49,664 nt of DNA. It comes from Bacilli bacterium. Its GTDB lineage: Bacteria > Bacillota_I > Bacilli_A > RFN20 > CAG-826. Under the pieces are notes generated by a model. The model saw only the letters and a program-made list of their open reading frames with translations, was not told the origin of the DNA and did no database searches. The position numbers and the translations under genes are program-made. Of this stretch, positions 1-49,664 are shown one piece after another. How positions within the stretch are numbered: the first letter of the stretch is position 1; each line of letters starts with the position of its first letter. The stretch is taken from NCBI GenBank assembly GCA_017470115.1, contig JAFUEZ010000002.1, forward strand, positions 1 through 49,664, written 5' to 3'.

Positions 1-510
1 ATAATACTTCTTTTTGTATTTTCTTTTAACTTTCAATCTTAAATCAATATTTCTTATTCTGAATATGTTTTTGTCGATAAGGTTATAAATTGTTTTTTCA
101 CAGATTTTAATCTCAGGATGATTTACCAAAAACATGTGAATTGAGTGTCCCTTTTCTTTAACTTCATCCCGCAACAAACTATCTAATAATCTGATTTCTT
201 CCTCGCTTAATCTTGTCCCTGAATGAGCTTTTGAAAATCTATCTCCAGAAAGTTTTGAGGCTTTAGAAAATAGGTAATTTCTTTTTGGATAATGACATTT
301 TTTATAAACTTCGCAAGTGTTACAGCAATAGGGAAAATTGACTAATAAAGGGCACTTTTCATAACTGTTGAAAGCTCCTCTAATTACAGAATTTTTTAAT
401 ATTTCTCTACGAATTGTTTGTCGGCAAATCCCTAATTCAGAACAAATTTCATTGATTTTACTTTTGGTGTTAATCATGTATACGAGTTTCTCTCTATCTA
501 TATCATTCAT
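1..510 (-). CDS. IS30-type transposase, N-terminal part (cut by window edge)
   Basis: The reading frame is open from an ATG at 510 to the left edge, giving the first 170 residues. A GGAGG box lies about 8 bases upstream of the ATG. Residues 8-37 form a helix-turn-helix ending in an RQTIRREILKNS segment, as at the start of IS30-family transposases. A cysteine cluster follows (C53, C62, C63, C66, C72), then a basic region and a second helical segment (SEEEIRLLDSLL...). IS30 transposases usually run to 300-400 residues with a C-terminal DDE integrase domain, which lies outside the window. Family placement rests on the HTH and cysteine pattern only; the catalytic core cannot be seen, so it is unknown whether the gene is intact. 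Confidence 0.72.
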   Translation of the reverse strand, partial: MNDIDREKLVYMINTKSKINEICSELGICRQTIRREILKNSVIRGAFNSYEKCPLLVNFPYCCNTCEVYKKCHYPKRNYLFSKASKLSGDRFSKAHSGTRLSEEEIRLLDSLLRDEVKEKGHSIHMFLVNHPEIKICEKTIYNLIDKNIFRIRNIDLRLKVKRKYKKKYY

Positions 511-596
511 AGATTTTCCTCCTTTCTTAGCAAAGCGAAACTCATTAAAATTATAACTGCAAAATAAAATGCACCTACATAATTTGAAATGGTGCA
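1..596 (-). mobile_element. Left-edge IS30-like element, one end only
   Basis: The transposase gene ends its upstream region near 511-596. An imperfect hairpin GCACC (571-575) / GGTGC (592-596) there could belong to the terminal inverted repeat. The other end is outside the window, so neither the repeat nor a target duplication can be confirmed, and the boundary at 596 is a guess. Confidence 0.35.
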
Positions 597-656
597 AAGA
601 TAAATTCAATTTACGATCAAAGTTTAAATTATAAAAACAAATATATTAATTTCGTT

Positions 657-662
657 TATAAT
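657..662 (+). promoter_or_regulatory. -10 box TATAAT placed for a leaderless mRNA
   Basis: TATAAT is followed by exactly six bases and then the ATG at 669. No Shine-Dalgarno sequence is present and no clear -35 box is visible. The same geometry recurs at four other genes in this window. Confidence 0.55.
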
Positions 663-668
663 ATTGAC

Positions 669-1163
669 ATGAAAGCAATGAAAAAATTCTTACTCATTAT
701 TAGCATTTTAAAATTTACGTTTATTTTACTTGGTTTTTCTTTTTTGGTTTTTGCACCACTTTTTACATGGAAAATAAATGAGACTCAAACCTTTATTTGT
801 AGCGGATATATCGCACTTTTTGGTGGTAACTTTGGTAATGGGGAAAACGCATTAGCTCCTGTTGCTCTCATCGCTTTTATATTATTAACAATCGCATTAA
901 TTTGGAATGTCTTTTTCTTTGTTTTTAATAACATTCTTAAAAAAGAAGAATCACAAGTTTTTAAGTTGATTTCTTATTTAATATGCATATTTGAAATTAC
1001 TGCCGGAGTAATGATTTATTATTCATTATTTAATTTTGTTTCCGTAAATGATTATGGTTCAACAATTCCACAATATTTTCACGATACATACTTTTTTACC
1101 TTATCAGGAAGCTTTGTTTTAATAGGCGGATTATTAAATACTTTTGAAATTTTAGCTCATTAA
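669..1163 (+). CDS. Four-helix integral membrane protein, unknown function
   Basis: The 164-residue protein has four hydrophobic helices at about residues 8-30, 62-86, 98-120 and 138-160, with a short polar stretch (residues 35-60) probably outside the membrane. There is no signal-peptidase motif and no recognisable catalytic motif. The ATG has no ribosome binding site and sits six bases after a TATAAT, so translation probably starts on a leaderless transcript. The last 12 bases overlap the convergent gene that ends at 1152. I do not recognise the family; similar small four-helix proteins lie at 4751, 5316 and 44874, which may reflect only shared topology. Confidence 0.6.
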   Translation: MKAMKKFLLIISILKFTFILLGFSFLVFAPLFTWKINETQTFICSGYIALFGGNFGNGENALAPVALIAFILLTIALIWNVFFFVFNNILKKEESQVFKLISYLICIFEITAGVMIYYSLFNFVSVNDYGSTIPQYFHDTYFFTLSGSFVLIGGLLNTFEILAH

Positions 1164-1766
1164 TTCATCGGCTTCATTAAGCTCTTTTATCATTTGTTTT
1201 ACTTCTTTAATCGAAAAATTTTCTGGATTAACATTAATAACTTTATCAAGTTTAGGATCATATCCAACAATACCAAATGGGTAAAATCTAGTCTTTTCAA
1301 ATGAAAGATTATATTTTTCGCACATCCCAGCAATTAAATTCTCTCCTTGAAGTAGTATTTTGTTATTTATCAATAATTTCTCTTCACTATGTGAAATCCA
1401 AGTTTCGACTTTGTTGATATCTTCATCAATTCTTAGCCAGTACATATACCATGCTATATCTCTTCTACTTTGTCCTAACGTTTCTCGCTCTAAAATATCT
1501 GAAGCGGTCACGTTATAGTCAATCTCAATTGCCTTTTCCATGTCAAAAAGACAATTCGATAGATTCTTTGCTAATTGCATCAGCTTTTCGTTATGATTAT
1601 ATATTTCTAAATAATCATCTTTCTTGTGGTAATAATATGTTTTGTTTCCTTTAATAAGCTTCAAATATCCATATCTCTTAGCATCTAGTTCAGAAAGATC
1701 TTCGAGATATTCTTTTGCTTCTAAATTATCAATTTTCAATTTTGGTTTTCTTTTATAATCGTACAT
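1152..1766 (-). CDS. Hypothetical soluble protein (204 aa)
   Basis: The start at 1766 is supported by a GGAG about 6 bases upstream. The protein is highly charged, has no signal peptide or transmembrane segment and is probably cytoplasmic. It is rich in Lys, Glu, Asn and Tyr with a helical middle (about residues 60-130). It is not recognised. Its 3' end overlaps the convergent membrane-protein gene by 12 bases. It follows the 444-residue membrane protein gene ending at 1809 after 42 bases, with a dispersed-repeat copy in between, so the two may be co-transcribed. Confidence 0.6.
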   Translation of the reverse strand: MYDYKRKPKLKIDNLEAKEYLEDLSELDAKRYGYLKLIKGNKTYYYHKKDDYLEIYNHNEKLMQLAKNLSNCLFDMEKAIEIDYNVTASDILERETLGQSRRDIAWYMYWLRIDEDINKVETWISHSEEKLLINNKILLQGENLIAGMCEKYNLSFEKTRFYPFGIVGYDPKLDKVINVNPENFSIKEVKQMIKELNEADELMS

Positions 1767-1782
1767 TTAATCTCCTTTTTTA

Positions 1783-1810
1783 CCAAAATATGCCAGTTTT
1801 GCAGCTTTTT
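1783..1810 (-). repeat. Dispersed short repeat, diverged copy
   Basis: Read on the minus strand it begins AAAAAGCTGCAAAACT and continues into GGCATATTTTGG, matching the family core apart from one missing C and a few changes. It starts on the stop codon of the gene ending at 1809. Confidence 0.5.
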
Positions 1811-3143
1811 AATAGATTAGATTCCCTTTTTCATCTGCTCCTATAACGAAAATTTCTTGATCTTTGTAGATACTATCTACAGTGTATGTTGAGGTAGTTT
1901 TTATGATATCGCGTTCTTTATCAAAATCAAAATCATGAGGATTTTTTCTTGATAAATAAAAGTTCGATGCTTTGATTTCTTCCATCGCTCTTTTAAAACT
2001 ATTTTTAAATATTTCTCTATCATTAATGAAATTTACAGCCATTAAAAATCTATTTTTTGCTTTAAACGGAACGTTATCATAATGATCGCTTCTTATATAA
2101 ACTTTTTCCCAAAAACGATAGTCAATTTTTGTAAATCCATCACGCTCAACCACTGTTGGTAAATAAAACCTAACCCCAAACGCAAATTTAAGCGATTCAT
2201 TTATTTCTTCAAAATGTTGTTCAATAAAATCATATAATTCATCTACATTAAACGGAGCGTATTTAACTTTAAAAATGAATAAACTCAAGAATCTATTAAA
2301 AAATCTGCCATAATCATCAACCTTTAAGCCTTTTGATACTAGAATGTCCTCGACTTCTCGTTTCAACAATTCTCTATAAGAATACGCATAAATTCTTGCA
2401 TAGATGTAGTTTTCGAACGCTTCATCGCTTTTATCGTTTTCTTCCCAATAATCTACCTGGAAATTATCTTTGTTTCCCCCGTTATAATAGTCAAAGATGC
2501 CTTCCCGATATGAAACTTGGCTTTCGGAATTGTTCATGTAATGTTTTTCAAGTGCTCTAGCAATGATTTTCCTTTGCCGTTCAACATTTTCTTCTTGTTT
2601 TCTTATCTTTTCTATTCTTGTTTTCTCGATTTCGAGTTGTTTTTCGTTTGCCAACTTTTCTTTGTCTCTAGCGTCCTGCCATTTGACATAATTGCTGCTT
2701 GTTCTTTCATAAGCGATGTAAAGAATAATAGCGGCTAAAACAAATAATACAGTTAACCAACTTGCGATTTGCTTAAAAATCGATCTTTCTAAAACAGGAA
2801 TAAAGATGAATTCAAGACCAATAGAAGCGACAATTAAAGAAGCAACAAACCATCCTCCAATCGAAACAATTTTATTTTCTTGAATTGGATCCCTCTCGTG
2901 TTCTTCTTCTTTAATATTTCCTTCTTTTAAATTTTTGTCGTAGACTTTCAGATTTTTTCTTTCTCTTAAAAATCTTATAAAAAAGAAGAAAGCGCTTATT
3001 AATCCAAGCGTTGCTAAAATTGAAGAGAAAACAACTCCAGTGATTCCTTTCTCCTCGACAACCCAAAGTATTATAATTGTTGTTCCAATTATAGTCGCCA
3101 AAATAGAAAGCCAAAGTCTTAAAGTGTATGAATTCCTGAACAT
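1809..3143 (-). CDS. Membrane protein with coiled coil and C-terminal soluble domain, unknown function
   Basis: The 444-residue protein has four predicted membrane helices at about residues 9-30, 35-58, 95-116 and 127-146. The first and second pairs are separated by a charged cytoplasmic loop. A Lys/Glu/Gln-rich coiled coil spans about 150-200, followed by a soluble domain of about 240 residues with many aromatic and acidic residues. No enzyme motif is visible. The layout (membrane anchor, coiled coil, globular tail) would suit a scaffold or sensor, but that is only a guess. Upstream of the ATG, AGGT may act as a weak ribosome site; a TAGAAT seven bases before the ATG also allows a leaderless start. 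Confidence 0.6.
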   Translation of the reverse strand: MFRNSYTLRLWLSILATIIGTTIIILWVVEEKGITGVVFSSILATLGLISAFFFFIRFLRERKNLKVYDKNLKEGNIKEEEHERDPIQENKIVSIGGWFVASLIVASIGLEFIFIPVLERSIFKQIASWLTVLFVLAAIILYIAYERTSSNYVKWQDARDKEKLANEKQLEIEKTRIEKIRKQEENVERQRKIIARALEKHYMNNSESQVSYREGIFDYYNGGNKDNFQVDYWEENDKSDEAFENYIYARIYAYSYRELLKREVEDILVSKGLKVDDYGRFFNRFLSLFIFKVKYAPFNVDELYDFIEQHFEEINESLKFAFGVRFYLPTVVERDGFTKIDYRFWEKVYIRSDHYDNVPFKAKNRFLMAVNFINDREIFKNSFKRAMEEIKASNFYLSRKNPHDFDFDKERDIIKTTSTYTVDSIYKDQEIFVIGADEKGNLIY

Positions 3144-3158
3144 TACCTATATTCTACT

Positions 3159-3186
3159 AAAAAACCCGCTAAACTACAATATTTTT
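3159..3186 (+). repeat. Dispersed short repeat, diverged copy
   Basis: The copy reads AAAAAACCCGCTAAACTAC then AATATTTTT, matching most of the family core. It lies in the gap between divergent genes starting at 3143 and 3271. Confidence 0.5.
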
Positions 3187-3223
3187 GATGAAATTCAATA
3201 AATTTTAACTCTAAAATTTGAAT

Positions 3224-3252
3224 TTGAGTTGCACCTACTCTTAATTTATAAT
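3224..3252 (+). promoter_or_regulatory. Sigma-A-type promoter of the Sel1-repeat gene
   Basis: A -35 box TTGAGT (3224-3229) and a -10 box TATAAT (3247-3252) are separated by 17 bases, followed by an AGAGGT ribosome site before the ATG at 3271. Confidence 0.65.
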
Positions 3253-3270
3253 TATTGCTAGAGGTATATT

Positions 3271-4407
3271 ATGTATAAAGTCGATTACGAAACATTCATT
3301 AATCAACCAGTCCCTTATGATGAATTTATAGACTATGTTTATAATAAAAACATTTATCCATTACATGTTAATTTTAAATCAACCGATAAAGAAAAAATTT
3401 GCGATGAAGTTTTAAAAAGATATAACAAGAATAAACTTGATCCAAAGAACGTATTTGTCTATGTAGTTTTTGCTATAAAGAAGGGATTTGGTCCTGTCGC
3501 TGACGAAAAACCTCTTCTTGATTTGCTCGAAGCAAATTTTTTAAATAGCGTTGGTGATTTTGAAATTCTTTACGCTGAAATTATAGGTTTTAATAATTCA
3601 GAAAAAGCATGTGAGCTTTTTGAAAAAGCTGTTGAAAAAGGAAATGAATACGCTTCTTGTCTTTTAGCAAATTATTATATTTTTGCTCCTTATGGAAACG
3701 AAAAGAATTATAAAAAAGCATTAGAAATTTGTATTAATGAACATGAAAGATCACATTATCCTAAAGCGACTTATATGTTAGCAAACATTTATTTACGTGG
3801 AATCGGAGTTGATGTTGATTTAGAAAAGGCCATTAAATTATTCAAGGAAGCTGCCGATAAAAACCATCCAGATTCAATCTATGAATTGGCGAGAATAATC
3901 GACGAAAATGATGATGACGAAAGCCATAAATTAGCTTTTCAACTCTTTGAAAAAGCAGCAAATTTAGGATCAGTTTATGCCCTATCTCTAGTTACAGAAG
4001 CTTATTATAATGGTGATAGAGAAGGCGTAAAATATGATGAAGAAAAAGCATTTAATTATGCTCGAAAAGGTTTCTTGCTAGGAAGTGTATCGTGTTCTAT
4101 TACTTATGCTTCTTGTATTTATCAAGGGCAAGGAGTTAAACCAAATAAAAACCTTGCAAAAGAGCTTTTAATTGAAATGGCTAATGAAGGTGTTTATCAA
4201 GCAGCAACTGCTCTTGCACTTTTGCTTGATGCAGATCATTTTGAGGATAAAGATTTAATTTTCCGCTTATTAGCAAAAGCAACTTCAATGGGTGATGAAG
4301 CTGCTGTAATTTATCTAAATGATGTTTATAACAATAAAAATTATGGTACTTCTCAAGAATATGAGAAAGCCATTAAAGCGTATAACGAATTAAAAGGAAT
4401 TAAATAA
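3271..4407 (+). CDS. Sel1-like repeat (TPR-type) protein
   Basis: The 378-residue protein contains a run of Sel1-like repeats from about residue 95 to the C-terminus. The repeats show typical alternating Ala/Gly/Tyr positions: A-x-x-x-LA-x-YY, Y-x-LA-x-I-Y-x-x-G-x-G-V, ALALLL, and A-x-x-x-G-x-x-A between helices. The N-terminal 90 residues are not repeat-like and are not recognised. There is no signal peptide, so the protein is probably a cytoplasmic scaffold for protein-protein contacts; the partner is unknown. It has its own promoter and an AGAGG ribosome site. Its stop codon abuts that of the convergent gene at 4408. Confidence 0.8.
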   Translation: MYKVDYETFINQPVPYDEFIDYVYNKNIYPLHVNFKSTDKEKICDEVLKRYNKNKLDPKNVFVYVVFAIKKGFGPVADEKPLLDLLEANFLNSVGDFEILYAEIIGFNNSEKACELFEKAVEKGNEYASCLLANYYIFAPYGNEKNYKKALEICINEHERSHYPKATYMLANIYLRGIGVDVDLEKAIKLFKEAADKNHPDSIYELARIIDENDDDESHKLAFQLFEKAANLGSVYALSLVTEAYYNGDREGVKYDEEKAFNYARKGFLLGSVSCSITYASCIYQGQGVKPNKNLAKELLIEMANEGVYQAATALALLLDADHFEDKDLIFRLLAKATSMGDEAAVIYLNDVYNNKNYGTSQEYEKAIKAYNELKGIK

Positions 4408-4635
4408 TTATTCTTCTTTTGATTCTTTAGCTGCCTTTTTAGCAAGGCCGTCTTTGAATTTTCTTTTTTCTGCTCTTAAAGCACTTTCAAGAGTTGAAAA
4501 TAAAGCCGCTACTTGTGCTTCAGTATAATCATAATTACTGATATTAGCTAAATTTCCTAATATTTTAAATTGTTTACAAATGTTATCTTGTCTAGCTTTA
4601 GCAAGTCTAACGAAATTTTCACCCTTTGATCCCAT
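4408..4635 (-). CDS. Small basic protein (75 aa), unknown function
   Basis: The start at 4635 has a strong GGAGG about 8 bases upstream. The protein is short, Lys- and Ala-rich and predicted all-helical, with a Lys/Glu tail. The N-terminal segment GENFVRLAKARQDNICK and the middle NISNYDYTEAQVAALF resemble a class of small conserved Firmicutes proteins of unknown function; I cannot name the family. It is convergent with the Sel1-repeat gene, with no base between the two stop codons. Confidence 0.65.
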   Translation of the reverse strand: MGSKGENFVRLAKARQDNICKQFKILGNLANISNYDYTEAQVAALFSTLESALRAEKRKFKDGLAKKAAKESKEE

Positions 4636-4750
4636 AAATTTTCCTCCAATATAATGAATATATTTTAATTATATTTGTGAATATATTTTTTACAATATAT
4701 AGATTTTATAATTTTCCCTTTTCATATATAATTAGCGAGTAGGTGAAATT

Positions 4751-5287
4751 ATGGAAGAAAAAAAGAAAATGGACAATTTAACGAAAGCCAAGTTATTTTA
4801 TTCAATTGAGCTTGGTGTTTTCGCAGTTGTTTTTATTACAATCGCAATTTTAAAATTTTTTGATGTAATTACTTTTTCAGAACGCTATAGACAATGGGTC
4901 TTTCCAATTGTTACGCTTTTAGGAGGAACATGGTTTATTATCGATTTAATTTGGGCGTTAAATAGTAAAAAACATAGAGAAAAGTCATCTCTATTTGATA
5001 AATGGTTAATAGCTCCTGCTTCATTAGCTACTATTGCTTTTGATATCTATTTACTCGTAAATGGTCCTTTAAATGTTGATTATATGATTTTTAAAACTTA
5101 TTCTGCTTCACTTTTTGTTTATATTGGCATCATTTATATAGTTCAAGCAATTTATCACTTTAAACATCCGCTCCCTTATCTAGTAAAAGAGATTCAAAAA
5201 GCTGAGGAAGAGGAAGAAAAAGAGCGCTTGGCAGAACTTGAAAAACAAACCGCAGAAGAAAACGAAAAAGAAAAAGAGCTTGATTAA
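4751..5287 (+). CDS. Four-helix membrane protein with acidic/basic C-terminal tail
   Basis: The 178-residue protein has four hydrophobic helices at about residues 14-36, 48-70, 83-103 and 115-137. A strongly charged Glu/Lys tail of about 40 residues follows, probably a cytoplasmic coiled coil. No known motif is seen. The ATG follows a TAGGTGA ribosome site, and a TATAAT at 4727-4732 is the likely -10 box. A nine-base-pair terminator hairpin overlaps the stop codon. Confidence 0.6.
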   Translation: MEEKKKMDNLTKAKLFYSIELGVFAVVFITIAILKFFDVITFSERYRQWVFPIVTLLGGTWFIIDLIWALNSKKHREKSSLFDKWLIAPASLATIAFDIYLLVNGPLNVDYMIFKTYSASLFVYIGIIYIVQAIYHFKHPLPYLVKEIQKAEEEEEKERLAELEKQTAEENEKEKELD

Positions 5288-5299
5288 GCTCTTTATTTT
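5273..5299. terminator. Bidirectional Rho-independent terminator
   Basis: A perfect nine-base-pair stem, AAAGAGCTT (5273-5281) and AAGCTCTTT (5286-5294) with a GATT loop, contains the stop codon at 5285-5287. T-rich sequence follows in both directions, so it can serve the plus-strand gene ending at 5287 and the minus-strand gene ending at 5316. Confidence 0.75.
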
Positions 5300-5315
5300 C
5301 GCTTATATACTCTTT

Positions 5316-5888
5316 TTATAATGCTGATTGACCAGCTAATTCGATAATTACTTTTCCAACCCTTTTAAATTCAATTGAACTAAATATAATTAAGAAAAGT
5401 CCCATAGCTAACAAAAGAATTGGAGCAAAAATCAAATTCATTTCTGTTGAACCTGTAAAAACAGAAACAAATAATGCAAAAGAGGCAATTAAGAAAATTG
5501 AACCGATAACAATCGATATTACAAAAACTACACGACTTCTTCTTAATCTTTTTGTAATTATGCTTAAGTCACCGATTTTTTCAATTCTTAATAAAGTAAT
5601 TGAATTGATTAGTAATGGGACTCCAGCAATTACGAAAACAAGACCTAAGATTGCAAAGCCAACATCGGCTGCAGCCAAAAGAATTACCATAAAAACTATT
5701 CCAAGAGCTTTTCCTAAACCTTCTCCGCCTTCACCTTCACTGCTTTTATCCATTCCCCATAAATGTCCAGTAGAAAGTTCTAAAAGAAACCACAATGCTA
5801 TAGAAAGAGTTACAAGGGCTAAAGCAAGAAATATGATAGAAGAAATTAAATTAGTTCTTCCAATTCTTTTTATAAATTTACTATCCAT
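5316..5888 (-). CDS. Four-helix membrane protein, unknown function
   Basis: The 190-residue protein has hydrophobic helices at about residues 14-36, 62-92, 122-142 and 150-170. A glycine/glutamate-rich loop (about residues 47-58, KSSEGEGGEG) separates the first two. It is not recognised. The ATG is preceded by AAGGTGA, and TATAAT lies at 5909-5914 on the same strand. It is convergent with the previous membrane-protein gene and shares its terminator. Confidence 0.6.
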   Translation of the reverse strand: MDSKFIKRIGRTNLISSIIFLALALVTLSIALWFLLELSTGHLWGMDKSSEGEGGEGLGKALGIVFMVILLAAADVGFAILGLVFVIAGVPLLINSITLLRIEKIGDLSIITKRLRRSRVVFVISIVIGSIFLIASFALFVSVFTGSTEMNLIFAPILLLAMGLFLIIFSSIEFKRVGKVIIELAGQSAL

Positions 5889-5979
5889 AAAATCACCTTC
5901 TTGTAAATATTATAACTCAATTAAAAATTAAAATATATTTATAGTAAATATTAATATTAAAAACAAGGAATAATAAATT

Positions 5980-6015
5980 AAAAACCCTGCAAAACTCAAT
6001 TATTTTAGAAATTTT
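5980..6015 (+). repeat. Dispersed short repeat, consensus copy
   Basis: This is the reference copy: AAAAACCCTGCAAAACTC followed by AATTATTTTAGAAATTTT. It overlaps the last codons and stop of the ABC exporter gene that ends at 6005 on the opposite strand. Confidence 0.7.
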
Positions 6016-7777
6016 GGTTGTTCTTATTAAATTGTATTTCGTATAGTTTATAGTAATAACCTTTTTTCTTTAAAAGCTGTTGATGCTTGCCTGATTCTAT
6101 AATTTGACCTTTATTAATAACGATAATGTTATCGGCGTTTTGGATTGTTGATAATCTATGGGCAACAATAAGCATCGTTCCAATATTTCTCATTTTATGT
6201 AATGACTCTTGAATCAAAACTTCAGTTTCAGTATCAATATTTGCTGTCGCTTCATCCAAAATCAAAATTTGTGGTTTTACTAAAATTGTTCTAGCAAAGT
6301 TCAAAAGTTGTCTTTGACCTTGTGAGAAGTTTTCACCTCTTTCAATGACTTCACTATGTAATCCATCTGGAAGCTTATCAACAAAAGTATCAGCTTGGAC
6401 ATATTCAAGAGCGGCTTTGACATCTTCATCGCTATACTTTTCATCGTAAAGAGCTACATTAGTTTTGATGTCTCCAGAGAACAAGAAAACATCCTGGAGC
6501 ATTTGGCCAATTGCTTTTCTTAAAGATTTTGTTTTTATATGCTTGATATCAATATCATCGATAAGAATCGTACCTTTTTGCACTTCAAAGTTTCTAACAA
6601 TAAGACTTAAAATTGTTGTTTTCCCAGATCCTGTGGCTCCAACAAAAGCGACTGTTTGCTTTGGCTCAATTACAAACGACACATCTTTTAATATCCAATC
6701 TTCATTTTGATAAGCAAACCAAACATTTCTAAATTCAATTTTTCCTTTAAACTCTTCTATTTCAATTGCATCTTCTTCATCTACAACTGTAGGTTCAACA
6801 TCTAAAAGATTATAAATTCTTTCTCCTGCAGTCGTTGCTCTTTGAATATGGTTAAGTTGATCGGCGATTTGTTCAATAGGGTTAAAGAATCTTGAAAGCA
6901 ATAAATAAAATGCGACAATTCCTCCAGCATCCAAATTAAATTTGACACCGAAATAGAAACAAAGCCCAATGGAAACATAATACAAGAAGTTTAATAAAGG
7001 TCTATACATTGCAAAAATACAAACAATCTTATAACCTGTGTCTTTAATATTTTTACTCTTTTTTCTAAATTCTTTTTCTTTACGTTTTTGTTGGTTGAAA
7101 ATTTGGATTATTTTCATTCCTGAGATATTTTCACTTAAGAAAGTGTTCATTTCTGAATAGTAAGATCTCTCTTTTCTAAATAGTTTTGTTAATATTGATC
7201 TAGCAAAATAGGAAATTACAAAAACAACAACAACTACTATTAACATAATTAAAGATAGCGTTGGAGAATAATAAATCATAACCGAATAAACACCGATAAC
7301 AGTGAGCACATTTTTGATTAATGTAACTAAAATATCAGTAAAAAGTTGAGACATATTTTGTGTGTAATTAGCAACACGGGTGACTAAACTTCCTACGGGC
7401 ATAATATTAAGTTGATGAATCGACATATTCTCAATATGAGTAAAAATTTCCATTCTTAAATTATAAACGATTTCTTGACCTGCCTTTTGAAGCACCATGC
7501 TTTCTATATAAACAAAACCTTCGTTAATTAAAGTAAGCGCAAAATAGCCTACTACAATATAAATAATTAAAGTTAAGTCGATTTCAGTTTTTAAAATCGT
7601 TGTAATATGTGCTGTTAATACAGGTAAAGCGATATTAATTAAGACGTTAAGTAAAAGAAGGAATAAAGCCAAAACAAAACGCCATCTTTGTGTTTTTAAA
7701 TACGCAGATGTTCTTTTTAAAAGCTCTCTAAAAGGAATTTTCTTAGTTCCAAACAGCTTCTCTAATTCATCATCCAT
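6005..7777 (-). CDS. ABC exporter half-transporter, catalytic partner
   Basis: This 590-residue half-transporter has six membrane helices (about residues 30-320) and a C-terminal ATPase domain. Visible motifs are a Walker A (GATGSGKTT), Q-loop (QMLQD), a degenerate signature FSQGQ in place of LSGGQ, a canonical Walker B with catalytic Glu (LILDEATANID) and an H-loop (AHRLST). With the preceding gene it matches the TM288/BmrD/LmrD side of heterodimeric multidrug or lipid exporters. I chose the ATG at 7777, which has GAGGG nine bases upstream and lies four bases after the stop of the upstream gene; an in-frame TTG at 7804 lacks such support. The substrate is unknown. Confidence 0.9.
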   Translation of the reverse strand: MDDELEKLFGTKKIPFRELLKRTSAYLKTQRWRFVLALFLLLLNVLINIALPVLTAHITTILKTEIDLTLIIYIVVGYFALTLINEGFVYIESMVLQKAGQEIVYNLRMEIFTHIENMSIHQLNIMPVGSLVTRVANYTQNMSQLFTDILVTLIKNVLTVIGVYSVMIYYSPTLSLIMLIVVVVVFVISYFARSILTKLFRKERSYYSEMNTFLSENISGMKIIQIFNQQKRKEKEFRKKSKNIKDTGYKIVCIFAMYRPLLNFLYYVSIGLCFYFGVKFNLDAGGIVAFYLLLSRFFNPIEQIADQLNHIQRATTAGERIYNLLDVEPTVVDEEDAIEIEEFKGKIEFRNVWFAYQNEDWILKDVSFVIEPKQTVAFVGATGSGKTTILSLIVRNFEVQKGTILIDDIDIKHIKTKSLRKAIGQMLQDVFLFSGDIKTNVALYDEKYSDEDVKAALEYVQADTFVDKLPDGLHSEVIERGENFSQGQRQLLNFARTILVKPQILILDEATANIDTETEVLIQESLHKMRNIGTMLIVAHRLSTIQNADNIIVINKGQIIESGKHQQLLKKKGYYYKLYEIQFNKNNQNF

Positions 7778-7781
7778 AACT

Positions 7782-9569
7782 CTAACCCTCAATCTCTTTT
7801 TCAAGTTCTTGGAGATAAACCATCTTTTTATAAGTTGGAGAACTCTTTAACAAATTTTCGTGCGTGTCAAAAGCTTCGACTTCGCCATCTTTAAGTACGA
7901 TTATTCTATCTAAAGTAGAAACGGTTGAGATTCTACTTGAAACTAAAATTGTTGTTTTTCCTTTTCTATATTCCCTGATATTTGAAAGAATAGTTTCTTC
8001 TGTTCTTGTGTCAACAGCCGAAACAGAATCATCAAGGATTAAAATTGGAGATTTCTTATAAAATGCTCTAGCGATTGAAATTCTTTGTTTTTGTCCGCCA
8101 GATAGTGTAACGCCTCTTTCTCCTGAAACAGTCTTATATTGGTCTTTAAAATCAGCAATATCTTCATCAACACAACTAAAAACTGCAGATTTCTTGATTA
8201 AATCCAAATCTTTTTCTTCTGTTGAAAAAGCGATATTGTTTTCAATTTCATCACTAAATAAGAAATTATCTTGAGGAACTATCGCAACATTTTCTCTTAG
8301 TGAATCAATATCGCATTTCATCAAATCAATTCCATCAACAAAAACACTATTTTCTTTATAATTTGATAAACGTAAAAGTATATTCACAAGTGTTGATTTT
8401 CCAGAACCTATTTTTCCAACAATACCAATACTTTCTCCTGCCTTTATTGAAACATTAATGCCTTTAAGCGACTCTCTACTAGCACCTTCATATTGGAAAT
8501 TGAAATCTCTAAATTCAATATCACCTTTAACGTCTTTCAACTTAATTGCATTTTCAGGAGATTTAACTTCTTCCTCTTCATCTAAAAACTTTGAAATTCT
8601 CTTATAACTTGCTTTTGCTCTCGATCTCATTGAGAAAATTTGACCTAAAGCGATCATTGGCCAAATTAAAGTATCAAAATATCCTACAAATGTGATTAAA
8701 TTTCCAGCAGTAAAACTAATTTCAGTACCCCAAATATTAAGTGGCTCGCCTTTAACTGCTAAATAAACAATCCACGAACCAAATCCAATTATCAAACACA
8801 AAATAATAGCGATAATAATTTCAATCATTGCTCCAAAAAGTACAACAACTCTTTGAAATTTAATACTTGTCTCTTGAGAATTTTTGGCAATTTTAGAAAA
8901 TGCCAATATTTGTTGATTTTCTTTAACAAAAGCTTTAATAACTCTTAAACCTGTAAAACCTTCATTAGCAAACTCATAAATTTTATCGTTAGCTTCTTGT
9001 CTTAATTTCCACATTTTAGCTTCAATTTTTTCAACAAAGAAACCCCATATAGCAATCAGCACAAGAGGTAAAGCTGCAATTAAAGTTAAGAACCAATTCA
9101 ACATTATCATTTTATAAAATGCGAGAACGGTGAGGAAAATTGCATCAACAATCATAACAGTTCCCCAACCAATAAACTCTCTAACTTCACTTACATCATC
9201 ACTAAACCAGTTTAAAACTGTTCCAACTTTGTTTTCATGATAATAACGTTGAGAAAGTCTTTCGGCTTTCATAAACATATCATTTCTTAAACTTTCTTCA
9301 ATGTTGTTTTCAGCTCTAAAAACAGTTAAACGCCACGTACTTCTTCCAACAAATAAAAGAGCCGCAACTATTAAAGTGTTTTTAATTAACTCAAGCATCT
9401 CGTCTTCGTGACCAACAATTGAACTTCCATCAAAAAGATCAACCAGACCACCAAGGAATTCTGGAAGATATAATTGAACGTAGTCTACCATGACTAGTGC
9501 AACAACACCGATAATAAAGTAAACGATGTTTTTAAGGTAATACTTGTTAAGATATTTTCCAAATAGCAT
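7782..9569 (-). CDS. ABC exporter half-transporter, degenerate-site partner
   Basis: The 595-residue half-transporter has an N-terminal six-helix domain and a C-terminal ATPase domain. Walker A is GKIGSGKST and the signature LSGGQ is canonical. The residue after the Walker B Asp is Asp instead of Glu (LILDDSVSAVD), and the H-loop His is Ser (VSSRIST). This is the TM287/BmrC/LmrC pattern, in which one ATP site of the heterodimer is catalytically impaired. It is the first gene of a two-gene operon with the gene ending at 6005. No clear ribosome site is seen, but a good promoter and an inverted repeat lie upstream. The exported compound cannot be inferred. Confidence 0.9.
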   Translation of the reverse strand: MLFGKYLNKYYLKNIVYFIIGVVALVMVDYVQLYLPEFLGGLVDLFDGSSIVGHEDEMLELIKNTLIVAALLFVGRSTWRLTVFRAENNIEESLRNDMFMKAERLSQRYYHENKVGTVLNWFSDDVSEVREFIGWGTVMIVDAIFLTVLAFYKMIMLNWFLTLIAALPLVLIAIWGFFVEKIEAKMWKLRQEANDKIYEFANEGFTGLRVIKAFVKENQQILAFSKIAKNSQETSIKFQRVVVLFGAMIEIIIAIILCLIIGFGSWIVYLAVKGEPLNIWGTEISFTAGNLITFVGYFDTLIWPMIALGQIFSMRSRAKASYKRISKFLDEEEEVKSPENAIKLKDVKGDIEFRDFNFQYEGASRESLKGINVSIKAGESIGIVGKIGSGKSTLVNILLRLSNYKENSVFVDGIDLMKCDIDSLRENVAIVPQDNFLFSDEIENNIAFSTEEKDLDLIKKSAVFSCVDEDIADFKDQYKTVSGERGVTLSGGQKQRISIARAFYKKSPILILDDSVSAVDTRTEETILSNIREYRKGKTTILVSSRISTVSTLDRIIVLKDGEVEAFDTHENLLKSSPTYKKMVYLQELEKEIEG

Positions 9570-9575
9570 AAAATT

Positions 9576-9595
9576 TTTAACTATCTATAGTTAAA
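9576..9595. promoter_or_regulatory. Inverted repeat in the leader of the ABC exporter operon
   Basis: TTTAACTA (9576-9583) and TAGTTAAA (9588-9595) form a perfect eight-base inverted repeat with a four-base spacer, just downstream of the promoter and 7 bases before the ATG. It could be an operator for a local repressor (MarR/TetR-type) or an mRNA hairpin near the start. Confidence 0.4.
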
Positions 9596-9596
9596 G

Positions 9597-9624
9597 ATTT
9601 TACAAGCATATTAATATTTGTCAA
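9597..9624 (-). promoter_or_regulatory. Sigma-A-type promoter of the ABC exporter operon
   Basis: On the minus strand a perfect -35 TTGACA (9619-9624) is followed after 16 bases by a -10 box TAAAAT (9597-9602). Confidence 0.6.
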
Positions 9625-9655
9625 TTAGCATACTATTAAAAATTGAAAAATTTAT

Positions 9656-9692
9656 AAAATTATTAAAAATAATTGAGTTTTGCAAGGTTTTT
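9656..9692 (-). repeat. Dispersed short repeat, near-consensus copy
   Basis: On the minus strand it reads AAAAACCTTGCAAAACTC then AATTATTTTTAATAATTTT, one change from the reference core. It lies just beyond the stop codon of the gene ending at 9700. Confidence 0.7.
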
Positions 9693-9699
9693 AATGAAT

Positions 9700-10371
9700 T
9701 CAATTGTACACAATTAAATATATTTGCTTTTCAAGATTCAAAAATTTGCTCAAAACAAGCATCAGTTCTTCAAACAGAATTTCTTTTGTATTAGATTTTA
9801 CCAAAACATTTATCACTGCATTAACAGAAAAACGATAACCGTTATCCGATTTAACAACTGTGCAATGCGCTAAGTCTTTTGAAAGCTTTTCCTTAGAAAT
9901 TTCTCTATATGATCCGTTTCTTTTGCTCAACGATATCAATCCAATTCTCTTGTCAACCAATAAACCATTAATGTATTCGCAATAAGCTTTAATAAAACTA
10001 GCAAATTCTGAACTTTCTACATTAAACATTTTGCGCGCATCTTCTGCTAGTTTATCAAAGGTGGATAATTCTTCCTCGCTTGCTCCAATTGCTCTGGCAT
10101 TTCTTTTAAATTTTTCAACATCGTTTTCATACATTTTAATGGCAATGCTAATTAAAAAATCATTGAGTCCATATTTCTTTTTTATATCATCAGGCACAAT
10201 ATGCAAAACAACATTTTTTAAGATTTGATATTTGTTCTCATGAAAAAATTCTTTGAATTCTTTTTTTAACTCTTCACTAGCACTAAAATCTTCAATTCTT
10301 CTATCTTCTTTTATTATATATACGTTTTCGTTTCTTTTGAGTTTTGATATAAGTTCTTTTTTTGCTTCCAT
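9700..10371 (-). CDS. Hypothetical soluble protein (223 aa)
   Basis: The protein is charged, predicted mostly helical, and has no signal peptide or membrane segment. No motif is recognised. The gene ends with TGA, which argues for the standard code. The ATG has no ribosome site; a perfect TATAAT lies exactly six bases upstream, suggesting a leaderless mRNA. It stands alone between the fak terminator and the ABC exporter promoter, with no sign of co-transcription. Confidence 0.55.
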   Translation of the reverse strand: MEAKKELISKLKRNENVYIIKEDRRIEDFSASEELKKEFKEFFHENKYQILKNVVLHIVPDDIKKKYGLNDFLISIAIKMYENDVEKFKRNARAIGASEEELSTFDKLAEDARKMFNVESSEFASFIKAYCEYINGLLVDKRIGLISLSKRNGSYREISKEKLSKDLAHCTVVKSDNGYRFSVNAVINVLVKSNTKEILFEELMLVLSKFLNLEKQIYLIVYN

Positions 10372-10377
10372 GTAAGA

Positions 10378-10383
10378 ATTATA
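10378..10383 (-). promoter_or_regulatory. -10 box TATAAT placed for a leaderless mRNA
   Basis: Minus-strand TATAAT, six bases, then the ATG at 10371. No Shine-Dalgarno sequence lies between. Confidence 0.55.
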
Positions 10384-10408
10384 TATTTTTATTACTATAA
10401 TTTCATAT

Positions 10409-10437
10409 AAAAAGCCTTTAACTTGAACGTTAAAGGC
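10409..10437 (-). terminator. Rho-independent terminator of fakB-fakA
   Basis: A perfect nine-base-pair stem, GCCTTTAAC (10414-10422) and GTTAAAGGC (10429-10437) with a six-base loop, is followed on the minus strand by a run of five T. Confidence 0.85.
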
Positions 10438-10460
10438 ATCTTTATTAAATAATGTTTTAA

Positions 10461-12122
10461 TTAATTGATTCCAATTAAATAATCATAAACATCTTGTTTT
10501 CCTGAAAGTACACCGACTTCAAGATTTGGATATTTTTGACTAATTCTATTTGAAACATCTTCTGCTTCAGCGTTTGAAACCATTTGTCCATAGAAGAGGA
10601 TACAAAGTGATTTTTCTTGAATATTTGGAATTCTATCAATGAGATCGATTACGGCATCGTCTCTTTGTGTTTGACTACCTACTAATTCGCCACCAACACC
10701 TTCAATATATTTTCCTTTTTCACTTTCAACACCATTGATAATGCTGGTTCTAGAAGATTTAGCAACAAAACACGATGTAACGTCTTTTGAATAAGTAACT
10801 AAGTCATTATAGACTTCTTCTGCATTATCATCTTCTTTTACCATCATTGAAAGAGCACTATATCCTTCAATAATTGTCTTTGTTTCAATAACTCTAACTT
10901 CTGAATCTTTATATAAATCACGAGCTTGACGCGCTGCAAGAATAATATTTGATTCATCAGTAAGAAGGAAAATCTTATCAGCATTAACTTCTTTAAATGC
11001 ATCAATCATTTCTGAAGTAGATGTATTCATTGTTTTTCCACCATCAAGAACGATATCAGAACCTAATTCTTTGAAAAGCTCAATTAATCCTTCGCCTTGA
11101 GCGATAGAAATAACAGCAAATTTCTTTCTCTCCTTCATTTTTTCTTCTTTTTCAGCAAGAACTTCATTATGTTGGAGAGCCATATTTTCCATTTTGAAAG
11201 CTACAAATTCACCAAAACGTTGTGCATATTCAATAACTTCATATGGTTTTTTAGTGTGGATATGGACTTTAATGATTGTTCCGTTTTGGAAACAAACTAT
11301 AGAATTTCCATGATCTCCAAGCCACTTAATGAATTCTGAAATTTGGAAATTTGGAATATCGGTTTTTGAATTTAAAAGTTGAAGCAAAAATTCTGTACAA
11401 TAGCCATAATCTAAAACTGAATTTTCATTAAAGGCACTGAAATCAACTCTTTGAAGGGTGCCATGGCTTTCCATAGCTTCATAATCGTCATTGTCGTTAA
11501 TTTCAACGCCTTGTAAGAATTTCAAGAATCCTTCAAAAATAGTTAATAATCCCTTACCACCACTATCAATAACTCCTGCTTCTTTTAAAACAGGGAGTAA
11601 ATTAGGTGTATTATCAAGAGACATTCTCATGGCGTCATATACCATACCTAAAAGAGAGGTAAAATCAGTATTTTCGTTAACATTAACTAAAACAGATTCA
11701 ATTCCTTCTCTGGCAACAGTAAGGATCGTTCCTTCAACAGGATCAACAGCAGCTGCATAAGCTTGTTTATATCCTGAAATCATTGCATCTACAAATTCTT
11801 TAACAGAAATATCATCTTCTTTTGAATTTAATGCGTTAGCAACACCTCTAAAATATTGGCTTGTTAAAACACCACTATTTCCACGTGCACCAAAAAGCAT
11901 TCCGTTAGCAAATTTTTCGATAATATCACCAGGAGTCGTTGCTTCTTCAATAGCTTTCATACCATTGAAGTAAGTAATTTTCATGTTTGTTCCGGTGTCT
12001 CCATCAGGAACAGGGAAAACGTTTAAATCATTTATTGCTTTAAAATGTAAAGATAAATTTTTATAACCAGCCGCTAATAACTTCTTTAATGTTTCCCCAT
12101 TAATTGAGGTTAAATTTGGCAT
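10461..12122 (-). CDS. fakA: Fatty acid kinase ATP-binding subunit FakA
   Basis: The 553-residue protein starts with a DAK2/DhaL-type kinase domain (about residues 8-200). Its metal-binding motif NVFPVPDGDTGTNM includes D40 and D42, and a glycine-rich stretch (MLFGARGNSGV) follows. The middle and C-terminal regions match the FakA/YloV family. FakA phosphorylates a fatty acid held by FakB, giving acyl-phosphate for phospholipid synthesis from exogenous fatty acids. The gene starts two bases after the fakB stop codon, so the two are translationally linked, and the pair ends at a strong terminator. Length and order are as expected for the family. Confidence 0.92.
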   Translation of the reverse strand: MPNLTSINGETLKKLLAAGYKNLSLHFKAINDLNVFPVPDGDTGTNMKITYFNGMKAIEEATTPGDIIEKFANGMLFGARGNSGVLTSQYFRGVANALNSKEDDISVKEFVDAMISGYKQAYAAAVDPVEGTILTVAREGIESVLVNVNENTDFTSLLGMVYDAMRMSLDNTPNLLPVLKEAGVIDSGGKGLLTIFEGFLKFLQGVEINDNDDYEAMESHGTLQRVDFSAFNENSVLDYGYCTEFLLQLLNSKTDIPNFQISEFIKWLGDHGNSIVCFQNGTIIKVHIHTKKPYEVIEYAQRFGEFVAFKMENMALQHNEVLAEKEEKMKERKKFAVISIAQGEGLIELFKELGSDIVLDGGKTMNTSTSEMIDAFKEVNADKIFLLTDESNIILAARQARDLYKDSEVRVIETKTIIEGYSALSMMVKEDDNAEEVYNDLVTYSKDVTSCFVAKSSRTSIINGVESEKGKYIEGVGGELVGSQTQRDDAVIDLIDRIPNIQEKSLCILFYGQMVSNAEAEDVSNRISQKYPNLEVGVLSGKQDVYDYLIGIN

Positions 12123-12124
12123 AA

Positions 12125-13012
12125 TTATTCACCAACAAAGGTGACCTCTTTACCATACATGTTAATAATAATTGTTTCTGGTCCGCAGCTAGTTCCTAAG
12201 ATTGGTCCTAATTCTTGAATTAAGAATGCTTTTGGATGTAAAACTTTTGCAAGTTCATCTCTAACCCATAATGCTTCTTCTTCACAATCTGCGTGTGTGA
12301 TAGCAATATAGTGATTTTCGACATCTTCAGCACAATCAATAGCTAATTTGACGATTTCTTCAAGTGATGCTTTTCTTCCCTTAACTTTCTTAAAAGCTGA
12401 GTTGCTTCCATTAGCATCACTAATAACGATTGGCTTAATACCAAATAAGTTTCCAAAGAAAGCTTTAGAAGCTTTAACTCTTCCTGCTTTAGCAAGATAT
12501 GTTAATGAGCCAACAGCAGCCCATTGTTGATAATGTAATTTGTTTGCTTCAATGTAAGCAGCGATTTCATCAATTGTTTTGCCTTGTTCTTTCATTTCTG
12601 CAGCTTCGATACCTAACATACCTTGAGCCATACCTGAAGTTAAAGGATCGACGACAACAATTTTTGAACCTTCATATTTTTCCATTAAGTCTTTAGCAAC
12701 TTTTGCACCTGTTCTAACTGTTGCAGAAAGTTTTCCTGAACATGCGATATAAAGGATATCTTTACCATTTTTAACTTCTTCTTCCCAAGCTTCAACAAAT
12801 GCTGGTTCTGTAACTTGGACAGTAAAGACTCTTGTTCCTTTTCTCATGATTGCGTAATATTCAGCTGGTGAAAAATCTTCCCATGTTAAACTTGCTGGAT
12901 ATTCCTTATCATCAACTGATAAACCCATAACCATGTATTTGATACCATACTTTTCAAGTAAAGCACCAGTCATGTCACATGTGGAGTCTAAATAAATAAC
13001 GAAATCTCTCAT
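12125..13012 (-). CDS. fakB: DegV-family fatty acid-binding protein FakB
   Basis: The 295-residue protein is of DegV type: an N-terminal DSTCDM motif typical of the family, a TVQVTEPAF segment, an IACSGKLSAT loop and a C-terminal GTSCGPETI motif. FakB proteins hold a fatty acid and present it to FakA. It directly precedes fakA, which supports this role over a generic DegV label. I chose the ATG at 13012, nine bases after AAAGGAG; an ATG two codons earlier (13018) is only three bases from that site. Fatty-acid chain preference cannot be read from sequence. Confidence 0.88.
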   Translation of the reverse strand: MRDFVIYLDSTCDMTGALLEKYGIKYMVMGLSVDDKEYPASLTWEDFSPAEYYAIMRKGTRVFTVQVTEPAFVEAWEEEVKNGKDILYIACSGKLSATVRTGAKVAKDLMEKYEGSKIVVVDPLTSGMAQGMLGIEAAEMKEQGKTIDEIAAYIEANKLHYQQWAAVGSLTYLAKAGRVKASKAFFGNLFGIKPIVISDANGSNSAFKKVKGRKASLEEIVKLAIDCAEDVENHYIAITHADCEEEALWVRDELAKVLHPKAFLIQELGPILGTSCGPETIIINMYGKEVTFVGE

Positions 13013-13035
13013 AATCATAATCTCCTTTTACAAAA

Positions 13036-13057
13036 TAATTAGTATTAATACTAATTA
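13036..13057. promoter_or_regulatory. Perfect 22-base palindrome upstream of fakBA (FapR-like operator candidate)
   Basis: The sequence is a perfect palindrome with half-sites TTAGTA and TACTAA around TTAA, placed 24 bases before the fakB start and ahead of its ribosome site. FapR, the malonyl-CoA-responsive lipid repressor of Bacillales, binds TTAGTA/TACTAA half-sites with a slightly longer centre as I recall it. Position and half-sites fit lipid control; the regulator itself is not in the window. Confidence 0.5.
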
Positions 13058-13161
13058 AAGACTTATATATTATTTCAAATTATTAAATGTTTGTATAGTC
13101 TAAAAGTAAAACCAACATAGTTTTTAAAACTAGTAGTCATATTTTAATTTATTTCAACTTT

Positions 13162-13196
13162 AAAAACCTAGCAGAACTCGATTATTTTAGAAAATT
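13162..13196 (+). repeat. Dispersed short repeat, three changes from the core
   Basis: AAAAACCTAGCAGAACTC followed by GATTATTTTAGAAAATT. It overlaps the stop codon of the carbonic anhydrase gene on the opposite strand, the same arrangement as the copy at 5980. Confidence 0.65.
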
Positions 13197-13734
13197 ATAA
13201 GAAATTCACCTTCCCAGAGTCAATTTCATAAATTGCTCCATAAAATTTTGTGTTAATTAAACTTGGTTCGCTTTTTATATAATTTTTCACTTCTTTTAAA
13301 GTGTTCAAAACGTTAATTTTTGTTGCTTCTTCTTCACTTTTACAAGAAGATATTACACCTCTAATCTTATTGACAAGAGGTGAAGCTAACCCAGCATCAT
13401 GACTAGAAAGTGCGGCTCCAATTGCTCCACAATTTGTATGTCCTAAAACCAATACTGTATCTGTTTTTAAGTGGTCTAGAGCGTAAACGACACTAGATAA
13501 TTCATATTCACCAACAACATTCCCAGCAACTCTAATTACAAATAACTCAGCAAGAGATGCATTAAAAATTGCTTCTGGAACTACTCTTGAATCAGAGCAA
13601 GTTATAACAACAGCAAAAGGATGTTGCCCGTTTTCTTTCTTATCCTTTCTTATATTATAAGAATAGTCTCCATCCATTTTATTATGATTTATAAAATAAG
13701 AGTTTCCTTCTTTTAATCTTGTTAATGGATCCAT
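13195..13734 (-). CDS. Beta-class carbonic anhydrase
   Basis: The 179-residue cytoplasmic enzyme interconverts CO2 and bicarbonate. The zinc ligands C46, H99 and C102 are present in the CSDSR and HTNC motifs, and the catalytic dyad D48-R50 is intact. The length is typical of short bacterial beta enzymes. The ATG is preceded by AAAGGAAG. It is the first gene beyond the DinJ/YafQ pair, 17 bases after the toxin stop, so read-through from that operon is possible. Bicarbonate supply for fatty acid or nucleotide synthesis is a plausible role. Confidence 0.92.
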   Translation of the reverse strand: MDPLTRLKEGNSYFINHNKMDGDYSYNIRKDKKENGQHPFAVVITCSDSRVVPEAIFNASLAELFVIRVAGNVVGEYELSSVVYALDHLKTDTVLVLGHTNCGAIGAALSSHDAGLASPLVNKIRGVISSCKSEEEATKINVLNTLKEVKNYIKSEPSLINTKFYGAIYEIDSGKVNFL

Positions 13735-13751
13735 AAATTTCTTCCTTTAAA

Positions 13752-14027
13752 TTAAAACAAGTCACTATGGGAGCCAGTTCTAATTAATGTCAAAATTAAA
13801 TCGTTATTAATAACTCTATAAATCAATAACCAATCAGGTTCAATATGACATTCTCTAAACCCTTTCCACGCCCCACTAAGTTCATGATCTTTATACTTTA
13901 CAGGTAGTATTAGATTGTTAGCCAGCATTGTAATTACCCTATCAAGTTCTTCAATTCTATATCCTCTTTTAATTGCTAATTTATAATCCTTTTTAAATTG
14001 ACTGGTCCAAACGATTTCTTTGCTCAC
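13752..14027 (-). CDS. yafQ: YafQ-family mRNA interferase toxin
   Basis: The 91-residue protein belongs to the RelE/ParE superfamily, YafQ branch. Residues matching the YafQ active site are all present: H48 in KDHEL, H61, D65 and W66 in HIEPDW, and H87 in GSHSDLF. YafQ toxins cut mRNA on the ribosome and are held inactive by DinJ-type antitoxins. Start is a GTG at 14027 that overlaps the antitoxin stop (GTGA) and has GGAG eight bases upstream, so this start is secure. The gene is therefore translationally coupled to the antitoxin. Confidence 0.9.
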   Translation of the reverse strand: MSKEIVWTSQFKKDYKLAIKRGYRIEELDRVITMLANNLILPVKYKDHELSGAWKGFRECHIEPDWLLIYRVINNDLILTLIRTGSHSDLF

Positions 14028-14296
14028 TGTTTAAGCTCCTTTAAAGCTTCTTCCAAACTATAAGTTTTAACATTAGGATCATTTTCTAATCTCAATTCTT
14101 CAACCATTGCTTCAACAGTTTCCTTATTTTCAACATTTAAAGAAACAGCAAATGGAATTTTGCCTTCTCTTACTGTTTGACGCAAAAAGATGTTAAACGC
14201 AGTAGTCATATTTAATCCAAGTTCAGCAAATAAAGCATCCGCTTTGTTTTTTAAATCAGTATCTATTCTAAAACTAACACTAGAAATATTGTTCAT
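14024..14296 (-). CDS. dinJ: RelB/DinJ-family antitoxin
   Basis: The 90-residue protein has an N-terminal ribbon-helix-helix segment (SVSFRIDTDLKNKADALF, then LNMTTAFNIFL) typical of RelB/DinJ. The C-terminal acidic tail should wrap and neutralise the toxin. It precedes and overlaps the YafQ gene by four bases. I chose the ATG at 14296, eight bases after AAGGAG; the TTG two codons upstream is too close to that site. RelB/DinJ proteins normally repress their own promoter, and an inverted repeat lies just upstream. Confidence 0.9.
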   Translation of the reverse strand: MNNISSVSFRIDTDLKNKADALFAELGLNMTTAFNIFLRQTVREGKIPFAVSLNVENKETVEAMVEELRLENDPNVKTYSLEEALKELKQ

Positions 14297-14314
14297 AATC
14301 AAAACTCCTTTACA

Positions 14315-14342
14315 AGCATTAATATACTACAATTAGAATGCT
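14315..14342. promoter_or_regulatory. Inverted repeat in the toxin-antitoxin promoter region
   Basis: AGCATT (14315-14320) and AATGCT (14337-14342) flank a TATATT-like -10 element on the minus strand, 19-46 bases upstream of the antitoxin ATG. This is where an autoregulatory DinJ site would be expected. Confidence 0.35.
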
Positions 14343-14390
14343 ATTAGCAAGTAAATTGCATTTTATTTAATTGAATTAATATATCAAATT

Positions 14391-14429
14391 GAGAAAAGAA
14401 AAACATGTGCGATTTTCTCGCACATGTTT
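14391..14429 (-). terminator. Rho-independent terminator of the 1219-residue lipoprotein gene
   Basis: A perfect 12-base-pair stem, AAACATGTGCGA (14401-14412) and TCGCACATGTTT (14418-14429) with loop TTTTC, is followed on the minus strand by a T-rich run. It lies 18 bases after the stop codon. Confidence 0.85.
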
Positions 14430-14446
14430 AAATTGTATAAGTTCAA

Positions 14447-17400
14447 TTAAGCAACAACGCTATAACTAATTTCGATGCTGTCAATATAAACCGCACCGCT
14501 TGTTGATTTGTGATGGCTTAAATTGAAATATGTGATTTTGTCACTTGCATCAAAGGATGAAGTTGTGACAGCGGAAGGAGCAACATATGTTCCTGTACTA
14601 ATTAATGATGTCATTGCAGTTGTACCTGCACTCATAATTAAGACATTCTTTGTTGTTGTGGTATTCGAATTCCAATTTATCTTAATTTCAGTAATGTATC
14701 CTGGGAAAGCACTTGTATTACATAAGAAGCTTTCTTTATTCATTTGCAATCCGTTTCCGTAGTTGGCATAGTAACCCGCTAATCCAACACTTTGATTTTC
14801 AACAGTTGCTGATCCAGTAATATTACCATAAACAATATTTGAACCTGTATATTCAACATTAAAATCTTTTGTAGTTAAAGTAACTTTTTTAACTGTTGGA
14901 GTTTCACCACCTTGTTCTTCTTTCTTTTCAACTGTGATTGTAATTGGTTCAGATGTGACACTTCCACATTTAGCAACTACTTTAACTGTGCCTTCAGCAA
15001 CACCTTTAAGTTTGTTACCATTGATTGTAGCTTTATCGCTTCCTTCTGTAATTTGGAAAGTGACGTTGCTAACATCTGCTCCTGCATTTCCTTCGGCAGA
15101 TAATGTGATTTCTTCATCAACTTTAACTTTGTCTGCACTTGCTTTACATGTTAATGAAGTAAGTTCGGTTTCAACTACTGTTGCTTTTGTGACAACAAAT
15201 AATAAGTATTGTGATTTATAAATGCCTTGGACATATCCTTCAACATCATAAATTTTACCTGCTTGCATTCCGGCGGTTGCGTTTGCGCCTGTTTCCATAT
15301 TAATTTCACCATATGCCCATGTTAAGTAATTACCACTACCACCGATTGCACCAGTTCTTAAGCTATAACGTCCACCAGGAACTGTTGATTTAGCGTCAAA
15401 TAATTCTTTAGCTTTAGCTTGAGTTAATGGATTAATAGCACATAATTCGTTTGGAGTGCCTTCAGTTAATTTTGTAACTTCAGCATCTGCGATTTGAATA
15501 GCAGCATTATATGTTGAAGTTGTTCCTGAAACTTTAACGTAATCACCAACACTGATTCCTGAAGCTGCTTCTTTACAGAAAGCTAAGATACCAGCTGTAC
15601 CGTCATCAAGATAAACGTTCTTTCCAGCAACATGGGTAACAACAGCTTTCCAATCTGTGACTTTGACATCAGTTTTAGTTAATTCAACGAAAGTCTTTGG
15701 ATCTTCTACAGGTGTATCAGGTGTATCTGGAGTTTCTCCACTATCATCAGCAATTACGCTTTCAAATAAGTGTGTTGGGAAAGATGTTCCAATCTTACTA
15801 ATAGCTGAAGCACTGATTGTGTTATATGTGCCATAAGTTCCAAGATAATAAGTTACATCTTGTAAGACTGTTGTCATCGTATTGTGTTCGCTATTGTATG
15901 TCCAAACTGATACAGCTGTATCAGCTAAAACAACACCTTTATGTGTCTCATCTGTTTGAACATAATTCAAATATTTCTTTGCACTAGCTTCTCCTTTGAA
16001 ATACATATAGTAACCACCAGTTGCACTTTCAAAGTAAATGTTCTTTGCAAATTGAGCACTTGCGGTTGTTTTATAGTAATATCCATCCATTTCACCTACG
16101 AAGAATAAATTCTTATTGAGGTTGTCTTGACTTAAACCGAGTAAGTAAGGAGTATCAACTTTTGGTGCTTCTTTGACAAGTTTTGGTCTAATTGACATGA
16201 AGTGAGAGACAAATGATGTCTTTGCATAAGAGATTTTGCTCATGCTTAATGTATTAAATGAATTGTATGTACCTAAATACATTTCGCCATCTGTTCCAAC
16301 TTCAGTTGTGAAAGTATTATATTCGGTATTAAATTTCCAGATTGTTGTGCCTTCATCTTGAAGTTTTGGATCATGAGAAATCTTTTGTTGTCCTTGAGAT
16401 GTATATTCTCTGTCAACAAGATTAAGGTATTTCTTTGTTTCATCGTCTTGTGTATAAAGTTTATATGTCTTTTCTGCATCTCCTTCTTTAGAGACATCTT
16501 CAACATACCAATCAGCACCATCACCGATGTTTTCAGTTGTAGCAAGGTAATTTCCGCTTTCTTTGCCATCAGAATAAATAGCTTTTGAGAGGTTCTCTTG
16601 ATATAAACCTAATCTATAAGCAACATTAACTTCTGGGTTAGAAACGATATCGTATGGATCGTTATTTTCTTTAACATCAAGTTCAAATGTAGCTTTGACT
16701 GTATCTAAAACTGTTGATGTAGCTGTAATTGTAACTTTGCCTTGTCCAATACCTTCTACTAAGCCAGTATCTTCACCAACTTTAGCAATTGTTGCATCTG
16801 ATGATGACCATTTAACTGTTTGGACAGCATCAGCTGGAGTTACTTCAGCGCTTAATTGTAATTTCTTGCCAACTTCGAGTTCTTTAACATCATCAGCTGC
16901 TGTAATCTTAATACTTTCTGGTTGAGCAAGTGTTTGGCTTTCACCTGTTGGAACAACACATTGTGCAGGCGTTTTGCCTTCTAAGAAGTTAAGCGCAAAT
17001 TGGAACTTGTTCTCATTAACTGAAATGTTACCATCTAAATTAACTTTATCGCCTGGTTTTAATGTATCAGTAACTGCTTTTAATGCATTCAAAGCATCTG
17101 TTCCTAAGTGATATGAAACAGCAACAGCAACATCGACTAATGAACCATCTGTTTTTGGGAAACCAAAAATTAAGTTATTATGGACTTTATTAGCGACAGT
17201 AATTGTGCCCGATTTATAAACAGCATTAGTAACTTTAGCAAGATTACTATCTTTTCCTAATAATTTATGTTCTGCGTCTGCGTAATCTTCACCACTAACA
17301 GTTAAAACGTTAGGTTTTGCAAGATTACCTTGGATTTCTTTTGTAATTTCAGAAGGTTTAATTTCATTGAATCCGCCATAAGGTGAATTAACACCTTTAA

Positions 17401-18106
17401 CATGGACTGAATCACCAATCTTTAATTGTAAATCTTCATAATATTGGCTCAATTGTCCAGCATATAACATGATTGCGTAGTCACCATCTTGGACATAAAC
17501 GCCACTATAAACGTGTCCGTTAGTTCCTGTTGTTGGTTCAACTGTAGCAGTAATAATACCTTCAAATTCAACTTCATCGTTGGCTTTAATTGTTCCATTA
17601 GTAATACCTTCTCTTAAAGCTTGAAGTGTAATTGTATTATTAACTTCTGGTAAAACTGTAATATCAACAGTAGCAGTGATTTGGCCAGCTTTAACTGTGA
17701 TTGTTGCTGTACCAGCACCAACTGGTGAAAGAACTCTACCTGAAACAGAAATAACTTGTGGGTTACTTGATGTAGCAACTGCAAGACCATCTGTGAAGTA
17801 GTCAGATGTATTTACTGTTGTACCATCACTTAATACGATAGTAGCATCAATTGTTCTTGTTTTACCCTTGACATGCCATTCCTCTTGTAAAGCTTCCGTA
17901 TTTGTGATTGTGATACTAGCAACTTTAGCTTCTTCTTGTTGGCCGCCACCGCCACCTTGACCTTCGTCGTCTTTGTTATCACTAGCTACTGGGTTTTCGT
18001 AATTTTGATGAAAGAATTCATTTAAATCACATGATGATAAGACCATTGCACTGCTTAAAACTAAAACTGAAGCAGCAATAATTTTACTTAATCTTTTCTT
18101 GGCCAT
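14447..18106 (-). CDS. Large surface lipoprotein with Ig-like (BIG2) and OB-like domains
   Basis: The 1219-residue protein starts with a lipoprotein signal (LSSC, lipidated C26), then a Gly/Gln-rich linker. In order, at approximate positions: a BIG2-type Ig domain (62-150), an OB-fold-like domain (155-265), a related second domain (270-390), a second BIG2 domain (393-485), two copies of a unit containing a Y-x-LGL-x-x-x-NL-x-K motif and an LGTY-x-(S/T)-(F/Y)-NT-(L/I)-S motif (about 490-640 and 650-790), another OB-like domain (800-890), a third Ig domain (about 1000-1075) and a C-terminal beta-rich domain. The OB-like domains resemble those found in secreted nucleases such as YhcR. No nuclease active site is evident, so it may bind nucleic acid or glycans. 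A strong AGGAGGT precedes the ATG. Confidence 0.75.
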   Translation of the reverse strand: MAKKRLSKIIAASVLVLSSAMVLSSCDLNEFFHQNYENPVASDNKDDEGQGGGGGQQEEAKVASITITNTEALQEEWHVKGKTRTIDATIVLSDGTTVNTSDYFTDGLAVATSSNPQVISVSGRVLSPVGAGTATITVKAGQITATVDITVLPEVNNTITLQALREGITNGTIKANDEVEFEGIITATVEPTTGTNGHVYSGVYVQDGDYAIMLYAGQLSQYYEDLQLKIGDSVHVKGVNSPYGGFNEIKPSEITKEIQGNLAKPNVLTVSGEDYADAEHKLLGKDSNLAKVTNAVYKSGTITVANKVHNNLIFGFPKTDGSLVDVAVAVSYHLGTDALNALKAVTDTLKPGDKVNLDGNISVNENKFQFALNFLEGKTPAQCVVPTGESQTLAQPESIKITAADDVKELEVGKKLQLSAEVTPADAVQTVKWSSSDATIAKVGEDTGLVEGIGQGKVTITATSTVLDTVKATFELDVKENNDPYDIVSNPEVNVAYRLGLYQENLSKAIYSDGKESGNYLATTENIGDGADWYVEDVSKEGDAEKTYKLYTQDDETKKYLNLVDREYTSQGQQKISHDPKLQDEGTTIWKFNTEYNTFTTEVGTDGEMYLGTYNSFNTLSMSKISYAKTSFVSHFMSIRPKLVKEAPKVDTPYLLGLSQDNLNKNLFFVGEMDGYYYKTTASAQFAKNIYFESATGGYYMYFKGEASAKKYLNYVQTDETHKGVVLADTAVSVWTYNSEHNTMTTVLQDVTYYLGTYGTYNTISASAISKIGTSFPTHLFESVIADDSGETPDTPDTPVEDPKTFVELTKTDVKVTDWKAVVTHVAGKNVYLDDGTAGILAFCKEAASGISVGDYVKVSGTTSTYNAAIQIADAEVTKLTEGTPNELCAINPLTQAKAKELFDAKSTVPGGRYSLRTGAIGGSGNYLTWAYGEINMETGANATAGMQAGKIYDVEGYVQGIYKSQYLLFVVTKATVVETELTSLTCKASADKVKVDEEITLSAEGNAGADVSNVTFQITEGSDKATINGNKLKGVAEGTVKVVAKCGSVTSEPITITVEKKEEQGGETPTVKKVTLTTKDFNVEYTGSNIVYGNITGSATVENQSVGLAGYYANYGNGLQMNKESFLCNTSAFPGYITEIKINWNSNTTTTKNVLIMSAGTTAMTSLISTGTYVAPSAVTTSSFDASDKITYFNLSHHKSTSGAVYIDSIEISYSVVA

Positions 18107-18164
18107 AAATATTACCTCCTAAAACTTATGATCCTATTTGACAATCTATAACGATTGATTTTTC

Positions 18165-18629
18165 CTATTGAACGAAGACATTGTTATTAATGTCTCGTAA
18201 AAGTTCGGTATATTTTTTATGTTTTGTAATTCCTTGGTAAAGTAAGATTCCTCCACTTACAATTCCAGCAACTCCAATAACAAGTAAAACAATAAAAACT
18301 TTAAACTCTGTTGAACCGAACGATAATTGGCCACCTAAAGCAGCCTTAAAAGACATGAGGAAGAAAAGGAATGAAATAATTGTCAAAATTATTCCGATAA
18401 CTAAAAAACACATGCCTGTATTACGTGAATTACTAGCACGATGAATTTCAGCATGTGATGCTCTTGATAAAGCCTTAATTTCTTCTTCGTTTAAATCTTC
18501 TTTAATGATATGTCCGCATCTTGGGCAGACATATGTAACTTTTGTATTTGCAGTTCTAAAACCAGCTGCTTCTGGAGCAACTTTTTGTTGGTTTTCTTTT
18601 AAATCGTATCCGCAATGTGAACAATACAT
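18165..18629 (-). CDS. Zinc-ribbon membrane protein
   Basis: The 154-residue protein has two CxxC pairs near the N-terminus (CSHC, CPRC; about residues 3-6 and 35-38) that can form a zinc ribbon. A helical segment follows, then two membrane helices (about residues 74-96 and 105-130). The C-terminus is polar. Such zinc-ribbon/two-helix proteins are common in Firmicutes and of unknown role. No ribosome site is seen before the ATG. It lies between the nuclease train and the large lipoprotein gene on the same strand. Confidence 0.65.
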   Translation of the reverse strand: MYCSHCGYDLKENQQKVAPEAAGFRTANTKVTYVCPRCGHIIKEDLNEEEIKALSRASHAEIHRASNSRNTGMCFLVIGIILTIISFLFFLMSFKAALGGQLSFGSTEFKVFIVLLVIGVAGIVSGGILLYQGITKHKKYTELLRDINNNVFVQ

Positions 18630-18740
18630 AATTTTAACTAATTTATTATAATAAATTGTTGCTTGAGTTTACACTATTTTTTAATAAATTGGAATTAACT
18701 TAACATTAATATTATTAATGTTTGCATTTTTGCTCATAAA

Positions 18741-19868
18741 TTATTTGTCTTCATGTATATAAAGTTTATTTTTTGCTGCATATGCATTTGCATATGCTAA
18801 ATAATCAAAATATAAAACATCTTTATAATACATTTCTTCGTATTTATCGTATAAAGCGTGTTTTGCTAAACCGGCTTTAACAATATCAAAATTAAGTAAT
18901 CTTAAATCACTAAATGTAGGATTTTGTTTTGTAGTGTACCAAACAAAGCCAAGATATCTTCCATAATTTTCATGTAGTGCTCCACCTCTACAACTTTGAA
19001 CATATATCAAAGTGGCTGAGCTCATTTTTTCATTATTAAATGCTTTAGCGGTGTCTCCGTATTTTTCTCCACCTCCATCACCATGATCAATTTCTGGAGT
19101 GTCAATCATTAAATATCTTACTGATGTTGATGAACTTAATGAACTACCACTTGGCCAATTGAAAAAAGTTGTGTCTCCATCTCCAAGACGTCTTACTGTT
19201 GCTTTTTCATATCCTCCATAACTTTTATCTCCGCTTTCAAAAGGTAGACTACCATATTCTTCACTATCAAGCCTTGGTCCTTCTAAGATTTCTTCTTCCG
19301 TTACAGGTGTTTCTAAGTTTCCAAGGTATTTTGTGACGCCTTTTCTAGCTTTCACGTAATTCATCCTGTCAAATTTATCTCTATCTAAAAAGTGATTTGG
19401 TAATTTGATTAAAGATTGTTGATCAACATAACTTGTATTAAATTCTTTAAATCCTAGTGAATCAATCATGCGATTTTTTTCATCAACTAGTTCAACGTAA
19501 TAAAGCCCATAAAGTGTATTGTCTTCAAGTTTTAAAATAGTTGATGTTGAATCAGTAAATGTCGATTCTTGGTTTTCAACTAATACCAAATTAGATTTAG
19601 AAATCTGAACTCCTTTAAAGTTATATGAAAGTCTAAGGTTGCTTCCTGAATAAACTTTTAAAGTTAAATTTGATATATCAAAAGGCTCTTCTTCAAGCGT
19701 TCCAAGTTCTAAAATGCAATCATTAATAGATTCACCTGCATAGAATTCTGATATAAAAATATTGGGTTTCTGCAGGGTTTTTGAATTTTCTCCTGCAAAA
19801 TCACAAGAAAAAACACCTAGTGAAAAACTAAGCGAAGTTAGAAATACTAAGTGTTTAATTCTTTTCAT
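18741..19868 (-). CDS. Staphylococcal nuclease-type lipoprotein with N-terminal lamin-tail-like domain
   Basis: The 375-residue protein has a lipoprotein signal (VFSC, C22). An Ig-like region (about 35-150) resembles lamin-tail domains of secreted nucleases (IFISEFYAG, DISNLTL). The SNase domain covers about 220-370. The Ca2+/catalytic residues of micrococcal nuclease are all matched: GDGDT, the Arg and Glu of VRYLMIDTPE, and the Arg in YGRYLG. It should be a surface-anchored, Ca2+-dependent, sugar-nonspecific nuclease. It starts two bases after the preceding nuclease gene and is the last gene of the transporter train. Codons just after the lipobox Cys carry an in-frame copy of the dispersed repeat. 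Confidence 0.88.
   Translation of the reverse strand: MKRIKHLVFLTSLSFSLGVFSCDFAGENSKTLQKPNIFISEFYAGESINDCILELGTLEEEPFDISNLTLKVYSGSNLRLSYNFKGVQISKSNLVLVENQESTFTDSTSTILKLEDNTLYGLYYVELVDEKNRMIDSLGFKEFNTSYVDQQSLIKLPNHFLDRDKFDRMNYVKARKGVTKYLGNLETPVTEEEILEGPRLDSEEYGSLPFESGDKSYGGYEKATVRRLGDGDTTFFNWPSGSSLSSSTSVRYLMIDTPEIDHGDGGGEKYGDTAKAFNNEKMSSATLIYVQSCRGGALHENYGRYLGFVWYTTKQNPTFSDLRLLNFDIVKAGLAKHALYDKYEEMYYKDVLYFDYLAYANAYAAKNKLYIHEDK
19755..19782 (-). repeat. Dispersed short repeat, in-frame copy inside the second nuclease gene
   Basis: On the minus strand it reads AAAAACCCTGCAGAAACC then CAATATTTTT and encodes the linker KTLQKPNIF, starting eight residues after the lipidated Cys. Upstream bases 19792-19797 (TGCAGG on the minus strand) can pair with its CCTGCA, as in the copy at 49120. 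Confidence 0.5.
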
Positions 19869-19870
19869 TT

Positions 19871-21313
19871 TTAGCTAACTAAAATTAAATCAGTTGAGTC
19901 TCTTAAAACAATTTGATAACCCAAATTACCTGATGTTGAAAGATGGAATGAATAAATTCCTTTGAGTTTGAATGTATGATTTTTATAATCTTCAAATGTT
20001 TTCCATTTTGTGATTTCATCATTAGGATCTGGCTGATAAAGGAATGGAATATAAATTGTAAATGGAGTTCTATTACCACCTAATGTTGTATAAAGAGTAA
20101 CATTAGCAGGGGTTGAAGCTGAATCATAACCACCATTACAATATATTTCTTCATTTACAGAAATAGGAGCAAATAACATATCATCACTTGCATAATCATT
20201 TGTTGCACCTAAATCCATTGCACCAGATTTAAATTCATGAACTTTTAAGTGATCAGGAATTGTTTCAGGTGTAAATAAAATTTGTGTATTATCAGGATCA
20301 TCAGTTTTAATTTTTGGGAAACCATGTACTGCAGTAATTTGGAATCCAAAATTTTCACTATCTTGAGCAAGTCCACAGAGTTCAAGATAAGTATTTGGAA
20401 CTGTGTATTTGCTTGGAATAGAGTTCATTCCACCAAAAACATTTAAACCAGCATATTCGATTTTGCCTGTTTCTTCATCTTCAAAACCGGCTTGTAAATA
20501 TAAAATTCTATTAGCGTAGCCAACAACTGTTCCTTGTACTCTTACTTTTTTGTTGTCGTATTTATTTTTATGAGTTGGATCATGTAAGCAAGTAATAATT
20601 TCTTTTTTAATGCTTAAAAGTGATGTGTCTTCATATTCGCCATAGTTATATTCATCATCTGGTTCTCCAGAAAATAACATAAGCTTAAAATCTCTAGCTT
20701 GTTGGTTAGCGGCCATGAATGTGTCTTTAAATTCTGGGAATTTTTCGAGGTTTTTAACAAGTGATAATCCTTCTTGAACTACCCATAAATTTAATAAAAC
20801 AAGTTCATTATAAGGACAGTTTTCTTTGTCGCTAACCCAAACAAGAGATAAATATCTAGTTTGTGTTGAATCTAATTCTGGTGCTGCGTATCTATCGATA
20901 ACAGTAGATGTAACAACAATGGTTTTTGCTTCTTCTAATTTTCCAGTTGTAAATTTTGAAGCTTTTTTACCATATGGTTCAACATCACCTGTAGATTCAG
21001 GTGTATCAATTCCATAATATCTAGATTTGACAAGATCTTCTCCAGGGAAATCTTTTTGTTTAAAGTGAGATGTATCTCCATCGATTCCAGTATAAAGTTC
21101 TACTTCAGCAATTCCATCTTTAAAGAAATTTTTACCTTTATAATCGACTTTTAATCTGATGTTTTGATCTGTATGAACATAATCAATAAAGCCTTCTCTT
21201 TCGTTATCTTTTTCTCCATTACTTGGGAATAGATCACATCCTGTAGCACTAAAACTAGTTACAGCAAGAAGTCCAGAAAGGAATAAAGTTTTAAGTGAGT
21301 TTTTAATTCTCAT
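19871..21313 (-). CDS. Staphylococcal nuclease-type lipoprotein with OB-like C-terminal region
   Basis: The 480-residue lipoprotein (SATGC, C26) carries an SNase domain at about residues 68-215. It has IDGDT, the Arg and Glu of RYYGIDTPES, and a later Arg (TQTRYLSL) matching the R35, E43 and R87 set of micrococcal nuclease, so it is probably active. The second half contains an OB-fold-like module (KKVRVQGTVVGY...) and a further beta-rich region, which could hold the substrate. I chose the ATG at 21313 because AGGAGGT sits directly before it; a GTG two codons upstream overlaps that site. It is co-directional with the binding-protein genes nine bases upstream. Confidence 0.86.
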   Translation of the reverse strand: MRIKNSLKTLFLSGLLAVTSFSATGCDLFPSNGEKDNEREGFIDYVHTDQNIRLKVDYKGKNFFKDGIAEVELYTGIDGDTSHFKQKDFPGEDLVKSRYYGIDTPESTGDVEPYGKKASKFTTGKLEEAKTIVVTSTVIDRYAAPELDSTQTRYLSLVWVSDKENCPYNELVLLNLWVVQEGLSLVKNLEKFPEFKDTFMAANQQARDFKLMLFSGEPDDEYNYGEYEDTSLLSIKKEIITCLHDPTHKNKYDNKKVRVQGTVVGYANRILYLQAGFEDEETGKIEYAGLNVFGGMNSIPSKYTVPNTYLELCGLAQDSENFGFQITAVHGFPKIKTDDPDNTQILFTPETIPDHLKVHEFKSGAMDLGATNDYASDDMLFAPISVNEEIYCNGGYDSASTPANVTLYTTLGGNRTPFTIYIPFLYQPDPNDEITKWKTFEDYKNHTFKLKGIYSFHLSTSGNLGYQIVLRDSTDLILVS

Positions 21314-21322
21314 AAACACCTC

Positions 21323-22792
21323 CTAATTAGATGTTCCATTTACAGCTTTTGAAGCAATTTCATATGCTGCTGCAAATGATGCATCGAGATTTTCTTCTAA
21401 AGTATCTTTTTTATATGTATTAAGTAAAACGTTAGTAATAATACCTTCAACTGCATCACGTGCTTTATCACTACCAACAAATACTGGATAATTGAAATAA
21501 TTACCATTAATTTCTTTAACAACAGTATTTGCACAAACTGACATGTAGTCTTTTTCAGCTAAATATTCAGCATAATCTGCGTTTGTATAACAAGATTCTC
21601 TAACTGGAATATATCCGTTTGATGTAAGAGCAATGTTAATATTGTTCTTTTCGTTTGTAATATATTTAAGGAATTTCCAAGCATATTTACATCTTAAATC
21701 GTTCTCTTCTTTTGAAATACCAGTATTATTTAACATAGTTAAAGTAACGCCTTGAGAAACATATTTTGCTCTTTCGGCTGGTGTATTTTTATAAACAGGG
21801 AATTTACAAACGCCATTTTCAAATGAAACACCTGGATCACTATATCCACTACCACCAGTTGAACCAACAACAAAGATTGATTTTCCAGCAGTAAACCATG
21901 CAGATGAATATTGGTTTTTATTAGATCCTTTTGTAAGGATTAACCCTGCATCATATAAACTCTTGATTTCAGCAACCATTGCTTTTGCTTCATCATTAAC
22001 AAAGTCAACAGAGCCTTTGCCATCTTTATACGAAATATAATTAATGCCTCTTTGGAAACATTGAGAAATGAAATAGTTACCATCACTATCGTAATATAAT
22101 GGACAAGCATCAGCGTCAGTTAAGCCATATTTTGCTCTATTTGCATTAACATATTGAAGCATATTGATAAGTTGATCCCATGTTATTTCATTCATGTATT
22201 TTGTAACACCTGTTTGAATTCCCATGTCGCTTAAAACTTGCTCAACAACTTTCTTGTTATATAGCATGAGTTCAGTTGATTTCATATAAGGAAGAGAATA
22301 CATTCCTTCTCTAATATATTTTGTTCCTTCTTCAACAAATGAAGAGACAAAATCATCAATTCCTTTTTTAGATGGGTTGAGTTCTTCTTCTGCAGCAAAT
22401 CCAAGATCAGGATCGTTAACAAATTTATTTAAATCAACAACATATTCTCCTGGAGTATGTTCTTTGCCTAAATATGTAGCTACGTTATCAGGATAGGCGA
22501 CTGTTAAAGTTGGAGTTGTGCCGGTTGTAAAACTATCGGTGACAAATCCTTCAACTTCATCGTATCCTCCACGTGGATCAGGAACCACTTCAACGTCAAC
22601 ACCCTCTTTCTCCTTTATGATTTTACTAAAAGCAGTGCATTGTCTTTTTAAAACTTCTGTGGTTTCTTTATTAAATGTTGTCCAAAAAGGAATAATGATT
22701 TTATTTGAAGTGCTGTCACCTCCTCCACATGAAGCAAGGCTAATTAACCCAGCAACTGTTAAAATAAACGTGCAAATCCTTGATTTTTTCAT
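21323..22792 (-). CDS. ABC importer solute-binding lipoprotein (second copy)
   Basis: The 489-residue lipoprotein (LASC, C22) belongs to the family 1 extracellular solute-binding proteins (sugar type, COG1653). Typical features are a fold start in PFWTTFNKETTEVL, an internal SLPYMKSTELMLYNK segment and a C-terminal helical region. It aligns along its length with the neighbouring binding protein at 22812 (shared PYPD/YPDAV, KSTE, YDSDGN/YDSDAN, PIRES, KARDAV segments), so the pair arose by duplication and divergence. It is preceded by AAAGGAG. The ligand cannot be told from sequence; context points to nucleosides, nucleotides or oligonucleotides. Confidence 0.88.
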   Translation of the reverse strand: MKKSRICTFILTVAGLISLASCGGGDSTSNKIIIPFWTTFNKETTEVLKRQCTAFSKIIKEKEGVDVEVVPDPRGGYDEVEGFVTDSFTTGTTPTLTVAYPDNVATYLGKEHTPGEYVVDLNKFVNDPDLGFAAEEELNPSKKGIDDFVSSFVEEGTKYIREGMYSLPYMKSTELMLYNKKVVEQVLSDMGIQTGVTKYMNEITWDQLINMLQYVNANRAKYGLTDADACPLYYDSDGNYFISQCFQRGINYISYKDGKGSVDFVNDEAKAMVAEIKSLYDAGLILTKGSNKNQYSSAWFTAGKSIFVVGSTGGSGYSDPGVSFENGVCKFPVYKNTPAERAKYVSQGVTLTMLNNTGISKEENDLRCKYAWKFLKYITNEKNNINIALTSNGYIPVRESCYTNADYAEYLAEKDYMSVCANTVVKEINGNYFNYPVFVGSDKARDAVEGIITNVLLNTYKKDTLEENLDASFAAAYEIASKAVNGTSN

Positions 22793-22811
22793 AATTTTGC
22801 TCCTTTAAAAA

Positions 22812-24296
22812 TTAAAGTTGTTTTGATGCTGCATCGTAAGCTTCTTTAAATATTGCATTAATTTCATCGTCGGTTCCGTTACAAGTTTTGCCTAAAACTT
22901 TACCCATTAAACCGTCGACAGCATCACGAGCCGCATTACTTCCTTTAAATGCAGGAGATGTGAAGTACATTTGTTGGAAATCAGCAACCTTATTTGCGAC
23001 TCTAGCATCTAACATATCTTGTGTTTTAGGAGTACAGTTCTTTTCATTATATACATCTTCATAATCTTTAGTAGCATAAGCAGACTCTCTAATTGGCATA
23101 TAGTTAGCGGTTGTTGACCATAATAAAGCATTTTGTTTTGTAATGCAGTGTCTATAGAATAACCATGATGCTAATGCTCTATTTTGATCCGTTGTTCCAT
23201 CTGCTTTCAAGTGTCTTAAGAAAGTCATTGATGGTCCTTGTAAAAGAACTTTTGCGTTACTATTATCTTTTTGAGGAAGTCTAAATACACCAATATCAAT
23301 TGTATTGTTTGCAGGTGAATAATATTGAGTACCTGCTGTTGAACCTACTGCAAATAAGCTTTGGCCAGCTTGCATATATGTATTTGATCTAACGTTTGTT
23401 GAAGCTTGTGAATTTATGTAATGGTTTTTAGCATATCCATTAAATTTCTTACATAAAGCTTTCATTCCATCGTTACTAAATAACAATTTACCAACACCAT
23501 TTTCTACTTTTGTATAATCGTATCCATATTGTTCAGCAAGTGTGATGAAAAGGTTTGCATCACTATCATAACTTAAAACTGCCCAACCGTTATCTCCGGT
23601 CTTATCGATATAATTCTTACCTGCTTCTGTTTCTGTGAAAGCAACTAGTTTTGGGCAGAAATTATCAAAGAATTCATCCCATGTAAGATTATCAAGATAT
23701 CTTTGGTTAATTGGATCACCATTATTAACGCCATCAAGTTCAAGGCCTAAGATTTTACTTCTATCGTAGTAAACAATTTCCGTGGATTTTGAAAATGGCA
23801 TTGAGAATGTACCTGTTGAGGTATATTGTCTGCCTTCTTCTAAAAATGATGGAAGAATGTCCTTTAAATCTTCTTCTGAAAGTCCATAATCTTTATTGTT
23901 AATATAATTATCAAGTTTAATTGCACGAGCAGCATCAATATAATCAGCAACAGCATCAGGATAAACCATTGCTAAATCAGCATAGACACCGCTATTAAAT
24001 CCGTCTTTAACAGTCGAAGCGATATCTGAATAACTTCCTGAAACAATATCAAGCTTAACAGTGACGTTTGGTTCAATTTTCTTAAACGAGTCAATCATTG
24101 AATTTAAAGCATCTTGGTTGTTCTTACCAGCTGTTGTTGAAAAAGTAATTTCAGTAGCTTCTTTAATTAATCCTTCAGTAGTAGGTGTATCATCGCTACC
24201 ACTTCCATCACCATTACCACCAAGATCGCATCCTGTAAGCAAGAATCCGGCTGCTGCAAATACTAATAATTTTTTAAATGTTTTACCAAAAACCAT
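22812..24296 (-). CDS. ABC importer solute-binding lipoprotein (first copy)
   Basis: The 494-residue lipoprotein (LTGC, C23) is of the family 1 solute-binding type. It has the segments MPFSKSTEIVYYD, LTWDEFFDNF and MPIRESAY seen in sugar-type binding proteins. The start is the ATG at 24296, six bases after GGAGGT; the open frame continues 49 codons upstream into the permease gene but has no start signal there. It follows the inner-membrane permease genes and precedes a diverged paralogue, so one permease pair may be served by two receptors. Confidence 0.9.
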   Translation of the reverse strand: MVFGKTFKKLLVFAAAGFLLTGCDLGGNGDGSGSDDTPTTEGLIKEATEITFSTTAGKNNQDALNSMIDSFKKIEPNVTVKLDIVSGSYSDIASTVKDGFNSGVYADLAMVYPDAVADYIDAARAIKLDNYINNKDYGLSEEDLKDILPSFLEEGRQYTSTGTFSMPFSKSTEIVYYDRSKILGLELDGVNNGDPINQRYLDNLTWDEFFDNFCPKLVAFTETEAGKNYIDKTGDNGWAVLSYDSDANLFITLAEQYGYDYTKVENGVGKLLFSNDGMKALCKKFNGYAKNHYINSQASTNVRSNTYMQAGQSLFAVGSTAGTQYYSPANNTIDIGVFRLPQKDNSNAKVLLQGPSMTFLRHLKADGTTDQNRALASWLFYRHCITKQNALLWSTTANYMPIRESAYATKDYEDVYNEKNCTPKTQDMLDARVANKVADFQQMYFTSPAFKGSNAARDAVDGLMGKVLGKTCNGTDDEINAIFKEAYDAASKQL

Positions 24297-24330
24297 AATT
24301 TTACCTCCGTTTTTGTCTATATAATATCTT

Positions 24331-25314
24331 CTAACCTTTGATGCCGGCTCTTCCAACGCCACGCATAATATATTTTCTAAAGAAGATAAATAACAAGAAT
24401 AATGGGACAGTAACGACAACTGTTGCTGCCATTTGATAGCCAAATTGAGTAATTCCGCTATCTGGATCTGAGAAGCTTGCGCCTCTTAAACCATTTGAAA
24501 TAAGTCTATATTCACTTTTTTGTGTAACAAGATTTGGCCACACATATGAGTTCCAAGTACCCATGAATTTTAAAATTGTAATAGAAATTAAGGTTGGAGC
24601 TGCAAGTGGAACCATAACTTTCCAGAGATAACTCCAATCTGATTTTCCATCAACCTTTGCTGCTAAATATAATTCATTAGGAATTTGGTTGAAATTTTGT
24701 CTAAGTAAATAAATGTAATAAACACTAACCCAGAAAGGAACAATCATTGATAAATATGCATCAAGTAAAGTTTGATTTTCACTAACCCAGCCAAATGATG
24801 CAACGGTAATGTAGTTAGAAATAACCATCATTTCACCAGGAATCATCATTGTCATAAGGAAAATACCAAATACTTGTTCTCTTCCTTTAAATTGAAGTCT
24901 AGCAAAAGCAAACGCTGCAAAAATTGTTGTAATTAATGTTCCTAGCGTTGAGAAAATTGCAACAACAATAGTGTTTGTCATGTAAGTTAAGAAATTAAAT
25001 GCTTGGAAAACATAAACATAATTGCTCCACATAACAACTGTTGGGAAGAATGTCTGTGTTGTAGCCATAATTTCATCGTTATTTTTAAGTGAAGTAATGA
25101 TCATCCAATAGAATGGAAGAATCATAATTAAAGCTAATGCAGTGATTGCAATATAAATGATAATTGTCCAGAAAGTTGATGAAACTTTTTCACGCTTTCT
25201 TAAAGTTTCAACAGTGGCGTTTCCTTCTTTAATAACAAGATTAATATCTTGTCCTTGGAGATTGGTCTCAGTGAAATCAATATAAGATTTTTTATTTAAA
25301 ACTTGTTCTGCCAT
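24331..25314 (-). CDS. ABC importer permease, MalG/UgpE type
   Basis: The 327-residue protein has an N-terminal cytoplasmic tail of about 45 residues and six membrane helices. The EAA loop needed for ATPase docking is NELYLAAKVDGKSDWSYLWK, at about residues 215-235. It belongs to the carbohydrate-uptake type 1 (CUT1) permeases (COG0395). It is preceded by TTAGGAG, nine bases from the partner permease gene. CUT1 systems import sugars or glycerol phosphates, but the linked nucleases suggest a nucleic-acid breakdown product here. Confidence 0.92.
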   Translation of the reverse strand: MAEQVLNKKSYIDFTETNLQGQDINLVIKEGNATVETLRKREKVSSTFWTIIIYIAITALALIMILPFYWMIITSLKNNDEIMATTQTFFPTVVMWSNYVYVFQAFNFLTYMTNTIVVAIFSTLGTLITTIFAAFAFARLQFKGREQVFGIFLMTMMIPGEMMVISNYITVASFGWVSENQTLLDAYLSMIVPFWVSVYYIYLLRQNFNQIPNELYLAAKVDGKSDWSYLWKVMVPLAAPTLISITILKFMGTWNSYVWPNLVTQKSEYRLISNGLRGASFSDPDSGITQFGYQMAATVVVTVPLFLLFIFFRKYIMRGVGRAGIKG

Positions 25315-25323
25315 AAATTTCTC

Positions 25324-26400
25324 CTAACGACTTCTTCTCTTGTTGAGGCCTAATTGAAGGAACGTAAAGACAAGAATAAATACAAACAAGATAACTGCGG
25401 CTGCAGCAGCACGTGAAGTTTGTGTATTTAAGTTGTCATAAATGTAATAAACCATGGTGTAGAGCTCATATGAATTCTTAGTTGTACCAGGGTTATTAAA
25501 TAAACCTTTAACTGCGGTATATTCTTTGAATGCGCCAATAAATGATGTGACCATTAAATATAGAATTTGTGGCCAAAGTGAAGGAACAGTAATTCTTAAA
25601 AGAACCTTCCATCCTGGAGCAGCATCGATTTTTGCAGCTTGATAATATTGTTTATCAACGTTTTGAAGACCACTTAATAAAATAAGAATTTTAAATGGTA
25701 AACTTCCCCAAACAATATATAAAACTAAAGGAACCATTGCTGTCCATCTATCAGCACCATAAATCCACACTGTATCGGTTCCTAAAATGAAGTTGATTAA
25801 ACCATGATCATCAAAAAGGACCGAGAAAACCATACCAACAGCGATTGTGTTAGTAACGTAAGGTAAGAAGAAAATGGTTTGATAAACTTTTTGTAACCAT
25901 CTAATTTTATTTAATAAAACAGAGATTAAAAGTGCGATAGTAATCGATAAAGGAACGGTTACAAAGACGATAATAATTGTGTTTGGAATAGCAAAATTCA
26001 CAAAGTTCGTCTCGAAAACTGCCGGCATTGTATCGGTCGCCGGAACTATTTCTTTTAATCCTAAAACAATTAAGAAATTATCAAATGTAATACCAGTTGC
26101 AGTACCCGTAATATAATCATAATTTTGCATAAATGCGATTGCGATTGTATTAATAAGTGGGTAAATGAGGAAGACTGACATTAAGATTAAAACTGGAGAT
26201 AAATATAGCCATGCTTTCCAGTTATTACGTTGCTCTTGGTCTAAGACTCCTCCAACTGTATATTTGCGTTTTATGTTCTTTCTTGAGACAACATTAACAA
26301 TAACGTCTTTTTCAGCGTTATAACCTTCTTCTAATTCTCCTAATTTAGGATCATAGAATCTATTTGATAATGTTGAGTTCTCTAAATTAACACTACTCAT
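25324..26400 (-). CDS. ABC importer permease, MalF/UgpA type
   Basis: The 358-residue protein has a long cytoplasmic N-terminus (about 55 residues) and six membrane helices. Its EAA loop is QYYQAAKIDAAPGWKVLLR, at about residues 255-275. It belongs to the CUT1 permease family (COG1175). It is preceded by AAGGTG and lies eight bases from the ATPase gene. It pairs with the permease at 24331 to make the translocation channel. Confidence 0.92.
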   Translation of the reverse strand: MSSVNLENSTLSNRFYDPKLGELEEGYNAEKDVIVNVVSRKNIKRKYTVGGVLDQEQRNNWKAWLYLSPVLILMSVFLIYPLINTIAIAFMQNYDYITGTATGITFDNFLIVLGLKEIVPATDTMPAVFETNFVNFAIPNTIIIVFVTVPLSITIALLISVLLNKIRWLQKVYQTIFFLPYVTNTIAVGMVFSVLFDDHGLINFILGTDTVWIYGADRWTAMVPLVLYIVWGSLPFKILILLSGLQNVDKQYYQAAKIDAAPGWKVLLRITVPSLWPQILYLMVTSFIGAFKEYTAVKGLFNNPGTTKNSYELYTMVYYIYDNLNTQTSRAAAAAVILFVFILVFTFLQLGLNKRRSR

Positions 26401-26408
26401 AAAACACC

Positions 26409-28313
26409 TTATTTATCTAAATAAATTCTCTCTTGAGTTTCGTAATCGAAAATAAACATTTTGCTTGGATTGACTTTAAGGACGATATCACCAAGGACAT
26501 TTGTTTCATCACTTGAAATGATGACTCTGAAAACGTCTTTGATACAAGCTGGGTTTTTAGCAACAATTGAGATGTCTCTACCTAAGACTTGAATTTGATC
26601 AACTGAAGCTTTTAAGCCGACTTTTGCAGACTTTTCTTCTAAAGCAAAGCCTTCAGGTCTAATTGCAACCCATACTTTTTGATCAGCAACGCCTTTTGCA
26701 TCGTTGATTACTGAGTCACCAACATAAACCTTTTCGCCTTTAACTTCTCCGTTAAAAACATTTATTTGTGGGGTACCAAGGAATTGAGCAACGAATAAAT
26801 TCTTTGGATTATTGTAAACATTTTGTGGTGCATCAATTTGTTGAGCAACACCTAATTTCATGACCATGATTTGATCGCTGATTGACATAGCTTCTTCTTG
26901 GTCATGGGTAACGAAAACAGTTGTAATACCTGTTTCTTGTTGAATACGTCTAATTTCTTCTCTAGTTTGAAGTCTTAATCTTGCATCTAAGTTACTTAAA
27001 GGTTCATCAAGTAATAAGACTTTTGGTTTTTTAACAAGTGCTCTAGCGATAGCAACACGTTGTTGTTGACCACCTGAAAGTTGAGCAGGTTTTCTTTGTA
27101 AGTATTCTTCAATTTGAACAAGTTTAGCAGTTTCGTAAACGATATCTTTTCTTTCTTGTTTTGTTAATTTTCTATAAGAAACTGATGGGGTAACTTTTTC
27201 TTCAATAGCTTCGCTATTAAATGCTTCTTTTAATAAATTTCTAACTTCATTAAGTTCTTCTTCTTTAACTTTCTTAAGTTTGAAGAAAATCTTGGTTTCG
27301 CCTTTATCATCGTAAACTTTGAATTCTCTTAATTGTTTTTCATATTTTCCTAAAGCCTTACGAGCAAAAGCTTCAAATTCTTTTGTTTGAATACGTGAAA
27401 TCTTTAATTCTTCTTTTTCGGTTTCAAGCAATGATTTAACATTAGCTAAAACCTCTTTAAGTGAGACATATTTTGCATTTTTAAAATCAATAAGAACAAA
27501 GTTTTCACCTTGATCTTGATATGAAGAAATGGATTCAATCTTGATATTTGCTTCTTTAAATTTCTTAGCAAGTTCTTCTCTAATTGTTTCAGTGAAATCT
27601 TTTTGACCAATACAAAGTGTGTCCATGCCAGAAACAACTTTTTGTTCATCAGCAATTTCGATTTTATAACGTAAAATCGCATCAAATAAAGCTTCACTTG
27701 ATTGAACTTTTTGGACATCTTTACTTTCTGGTTCAATAATTTTTGGGAAATTGAGTTCGAAAATTTCAGCATTTCTTTCCGAAACGTTCAAAAGTTCAAC
27801 AACGATATTTAATTTTCCACCATTATTTGAAACTTGAACTTTAGCATCTTTTGCTGAAATACCAATTTTTGCAACAAGTGTATTAATTGATCTTGTGATG
27901 CCTTCAACTGAATCATCTTCTTTTAAGGTGTATTCATATTTAAATGTATAGTGATAGAAAGTGACAAGAGGGACTTCAACTTTTAAGTTTGTTAATGGGA
28001 ATTCAACATTTTCAAAAATTGTCATGTGAGGATATAAAGCATAGTTTTGGAAAACCAAACCAATACCTCTTTTTTCTGGAGAAAGATTTGTGACTTCTTC
28101 TTCACCAAACCAAACTTCACCAGAAGTAGGAATTTGAAGACCTGAAATCATATAAAGTGTTGTAGATTTACCACATCCTGAAGGACCAAGTAAACCAACA
28201 AGTTTTCCATCTTCAACTGTTAAATCTAAACTGCTAACAGCAACAGTATCTTTAATGTGCTTTTTTGGATTTCCTGGAAATATTTTTGTTAATCCTTTAA
28301 GTTTAATCTCCAT
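26409..28313 (-). CDS. ABC importer ATPase (MsmK/UgpC type) with large internal insertion
   Basis: The 634-residue ATPase is about 265 residues longer than the usual 360-370. Walker A (GPSGCGKST, 43-51) and the Q-loop (Q89) are normal. A new segment of about 111-378 then precedes the signature LSGGQ (412-416), Walker B (LLLDEP, 433-438) and H-loop (H470). A C-terminal regulatory OB-type domain follows (about 510-634). The insert is Lys/Glu-rich with mixed helix and strand, sits in the helical subdomain and keeps the frame, so it is real protein and not a fusion error. Mycoplasma UgpC-like ATPases (MG187, about 585 residues) are also oversized. GGAG precedes the ATG. Confidence 0.93.
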
Positions 28314-28322
28314 AACTATCTC

Positions 28323-29870
28323 CTATTTCTTTGAATTTGGCATTAATAAAACGCCGTCGTCCATTCTATCTTGATTGAGTTGCAAACGTAAAATGTCACG
28401 TTTAGCTTTAATATTTTTAATCGCAGTTGCGAAATATTTAATAAAGTAACCACCTAAAATAATCGATGCAATGCTGAAAACTATAATCAAAATGTCAATT
28501 GTGTTATAAACATCAAAAGATGTTGCAAGAACAGTCGATCTAAATACTATCGATTCAATGGCTAAAACAATTGATTCAACAGTAAATAATCCCATAATTG
28601 CTGTTTGGAAGAATTCTTTTGGTCTAACTCTCTTAAATTCATCGTCAGCAAACTTTTTCTTTTTATAGAAAAATAAACCAAGTGTTCCACCAACATAAAC
28701 AAATAAAATAGCAAGAGCAGTAAGTGTAATTGCTAAATCTACATTCACAAAATATGGATTCTCAGTTTTTTCAATTACAATATTTCCTTCTGCATCCTTA
28801 ACATCTGAAACACCGACTTTTTTATATGCAAATCTTAAAACTGCATTTGACTTAGGAACGGATTTTCCAGTAACTGTAGAATATAAATCTACATAAATGT
28901 AGAAATTATAAAATTCAAAATCAACAAGTCCATCAGTTTTAAAATCATTATATAGAAGAACCACTCCGGTTCCTGAATTTGTGATGTCAATTCTATCGCT
29001 CTTTGTATCAAAAACTTTTGATGAACCATCATCATAATAAGCGATAAATTTGGAATCGTTATTAAATGCGAGCATTGTACGAATCCAAGATTTCCCTGCT
29101 TGAACATCTCCTTCAGCTTCATCATAAGTTCTTCTAATTGCTGAAGAAATTCTACGATAAGTATCAACTAAATCAGCACCATATGATGTTGTGGTGAAAT
29201 TAATTGTGCTGTATCCATTAAAGGTCGAGCAACCTTGATATTTGATAGATGCAAAATCACTAAAAGAGAATTCTTTAAAAATGTCGGCTTTCTTAGTAAC
29301 CGAATAATATTTAACATATGTTCCGTCTGGATTTGTTTGTGGAACTAATTTGTTTTCACTATTTCTTGTTGAAGCAAAAATATTGAAAACTCTATATGAA
29401 TTATCAACAAGTGTTTCACCAGGATTAATAGGAATATCTGTTAAAAGCGTAAGTGATGATTCGCTGATTGCGCCAACAAAATCATAATAAGCGTTTTGGT
29501 TGTTCTTATGTAAATCGATAGTTCTTGTTTCCGTACCACCGCTTTGAAGATTAACTTTGTATTCTAAAGTTGCTGGTTGGAAGTCAGCGGCGCTTGTTCC
29601 GTAACCGCAATAGTAAGAATAACTATAATCTTCACTAGCTTCAAATGTGACAGAAGCAGCAATGCTTGTTTCGGTCTTATAAGCGCTATCAAAAGTCGTT
29701 GCTAAAAGCTCTTCATCGATTTCGGTACCGTAATCGATAGGATCTGAAGCAGCTTTTACCTGTTGTTTAACCTGTAAATTATCAGTGCTTGGTTTCGCCA
29801 ATCCAAATGCTGCAAACGCAACGAGGGTTAAACAGCCGGATATGACTTTGAATTTCTTAAAGTTTTGCAT
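28323..29870 (-). CDS. Membrane protein with large ectodomain, first gene of the transporter block
   Basis: The 515-residue protein has an N-terminal hydrophobic segment (about residues 8-27) ending near AFGLAKP. An external region of about 340 residues follows, rich in Tyr, Ser, Thr and Asp and probably beta-structured. Three membrane helices lie near the C-terminus (about 367-390, 410-435, 450-475), then a basic tail. I do not recognise the family. It is nine bases from the ATPase gene, so a role as accessory or receptor subunit of the importer is likely but unproven. I chose the ATG at 29870, six bases after TATAAT; the ATG at 29885 lies before that -10 box and neither has a ribosome site. 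Confidence 0.65.
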   Translation of the reverse strand: MQNFKKFKVISGCLTLVAFAAFGLAKPSTDNLQVKQQVKAASDPIDYGTEIDEELLATTFDSAYKTETSIAASVTFEASEDYSYSYYCGYGTSAADFQPATLEYKVNLQSGGTETRTIDLHKNNQNAYYDFVGAISESSLTLLTDIPINPGETLVDNSYRVFNIFASTRNSENKLVPQTNPDGTYVKYYSVTKKADIFKEFSFSDFASIKYQGCSTFNGYSTINFTTTSYGADLVDTYRRISSAIRRTYDEAEGDVQAGKSWIRTMLAFNNDSKFIAYYDDGSSKVFDTKSDRIDITNSGTGVVLLYNDFKTDGLVDFEFYNFYIYVDLYSTVTGKSVPKSNAVLRFAYKKVGVSDVKDAEGNIVIEKTENPYFVNVDLAITLTALAILFVYVGGTLGLFFYKKKKFADDEFKRVRPKEFFQTAIMGLFTVESIVLAIESIVFRSTVLATSFDVYNTIDILIIVFSIASIILGGYFIKYFATAIKNIKAKRDILRLQLNQDRMDDGVLLMPNSKK

Positions 29871-29876
29871 AAAAAA

Positions 29877-29882
29877 ATTATA
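29877..29882 (-). promoter_or_regulatory. -10 box TATAAT placed for a leaderless mRNA
   Basis: Minus-strand TATAAT followed by six T and the ATG at 29870. It would give the transporter/nuclease genes their own promoter, separate from the RDD-like pair upstream. Confidence 0.5.
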
Positions 29883-29934
29883 CATTTTATGTATAACATA
29901 ATCAACCTAGCAACAATAAATTTTTTGTTAAAAT

Positions 29935-30963
29935 TTATAGATTTTTATCTCTTTTATAATAGTTCATTTGAGGTCTTCCAACATAATCGTAAACCTCTTT
30001 TTTGTTAATAAAAATTCTATTTTGAGAACAGTCTATTTCTTCGATATTTAAGAAATAATCGTGCAGATTCTGATTCTTTTTTGAAAAAACCATTAAACTA
30101 AAACTAACAATTAATGGAATTCCAGCAGTTGGAATCGATAGAATTATTTCTACAAAAAACTGAATTAAAAATCTTAATGTATATAGCTTCCAATTGACGC
30201 TTAGGACATTCTTATCAACTAAACCTGTTTTAAACAAAAATCTTCCAAGCGTTTTCTTTCCTCTACTAAAACATAAAGGAATTATATAGTAATAAATAAC
30301 ACATCCTAAAGTAATCGCAATAGGTGTTTCTACAAAAAAGAGCATGTTCGATTGTAATTTTTGTATTTCTAAAACTTCAGGAATTTTGGCTGTAAATAAA
30401 GCGAGCGCAGTTTTATCAATATATGGTTGATAACAACCTGTAATATATTCTTTTGATGAAAATTCTGCTTCTTCGTTTCTTTTTATTTCACTCCCTTCTT
30501 TTACAAAATAGTGAATATCGTTTTTCACTAAATTTAGTCGATAATCATCGTAATATTTGATTGCCGCTTCTTTTTCACTTTCATTAGTTTGTTCACCTAA
30601 AAAGGTAAAAAATTCATCAATTCTTTTTTCTAAATCCATCCTTATAGCTGTGTAATCAATACTTGTTGAATAATTATAATAAGTGATTATATCTTCATAT
30701 CTTTTATCTGTATATGAATATACATAAAGTTGAGATTCAATTTTTAGTGAATTTAATTGTTCTTCTTTTAGAGCATAATACTTGTTATGAACGACAATTT
30801 CACGTGTTGCAGTAAAAAATCCTAAACAAAGTAATGCGGCAAGCAAAAAATCAAAAAGAACACAGGCTGCACGATGCCAAAATTTTGGCCTATAATAGGC
30901 AATTTCAAGAGGAGCGTTTTTGTCTTCTTCTTTCTTTTTTACTTCATAGACATCATCTTCCAT
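29935..30963 (-). CDS. RDD-like membrane protein with ectodomain (second of a pair)
   Basis: The 342-residue protein starts with a cytoplasmic segment and a first helix (about residues 31-53) that contains the Arg and Asp of RDD-family proteins (HRAACVLFDF). An external loop of about 150 residues, absent from ordinary RDD proteins, follows. A second helix (205-230), a KKTLGRFLFKTGLVD motif and a third hydrophobic region come next. It overlaps the preceding paralogous gene by 11 bases. The function is not known; RDD proteins have been linked to ion transport in some bacteria. AAGGAAAAAGG lies before the ATG. Confidence 0.65.
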   Translation of the reverse strand: MEDDVYEVKKKEEDKNAPLEIAYYRPKFWHRAACVLFDFLLAALLCLGFFTATREIVVHNKYYALKEEQLNSLKIESQLYVYSYTDKRYEDIITYYNYSTSIDYTAIRMDLEKRIDEFFTFLGEQTNESEKEAAIKYYDDYRLNLVKNDIHYFVKEGSEIKRNEEAEFSSKEYITGCYQPYIDKTALALFTAKIPEVLEIQKLQSNMLFFVETPIAITLGCVIYYYIIPLCFSRGKKTLGRFLFKTGLVDKNVLSVNWKLYTLRFLIQFFVEIILSIPTAGIPLIVSFSLMVFSKKNQNLHDYFLNIEEIDCSQNRIFINKKEVYDYVGRPQMNYYKRDKNL

Positions 30964-32080
30964 AGCCTTTTTCCTTATAATAAAGATCCATTAAAGAACT
31001 ATCGACAACAATCGAATTAGTCCCTATTTCTTTGAGAGATTGATTTAGGTTTGTTGATAAAACAAATACTAATTCTGCAATAAGCACTAAAATACCTACA
31101 AAAGAAACCGTATAAAGCATAGGTAAGGAGAATAGATTCGTAAATCCATAAGTTAAAATTGGAATAGCAAAAACAACGCTTGAAGCGTGAACTACATTAA
31201 AAATAGATAAGATAAGTCGATATCGAAGTGGCAAGTATTCCAAGTTATTTTTATCGACATGTTCGACTTTCGCAATTCTCTCAGATAGAGTCTGCCCTTT
31301 ATGATTTGTAAAAGGAAGGACAAAAAATTCCAATATGATTACTAGTGTAAAAGATAAATAACTGATTAGAACATATGAACTTTGTACATTTTGTTCAGTT
31401 TCTAAAACTCTTTTAGTATATTCATTATAAGACAAAAGAGCTGGGTTTAGCGGGCTTTTTAAGTCATTTTCGCCACTTATATCAATCATAATTTCTCTAT
31501 AAAGAGATAAATAAACGTTTTGTTGAAAGTTTTCAAAATGCCTTTTCCCATCTTCGCTCATCTCGTTTCCTTTTTCGAAATTCGGCTTAAAAAATTTAAT
31601 ATATTCTTCCTTTAATTCATAAGTTCCTAAAGGTGTAGTTTTTGTTTCGTCAAAAAAGTTTTTTCCATACTTTAAATATAGCTCGTTAACCTTTTCAACA
31701 TTTTCGCCTTTTATATCAACAAAATAATGATGGATAGATTCATATGTGCTGTCTTCTTGTCCAAACGAATAATAGCGAATAAACTTTTTTGCTGTACGAT
31801 CTAAATTGGCAGTAAAATTATATTTTTCTTTTTCAACATCATCATAAAAAAGAAGACTGTTATCGTATAAAACTTGTGTTCTTCCTCTTTCACTTTCAGT
31901 ATGTATGGCGCCGTTTTCTTTATAGAATGGTGTTGCTTGTAAAATAGGTTTAGCAGCGACTTCGAAAATAAAAACGCTTGCAATAAAAGTAAGCATAATA
32001 TCCGCTAATGTAACTAGTACCCTTTTTGTTGGTTTTGAAGGGTAAATATCGATAACTTTTTTTGCTGTTTCAGAAGTCAT
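30953..32080 (-). CDS. RDD-like membrane protein with ectodomain (first of a pair)
   Basis: The 375-residue protein has the same plan as the gene that follows it. A first helix (about 18-40) begins with an Arg and holds an Asp (KRVLVTLADIMLTFI). An external region of about 190 residues follows, then a second helix (about 235-258), a GQTLSERIAKVEHVD motif and two further helices. The two genes overlap by 11 bases, suggesting a heteromeric complex. It is the first gene of the long minus-strand train. The ATG has no ribosome site and lies six bases after TATAAT. Confidence 0.65.
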   Translation of the reverse strand: MTSETAKKVIDIYPSKPTKRVLVTLADIMLTFIASVFIFEVAAKPILQATPFYKENGAIHTESERGRTQVLYDNSLLFYDDVEKEKYNFTANLDRTAKKFIRYYSFGQEDSTYESIHHYFVDIKGENVEKVNELYLKYGKNFFDETKTTPLGTYELKEEYIKFFKPNFEKGNEMSEDGKRHFENFQQNVYLSLYREIMIDISGENDLKSPLNPALLSYNEYTKRVLETEQNVQSSYVLISYLSFTLVIILEFFVLPFTNHKGQTLSERIAKVEHVDKNNLEYLPLRYRLILSIFNVVHASSVVFAIPILTYGFTNLFSLPMLYTVSFVGILVLIAELVFVLSTNLNQSLKEIGTNSIVVDSSLMDLYYKEKGYGR

Positions 32081-32086
32081 AGATAA

Positions 32087-32117
32087 ATTATATATTAATT
32101 TTCATTTAAGTGAAAAT
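32087..32117 (-). promoter_or_regulatory. Promoter with overlapping inverted repeat for the nuclease/transporter train
   Basis: On the minus strand a -10 box TATAAT (32087-32092) lies six bases before the ATG at 32080. A -35-like TTTCAC lies 17 bases further up. An inverted repeat ATTTTCA / TGAAAAT (32098-32104 and 32111-32117) covers the -35 box and spacer, a good position for a repressor. Confidence 0.5.
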
Positions 32118-32215
32118 TATTGTGTTTTTAATCTTTTTTACAAAATTATGCAAAGAGCAACAAATAACATTCTTTCTCTTTAATTCTTTATAATTCACTA
32201 ATTATCTCTAAAATG

Positions 32216-32231
32216 TGTGATTTAAATCACA
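32216..32231. promoter_or_regulatory. CRP/FNR-like palindrome
   Basis: A perfect 16-base palindrome TGTGATTTAAATCACA matches the TGTGA-N6-TCACA layout used by Crp/Fnr-family regulators. It lies between divergent genes and no gene ends nearby, so a terminator role is unlikely. A similar core (GTGATTTGAATCAC) at 42720 does lie at a gene end. Confidence 0.4.
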
Positions 32232-32240
32232 TTTTTCATC

Positions 32241-32276
32241 AAAAACCTTGCAAATCTCAATTATTTTTTAAATTTT
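32241..32276 (+). repeat. Dispersed short repeat, near-consensus copy
   Basis: AAAAACCTTGCAAATCTC followed by AATTATTTTTTAAATTTT, ten bases after the palindrome at 32216. Confidence 0.7.
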
Positions 32277-32420
32277 TGAAATTAATTCATGTTTTCGTTT
32301 ATATTAAAATTCATTTTTATGTTCATTTTTCGTTTCTTTTTTAATACGTAATTAATATCTTTAGTTAATTTCCTTTTTTAATATATAAAAAATATGCAAC
32401 AATATGTTTAGAGGTAAACG

Positions 32421-34328
32421 ATGTATTTTATAATCTATTTTGATATTGCCAGTATAGTTATTCTTTTATTTTTAATTATAGGATTAGTTTTTAGACGTCA
32501 ATTTGATAGTCGAAACAACAAGCTTTATCTTGTTGTGATTCTTGTCACATTAGCTACTGCTCTTTTTGACGTTTTAGCTTCTTTAGATTTTATTCCGGTT
32601 GCCGCATTAACAATACTAAATTCATTTTACTTCATTTGTAGATCGGGCATCACTTTTACAATGTTTTTATATCTACTCTCGCTTACTAATTTATGGAACT
32701 ATAATTTTAAAAGTAAAATTAGACAATTAATTGTCTTCGCGCCAGTTTTTGCTGTATTAATTCTTCTTATTATCAATTTCTTTACAAAATCTGTTTTCTA
32801 TTACGCTGATGATAAATCTTATTATAGAGAGAGTTTAATCAATATCATTTATGCTATCAATTACATTTATGGAGCAATTTGTATTGTTCTCACTATTATA
32901 AGAAGGAAAACACTGCTTAATTTCAAATTTGTTGCTGTATTAGCAGCAATCACGCTTCAAATTGGTGCTGCTGCTGCTCAATTCTTCGTCGGATCATTAC
33001 TTATTGAAATCTTCTCATGCACTTGTAGTTTATTAATTCTTAATACATTTGTTGAAAGACCAGAGGACTACTTAGAGTATATAACTCAGATGTATAATAC
33101 AAATGTTTTTAACAAATATGTTAGAGATAAAATCGAACTCAACAAACCTTTCAATGTCATAATCATAAGAGTTGCAAATTTAATTAGAATCTTCTCGGTT
33201 TTTAAATATGGTGAGGCTTTAACTTTAATAAGAGATTTTGGTTTTCAATTAACAAGCAAAACTAAAGAAATCGACAGCACTGCTCACTCTTATTACATTA
33301 ATCAAGGGATCTTTATTATCGCTTATTCAAAGGCTGAAAAGACCGAGGAACTTATGAATTTCTTAAAAGGGTTCTTAGTAAAAGACCTTAAAAATGATGA
33401 TCTTGCATTCTTGTTACAAACTCAATTATGTTATGCAAACTATCCAAATGATTTTGCTGATAGAAAAGCATTATTAAATTTTGCCAATTCTTTCCATAAC
33501 ATGATTGACTTTAAAAACGAACAGCTCGAAGTTGCTAACGAAATTGATGGCAAGAACATTAATTTACTTTTCTCTCTTGAACAAATCCTTGATGAAGCAA
33601 TCAAAAACAAGACTTTTGAAATGTATTATCAGCCAATTCTTGACACAAGAATCAATAAATTCACATCGGCTGAAGCCCTTATCAGACTCAAAAATGATAA
33701 ATATGGATTAATTTCCCCTGGAATTTTTATTCCTTATGCTGAACGTTCGGGAAGAATATTAGAAATTGGCGAAATTATATTAGAAAAATGTTTTGAGTTT
33801 GCTGCTTCAGATGAATTCAAAAATAGCGGATTACAAACGATAGAAATTAATCTTTCAATACTCCAACTTCAAAACGAGAACTTAATTTCTCATATTAATG
33901 AATTAGTTGAGAAATATCAAATTGATAGGAGTATTATAAATTTCGAACTTACCGAAACCATCGCAATTAATCACGATAAAGTCATTGAAAATAATATTTA
34001 TGAATTAGCCAAAAATGGCTATACATTATCACTTGATGATTTTGGTGTTGGCTACTCAAATCTTGCAAGATTATTTAACCTCCCATTTAAAATTATCAAA
34101 ATTGATAAGATGATTGTTGATCAAGTTGAAACAAAAGAAATCCACACTATAATTGAAAACTTAATTAAAATTATCGCAGAATCGTCTCTTGAAATCGTCG
34201 CTGAAGGCGTTGAAACAAAAGAAAAAGTTCAGGCAATTCTTGATTTGGGTATTGGTCACATTCAAGGTTTCTATTATTCAAGACCAATTCCAAAAAACGA
34301 ACTTATTGAATTTTTAAAGAAATATTAA
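32421..34328 (+). CDS. Membrane-bound EAL-domain cyclic-di-GMP phosphodiesterase
   Basis: The 635-residue protein has six or seven N-terminal membrane helices (about residues 1-205). A degenerate GGDEF-like domain without a GGDEF motif follows (about 225-370), then an EAL domain (about 385-635). EAL signatures are present: EALIRL, FELTET, LDDFGVGYSNL, IKIDK, AEGVET and QGFYYSRP, so hydrolysis of cyclic-di-GMP is expected. The membrane part probably senses an unknown signal. The ATG at 32421 follows AGAGGT. The stop overlaps the convergent pnuC stop by three bases. No diguanylate cyclase is seen in the window. Confidence 0.88.
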   Translation: MYFIIYFDIASIVILLFLIIGLVFRRQFDSRNNKLYLVVILVTLATALFDVLASLDFIPVAALTILNSFYFICRSGITFTMFLYLLSLTNLWNYNFKSKIRQLIVFAPVFAVLILLIINFFTKSVFYYADDKSYYRESLINIIYAINYIYGAICIVLTIIRRKTLLNFKFVAVLAAITLQIGAAAAQFFVGSLLIEIFSCTCSLLILNTFVERPEDYLEYITQMYNTNVFNKYVRDKIELNKPFNVIIIRVANLIRIFSVFKYGEALTLIRDFGFQLTSKTKEIDSTAHSYYINQGIFIIAYSKAEKTEELMNFLKGFLVKDLKNDDLAFLLQTQLCYANYPNDFADRKALLNFANSFHNMIDFKNEQLEVANEIDGKNINLLFSLEQILDEAIKNKTFEMYYQPILDTRINKFTSAEALIRLKNDKYGLISPGIFIPYAERSGRILEIGEIILEKCFEFAASDEFKNSGLQTIEINLSILQLQNENLISHINELVEKYQIDRSIINFELTETIAINHDKVIENNIYELAKNGYTLSLDDFGVGYSNLARLFNLPFKIIKIDKMIVDQVETKEIHTIIENLIKIIAESSLEIVAEGVETKEKVQAILDLGIGHIQGFYYSRPIPKNELIEFLKKY

Positions 34329-35044
34329 GAGTTTTCGTTTTTAGTAATCTCATCTTGTCTCTTTTTAATTCTAGTCCAATTAAAAAAACCATATAAATCG
34401 TTTACTAGAAAGAAAACAAAACACGAAACAATCGGAATATAAGAAATATCTTCAATCGTTGCTAATGTCCATAAAGTTATAAGCACAATATCATTTGCAG
34501 CATAAAATAGTTGTGTAAATCTGCTTCTTTTAATTTGAAAATATAAAGCTAGAAAACTTGTAAACAAGGACACAGTTGAAGTAATTATATTTTCAGTTCC
34601 TAAATATCTTAATAACCAAAATAACGAAAAAGTTAATATAACTGAAGCTATTGGCCCAATGACAAAATCAATCTTTTTGGTACTTAAAATAGCGACTTCA
34701 GTTGTTCCTTTGAACCTATTGATGAACCAAATCACACCACTAAAAATTCCTAAAGGAATCATAAAAGCAAAATAAATTATTGCTTCACCATAGTATTGAA
34801 AATTTAGCGATGTTATCGCATAAAACAAAGAAAAAAGTAATGACAAAACAATCCCAATTAGGCTTGCCTTAGCTAGAAAAAATATTGAAATTATTCCTAA
34901 CTGAGCTCCTAAAAGATTTTGATAATCATCACATTGAAAAACAAAATAAAGAATTAACGGAATAGCTAATTCAACAAATAAGAGAATAGCCTCTTGCCAC
35001 GTTAATATATTTTTGAACTTGAACTTTGACTTCTTTTCTTCCAT
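34325..35044 (-). CDS. pnuC: PnuC-type nicotinamide riboside transporter
   Basis: The 239-residue membrane protein has about seven helices. It ends with a cytoplasmic NDLYGFFNWTRIKKRQ motif typical of PnuC, and has the family's FYAAND segment near the last helices. PnuC imports nicotinamide riboside (or a related vitamin) by facilitated diffusion with trapping by a kinase. It is convergent with the EAL gene. The vitamin preference cannot be proven from sequence. It supports dependence on external NAD precursors. Confidence 0.85.
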   Translation of the reverse strand: MEEKKSKFKFKNILTWQEAILLFVELAIPLILYFVFQCDDYQNLLGAQLGIISIFFLAKASLIGIVLSLLFSLFYAITSLNFQYYGEAIIYFAFMIPLGIFSGVIWFINRFKGTTEVAILSTKKIDFVIGPIASVILTFSLFWLLRYLGTENIITSTVSLFTSFLALYFQIKRSRFTQLFYAANDIVLITLWTLATIEDISYIPIVSCFVFFLVNDLYGFFNWTRIKKRQDEITKNENS

Positions 35045-35384
35045 AAAACTATTCGCTTTTCTTATTTAATATAATAAATCAAAAACGATAAAACATAATA
35101 ATGATAATCTTTTAAAATATTTCATTATATTTACAAAATGGATTAAGCAAAGACTTTTGACTTGTTTTGAATAAAGAAACAATTAAAAAATCAGATTGCT
35201 AATTATTAATTAACTTCACAAATTTCAAATTTTATTAAGGATTTGCGGGGTTTTTCATTTCTATACACAATTATTTGTAATTTATTATTAAAACATGATT
35301 TGAACATATCGAAAAAAATAAATAATTTTGTTATCATTAAAAATAATAAATATTTTTATATTATCTCATAAAGGAGGAAATTTT
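35045..35384. other. 340-base divergent intergenic region
   Basis: The region lies between pnuC (leftward) and the SPFH-protein gene (rightward). It contains one dispersed-repeat copy (35220-35255), a TATATT -10 element near 35358 and a strong AAAGGAGG before 35385. The rest is AT-rich. No RNA gene, riboswitch or coding frame is evident. Confidence 0.55.
35220..35255 (-). repeat. Dispersed short repeat copy
   Basis: On the minus strand it reads AAAAACCCCGCAAATCC then TTAATAAAATTTGAAATTT. The first half is close to the core; the second half is diverged. Confidence 0.6.
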
Positions 35385-36737
35385 ATGGGTTTGATTAAAG
35401 CTTTAGTCGGATCTACCGCTGGTACATTTGGCGATCAATGGAAAGAGTATTTTTATTGTGAATCAATTCCTGTTGATGTCTTAATGGTTAAAGGCCAAAA
35501 AAGAGTCAACGCAAAACGATCATCAAATACAAAAGGTAGCGACAACATCATTTCAAATGGTTCAGTAATTGCTGTTGCTGATGGCCAATGTATGCTCATT
35601 GTTGAGCAAGGTAAAGTCGTTGAGCTTTGTGCCGAACCTGGAGAATTTGTTTGGGATTCATCAACAGAACCATCAATCTTCACTGGCAAATTAGGCGAAA
35701 GAATTCTTGGTATTTTCAAAACAATCGGAAGAAGATTCACTTTTGGTGGAGATACTGGTAAAGATCAAAGAGTCTACTACATCAATCTAAAAGAATTACT
35801 TGATAATAAATTCGGAACAGTCAATCCAGTTCCATTTAGAATTGTTGATAGTAAAATTAATCTCGATATTGATGCAACAATTAAATGTTTTGGTGTCTAT
35901 TCATATAGAATCGCAGATCCTATCACTTTCTATACAAAGATTGCTGGAAACGTCTCTGATGAATATAGACGTTCACAAATCGATGCTCAATTAAAGAACG
36001 AATTTATCTCAAAATTACAAGTTGGTTTTGGTGCCCTTTCAGCTCTTGAAGTTAGACCAAACCAAGTTGTTGCTCATATTGAAGAATTAGAAAACGCAAT
36101 GAGAGACGCTCTCAAGGAAAAATGGCTTGAAGCTAGAGGTCTTGAAATTGTTTCTATTGCTATTTCATCAATCACATTACCAGAAGAGTATCAAAAGATG
36201 ATCAGCGACGTTCAAAGAACTGCTGTTTTACGTGATCCTGGTATGGCAGGCGCTACACTTGTCCAAGCTCAAGCAAGCGCTCTTGAAAAAGCCGCAAGTA
36301 ACGAAGCGGGTGCAATGCACGGATTTGTTGGCATGGGTTTTGCTCAAAACGCAATGGGTGGACAAGCTGCTAACCCACAAGCCTTCTATGGAATGGCTGC
36401 TCAACAACAAGCACAACAAGCACAGCAACCTCAACAACAAACAGCTCCTCAAGGTGCTACATGGACATGTCCAAAATGCGGAACAAAAGTTCCTGAAAAT
36501 AGTAAATTCTGCCCAGAATGTGGAACCAAGAAACCTGAACAAGTTGATGGTTGGAAATGTCCAACATGTGGTGCAATAAATAAAGGCAAATTCTGTATGG
36601 AATGTGGTGCTAAAAAGCCTGCTGGTGAACCACTTTATAGATGTGATAAGTGTGGGTGGGAGCCAAAAGATCCAAAGAACCCACCAAAATTCTGCCCAGA
36701 ATGTGGTGATCCATTTGACGATAAAGATATCAAATAA
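35385..36737 (+). CDS. SPFH-domain protein with C-terminal zinc ribbons (YdjI-like)
   Basis: The 450-residue cytoplasmic protein begins with the SPFH region of the virion-core/YdjI type (about residues 1-300). A Gln/Ala-rich linker (about 335-360) and three zinc ribbons with CxxC pairs follow (CPKCG, CPECG, CPTCG, CMECG, CDKCG, CPECG; about 362-445). In Bacillus subtilis YdjI works with YdjG and YdjH and the PspA homologue YdjF in the membrane-stress response. The start is the ATG at 35385, right after AAAGGAGG; the frame continues upstream without start signals. The next gene, 11 bases on, is its likely partner. Confidence 0.83.
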   Translation: MGLIKALVGSTAGTFGDQWKEYFYCESIPVDVLMVKGQKRVNAKRSSNTKGSDNIISNGSVIAVADGQCMLIVEQGKVVELCAEPGEFVWDSSTEPSIFTGKLGERILGIFKTIGRRFTFGGDTGKDQRVYYINLKELLDNKFGTVNPVPFRIVDSKINLDIDATIKCFGVYSYRIADPITFYTKIAGNVSDEYRRSQIDAQLKNEFISKLQVGFGALSALEVRPNQVVAHIEELENAMRDALKEKWLEARGLEIVSIAISSITLPEEYQKMISDVQRTAVLRDPGMAGATLVQAQASALEKAASNEAGAMHGFVGMGFAQNAMGGQAANPQAFYGMAAQQQAQQAQQPQQQTAPQGATWTCPKCGTKVPENSKFCPECGTKKPEQVDGWKCPTCGAINKGKFCMECGAKKPAGEPLYRCDKCGWEPKDPKNPPKFCPECGDPFDDKDIK

Positions 36738-36748
36738 GATTTATTAAT

Positions 36749-38047
36749 ATGCCAGATTTAAAACAATTTAAATGTCCTGCTTGTGGTGGTGTTTTAGAGT
36801 TCACAAGTGAGAGTCAAGAAATAAAGTGTCCATATTGTGACTCAACTTTTACTCGTGCAGATTTTGCTGACTTTGATAAAGATTTGGACCAAAAATACGA
36901 AGAAAAAACACCAGATCCAATGCTTCAAGAAATGTATTCTGCAGAAGAACTTAACGACATGTCAGTCTACTCATGTGATTCTTGCGGCGGCCAAATCATT
37001 TGTGGTAAAAATACTAGCTCTACAAAGTGTCCATATTGCGATAACAATGTTTTGATTAAAAGCAAAATTAGTGGCGATTTAAAACCACAATTAATCATTC
37101 CTTTTAAACTTGATAAAGAACAATCTAGCGAATCATTCAAAAAATACTTTAGAAGTAAATTCTTTATTCCTGATTCATTCAAAAAAGAAAACAAAATTGA
37201 AGAATCTTCTTCTCTTTATGTTCCTTATTTCATTTATACCGCAAACACTGATGGCGATGTTCAATTTAGTGGTAAAAAGACACGTCGTTGGGAAGATAGC
37301 GACTATGAATATAAAGAAGTTAAATATTATCGTTTAGATCGTTCTGGTCAAATAGCTTTTGATGATATTCCAGTTGACGCATCTGAAAGGATGCCAAATG
37401 ATTTAATGGAATCAATCGAACCATTTAATAAGGCCGATCATGAAACATTCTTTAGTGGTTATTTAGCTGGTTTTCAAGCAGAACGTTATGACACTTCAAA
37501 ATCACAAACCCTTGCTAGAGCCCATCAACGTATGAGTGAAGGTACAATTAGTGCACTACAACAATCAACACATTCATATGAAGACGTCACAGTTACAAGA
37601 AGTAATATTAGTTATTTCAATGAATCATCTAAATACGTTCTTTATCCAATTTGGATTTTAAACGTTAGATGGAAACAAAATAAATATACTTTTGCTGTTA
37701 ACGCAGATACTGGTAAAGTAGCAGGAAAATATCCAATTAGTGGTGGCAAAGTTACTCTTGTTTGTGCTCTTATTGCTATCGCTGCTGCAGCTCTTGGCTT
37801 TGGCATAGGGTATCTAGTCATGGAAGGCGATATTTTACTAAGCGTTATCTTTGCAATTATTTTCTTCCTTTTAGGTGGTGGAATTAGTGCTTTATTAATT
37901 ACACGAAAACTAAAGAAAAGAGTCTCGCTTCAATACGGGGCAAAAGATTATGTACGTCCAGGTAGCTTCAATTTAAGTTATTCAAAAGATATTTATCTTT
38001 ATAGTGAAACTTCAAAACGTGCAAAACCAAAAGATAATAGAAAGTAA
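36749..38047 (+). CDS. Zinc-ribbon membrane protein, YdjG-like partner of the SPFH protein
   Basis: The 432-residue protein starts with two zinc ribbons (CPACGG and CPYC near residues 9-30; CDSCGG and CPYC near 75-98). A large soluble domain follows, then two membrane helices (about 335-360 and 362-385) and a basic tail. It matches the TFIIB-like zinc-ribbon proteins (YdjG type) encoded beside SPFH/YdjI genes. It probably helps place a stress complex at the membrane. No ribosome site is obvious, so it may depend on coupling to the gene ending 11 bases upstream. Confidence 0.78.
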   Translation: MPDLKQFKCPACGGVLEFTSESQEIKCPYCDSTFTRADFADFDKDLDQKYEEKTPDPMLQEMYSAEELNDMSVYSCDSCGGQIICGKNTSSTKCPYCDNNVLIKSKISGDLKPQLIIPFKLDKEQSSESFKKYFRSKFFIPDSFKKENKIEESSSLYVPYFIYTANTDGDVQFSGKKTRRWEDSDYEYKEVKYYRLDRSGQIAFDDIPVDASERMPNDLMESIEPFNKADHETFFSGYLAGFQAERYDTSKSQTLARAHQRMSEGTISALQQSTHSYEDVTVTRSNISYFNESSKYVLYPIWILNVRWKQNKYTFAVNADTGKVAGKYPISGGKVTLVCALIAIAAAALGFGIGYLVMEGDILLSVIFAIIFFLLGGGISALLITRKLKKRVSLQYGAKDYVRPGSFNLSYSKDIYLYSETSKRAKPKDNRK

Positions 38048-38072
38048 TTTCCTTACAAATTAATCTATTTAA

Positions 38073-38117
38073 AAAATTCCTCTATAAGAACCAATTCGTT
38101 CATTAAGAGGGTTTTTT
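38073..38117. terminator. Bidirectional Rho-independent terminator
   Basis: CCTCT (38079-38083) pairs with AGAGG (38106-38110), with an inner GAAC/GTTC stem. T6 follows on the plus strand (38112-38117) and A6 precedes (38071-38076), giving T6 on the minus strand. It separates the convergent genes ending at 38047 and 38103. Confidence 0.8.
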
Positions 38118-39119
38118 ATATTCTTTTAAAACTCTTTCGTAGGCTTCTTTTAATTTAACGCCTACTTTATCAAGCGTTCTTTCTTCAACTACTTCTAGAC
38201 CTTTTTCAACTATCTTAGAGTTATCATGAGTCAAAATATAATTAAGTTTTTCTTCAAATTCATCATTGTTATGAGCTTTATAGCAATTGACACCATCTTG
38301 CATCCACCCTTCATAAACACCAATATCTCTTAAAAGAATTGGGCGTTTACATGTGAGCGCTTCTAAAACAACAATTCCTTCCGTTTCTTCATATGATGGG
38401 AAAAAGAAGCAATCTGCATGACGATATGCGGCTTTAATCAGAGTGGTTGAATAGCCAGCAAGAATAACGTTACTTGGTCTATGTTTTAAAATGCGTAACA
38501 TTTCTTGTGTACACATTATTTTTGATAAATATCCAAACCAAATGAACTTAACATCAGGCATTTTTCTAGCAACATCGATAAAATCATGTATACCTTTACG
38601 CTTGAAATAGAATCCAGCACCCATTACAACTTTATCACCAGGCTTTATGTCAAATTTTTTAAAATATTCTTCATCGTATTCATCACTAAAAACATAATCA
38701 TCAGGGTTTATTCCGTTAGAAACATGAATTACTTCTGTTCCTAAATTGTAATTGTCTATTAATTTTTTTGAATACTCTGTTGGAGTTATAATAAAATCGG
38801 CATTTTTATAGAACCATAAAAGATTTCTATTAAACCAAATTTTGGCGATTATTCTCCAACATCTAAAAGATTCTCTAAAATCTTCAATTGTAGAGTGACC
38901 ATGAACTATAACAGGTATGTGTTTTTTCTTTAATTTTTTTAATAAACGTTTTGAGTCTCCATAATAAGTATTAATATGTGCTAAATCAAAAGTGTCTTTT
39001 GGATTTAAAGTATATTCAATTCCTTGAGATTGAAGAGCGATAATTTGGTGCTTTAAAGCTCTTCCGATTCCGGAAGTCTTAACTTTGTCGATTTTCTCAA
39101 AATACAATAATACTTTCAT
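38103..39119 (-). CDS. GT4 glycosyltransferase, glycolipid (diglucosyl-diacylglycerol synthase) type
   Basis: The 338-residue enzyme has the two-domain GT-B fold. The N-terminus MKVLLYFEKID, the SGIGRALKHQ motif, the HGHST-x-EDFR segment and the C-terminal E-x(7)-E motif (EETEGIVVLEAL) match the CpoA/LafB/alDGS group. These enzymes add a second sugar to monoglycosyl-diacylglycerol, making bilayer-forming glycolipids. The partner that adds the first sugar is not in the window. I chose the ATG at 39119, six bases after TATAGA with no ribosome site; a TTG at 39134 has no support. Whether glucose or galactose is transferred is unknown. Confidence 0.85.
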   Translation of the reverse strand: MKVLLYFEKIDKVKTSGIGRALKHQIIALQSQGIEYTLNPKDTFDLAHINTYYGDSKRLLKKLKKKHIPVIVHGHSTIEDFRESFRCWRIIAKIWFNRNLLWFYKNADFIITPTEYSKKLIDNYNLGTEVIHVSNGINPDDYVFSDEYDEEYFKKFDIKPGDKVVMGAGFYFKRKGIHDFIDVARKMPDVKFIWFGYLSKIMCTQEMLRILKHRPSNVILAGYSTTLIKAAYRHADCFFFPSYEETEGIVVLEALTCKRPILLRDIGVYEGWMQDGVNCYKAHNNDEFEEKLNYILTHDNSKIVEKGLEVVEERTLDKVGVKLKEAYERVLKEYKKPS

Positions 39120-39125
39120 AATTTG

Positions 39126-39131
39126 TCTATA
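39126..39131 (-). promoter_or_regulatory. -10 box TATAGA placed for a leaderless mRNA
   Basis: Minus-strand TATAGA followed by six bases and the ATG at 39119; no ribosome binding site. Confidence 0.45.
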
Positions 39132-39230
39132 CAAAAAGATACTATTTTTACATCAATAAAACAATTTGAAAAAACATAATCGATTGTACACAATTGAATT
39201 TTAAGCATTAATTTTTTATATATTATTGAT

Positions 39231-39266
39231 AAAAAACCCTGCAAAACTGCATTATTTATCAAAATT
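39231..39266 (+). repeat. Dispersed short repeat copy
   Basis: AAAAAACCCTGCAAAACTG followed by CATTATTTATCAAAATT, between the glycosyltransferase and feo promoters. Confidence 0.7.
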
Positions 39267-39363
39267 CGATTTTTTCTACTATTTTATTTATTCTATTTTT
39301 TGTTAATGCTATTCTTTTTTTAATTTACTGAAAATAATAATAAATATTATTTTACAAAATCGC

Positions 39364-39414
39364 TTGACTAGTGAAATAAATACTATACAATATTACTAGT
39401 TAGTCTTAACTAAC
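39364..39414 (+). promoter_or_regulatory. feo promoter with overlapping DtxR-like operator
   Basis: A -35 box TTGACT (39364-39369) and -10 box TACAAT (39386-39391) are 16 bases apart. The inverted repeat GTTAG-TCTTAA-CTAAC (39399-39414) covers the expected start site. It resembles the TTAGG-TTAG/CTAA-CCTAA type of box used by DtxR/IdeR-family metal repressors, so iron-dependent repression is likely. Confidence 0.6.
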
Positions 39415-39445
39415 CATTATATTTATTAGCGAAAGGACTTTATTT

Positions 39446-39658
39446 ATGCCAATTATGCTTGCCCCACTAAATCAAGAAGTGAGAATAGTAAAAATTCTTG
39501 CAACCGATAAAATCAAGAAACATCTTGAGTCGCTTGGCATCTTAGTTAATTCAACAGTAACGGTTTTAAGCACTGTCAATGGTGGTGTTGTTTTGGCGAT
39601 TAAAAATTCTCGCTTAGCTTTAGATCACGAAATAGCTAGCAAGATCCTAGTAGCATAG
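39446..39658 (+). CDS. feoA: FeoA-domain protein (first copy)
   Basis: The 70-residue SH3-like FeoA-type protein starts after AAAGGA, 32 bases beyond the operator. It has the family pattern: an N-terminal strand (REVRIVKI-like), then HLESLGI, NSTVTVL and a C-terminal LALDHEIASKILV. FeoA proteins dock onto FeoB and help ferrous iron uptake. It is less typical than the second FeoA 11 bases downstream, and the two differ clearly, so they may form a two-domain partner for FeoB. Confidence 0.82.
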   Translation: MPIMLAPLNQEVRIVKILATDKIKKHLESLGILVNSTVTVLSTVNGGVVLAIKNSRLALDHEIASKILVA

Positions 39659-39669
39659 AAAGGATTATT

Positions 39670-39909
39670 ATGCTTAAAAGACTAAACGAAATTAAAGTTG
39701 GTGAGACGGGACTCATCAAAAAAGTTGAAGGCGAAGGATTGCTTCGCAGAAGACTATTTGATATGGGTGTCACACCTGGAGCTACTGTATATTTAAGGAA
39801 AAAAGCTCCACTAGGAGATCCATTAGAAATCACAATTAGAGGCTATGAATTAACTTTAAGAAAAACCGAAGCAGCTCTAGTTGTTTTAGAAATGGAGGAA
39901 TCTAAATAA
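39670..39909 (+). CDS. feoA: FeoA-domain protein (second copy)
   Basis: The 79-residue protein has canonical FeoA features: L-x-E-I-x-x-GETG, LLRRRLFDMGVTPGATVYL, APLGDPLEI and RGYELTLRK. The gene is preceded by AGAAAGGA and its stop overlaps the feoB start (TAATG), so it is translationally coupled to feoB. It acts at the cytoplasmic face of FeoB. Confidence 0.92.
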   Translation: MLKRLNEIKVGETGLIKKVEGEGLLRRRLFDMGVTPGATVYLRKKAPLGDPLEITIRGYELTLRKTEAALVVLEMEESK

Positions 39910-42230
39910 TGAAAAGATTTGCCTTAGCCGGAAATCCAAACTGTGGTAAGACCACTCTTTTTAATTCATTAACCGGTTCTACTGCTCATGTAGGAAACTG
40001 GCCTGGCGTTACTGTCGAAAAGAAAGATGGTGTTTATAAGAAATTAAGTGAACCTATCTCAATTGTCGACTTACCAGGTATTTATTCTTTATCTCCTTAT
40101 ACTCCTGAGGAGGTTATTTCAAGAAATTACATATTAGATGAGCAACCTGATTGTGTAATTAACATCATTGACGCAACAAACTTAGAGAGAAATTTATACT
40201 TAACCACGCAACTTTTAGAAATTAATGTTCCTTTGGTTGTCGCCTTAAATATGAGTGATGTTTTACTTAAAAACGGTGAAACCATCAACGCAAAGGCAAT
40301 TGAAGAGAAATTAGGTGTCCCTGTTGTTTCTATTTCTGCTTTAAAAGAAGAAAACCTTGAGGAATTGATGAAAAGAGCACTTGAAATTTCAAGTACACCT
40401 AGAGAACCACGTACAGTAATTAATAACGCAGATCTCTTACACCTTATTGGTGATGTTAATATAGCTTTTAAAGGTAAAGAAGTTTTAAACCCATTATTCC
40501 ATGCTATCAAATTGGTTGAAAATGATGAACTCGAGACAAAAAATCATAAAGATTTGATTTCAATGGTCGATGATTTTAAGAAAACTTTTAAAGATGATAC
40601 TTTTGGCGATGATTTTGAAGCCTTAATTGCTGATAATAGATATCACTATATAGCAGATAATTTTGGTGATGTAGTTGTTAGCCAAAACAAGGAAAATGCA
40701 GAAAAAACCTCGCAAAACTCCATTAAAAATAATAAATCTGATAGAATCGACAAGGTTTTAACTCACAAAGTTTTTGGTTTACTTATCTTCGCTGTAATAA
40801 TGTTCTTGGTCTTCCATTTAACCTTCTCAGAGAATTTCTTCTATTTAGGAGGTATATTTGAAGCAAATGGTGTTGCACCAAGTTTTGAAGGTACAATTTA
40901 TGAAGGATTGTTCTGGACAGATGCCGGAATTAACTCTCCAGGTGTCATTCTCTTTAATTTCTTCGACATGTCCTTCTCTGCAATAATAGAAGCTACTAGT
41001 GGCGCCTTAGCGAGTGCTTTACCAGCTGATGCCCAATGGTTCACTGGATTCTTATGCGACGGCGTTTTAAGTGGATTATTTGCAATTTTAGGTTTCTTAC
41101 CTCAAATTTTAGTCCTCTTCTTATTCTTCTCTATTATGGAAGATACAGGTTATATGGCTCGTGTCGCCTTTATCTTAGATAGAATTTTCCGTAAATTTGG
41201 ATTATCAGGAAGAGCATTTATCCCAATGATTATGGGCTTTGGATGTTCGGTCCCAGCCATGATTAATACACGTACTCTCGCAGATGATAAAGAAAGAACT
41301 GCTACTATTAGAGTTATTCCTTTCTTCTCATGTGGAGCTAAACTTCCAATATTAGTCGCTATTTCAGGCGGTATCTTAGAAGCTTTTGGAGCAGGAAACG
41401 TTGATCTTATTACATATTCAATGTATGCAGTAGGTATTGTTTCGGCTATTATATGTGTTTTATTAATGAGAAATACAACACAAAGAGGTGATGCTGCCCC
41501 ATTCATTATGGAATTACCAGAATATCATTTACCTCAATTTAAGAGTTTAATGATTCACTTATGGGACAAAGCAAAACACTTCGTTAAAAAAGCATTTACA
41601 ATCATTTTAGCCTCAACCATCGTCATTTGGTTCTTATCTAACTTCGGATTTGATTGGCATTATCTCGATGGAGATATGAGCGATTCAATACTTGCTGGAT
41701 TAGGAAAACTTATTCAACCTTTCTTTACTCCACTTGGTTTTGGTTCACAATTATCATCATTTGGATTTATCTTTGCAGTTGCTGCTATTACTGGCTTAAT
41801 TGCAAAAGAAAACGTTATCGCTACTTTTGCTGCTTTAGCTGCAATCGTTGTTTCTGATCCTGCTGTATTAGCCCTCATTGAAGCCGATGAAGAAGGAATC
41901 GAGGCAGCTACAGCAATGATCGTTTCTACAGGCATTACATGGCAAGGTTGTATCTCATTTATCGCATTTAATATGCTAACAATCCCTTGTTTTGCAGCTT
42001 GTGCAACCGCTAAAGCCGAACTTCCTAAAGGACAATTTAAATGGACTGTTCTCTTCTGGTTAGCTGCAAGTTATATCGGAAGTACAGTAATTTACGTATT
42101 CTTATCAATGTTTGATGGATCAACATGGGTTTGGGCACTTCCAACATTTGCTGGAATCGCTGTTTTAGCTGCTGTTGCAATCTTCTTCATTGTTAGATAT
42201 AACAAAAAACACCCAGTTATTAGAGCATAA
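39909..42230 (+). CDS. feoB: Ferrous iron transporter FeoB
   Basis: The 773-residue transporter has an N-terminal G domain with G1 GNPNCGKTT (8-16), G3 DLPG, G4 NMSD and G5 SAL. A helical spacer follows, then a membrane domain of about ten helices with two inverted Gate-like repeats (MARVAFILDRIFRKFGLSGR, IPMIMGFGCSVP). It imports Fe2+ across the cytoplasmic membrane. Between the G domain and membrane part (about residues 265-275, KTSQNSIKNNK) the coding sequence contains a copy of the dispersed repeat. The start overlaps the feoA stop by one base, and a GGAGG lies upstream. Confidence 0.95.
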   Translation: MKRFALAGNPNCGKTTLFNSLTGSTAHVGNWPGVTVEKKDGVYKKLSEPISIVDLPGIYSLSPYTPEEVISRNYILDEQPDCVINIIDATNLERNLYLTTQLLEINVPLVVALNMSDVLLKNGETINAKAIEEKLGVPVVSISALKEENLEELMKRALEISSTPREPRTVINNADLLHLIGDVNIAFKGKEVLNPLFHAIKLVENDELETKNHKDLISMVDDFKKTFKDDTFGDDFEALIADNRYHYIADNFGDVVVSQNKENAEKTSQNSIKNNKSDRIDKVLTHKVFGLLIFAVIMFLVFHLTFSENFFYLGGIFEANGVAPSFEGTIYEGLFWTDAGINSPGVILFNFFDMSFSAIIEATSGALASALPADAQWFTGFLCDGVLSGLFAILGFLPQILVLFLFFSIMEDTGYMARVAFILDRIFRKFGLSGRAFIPMIMGFGCSVPAMINTRTLADDKERTATIRVIPFFSCGAKLPILVAISGGILEAFGAGNVDLITYSMYAVGIVSAIICVLLMRNTTQRGDAAPFIMELPEYHLPQFKSLMIHLWDKAKHFVKKAFTIILASTIVIWFLSNFGFDWHYLDGDMSDSILAGLGKLIQPFFTPLGFGSQLSSFGFIFAVAAITGLIAKENVIATFAALAAIVVSDPAVLALIEADEEGIEAATAMIVSTGITWQGCISFIAFNMLTIPCFAACATAKAELPKGQFKWTVLFWLAASYIGSTVIYVFLSMFDGSTWVWALPTFAGIAVLAAVAIFFIVRYNKKHPVIRA
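40702..40733 (+). repeat. Dispersed short repeat, in-frame copy inside feoB
   Basis: AAAAAACCTCGCAAAACTCC followed by ATTAAAAATAAT. It matches the reference core in about 20 of 23 positions and encodes KTSQNSIKNN in the linker between the FeoB G domain and membrane domain. Confidence 0.6.
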
Positions 42231-42233
42231 AAT

Positions 42234-42416
42234 ATGAACACTTCACCTTGGTTAGAAATAATTGTAATTTTTGCGGTAGTTGTCTTCTTCGGTTCTTTAA
42301 TAGGTAACTACATTTATAAGAAAAAACACCATATTCCAACTGGTGAATGTTCATCATGTAAAACAAAAGTCAATTTCTATAAGGAATATAGAAAGATATA
42401 TCCAAAAGAAAAATGA
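42234..42416 (+). CDS. FeoB-associated Cys-rich membrane peptide
   Basis: The 60-residue peptide has one N-terminal membrane helix (about residues 8-28) and a cytoplasmic tail with a CSSC pair (C39, C42). This matches the small FeoB-associated Cys-rich family that often follows feoB. It may help deliver or reduce iron at the FeoB mouth. It starts 3 bases after the feoB stop and ends in TGA that overlaps the next ATG (ATGA). Confidence 0.85.
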   Translation: MNTSPWLEIIVIFAVVVFFGSLIGNYIYKKKHHIPTGECSSCKTKVNFYKEYRKIYPKEK

Positions 42417-42646
42417 AAACAATGTTTGAATACCATCTTTCAATCGATGGAATGATGTGTGGAATGTGTGAAGCTCATGTAAATAACATCGTCATTAAAA
42501 ACTTTCCACAAGTTAAAAAAGTTAAATCAAGCGCAAGAAAAAATTTAACAAAAATTATTTCCCCTGTTCCCCTTGATCTTGATGAACTTAAAAGTAAAAT
42601 CAATGAAACAGGTTATATAGTTAAAAATATCGAAACAATTAAATAA
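42413..42646 (+). CDS. Heavy-metal-associated (HMA) domain protein
   Basis: The 77-residue protein has the beta-alpha-beta-beta-alpha-beta HMA pattern with a metal-binding CGMC pair in DGMMCGMCEAHV. It resembles CopZ-like metallochaperones. Its place as last gene of the feo operon, overlapping the previous gene by four bases, suggests a metal-trafficking role connected with iron uptake or with control of other metals. The metal is not certain; HMA domains usually bind copper or zinc. A terminator follows. Confidence 0.85.
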   Translation: MKTMFEYHLSIDGMMCGMCEAHVNNIVIKNFPQVKKVKSSARKNLTKIISPVPLDLDELKSKINETGYIVKNIETIK

Positions 42647-42650
42647 GTAA

Positions 42651-42705
42651 AAAGAGGCATAATTTGATCTAATCACAATTTAGTTCAAAACGTGCCTCTT
42701 TAATT
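42651..42705 (+). terminator. Rho-independent terminator of the feo operon
   Basis: AAAGAGGCA (42651-42659) and TGCCTCTTT (42693-42701) form a perfect nine-base-pair stem, with an inner TTGA/TCAA pairing. T-rich sequence follows. Confidence 0.75.
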
Positions 42706-42719
42706 TCGATTATTGCTTT

Positions 42720-42743
42720 AAAACGTGATTTGAATCACGTTTT
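42720..42743 (-). terminator. Terminator hairpin of the histidine kinase gene
   Basis: AAAACGTGATT and AATCACGTTTT form a perfect eleven-base-pair stem with a two-base loop (42720-42743). It lies 11 bases beyond the kinase stop codon, with T4 at the end of the stem on either strand. Confidence 0.65.
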
Positions 42744-42754
42744 TATTGGCTTTT

Positions 42755-44101
42755 TTATTGTTCTTCACGAATAAAGATTATTGTGACATTGAAAATGTTG
42801 TTATTAAAAGTAAAGTTCATGTTTCCTTTATATTTATCAACAATCATTTGAATAGATCTTAAACCAAAGCCATGATAAATAGGATTCTTTTTCTTTGATT
42901 TTGGTAAACCATGAGATAGTTCGATTTCACCTTCAAAATTATTTTTGATATTAATATAAACAGTATTCCCTTGAGATTTAATCTGCAAACCGATGATTCT
43001 TTGATCTTCTGGTAAATTTTCAACTGCTTCAATTGAATTATCAATTAAATTTCCGAATAAAGAATATATATCTTCTTCACCTATAAAAGAGATGAGTCCA
43101 GCATCAGCTATTATTGAAAACTTAATTCCTTTATTAGAGCACATTAAACTTTTTTCGCTTAAAATTACATTTAAAGCGTCGTTGTCGGTATTTAATGAAG
43201 AGTCATAAATTTTAATATAGTTAGAAATGTTTTCAATAACACCTTCGTTGATTTGTTCTTCTTTAGCTAGTTTACGAATTTGATGCTTCATATCATGTAT
43301 TTTTACATTGATTAAATCTATTGTTTCTTTTTTTAATTTAAGTTGATTGATTTCTTGTTTATGCAGCTCTTTCATAATTTTATAATCGGTCTCAACGTTT
43401 CGCTTATAAAATACTTCAAAAAGGAAAAGCATTGTAATAATACAACCAAGAACATTAAGTGTCGCACATATTCCAATATAATATTGATCGTATCTAATGT
43501 CCGCATAATATTGAACAATACTATTAAAAATAATATCAACAAAAATAAAAATAGCGCCAAATAGAAGGGTTTTTAATGAAGAATACCTCATGTTAGTGAT
43601 ATTTTTAAAACTTCTTGAAAGTAAAAACATTCCCCAATATATCAAGACAAAGGCGGCAAAATATAATAGTTCGTCCCATCCATTTGAAAAAAATGAAACG
43701 CCTTCAGTGCTATACATATTGTTCCAAGTATAAGGGTCTTTAAGACCAACAAAATTAGCAACTGCAAAATAAGTTTCGTAGCTGATGTGTTCTGCTGTAT
43801 AGCCAAATACTGTCAAAAATATAACGTTTTGAATTGAAGCTTTATAGCAGAAGAAAGCACAAAAAACTACAAATATATAAAACATCAAAAACATGAATGC
43901 TGAATAAAATGGATTTGGAGTAGGAATAGGGAATATAAAAGCAAATAAAAAAGAAGCCAAGACTGATCCACTTGCTCTTAAAACAAAATGATTTCTTTTT
44001 TCCAGTCTAAAAGTGAATATTCCAATACCTAAAAGCAACCAACCCATGAAAATGAGACGATAAAAAAATAAACCACTTATTGGATATAAAGCCTCAATCA
44101 T
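42755..44101 (-). CDS. AgrC-like sensor histidine kinase (GHKL type)
   Basis: The 448-residue protein has about seven membrane helices (residues 1-215), a helical dimerisation region with the probable phospho-acceptor His in IHDMKHQIR, and a C-terminal GHKL ATPase domain. The N-box is LFGNLIDNSIEAVEN and the G-box HGFGLRSIQMI. This is the layout of AgrC/ComD-type receptors for peptides and of several cell-envelope sensors. Its start overlaps the response regulator stop (ATGA). No peptide precursor (AgrD) or processing protease (AgrB) is visible nearby, so the signal is unknown. Confidence 0.88.
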   Translation of the reverse strand: MIEALYPISGLFFYRLIFMGWLLLGIGIFTFRLEKRNHFVLRASGSVLASFLFAFIFPIPTPNPFYSAFMFLMFYIFVVFCAFFCYKASIQNVIFLTVFGYTAEHISYETYFAVANFVGLKDPYTWNNMYSTEGVSFFSNGWDELLYFAAFVLIYWGMFLLSRSFKNITNMRYSSLKTLLFGAIFIFVDIIFNSIVQYYADIRYDQYYIGICATLNVLGCIITMLFLFEVFYKRNVETDYKIMKELHKQEINQLKLKKETIDLINVKIHDMKHQIRKLAKEEQINEGVIENISNYIKIYDSSLNTDNDALNVILSEKSLMCSNKGIKFSIIADAGLISFIGEEDIYSLFGNLIDNSIEAVENLPEDQRIIGLQIKSQGNTVYINIKNNFEGEIELSHGLPKSKKKNPIYHGFGLRSIQMIVDKYKGNMNFTFNNNIFNVTIIFIREEQ

Positions 44102-44805
44102 ACACCTAAATAATTAGTAAAATCATTAACAAAAGATTTCTTTTTTGGATGAGAAATCAAAAGTTCGTCACCTTTAACCTTCACAATATAGCCACTAATA
44201 TGTTCAACATGCCTTAAATTAACTAAATAACATGTATTGCAAAGAGAAAAACCATCATTTTTTAACTCTTCTGCTAACGCTTTTAAGCTTCCTCTAGTTT
44301 CTAAAACTCCTATATTTGTATGGTAAAATAAATTATGATTCAAAACTTCTACATAATATATATTCTTAAGTTCTAAAACGACTTTTTTGCCACTTACAGA
44401 AACAAGAATTTTAGTTCTTTTTTTGCTTTTTATATGACTTATTGCGTTTTCAATACGAGTAATAAAATCTAATTCCAAAATAGGCTTAATAATGTAATCA
44501 AAAGCATTAACTTTATATCCATCAATTGCATATTGAGCTAAGTTTGTCATGAAGACAATTATCACATCGTTATCGCTTTTTCTAACCTCATGAGAAACTT
44601 CTAATCCGTTTTTATCAGAGTTTAAATCAATATCCATTAAAATGAGGTCAAATTTTGTAGCTTCAAAATTAAAGAGAAATTCATTTCCATTATTAAAATA
44701 AGAAATATTGAATTTCTCATTAATTCTTAATTCGATTTTTTTAAACAAATCTTTTACTCGATCTTGTTCTACTTTTTCATCTTCTACAACTGCTATATTT
44801 ATCAT
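44098..44805 (-). CDS. LytTR-family response regulator (AgrA-like)
   Basis: The 235-residue protein has a receiver domain (about 1-120) with acidic pocket E8/D9, phospho-acceptor D58 in LILMDID, and the conserved Lys in YIIKPI. A LytTR DNA-binding domain follows (about 135-235). It is the partner of the overlapping kinase gene. No ribosome site precedes the ATG. A promoter TTCAAA-N17-TATAAT lies just upstream, with a strong inverted repeat over the expected start site that might be a self-control site. Confidence 0.9.
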   Translation of the reverse strand: MINIAVVEDEKVEQDRVKDLFKKIELRINEKFNISYFNNGNEFLFNFEATKFDLILMDIDLNSDKNGLEVSHEVRKSDNDVIIVFMTNLAQYAIDGYKVNAFDYIIKPILELDFITRIENAISHIKSKKRTKILVSVSGKKVVLELKNIYYVEVLNHNLFYHTNIGVLETRGSLKALAEELKNDGFSLCNTCYLVNLRHVEHISGYIVKVKGDELLISHPKKKSFVNDFTNYLGV

Positions 44806-44820
44806 AATTATTATTAATAA

Positions 44821-44842
44821 GGAGGCGAATTACTTCGCCTCC
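44821..44842. terminator. Hairpin between GH3 operon and two-component genes (terminator or operator)
   Basis: GGAGGCGAA and TTCGCCTCC (44821-44829, 44834-44842) form a perfect nine-base-pair stem with loop TTAC. It could terminate the leftward genes ending at 44874, although only a weak T-rich run follows. It also lies directly after the -10 box of the response regulator promoter and could be its operator. Confidence 0.55.
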
Positions 44843-44871
44843 ATTATATATCTTTTGAGACTTAGTTTGAA
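44843..44871 (-). promoter_or_regulatory. Promoter of the two-component operon
   Basis: On the minus strand a -35 box TTCAAA (44866-44871) and a perfect -10 TATAAT (44843-44848) are 17 bases apart. Confidence 0.55.
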
Positions 44872-44873
44872 TT

Positions 44874-45404
44874 TTAGTTTTTCGCTTCTTCTAAAACAAC
44901 ACCTTTATCAGCCAAGTCTTTATGGTGTAAAACAATTAAAGCGGCTGGATATGAGCAAATAAATCCTACAACAGCAAACCCTAAAACGAGGAATGTGCCT
45001 GCCATAAATCCTATTTCGCCTTGATTAAAACCAATAATTGGATTTGTTTCACTTAATCCAGAAACAAAATATCCTAATCCTAAAAGTAAACCAGAAGCTA
45101 ATGAGGAAAGACCACTTACGATTCCTAAAATCATAGTGATCAATGGTTTATTTATTTTTAAAATCAAAAGGACAACAATAGCCAAACTTGATAATAATCC
45201 AACAAATAAGAGAATTAATCCAAAGACCATGCCACCGCTAGCAACACCATCGCCATGAGCATTTGCTAACATTTCAAAAGTTGTAATAACTCTTTCACCA
45301 CCAGTTAAAAAGAAAGCTGGTAAAGCAAAGGCAAAAATTAAAGCTAAGATTAAACCAACGCTTGCTATGCCTTGCCAAATTAATAATTTAACATTCTCTT
45401 TCAT
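44874..45404 (-). CDS. Four-helix membrane protein, unknown function
   Basis: The 176-residue protein has four hydrophobic helices at about residues 8-32, 58-82, 87-112 and 132-157. A small external loop follows helix 1, and a short polar C-terminus ends the protein. It is not recognised. It starts one base after the stop of the GH3 gene (TAATATG), so it is translationally coupled and may assist the membrane-anchored enzyme. This linkage is the only clue to function. Confidence 0.6.
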   Translation of the reverse strand: MKENVKLLIWQGIASVGLILALIFAFALPAFFLTGGERVITTFEMLANAHGDGVASGGMVFGLILLFVGLLSSLAIVVLLILKINKPLITMILGIVSGLSSLASGLLLGLGYFVSGLSETNPIIGFNQGEIGFMAGTFLVLGFAVVGFICSYPAALIVLHHKDLADKGVVLEEAKN

Positions 45405-45405
45405 A

Positions 45406-48348
45406 TTATGCTGTCACCTTCTTTCTTTTTAAAACCCAAGTGAATAAAACTGTAACAGTTGCCCAACCAGCAAGTAAAACACCAGCACCGATATCAACTC
45501 CAGTTAATAATGGTCTCCACCATCCACTTTGGTTATCTTCAGTCATTTCACCAATTTGAGCTTCGCCTTGAGAAACTCCTGTTGATGTTTCAGTTCTATG
45601 AACTGTATCAATATAAGTGAAAAGAATATTATGAACAGAATTTTTGATATATTTTACTGTTGTTGCTGACCAATTTCCGTTATCTGCAAAGACTGTTCTA
45701 CTTAAACCAGGATGCAAACATAAGTCATTTCCAGCTCTAATTCCTTCATCTATATCGTTAGTGTCGCCAGCTTGATAATAATCGGTAATTGTTGAGCCAT
45801 GGAATCCCCATTCATCACGTAAAAGCGATGTAAGAAGAGCGTAACTTCCAGTAGCTCTAACTGACCCAACTCTATCTACTGAGATCATAAAGGCATTTGC
45901 GCCACCAATTTTTACAGCTAATTCACCAGGTTTAGCCCAAATTTCACGTAGTGATTGCTCGGTCATCCATTTAAATTGACCATTTCTGCCTTCATCACTA
46001 TCGTTACCTGCAAAGTGTTTTGCATATGCATAGACACCATTTTCAGTGCAACCTTTAACTGTATAGGCAACAAAATAACCGCACATTTTCCCATCTTCTG
46101 AGAAATATTCAAAATTTCTTCCACCAAGTGGAGATCTATGAACATTACAACCAGGTGCATACCAGCCTTGAATTCCTAAAGCTTTACCTTCGTTACCGAT
46201 TGCATGTCCCCATAATTCAGCAAGTTTAATATCAAATGTATTTGCTAAAACATTTGCGGCAGGATATTTAACGGCGTGGCCGCCATCACCACTAACAACA
46301 CCTGAAGTAAATCCAGTTCCGCCATCACTATCCGTACATCTTGGTTTATTAATTGATGGGATTGCGTTTGTTCCGAATCCGCCATGAGCAATTAATTCTG
46401 CCATCGTGTTTATATCAAGTTGAGAAACTAATTGTTCCCATTTTGGATCATCATATGGCAAACCTTTGACATCATTTAGTGTAAGACTTGTTGAAGTTGA
46501 CCCAGTAACAGGCATTGTGTCGTTAGGATCATTAAATGGATCATGTACTCTAAAGACATTATTGTACATTGTTGAGTCCATTCTTCTAATTTCAGTTGAT
46601 TTTGGGAATGTTCCAGCAAAATCAGCACGTGTTAAATATGTAATTCCTTGATTATATGATGAATTTGAATCGTTTCCATCAATTGAAATAGCATAAGTTG
46701 CTTGAGGCTCGTGGATAGTAGATGATGCACCACTTGTTGAATTTGAATAAGTAGTAAATCTGTTTTTAACTTCTGCTCCTGTAGTTGTGTCTTTATCATA
46801 AGTAAAGCCAGAATTAAGGGTAAATTTTTCTTCTTGTTTTGCATTATTTACTACTGAAACATGGTGAGAATCTGTTCTTAAAGAAATTACATAATTGCCA
46901 GATTCAACTTCATAACCCATAAAACCATTATTGTTTTTATCATAAGCATCGTAACTTGCTAAATCACTAACTTTAAAATCAATATTAAAAATTTGTGTTT
47001 TTCCAGGTTCAAGTTTTTCTGTTTTTCTAAATTCAAGAAGATTAACTGCACTCTTTTCAATTCCTCCTTTAGTGTAAGGTGGGGTAAAGTAGAGTTGAAC
47101 AGCATCTTTTCCGGCAACATTTCCAGTGTTTTCAACATAAACTCTTGCAGTTAATGTATCGTTCTTATCAATTGGGGTTGTTGCTGAAACCTTTGTATCA
47201 CCTTTATATAATCCTTCAAAAGTATGTTTGAAGGTTGTGTATGATTGACCATAACCAAAAGGATATTGAACGATTGCATCGTATCCTCTTCTTTCTTTTT
47301 TATAGATATCAAGTCCTACATCATCATAATATCCTTCAGCATCAGCTGTTTCATACCATTTATATCCAACATAAATGTCTTCAGCATAATCGGTATATCT
47401 TCCACCTCTTTCTTTATAGGTTTTAGTTGCATCAAGTCCTGTATTTACAAATGATGGTGCAGTTCTTAAATCGTAAGCAGCTGTATCACTTAAATGGCCT
47501 GATGGATTTGCTCCGTTTTCTCCACAAAGCAATTTAGCAACTGCAGTTGTTCCATAGTATCCAGGATATCCAATATACATTGCTGCATCGATCTTTGGAT
47601 AATCAACAAATCCCATTTCCATTGGAGCGCTTGAGTTAAATAAACAAATTACTTTGTCAAAATTATTTGTAACGTGTTTAACCATTATTGCTTCTTTTTT
47701 AGAAAGAGATAAATAATTTCGTGAAGCATCTGGATTACCACTCTCATCGTAGTTTACTTTTGGTAAATCATCACCTTCTGTTGCTCTACGTGAAAAAACC
47801 ATAATTGCTGTGTCAGAGAAGTTTCTTGCTTGCGACATTCTTGCCTCAGTGAAAAAATCTTCGCCAGCATCATATGTTCTATAATATGTTGAGTGTTGGT
47901 TTTGATCAGGAGCACCTTCTCTTCTGTAACCTAAACGATTATAATCAGAAGCTAATTGTTCATTTATTTCATAACCAACATCTCTAAAAGCCTGATAAAG
48001 AGAGATTTTATCAGCACTATAACCACCTTCAGAAGATCCGCCACCTTGATAAAGGAATCCATTATCAGAAGCACACCAACCGAAAATGTTTACTCTTTTT
48101 GATTTTAATGGGAGAACATTATCTTGATTTTTGAGCAATACAGAACCATCTTCAACAATTTTTTGAGCAAGTTCTTTTCCTTGCGCTCTCAATTCTTCCA
48201 TTTCATGTTCATCAACATTAATAGTTTGTTTTGTTAAAAAACTATCGATCATTAAAGCATTGTCCATTGCCACTTTTGTAGCTACCGTGAGCAAAGAAGC
48301 AAGCATAATGATCGTAGAAAAATTAATTACTGCCGTTGTACGTTTCAT
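45406..48348 (-). CDS. Membrane-anchored, domain-permuted GH3 glycosidase
   Basis: The 980-residue enzyme has helices at both ends (about 8-28 and 951-973). The usual GH3 order is reversed: the alpha/beta C-terminal-type domain and fibronectin-like domain come first (about 50-520), and the TIM-barrel domain with the nucleophile comes last (about 630-900). In the latter lie a DGGTG motif, KHFAGND, and the nucleophile D856 in TITDYYQ. Reversed order is known in some rumen beta-glucosidases (Butyrivibrio fibrisolvens BglA). It should remove terminal sugars from oligosaccharides outside the cell while held by the membrane. GAGGT precedes the ATG. Substrate is not determined. Confidence 0.88.
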   Translation of the reverse strand: MKRTTAVINFSTIIMLASLLTVATKVAMDNALMIDSFLTKQTINVDEHEMEELRAQGKELAQKIVEDGSVLLKNQDNVLPLKSKRVNIFGWCASDNGFLYQGGGSSEGGYSADKISLYQAFRDVGYEINEQLASDYNRLGYRREGAPDQNQHSTYYRTYDAGEDFFTEARMSQARNFSDTAIMVFSRRATEGDDLPKVNYDESGNPDASRNYLSLSKKEAIMVKHVTNNFDKVICLFNSSAPMEMGFVDYPKIDAAMYIGYPGYYGTTAVAKLLCGENGANPSGHLSDTAAYDLRTAPSFVNTGLDATKTYKERGGRYTDYAEDIYVGYKWYETADAEGYYDDVGLDIYKKERRGYDAIVQYPFGYGQSYTTFKHTFEGLYKGDTKVSATTPIDKNDTLTARVYVENTGNVAGKDAVQLYFTPPYTKGGIEKSAVNLLEFRKTEKLEPGKTQIFNIDFKVSDLASYDAYDKNNNGFMGYEVESGNYVISLRTDSHHVSVVNNAKQEEKFTLNSGFTYDKDTTTGAEVKNRFTTYSNSTSGASSTIHEPQATYAISIDGNDSNSSYNQGITYLTRADFAGTFPKSTEIRRMDSTMYNNVFRVHDPFNDPNDTMPVTGSTSTSLTLNDVKGLPYDDPKWEQLVSQLDINTMAELIAHGGFGTNAIPSINKPRCTDSDGGTGFTSGVVSGDGGHAVKYPAANVLANTFDIKLAELWGHAIGNEGKALGIQGWYAPGCNVHRSPLGGRNFEYFSEDGKMCGYFVAYTVKGCTENGVYAYAKHFAGNDSDEGRNGQFKWMTEQSLREIWAKPGELAVKIGGANAFMISVDRVGSVRATGSYALLTSLLRDEWGFHGSTITDYYQAGDTNDIDEGIRAGNDLCLHPGLSRTVFADNGNWSATTVKYIKNSVHNILFTYIDTVHRTETSTGVSQGEAQIGEMTEDNQSGWWRPLLTGVDIGAGVLLAGWATVTVLFTWVLKRKKVTA

Positions 48349-48359
48349 ATTTTTTACCT

Positions 48360-49076
48360 CTATGCTCCATAATTAGTTACATTAAGTTTGAAGCAATCTG
48401 TATTTGGGAATGCTCCACCAATTACTCTTATATACATAACGTGTGTTTGTTTTGCTAAATTCAATGTTCCAAGTTTTGCTGTTTTCCAGTTGTACCATTG
48501 ATTTTCTTCAGTATGTCCAAAGAAATTTCCTTTTGCATTAGAAACAAATGGTTCTTCTTCATCAATATGGAATTGAACGTTTGCGTCCAAATCATAATCT
48601 GCTTCATATTTTGCACAAACAATATTAAATTCAACGGTTGCGGCTGCATTTAATGTAAATTTAAACGCCAAAATTGTTGGTGAAGCAACACAAGCAATAC
48701 AAGTTCCTCCGCTTGTTGGATATTGTGATGCTGGGTTTTCATAAAATCCCTGACATCCTGCTTGAAGCGTCGCACCACTTAAATCTAAATCTTCTGCCTC
48801 GATTGTGTAAGTACCGTTTGCATTAATGTTAGCAAGGTTCTTAATGTCTAAATCTTCATATTTATCAACAACAGGGTCTGTTGAAGGAGTGTCTCCCCCA
48901 GGTGTAGTTCCATCATCAATTAATGGTGGCAAAATACTTGTATTAGGTTCTTCATATCTGAATTCATCGCTCTCTTCATCATCGTCATAATAAATTATTT
49001 TTCTTGCAGCACTACAACTACTTATAATCATTAATGTTGAGGCTAAAAACGGTAAAAATAGAAATTGTTTTTTCAT
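48360..49076 (-). CDS. Lipoprotein with CBM6/35-like carbohydrate-binding domain
   Basis: The 238-residue lipoprotein (ISSC, C21) has an acidic, proline-rich linker (about 30-72). One beta-sandwich follows, starting with TIEAEDLDLSG, which resembles the start of CBM6/CBM35 modules (YTIEAED), and ending in FKLNVTNYG. It probably binds polysaccharide at the cell surface beside the GH3 enzyme encoded 11 bases downstream. AGGAGGT precedes the ATG. No catalytic motif is seen. Ligand unknown. Confidence 0.78.
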   Translation of the reverse strand: MKKQFLFLPFLASTLMIISSCSAARKIIYYDDDEESDEFRYEEPNTSILPPLIDDGTTPGGDTPSTDPVVDKYEDLDIKNLANINANGTYTIEAEDLDLSGATLQAGCQGFYENPASQYPTSGGTCIACVASPTILAFKFTLNAAATVEFNIVCAKYEADYDLDANVQFHIDEEEPFVSNAKGNFFGHTEENQWYNWKTAKLGTLNLAKQTHVMYIRVIGGAFPNTDCFKLNVTNYGA

Positions 49077-49100
49077 AAATACCTCCTAAAATACTCCTAA

Positions 49101-49149
49101 ATTTGCAGGGAATTTTTTCAAAAACCCTGCAAATCTCAATTATTTTTAT
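49101..49149 (+). repeat. Dispersed short repeat with an inverted partner arm
   Basis: The core AAAAACCCTGCAAATCTC followed by AATTATTTTT lies at 49120-49147. Bases 49101-49110 (ATTTGCAGGG) are the exact reverse complement of 49125-49134, so this copy can fold into a ten-base-pair hairpin. It overlaps the stop codon of the gene ending at 49146. Confidence 0.7.
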
Positions 49150-49664
49150 TCAGCTGCACTGAATTGGAATTCGATGTAATCAACATTAATGTTTTGTTTG
49201 ATAACAAATTTAATTACATGTCTTCCTTCGGATAATTTTCCGGCACTTGATTTTGAATCTTTAAATGTATACCAAGGGTTATCATCTGTGTGTCCTAAAG
49301 TAATATTATCGTTTTCGATTTCTACTCCATCGACAACAACGGAATATCTATCACCAGTAACAACATCTTCATATTTACCTACTCTTGCAAGAACCTCAAG
49401 AGATAATTCTTGTTCGAGATCAAAGATATATGACCATTCAGCTTCTTCAACAGCGTGTAATGATGCACTGTTGCTTGAATATGAATTTGGTTCGACTAAT
49501 TGGTTCATGTCTTTACCAGCTTGGATTTTCTTAATTCCGCTTTGTGGCAAATTTTCGCCTTCGATTCTAATGTTTTGAGCTTCGCTAACTGTATAATCAG
49601 CTTCCTCTACAATAGGTTCCTCACTAGGTTCAGTAAATTTAAATGAAATTTTATCAACATTTAC
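49146..49664 (-). CDS. CBM-like surface protein, C-terminal part (cut by window edge)
   Basis: The frame is open from the right edge (49664) to the stop at 49146, giving 172 residues. The first residues visible (VDKISFKF) look like the end of one beta-sandwich. A linker with acidic and proline residues follows (TEPSEEPIVEEA), then a full module starting near SEAQNIRIEGENL and ending VDYIEFQF. The two module ends match each other, so at least two CBM-like domains are in tandem. It lies upstream of the CBM lipoprotein and GH3 genes on the same strand. The true start is outside the window. Confidence 0.72.
   Translation of the reverse strand, partial: VNVDKISFKFTEPSEEPIVEEADYTVSEAQNIRIEGENLPQSGIKKIQAGKDMNQLVEPNSYSSNSASLHAVEEAEWSYIFDLEQELSLEVLARVGKYEDVVTGDRYSVVVDGVEIENDNITLGHTDDNPWYTFKDSKSSAGKLSEGRHVIKFVIKQNINVDYIEFQFSAAE

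Follow-up and report, generated by a model that had tools for sequence, protein, structure and literature searches.

We tentatively propose that an ectodomain membrane protein, here labelled ECTO, is an accessory transmembrane subunit of a nuclease-linked CUT1-type ABC importer, coupled to a long insert in the importer's ATPase and perhaps, on the outside, to the RDD-family protein RDD1; we hold this reading to be almost an even bet. Its basis is the gene itself, a topology model, a constant gene neighbourhood, co-presence with the insert and with RDD1, and the pattern of conservation along the protein.

The ECTO gene and its row

The window is the whole stretch of DNA analysed, 49,664 nucleotides long, and all coordinates are window positions (Table 1). 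Its minus strand holds a single open reading frame of 520 codons at 28323-29885, whereas the plus strand reading of 28323-29870 is riddled with stops. The column of Met6 was invariant in a 16-member alignment, making a start at this methionine (29870) the likelier one. The gene therefore probably spans 28323-29870 and encodes 515 residues, the figures given by the initial annotation, which had left the strand unstated. With the last base of its stop codon at 28323 and the first base of the ATPase ATG at 28313, the nine-base gap described there is confirmed. ECTO is the third gene of a twelve-gene minus-strand row (32080 to 14447), and it stands well above chance as a gene, with a conserved family present in 47 of the 155 order genomes searched.

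Domain matches and relatives place the locus among nuclease-linked CUT1 importers, with the ATPase, two permeases, and substrate-binding (SBP) and SNase lipoproteins in one row. Going by the SNase genes and the literature, the cargo would be products of the SNase lipoproteins or nucleic acid precursors. The hairpin that closes the row belongs to a class of terminator-like patterns barely above chance in the region (10 found versus 8.1 expected from shuffles). Divergent from the start of the row lies a gene for an EAL-domain protein (32421-34328, plus strand, E 3.6e-57), followed by one for a PnuC-like nicotinamide mononucleotide transporter family protein (34325-35044, minus strand, E 1.5e-20), possibly linked to nucleotide salvage. 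Also near the row are genes for an SPFH/Band 7 protein with a double zinc ribbon (35328-36737, plus strand) and, after it, for a protein that weakly matches a zinc finger (36749-38047, plus strand).

Table 1. Features of the importer row in window coordinates, with genes in row order from RDD2 to the 1219-residue lipoprotein and the predicted parts of ECTO and of the ATPase listed under their genes.
Feature	Position	Strand	Evidence and remarks
RDD2, second RDD-family membrane protein	30953..32080	-	PF06271, E 1.4e-5
RDD1, RDD-family membrane protein, outer domain about residues 55-205	29935..30963	-	PF06271, E 2e-11
ECTO	28323..29885	-	open frame; 520 aa from ATG at 29885, 515 aa from Met6 at 29870
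ECTO signal helix, residues 6-30	29796..29870	-	model helix 3-26, pLDDT partly below 50; sequence
ECTO outer beta-sandwich D1, residues 56-203	29277..29720	-	model pLDDT mostly above 90; middling Ig-like matches
ECTO outer beta-sandwich D2, residues 204-378	28752..29276	-	model; top VIA match WxLIP 9i25_C
ECTO TM helix 1, residues 382-405	28671..28742	-	model helix 382-411
ECTO cytosolic loop, residues 406-426	28608..28670	-	relative entropy 3.17; basic in 42/42
ECTO TM helix 2, residues 427-449	28539..28607	-	model helix 422-451
ECTO short outer loop, residues 450-463	28497..28538	-	invariant R449, N461, D464 beside or within
ECTO TM helix 3, residues 464-486	28428..28496	-	model helix 463-500
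ECTO cytosolic helix extension and tail, residues 487-520	28326..28427	-	D-D-G motif 509-511; D510, G511 invariant
CUT1-type ATPase, 634 aa, long insert	26409..28313	-	ABC_tran, E 6.9e-36
ATPase insert, residues 113-380, about 270 residues, between Q-loop and signature	27174..27977	-	model; ACT-like match
Permease F	25324..26400	-	BPD_transp_1, E 2.3e-22
Permease G	24331..25314	-	BPD_transp_1, E 3e-15
SBP1, substrate-binding lipoprotein	22812..24443	-	SBP_bac_8, E 6.9e-22; 22812-24290 scanned, true start probably inside
SBP2, substrate-binding lipoprotein	21323..22792	-	SBP_bac_8, E 3.8e-19
SNase lipoprotein A (SNaseA)	19871..21319	-	PF00565, E 2.4e-8
SNase lipoprotein B	18741..19868	-	PF00565, E 5e-11
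Small zinc-ribbon membrane protein	18165..18629	-	weak zinc-ribbon matches; relatives at equivalent place in many loci
1219-aa lipoprotein, Big_2 and OB-fold-like parts	14447..18106	-	Big_2, E 7.4e-12; OB-fold below Pfam's cut-off
Terminator-like hairpin and T run, closes row	14401..14429	-	pattern scan, 12 pairs

ECTO and the ATPase insert occur together

Of 59 genomes, 16 including its own gave an ECTO match, and in the other 15 of these the ATPase is the immediate next gene. A contig scan gave 44 ECTO loci, those 15 included, in which the adjoining ATPases measure 631-655 residues. In an order set of 155 genomes (requested completeness at least 90%), the ECTO profile matched 51 genomes and the insert profile 47. 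Four of the 51 (G249, G478, G504, and G438) match only within profile positions 25-170; the rest are exactly the insert genomes, and these four short N-terminal matches are the only trace of either profile elsewhere in the set. No full-length ECTO without the insert, or the reverse, appeared among the order genomes searched. Wherever both are present they lie on one strand, the end of the ECTO match being 349-440 bases from the start of the insert match, a distance accounted for by the front part of the ATPase. Among 395 genomes of the class, ECTO and the insert occur together in the same 17, and two further insert matches (G068 and G083) are short and weak.

The co-occurrence with the insert to which the initial annotation had drawn attention is thus complete in the 155 genomes (47 with both, 108 with neither). 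Its alternative outcome, homologues mainly away from such importers, was not what we found, as the ATPase adjoins ECTO at all 44 loci and in all 47 genomes. In one genome (G099, contig C1, 545649-548296), the insert (E 7e-16, in pieces) and ECTO (E 1e-68) are both present in strongly diverged form. The permease G tree groups 42 of 43 ECTO rows in one clade with 100/100 support. The co-occurrence therefore mostly reflects one origin followed by faithful joint retention, rather than many independent gains, so that its Fisher values are not independent evidence and are not readable as probabilities. Judged from these sequence comparisons, ECTO very probably belongs specifically to this importer rather than being a component of importers at large.

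The single exception in the permease G tree, locus L108 (contig C53 of genome G515), is of mixed type. The ECTO type covers ECTO itself and ATPase residues 1-480; the C-terminus of the ATPase, the permeases, and the SNase resemble those of the ECTO-less locus L224, and the switch from one type to the other falls between residues 480 and 510 of the ATPase. A second mixed locus, L241 (contig C6 of the same metagenome-assembled genome), combines an L224-type front with an L064/L065-like permease, and the type changes inside the ATPase gene at both loci. Recombination between paralogous importers or an assembly error is possible. We considered L108 as a natural swap that could have provided strong evidence and downgraded it, counting it neither way, given that its contig starts inside ECTO, cutting the gene, and that the same bin holds the second mixed locus.

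The long insert sets these importers apart from ECTO-less relatives

Modelled alone, the insert forms a chain of beta-alpha-beta-beta-alpha-beta repeats (pLDDT 92.5, pTM 0.65), the middle one of which matches the ACT-like domain 6dzs_C with a Z score of 11.8 over 84 residues at 1.9 A. It thus models as tandem ferredoxin/ACT-like repeats. It is situated in the helical subdomain, which in ATPases of this kind, such as MalK, is close to the permeases. The ACT-like fold is often used in allosteric control.

For comparison, 19 ECTO-less loci were chosen (from twelve genomes, with four others and three that have RDD1 but lack ECTO). They were picked among the best permease matches, most with an SNase relative, and are a sample rather than a full census. 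The spacing from Q-loop to signature was 321-336 residues in all 45 ATPases beside ECTO and 52-279 in all 19 chosen ECTO-less ones, where it took values of 52-56 (52 in five), 78, 89-91, 127, 174-176, 231, and 279. The initial annotation had held that standard CUT1 importers have no such subunit; these 19 related importers, picked for lacking ECTO, have a shorter insert or none. Against the insert profile, the inserts of ECTO-less importers gave chance-level matches only (best E 0.038), and we therefore make no claim that the long insert grew from shorter ones.

Several ECTO-less loci of the family carry relatives of RDD1 and RDD2 directly before the ATPase. From this gene order, the RDD proteins probably predate ECTO in the row, and ECTO probably arrived with the longest insert. 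The ECTO-less sister importers keep the same lipoprotein classes. They presumably function with shorter inserts and without ECTO, which counts against our preferred explanation.

RDD1 accompanies ECTO but is not confined to it

Every ECTO genome of the order set has RDD1, and RDD1 relatives also occur without ECTO. A single-protein search at E up to 1e-25 found RDD1 in 47 of 47 ECTO genomes of the order and in 3 of the 108 others, whereas a profile picked it up, with E from 5e-60 to 3e-16, in 13 of the 19 comparison loci that lack ECTO. RDD1 was accordingly set aside as an ECTO-specific partner, the contrast in the single-protein search hanging on the E-value cut. These occurrences slightly lowered our confidence both in the accessory-subunit reading and in the reading of ECTO, RDD1, and the insert as one device, described below.

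By the cut of our gene-order script, RDD1 is the upstream neighbour of ECTO in 36 of the 47 genomes, or 37 if a second ECTO piece in G487 is counted. Where displaced, it is found on the same strand some 12.6 to 14.9 kb downstream in four genomes, on another contig in three, and further upstream in three; six named loci lack an ordinary RDD1 neighbour, and RDD1 is nevertheless present in the genome of each. RDD1 is thus retained with ECTO even after moving. At L080, RDD1 (2662-3732) overlaps ECTO as called (3596-5815, with TTG at 3596), and the start of ECTO is probably further in; the script left out this RDD1 owing to the overlap, and L082 and L086 look similar. Few RDD-family proteins have a known role.

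Topology and conservation of ECTO

To model ECTO, we supplied AlphaFold2 with an alignment of 42 family members of more than 450 residues and obtained a mean pLDDT of 85.5 and a pTM of 0.75. The model comprises a signal helix, beta strands within residues 61-381 arranged as two Ig-like beta-sandwiches (D1 and D2), and three C-terminal helices (Table 1). Structure prediction, a step the initial annotation had suggested, thus gives about 350 external residues and three helices, close to its estimate of about 340 and three. The loop of residues 406-426 carries a net positive charge in 42 of 42 members, which places it in the cytosol by the positive-inside rule.

Conservation is highest in this loop and in the tail, with relative entropies of 3.17 for the loop, 3.09 for residues 506-512, and 2.44 for the third helix, compared with 1.64 for D1 and 1.51 for D2. 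Nine positions outside D1 and D2 are invariant in the 42 members (K409, K411, E416, R449, N461, D464, G479, D510, and G511), as is G94 in D1. Because conservation peaks on the cytosolic side, it points toward the ATPase and away from an outside ligand. The cytosolic loop and tail could lie within reach of the ATPase insert, and we regard contact between ECTO and the insert as an evenly balanced proposition.

The same conserved parts would also suit a sensor or brake that is not a stable subunit, in which the ectodomain reads the substrate or the state of the envelope and the loop and tail use the insert to switch the ATPase. The ACT-like repeat in the insert is in line with such a role, but no ligand site was found and an ACT-like fold shows no function by itself, and we consider this quite unlikely.

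The composition of the outer part bears on the suggestion in the initial annotation that ECTO might be a receptor for DNA, here taken as DNA or oligonucleotides that feed the nuclease. Two SNase lipoproteins and OB-fold-like parts are encoded in the row, and 11 of 42 members have a D2 whose own net charge is positive, so that a local basic patch is conceivable. However, the net charge of the complete ectodomain is negative in every one of the 42 members, with a median of -24.5, and its fold matches are generic Ig-like sandwiches. This disfavours a DNA receptor, which we judge very unlikely.

Family members fall into two size classes, 494-535 residues (20 of 42) and 638-948 residues (22 of 42), and in a 16-member alignment the extra residues of two long members lie near the start of D1. 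A Pfam scan of the 42 members gave scattered weak matches among the best 25 of 50 families, including LRR_5 in 7 of 42 (best E 0.0054). We rejected the idea that the extra outer part is LRR-like after a rescan of five long members, not necessarily among those seven, gave no match up to E 0.01.

An unnamed family with Ig-like outer domains

Up to E 1, ECTO matched no family of Pfam or NCBIfam, including no ABC ATPase, BPD_transp_1, or SBP domain, and by this measure is not a CUT1 core subunit. A PHROGs search with ECTO returned only three weak matches, all of unknowns (E 0.13 to 0.6), and an ECTO profile searched against PDB sequences returned two weak ones (E 0.035 and 2.7). ECTO resembles RDD1 and RDD2 in carrying an outer domain on a membrane anchor of few helices and in sharing their gene row. 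Unlike them, it has no match to the RDD family (PF06271), and, as read from sequence, RDD1 and RDD2 have their outer part placed between hydrophobic helices one and two.

The top match in the VIA fold comparison paired D2 with WxLIP of Enterococcus faecium (9i25_C; Z 6.2, 99 residues, 3.2 A), tied with other matches within 1 Z, and the next paired D1 with the Bacillus anthracis conserved domain protein 3fbq (Z 5.6, 103 residues, 3.4 A). Matches in this middling range may reflect nothing beyond the common sandwich arrangement. Foldseek against the PDB and viral models gave long, poor superpositions, mostly with Ig-like proteins and with TM mostly 0.05 to 0.25. The VIA list consists mostly of D1 matches and scarcely covers D2 and the helices, and for this reason we do not claim the ECTO fold as new.

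WxLIP is described, in the text accessible for this source, as having two Ig-like domains and one membrane helix and is proposed there to bind WxL surface proteins (PMC10599100). As modelled, ECTO may share with it the layout of a pair of Ig-like domains outside the membrane, one after the other, and an anchor at the C-terminus (PMC10599100). It differs in its three C-terminal helices, as modelled, against one in WxLIP, and in lacking a DUF916/DUF3324 match (none in Pfam up to E 1, and none among the best 25 of 50 families for the 42 members), and WxLIP is not part of an importer. We therefore use WxLIP as an analogy for ECTO and not as its family. The analogy brings up an envelope anchor or assembly factor that positions the importer or ties it to a surface layer, as proposed for WxLIP and WxL proteins. 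The modelled Ig-like domains on a membrane anchor and the longer forms of the 638-948 residue class would fit, but three helices and conserved cytosolic parts are unnecessary for an anchor, and the missing DUF916/DUF3324 match also speaks against this role, which we regard as highly improbable.

Co-variation with other proteins of the row

A partial mirror-tree analysis was run on 25 loci (29 complete, minus 4 near-copies), using the ATPase core and permeases as a control for shared phylogeny. The highest inter-protein values were 0.45 for SBP1 with SBP2, 0.42 for the membrane part of ECTO with the ATPase insert, and 0.39 for the ectodomains of ECTO and RDD1; none of the three was reached in 1000 permutations, and several lower pairs pass as well. 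The analysis was repeated with another alignment mode, distance, ranks, other controls, and two halves of the loci. With all 25 loci, the pair of ECTO membrane part and insert ranked 3 to 14, and the pair of ectodomains 4 to 14. By halves, the former gave -0.06 in the loci nearest to the window and 0.43 in the others, whereas the latter was positive in both (0.26 nearest to the window and 0.47). Under an alternative control, the membrane part of ECTO with permease G ranked first (0.53). We treat the co-variation as a suggestive lead for pairing of ECTO with the insert and with RDD1.

The same analysis bears on a docking platform, the other role put forward in the initial annotation, in which the ectodomain would keep SBP1, SBP2, and the SNase lipoproteins close to the permeases for hand-over of nuclease products. 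The common gene row and the outside location favour such a platform, as does the tandem Ig-like layout, proposed to bind surface proteins in the case of WxLIP according to the accessible text (PMC10599100), and D1 co-varied with SBP2 at 0.21. The whole ectodomain, however, shows little or no co-variation with these lipoproteins beyond background (0.01 with SBP1, 0.15 with SBP2, and 0.03 with SNaseA; up to 0.27 with SBP2 under other settings), and the sister importers keep their lipoproteins in the absence of ECTO. We find a docking platform unlikely and consider a receptor role for DNA or lipoproteins the less likely way to read ECTO.

A model for ECTO as an accessory subunit

As an accessory subunit, ECTO would sit beside the importer through its three-helix anchor, with the basic cytosolic loop and the D-D-G tail gripping the ferredoxin-like insert of the ATPase. 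On the outside, the Ig-like D1 and D2 would form a scaffold next to the permeases, perhaps jointly with the outer domain of RDD1, and near this scaffold SNase lipoproteins could digest nucleic acid and SBPs gather the products. ECTO might then tie the state of this outer assembly to the ATPase, or hold the ATPase within a larger import complex. The outer role proposed here is doubtful, and we put it forward with more reserve than the contact with the insert.

A bolder version, which we think improbable, joins ECTO, RDD1, and the insert into one transmembrane device. In it, the outer Ig-like assembly would be coupled mechanically or allosterically, via the three-helix anchor, to the insert in the helical subdomain, so that nuclease products, perhaps oligonucleotides rather than nucleosides, would be imported in step with their digestion. 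We know of no comparable ABC importer.

A clade of uncultured Bacilli thus keeps an extra membrane protein and a dedicated ATPase insert together, along with an RDD protein. If the coupling is true, it would show how an ABC importer is wired to an outer enzyme assembly. It would also give a first role to the unnamed ECTO family and suggest a function for RDD-family proteins.

Comparison with known systems

Textbook ABC importers have four or five parts. Among CUT1 importers, MusI of Corynebacterium glutamicum MusEFGK2I is a small, integral membrane extra subunit not known to carry a large ectodomain. As an extra protein of a CUT1 importer, ECTO would resemble MusI, which provides a precedent for extra subunits. 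MusEFGK2I is named as a maltose importer of this species in the accessible part of PMC10101108. Literature searches, as far as the text they returned extends, yielded no description of an ECTO-like importer subunit.

Nuclease-linked importers are known from other bacteria. MAG_5030 to MAG_5070 of M. agalactiae (Mycoplasma hominis group) are thought to take up nucleic acid precursors and, like the row described here, encode an SNase lipoprotein, a sugar-type binding lipoprotein, an ATPase, and two permeases (PMC3585158). As far as the accessible description goes, neither an ectodomain membrane protein or RDD proteins nor a conserved neighbour downstream of the transporter is mentioned for the mycoplasma row, and its gene order differs (PMC3585158). 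Among uncultured Bacilli, the DNA-degradation loci of Ca. Izemoplasmatales place extracellular nucleases beside ABC transporters, with an ECTO-like membrane protein and an ATPase insert both unmentioned in the accessible portions of these sources (PMC8289736, PMC8397711, PMC10470597), and Bacilli of family CAG-313 are stated to have numerous extracellular nuclease genes (PMC8289736). The class of importer is thus known, and ECTO is an unnamed family that very probably forms its additional part.
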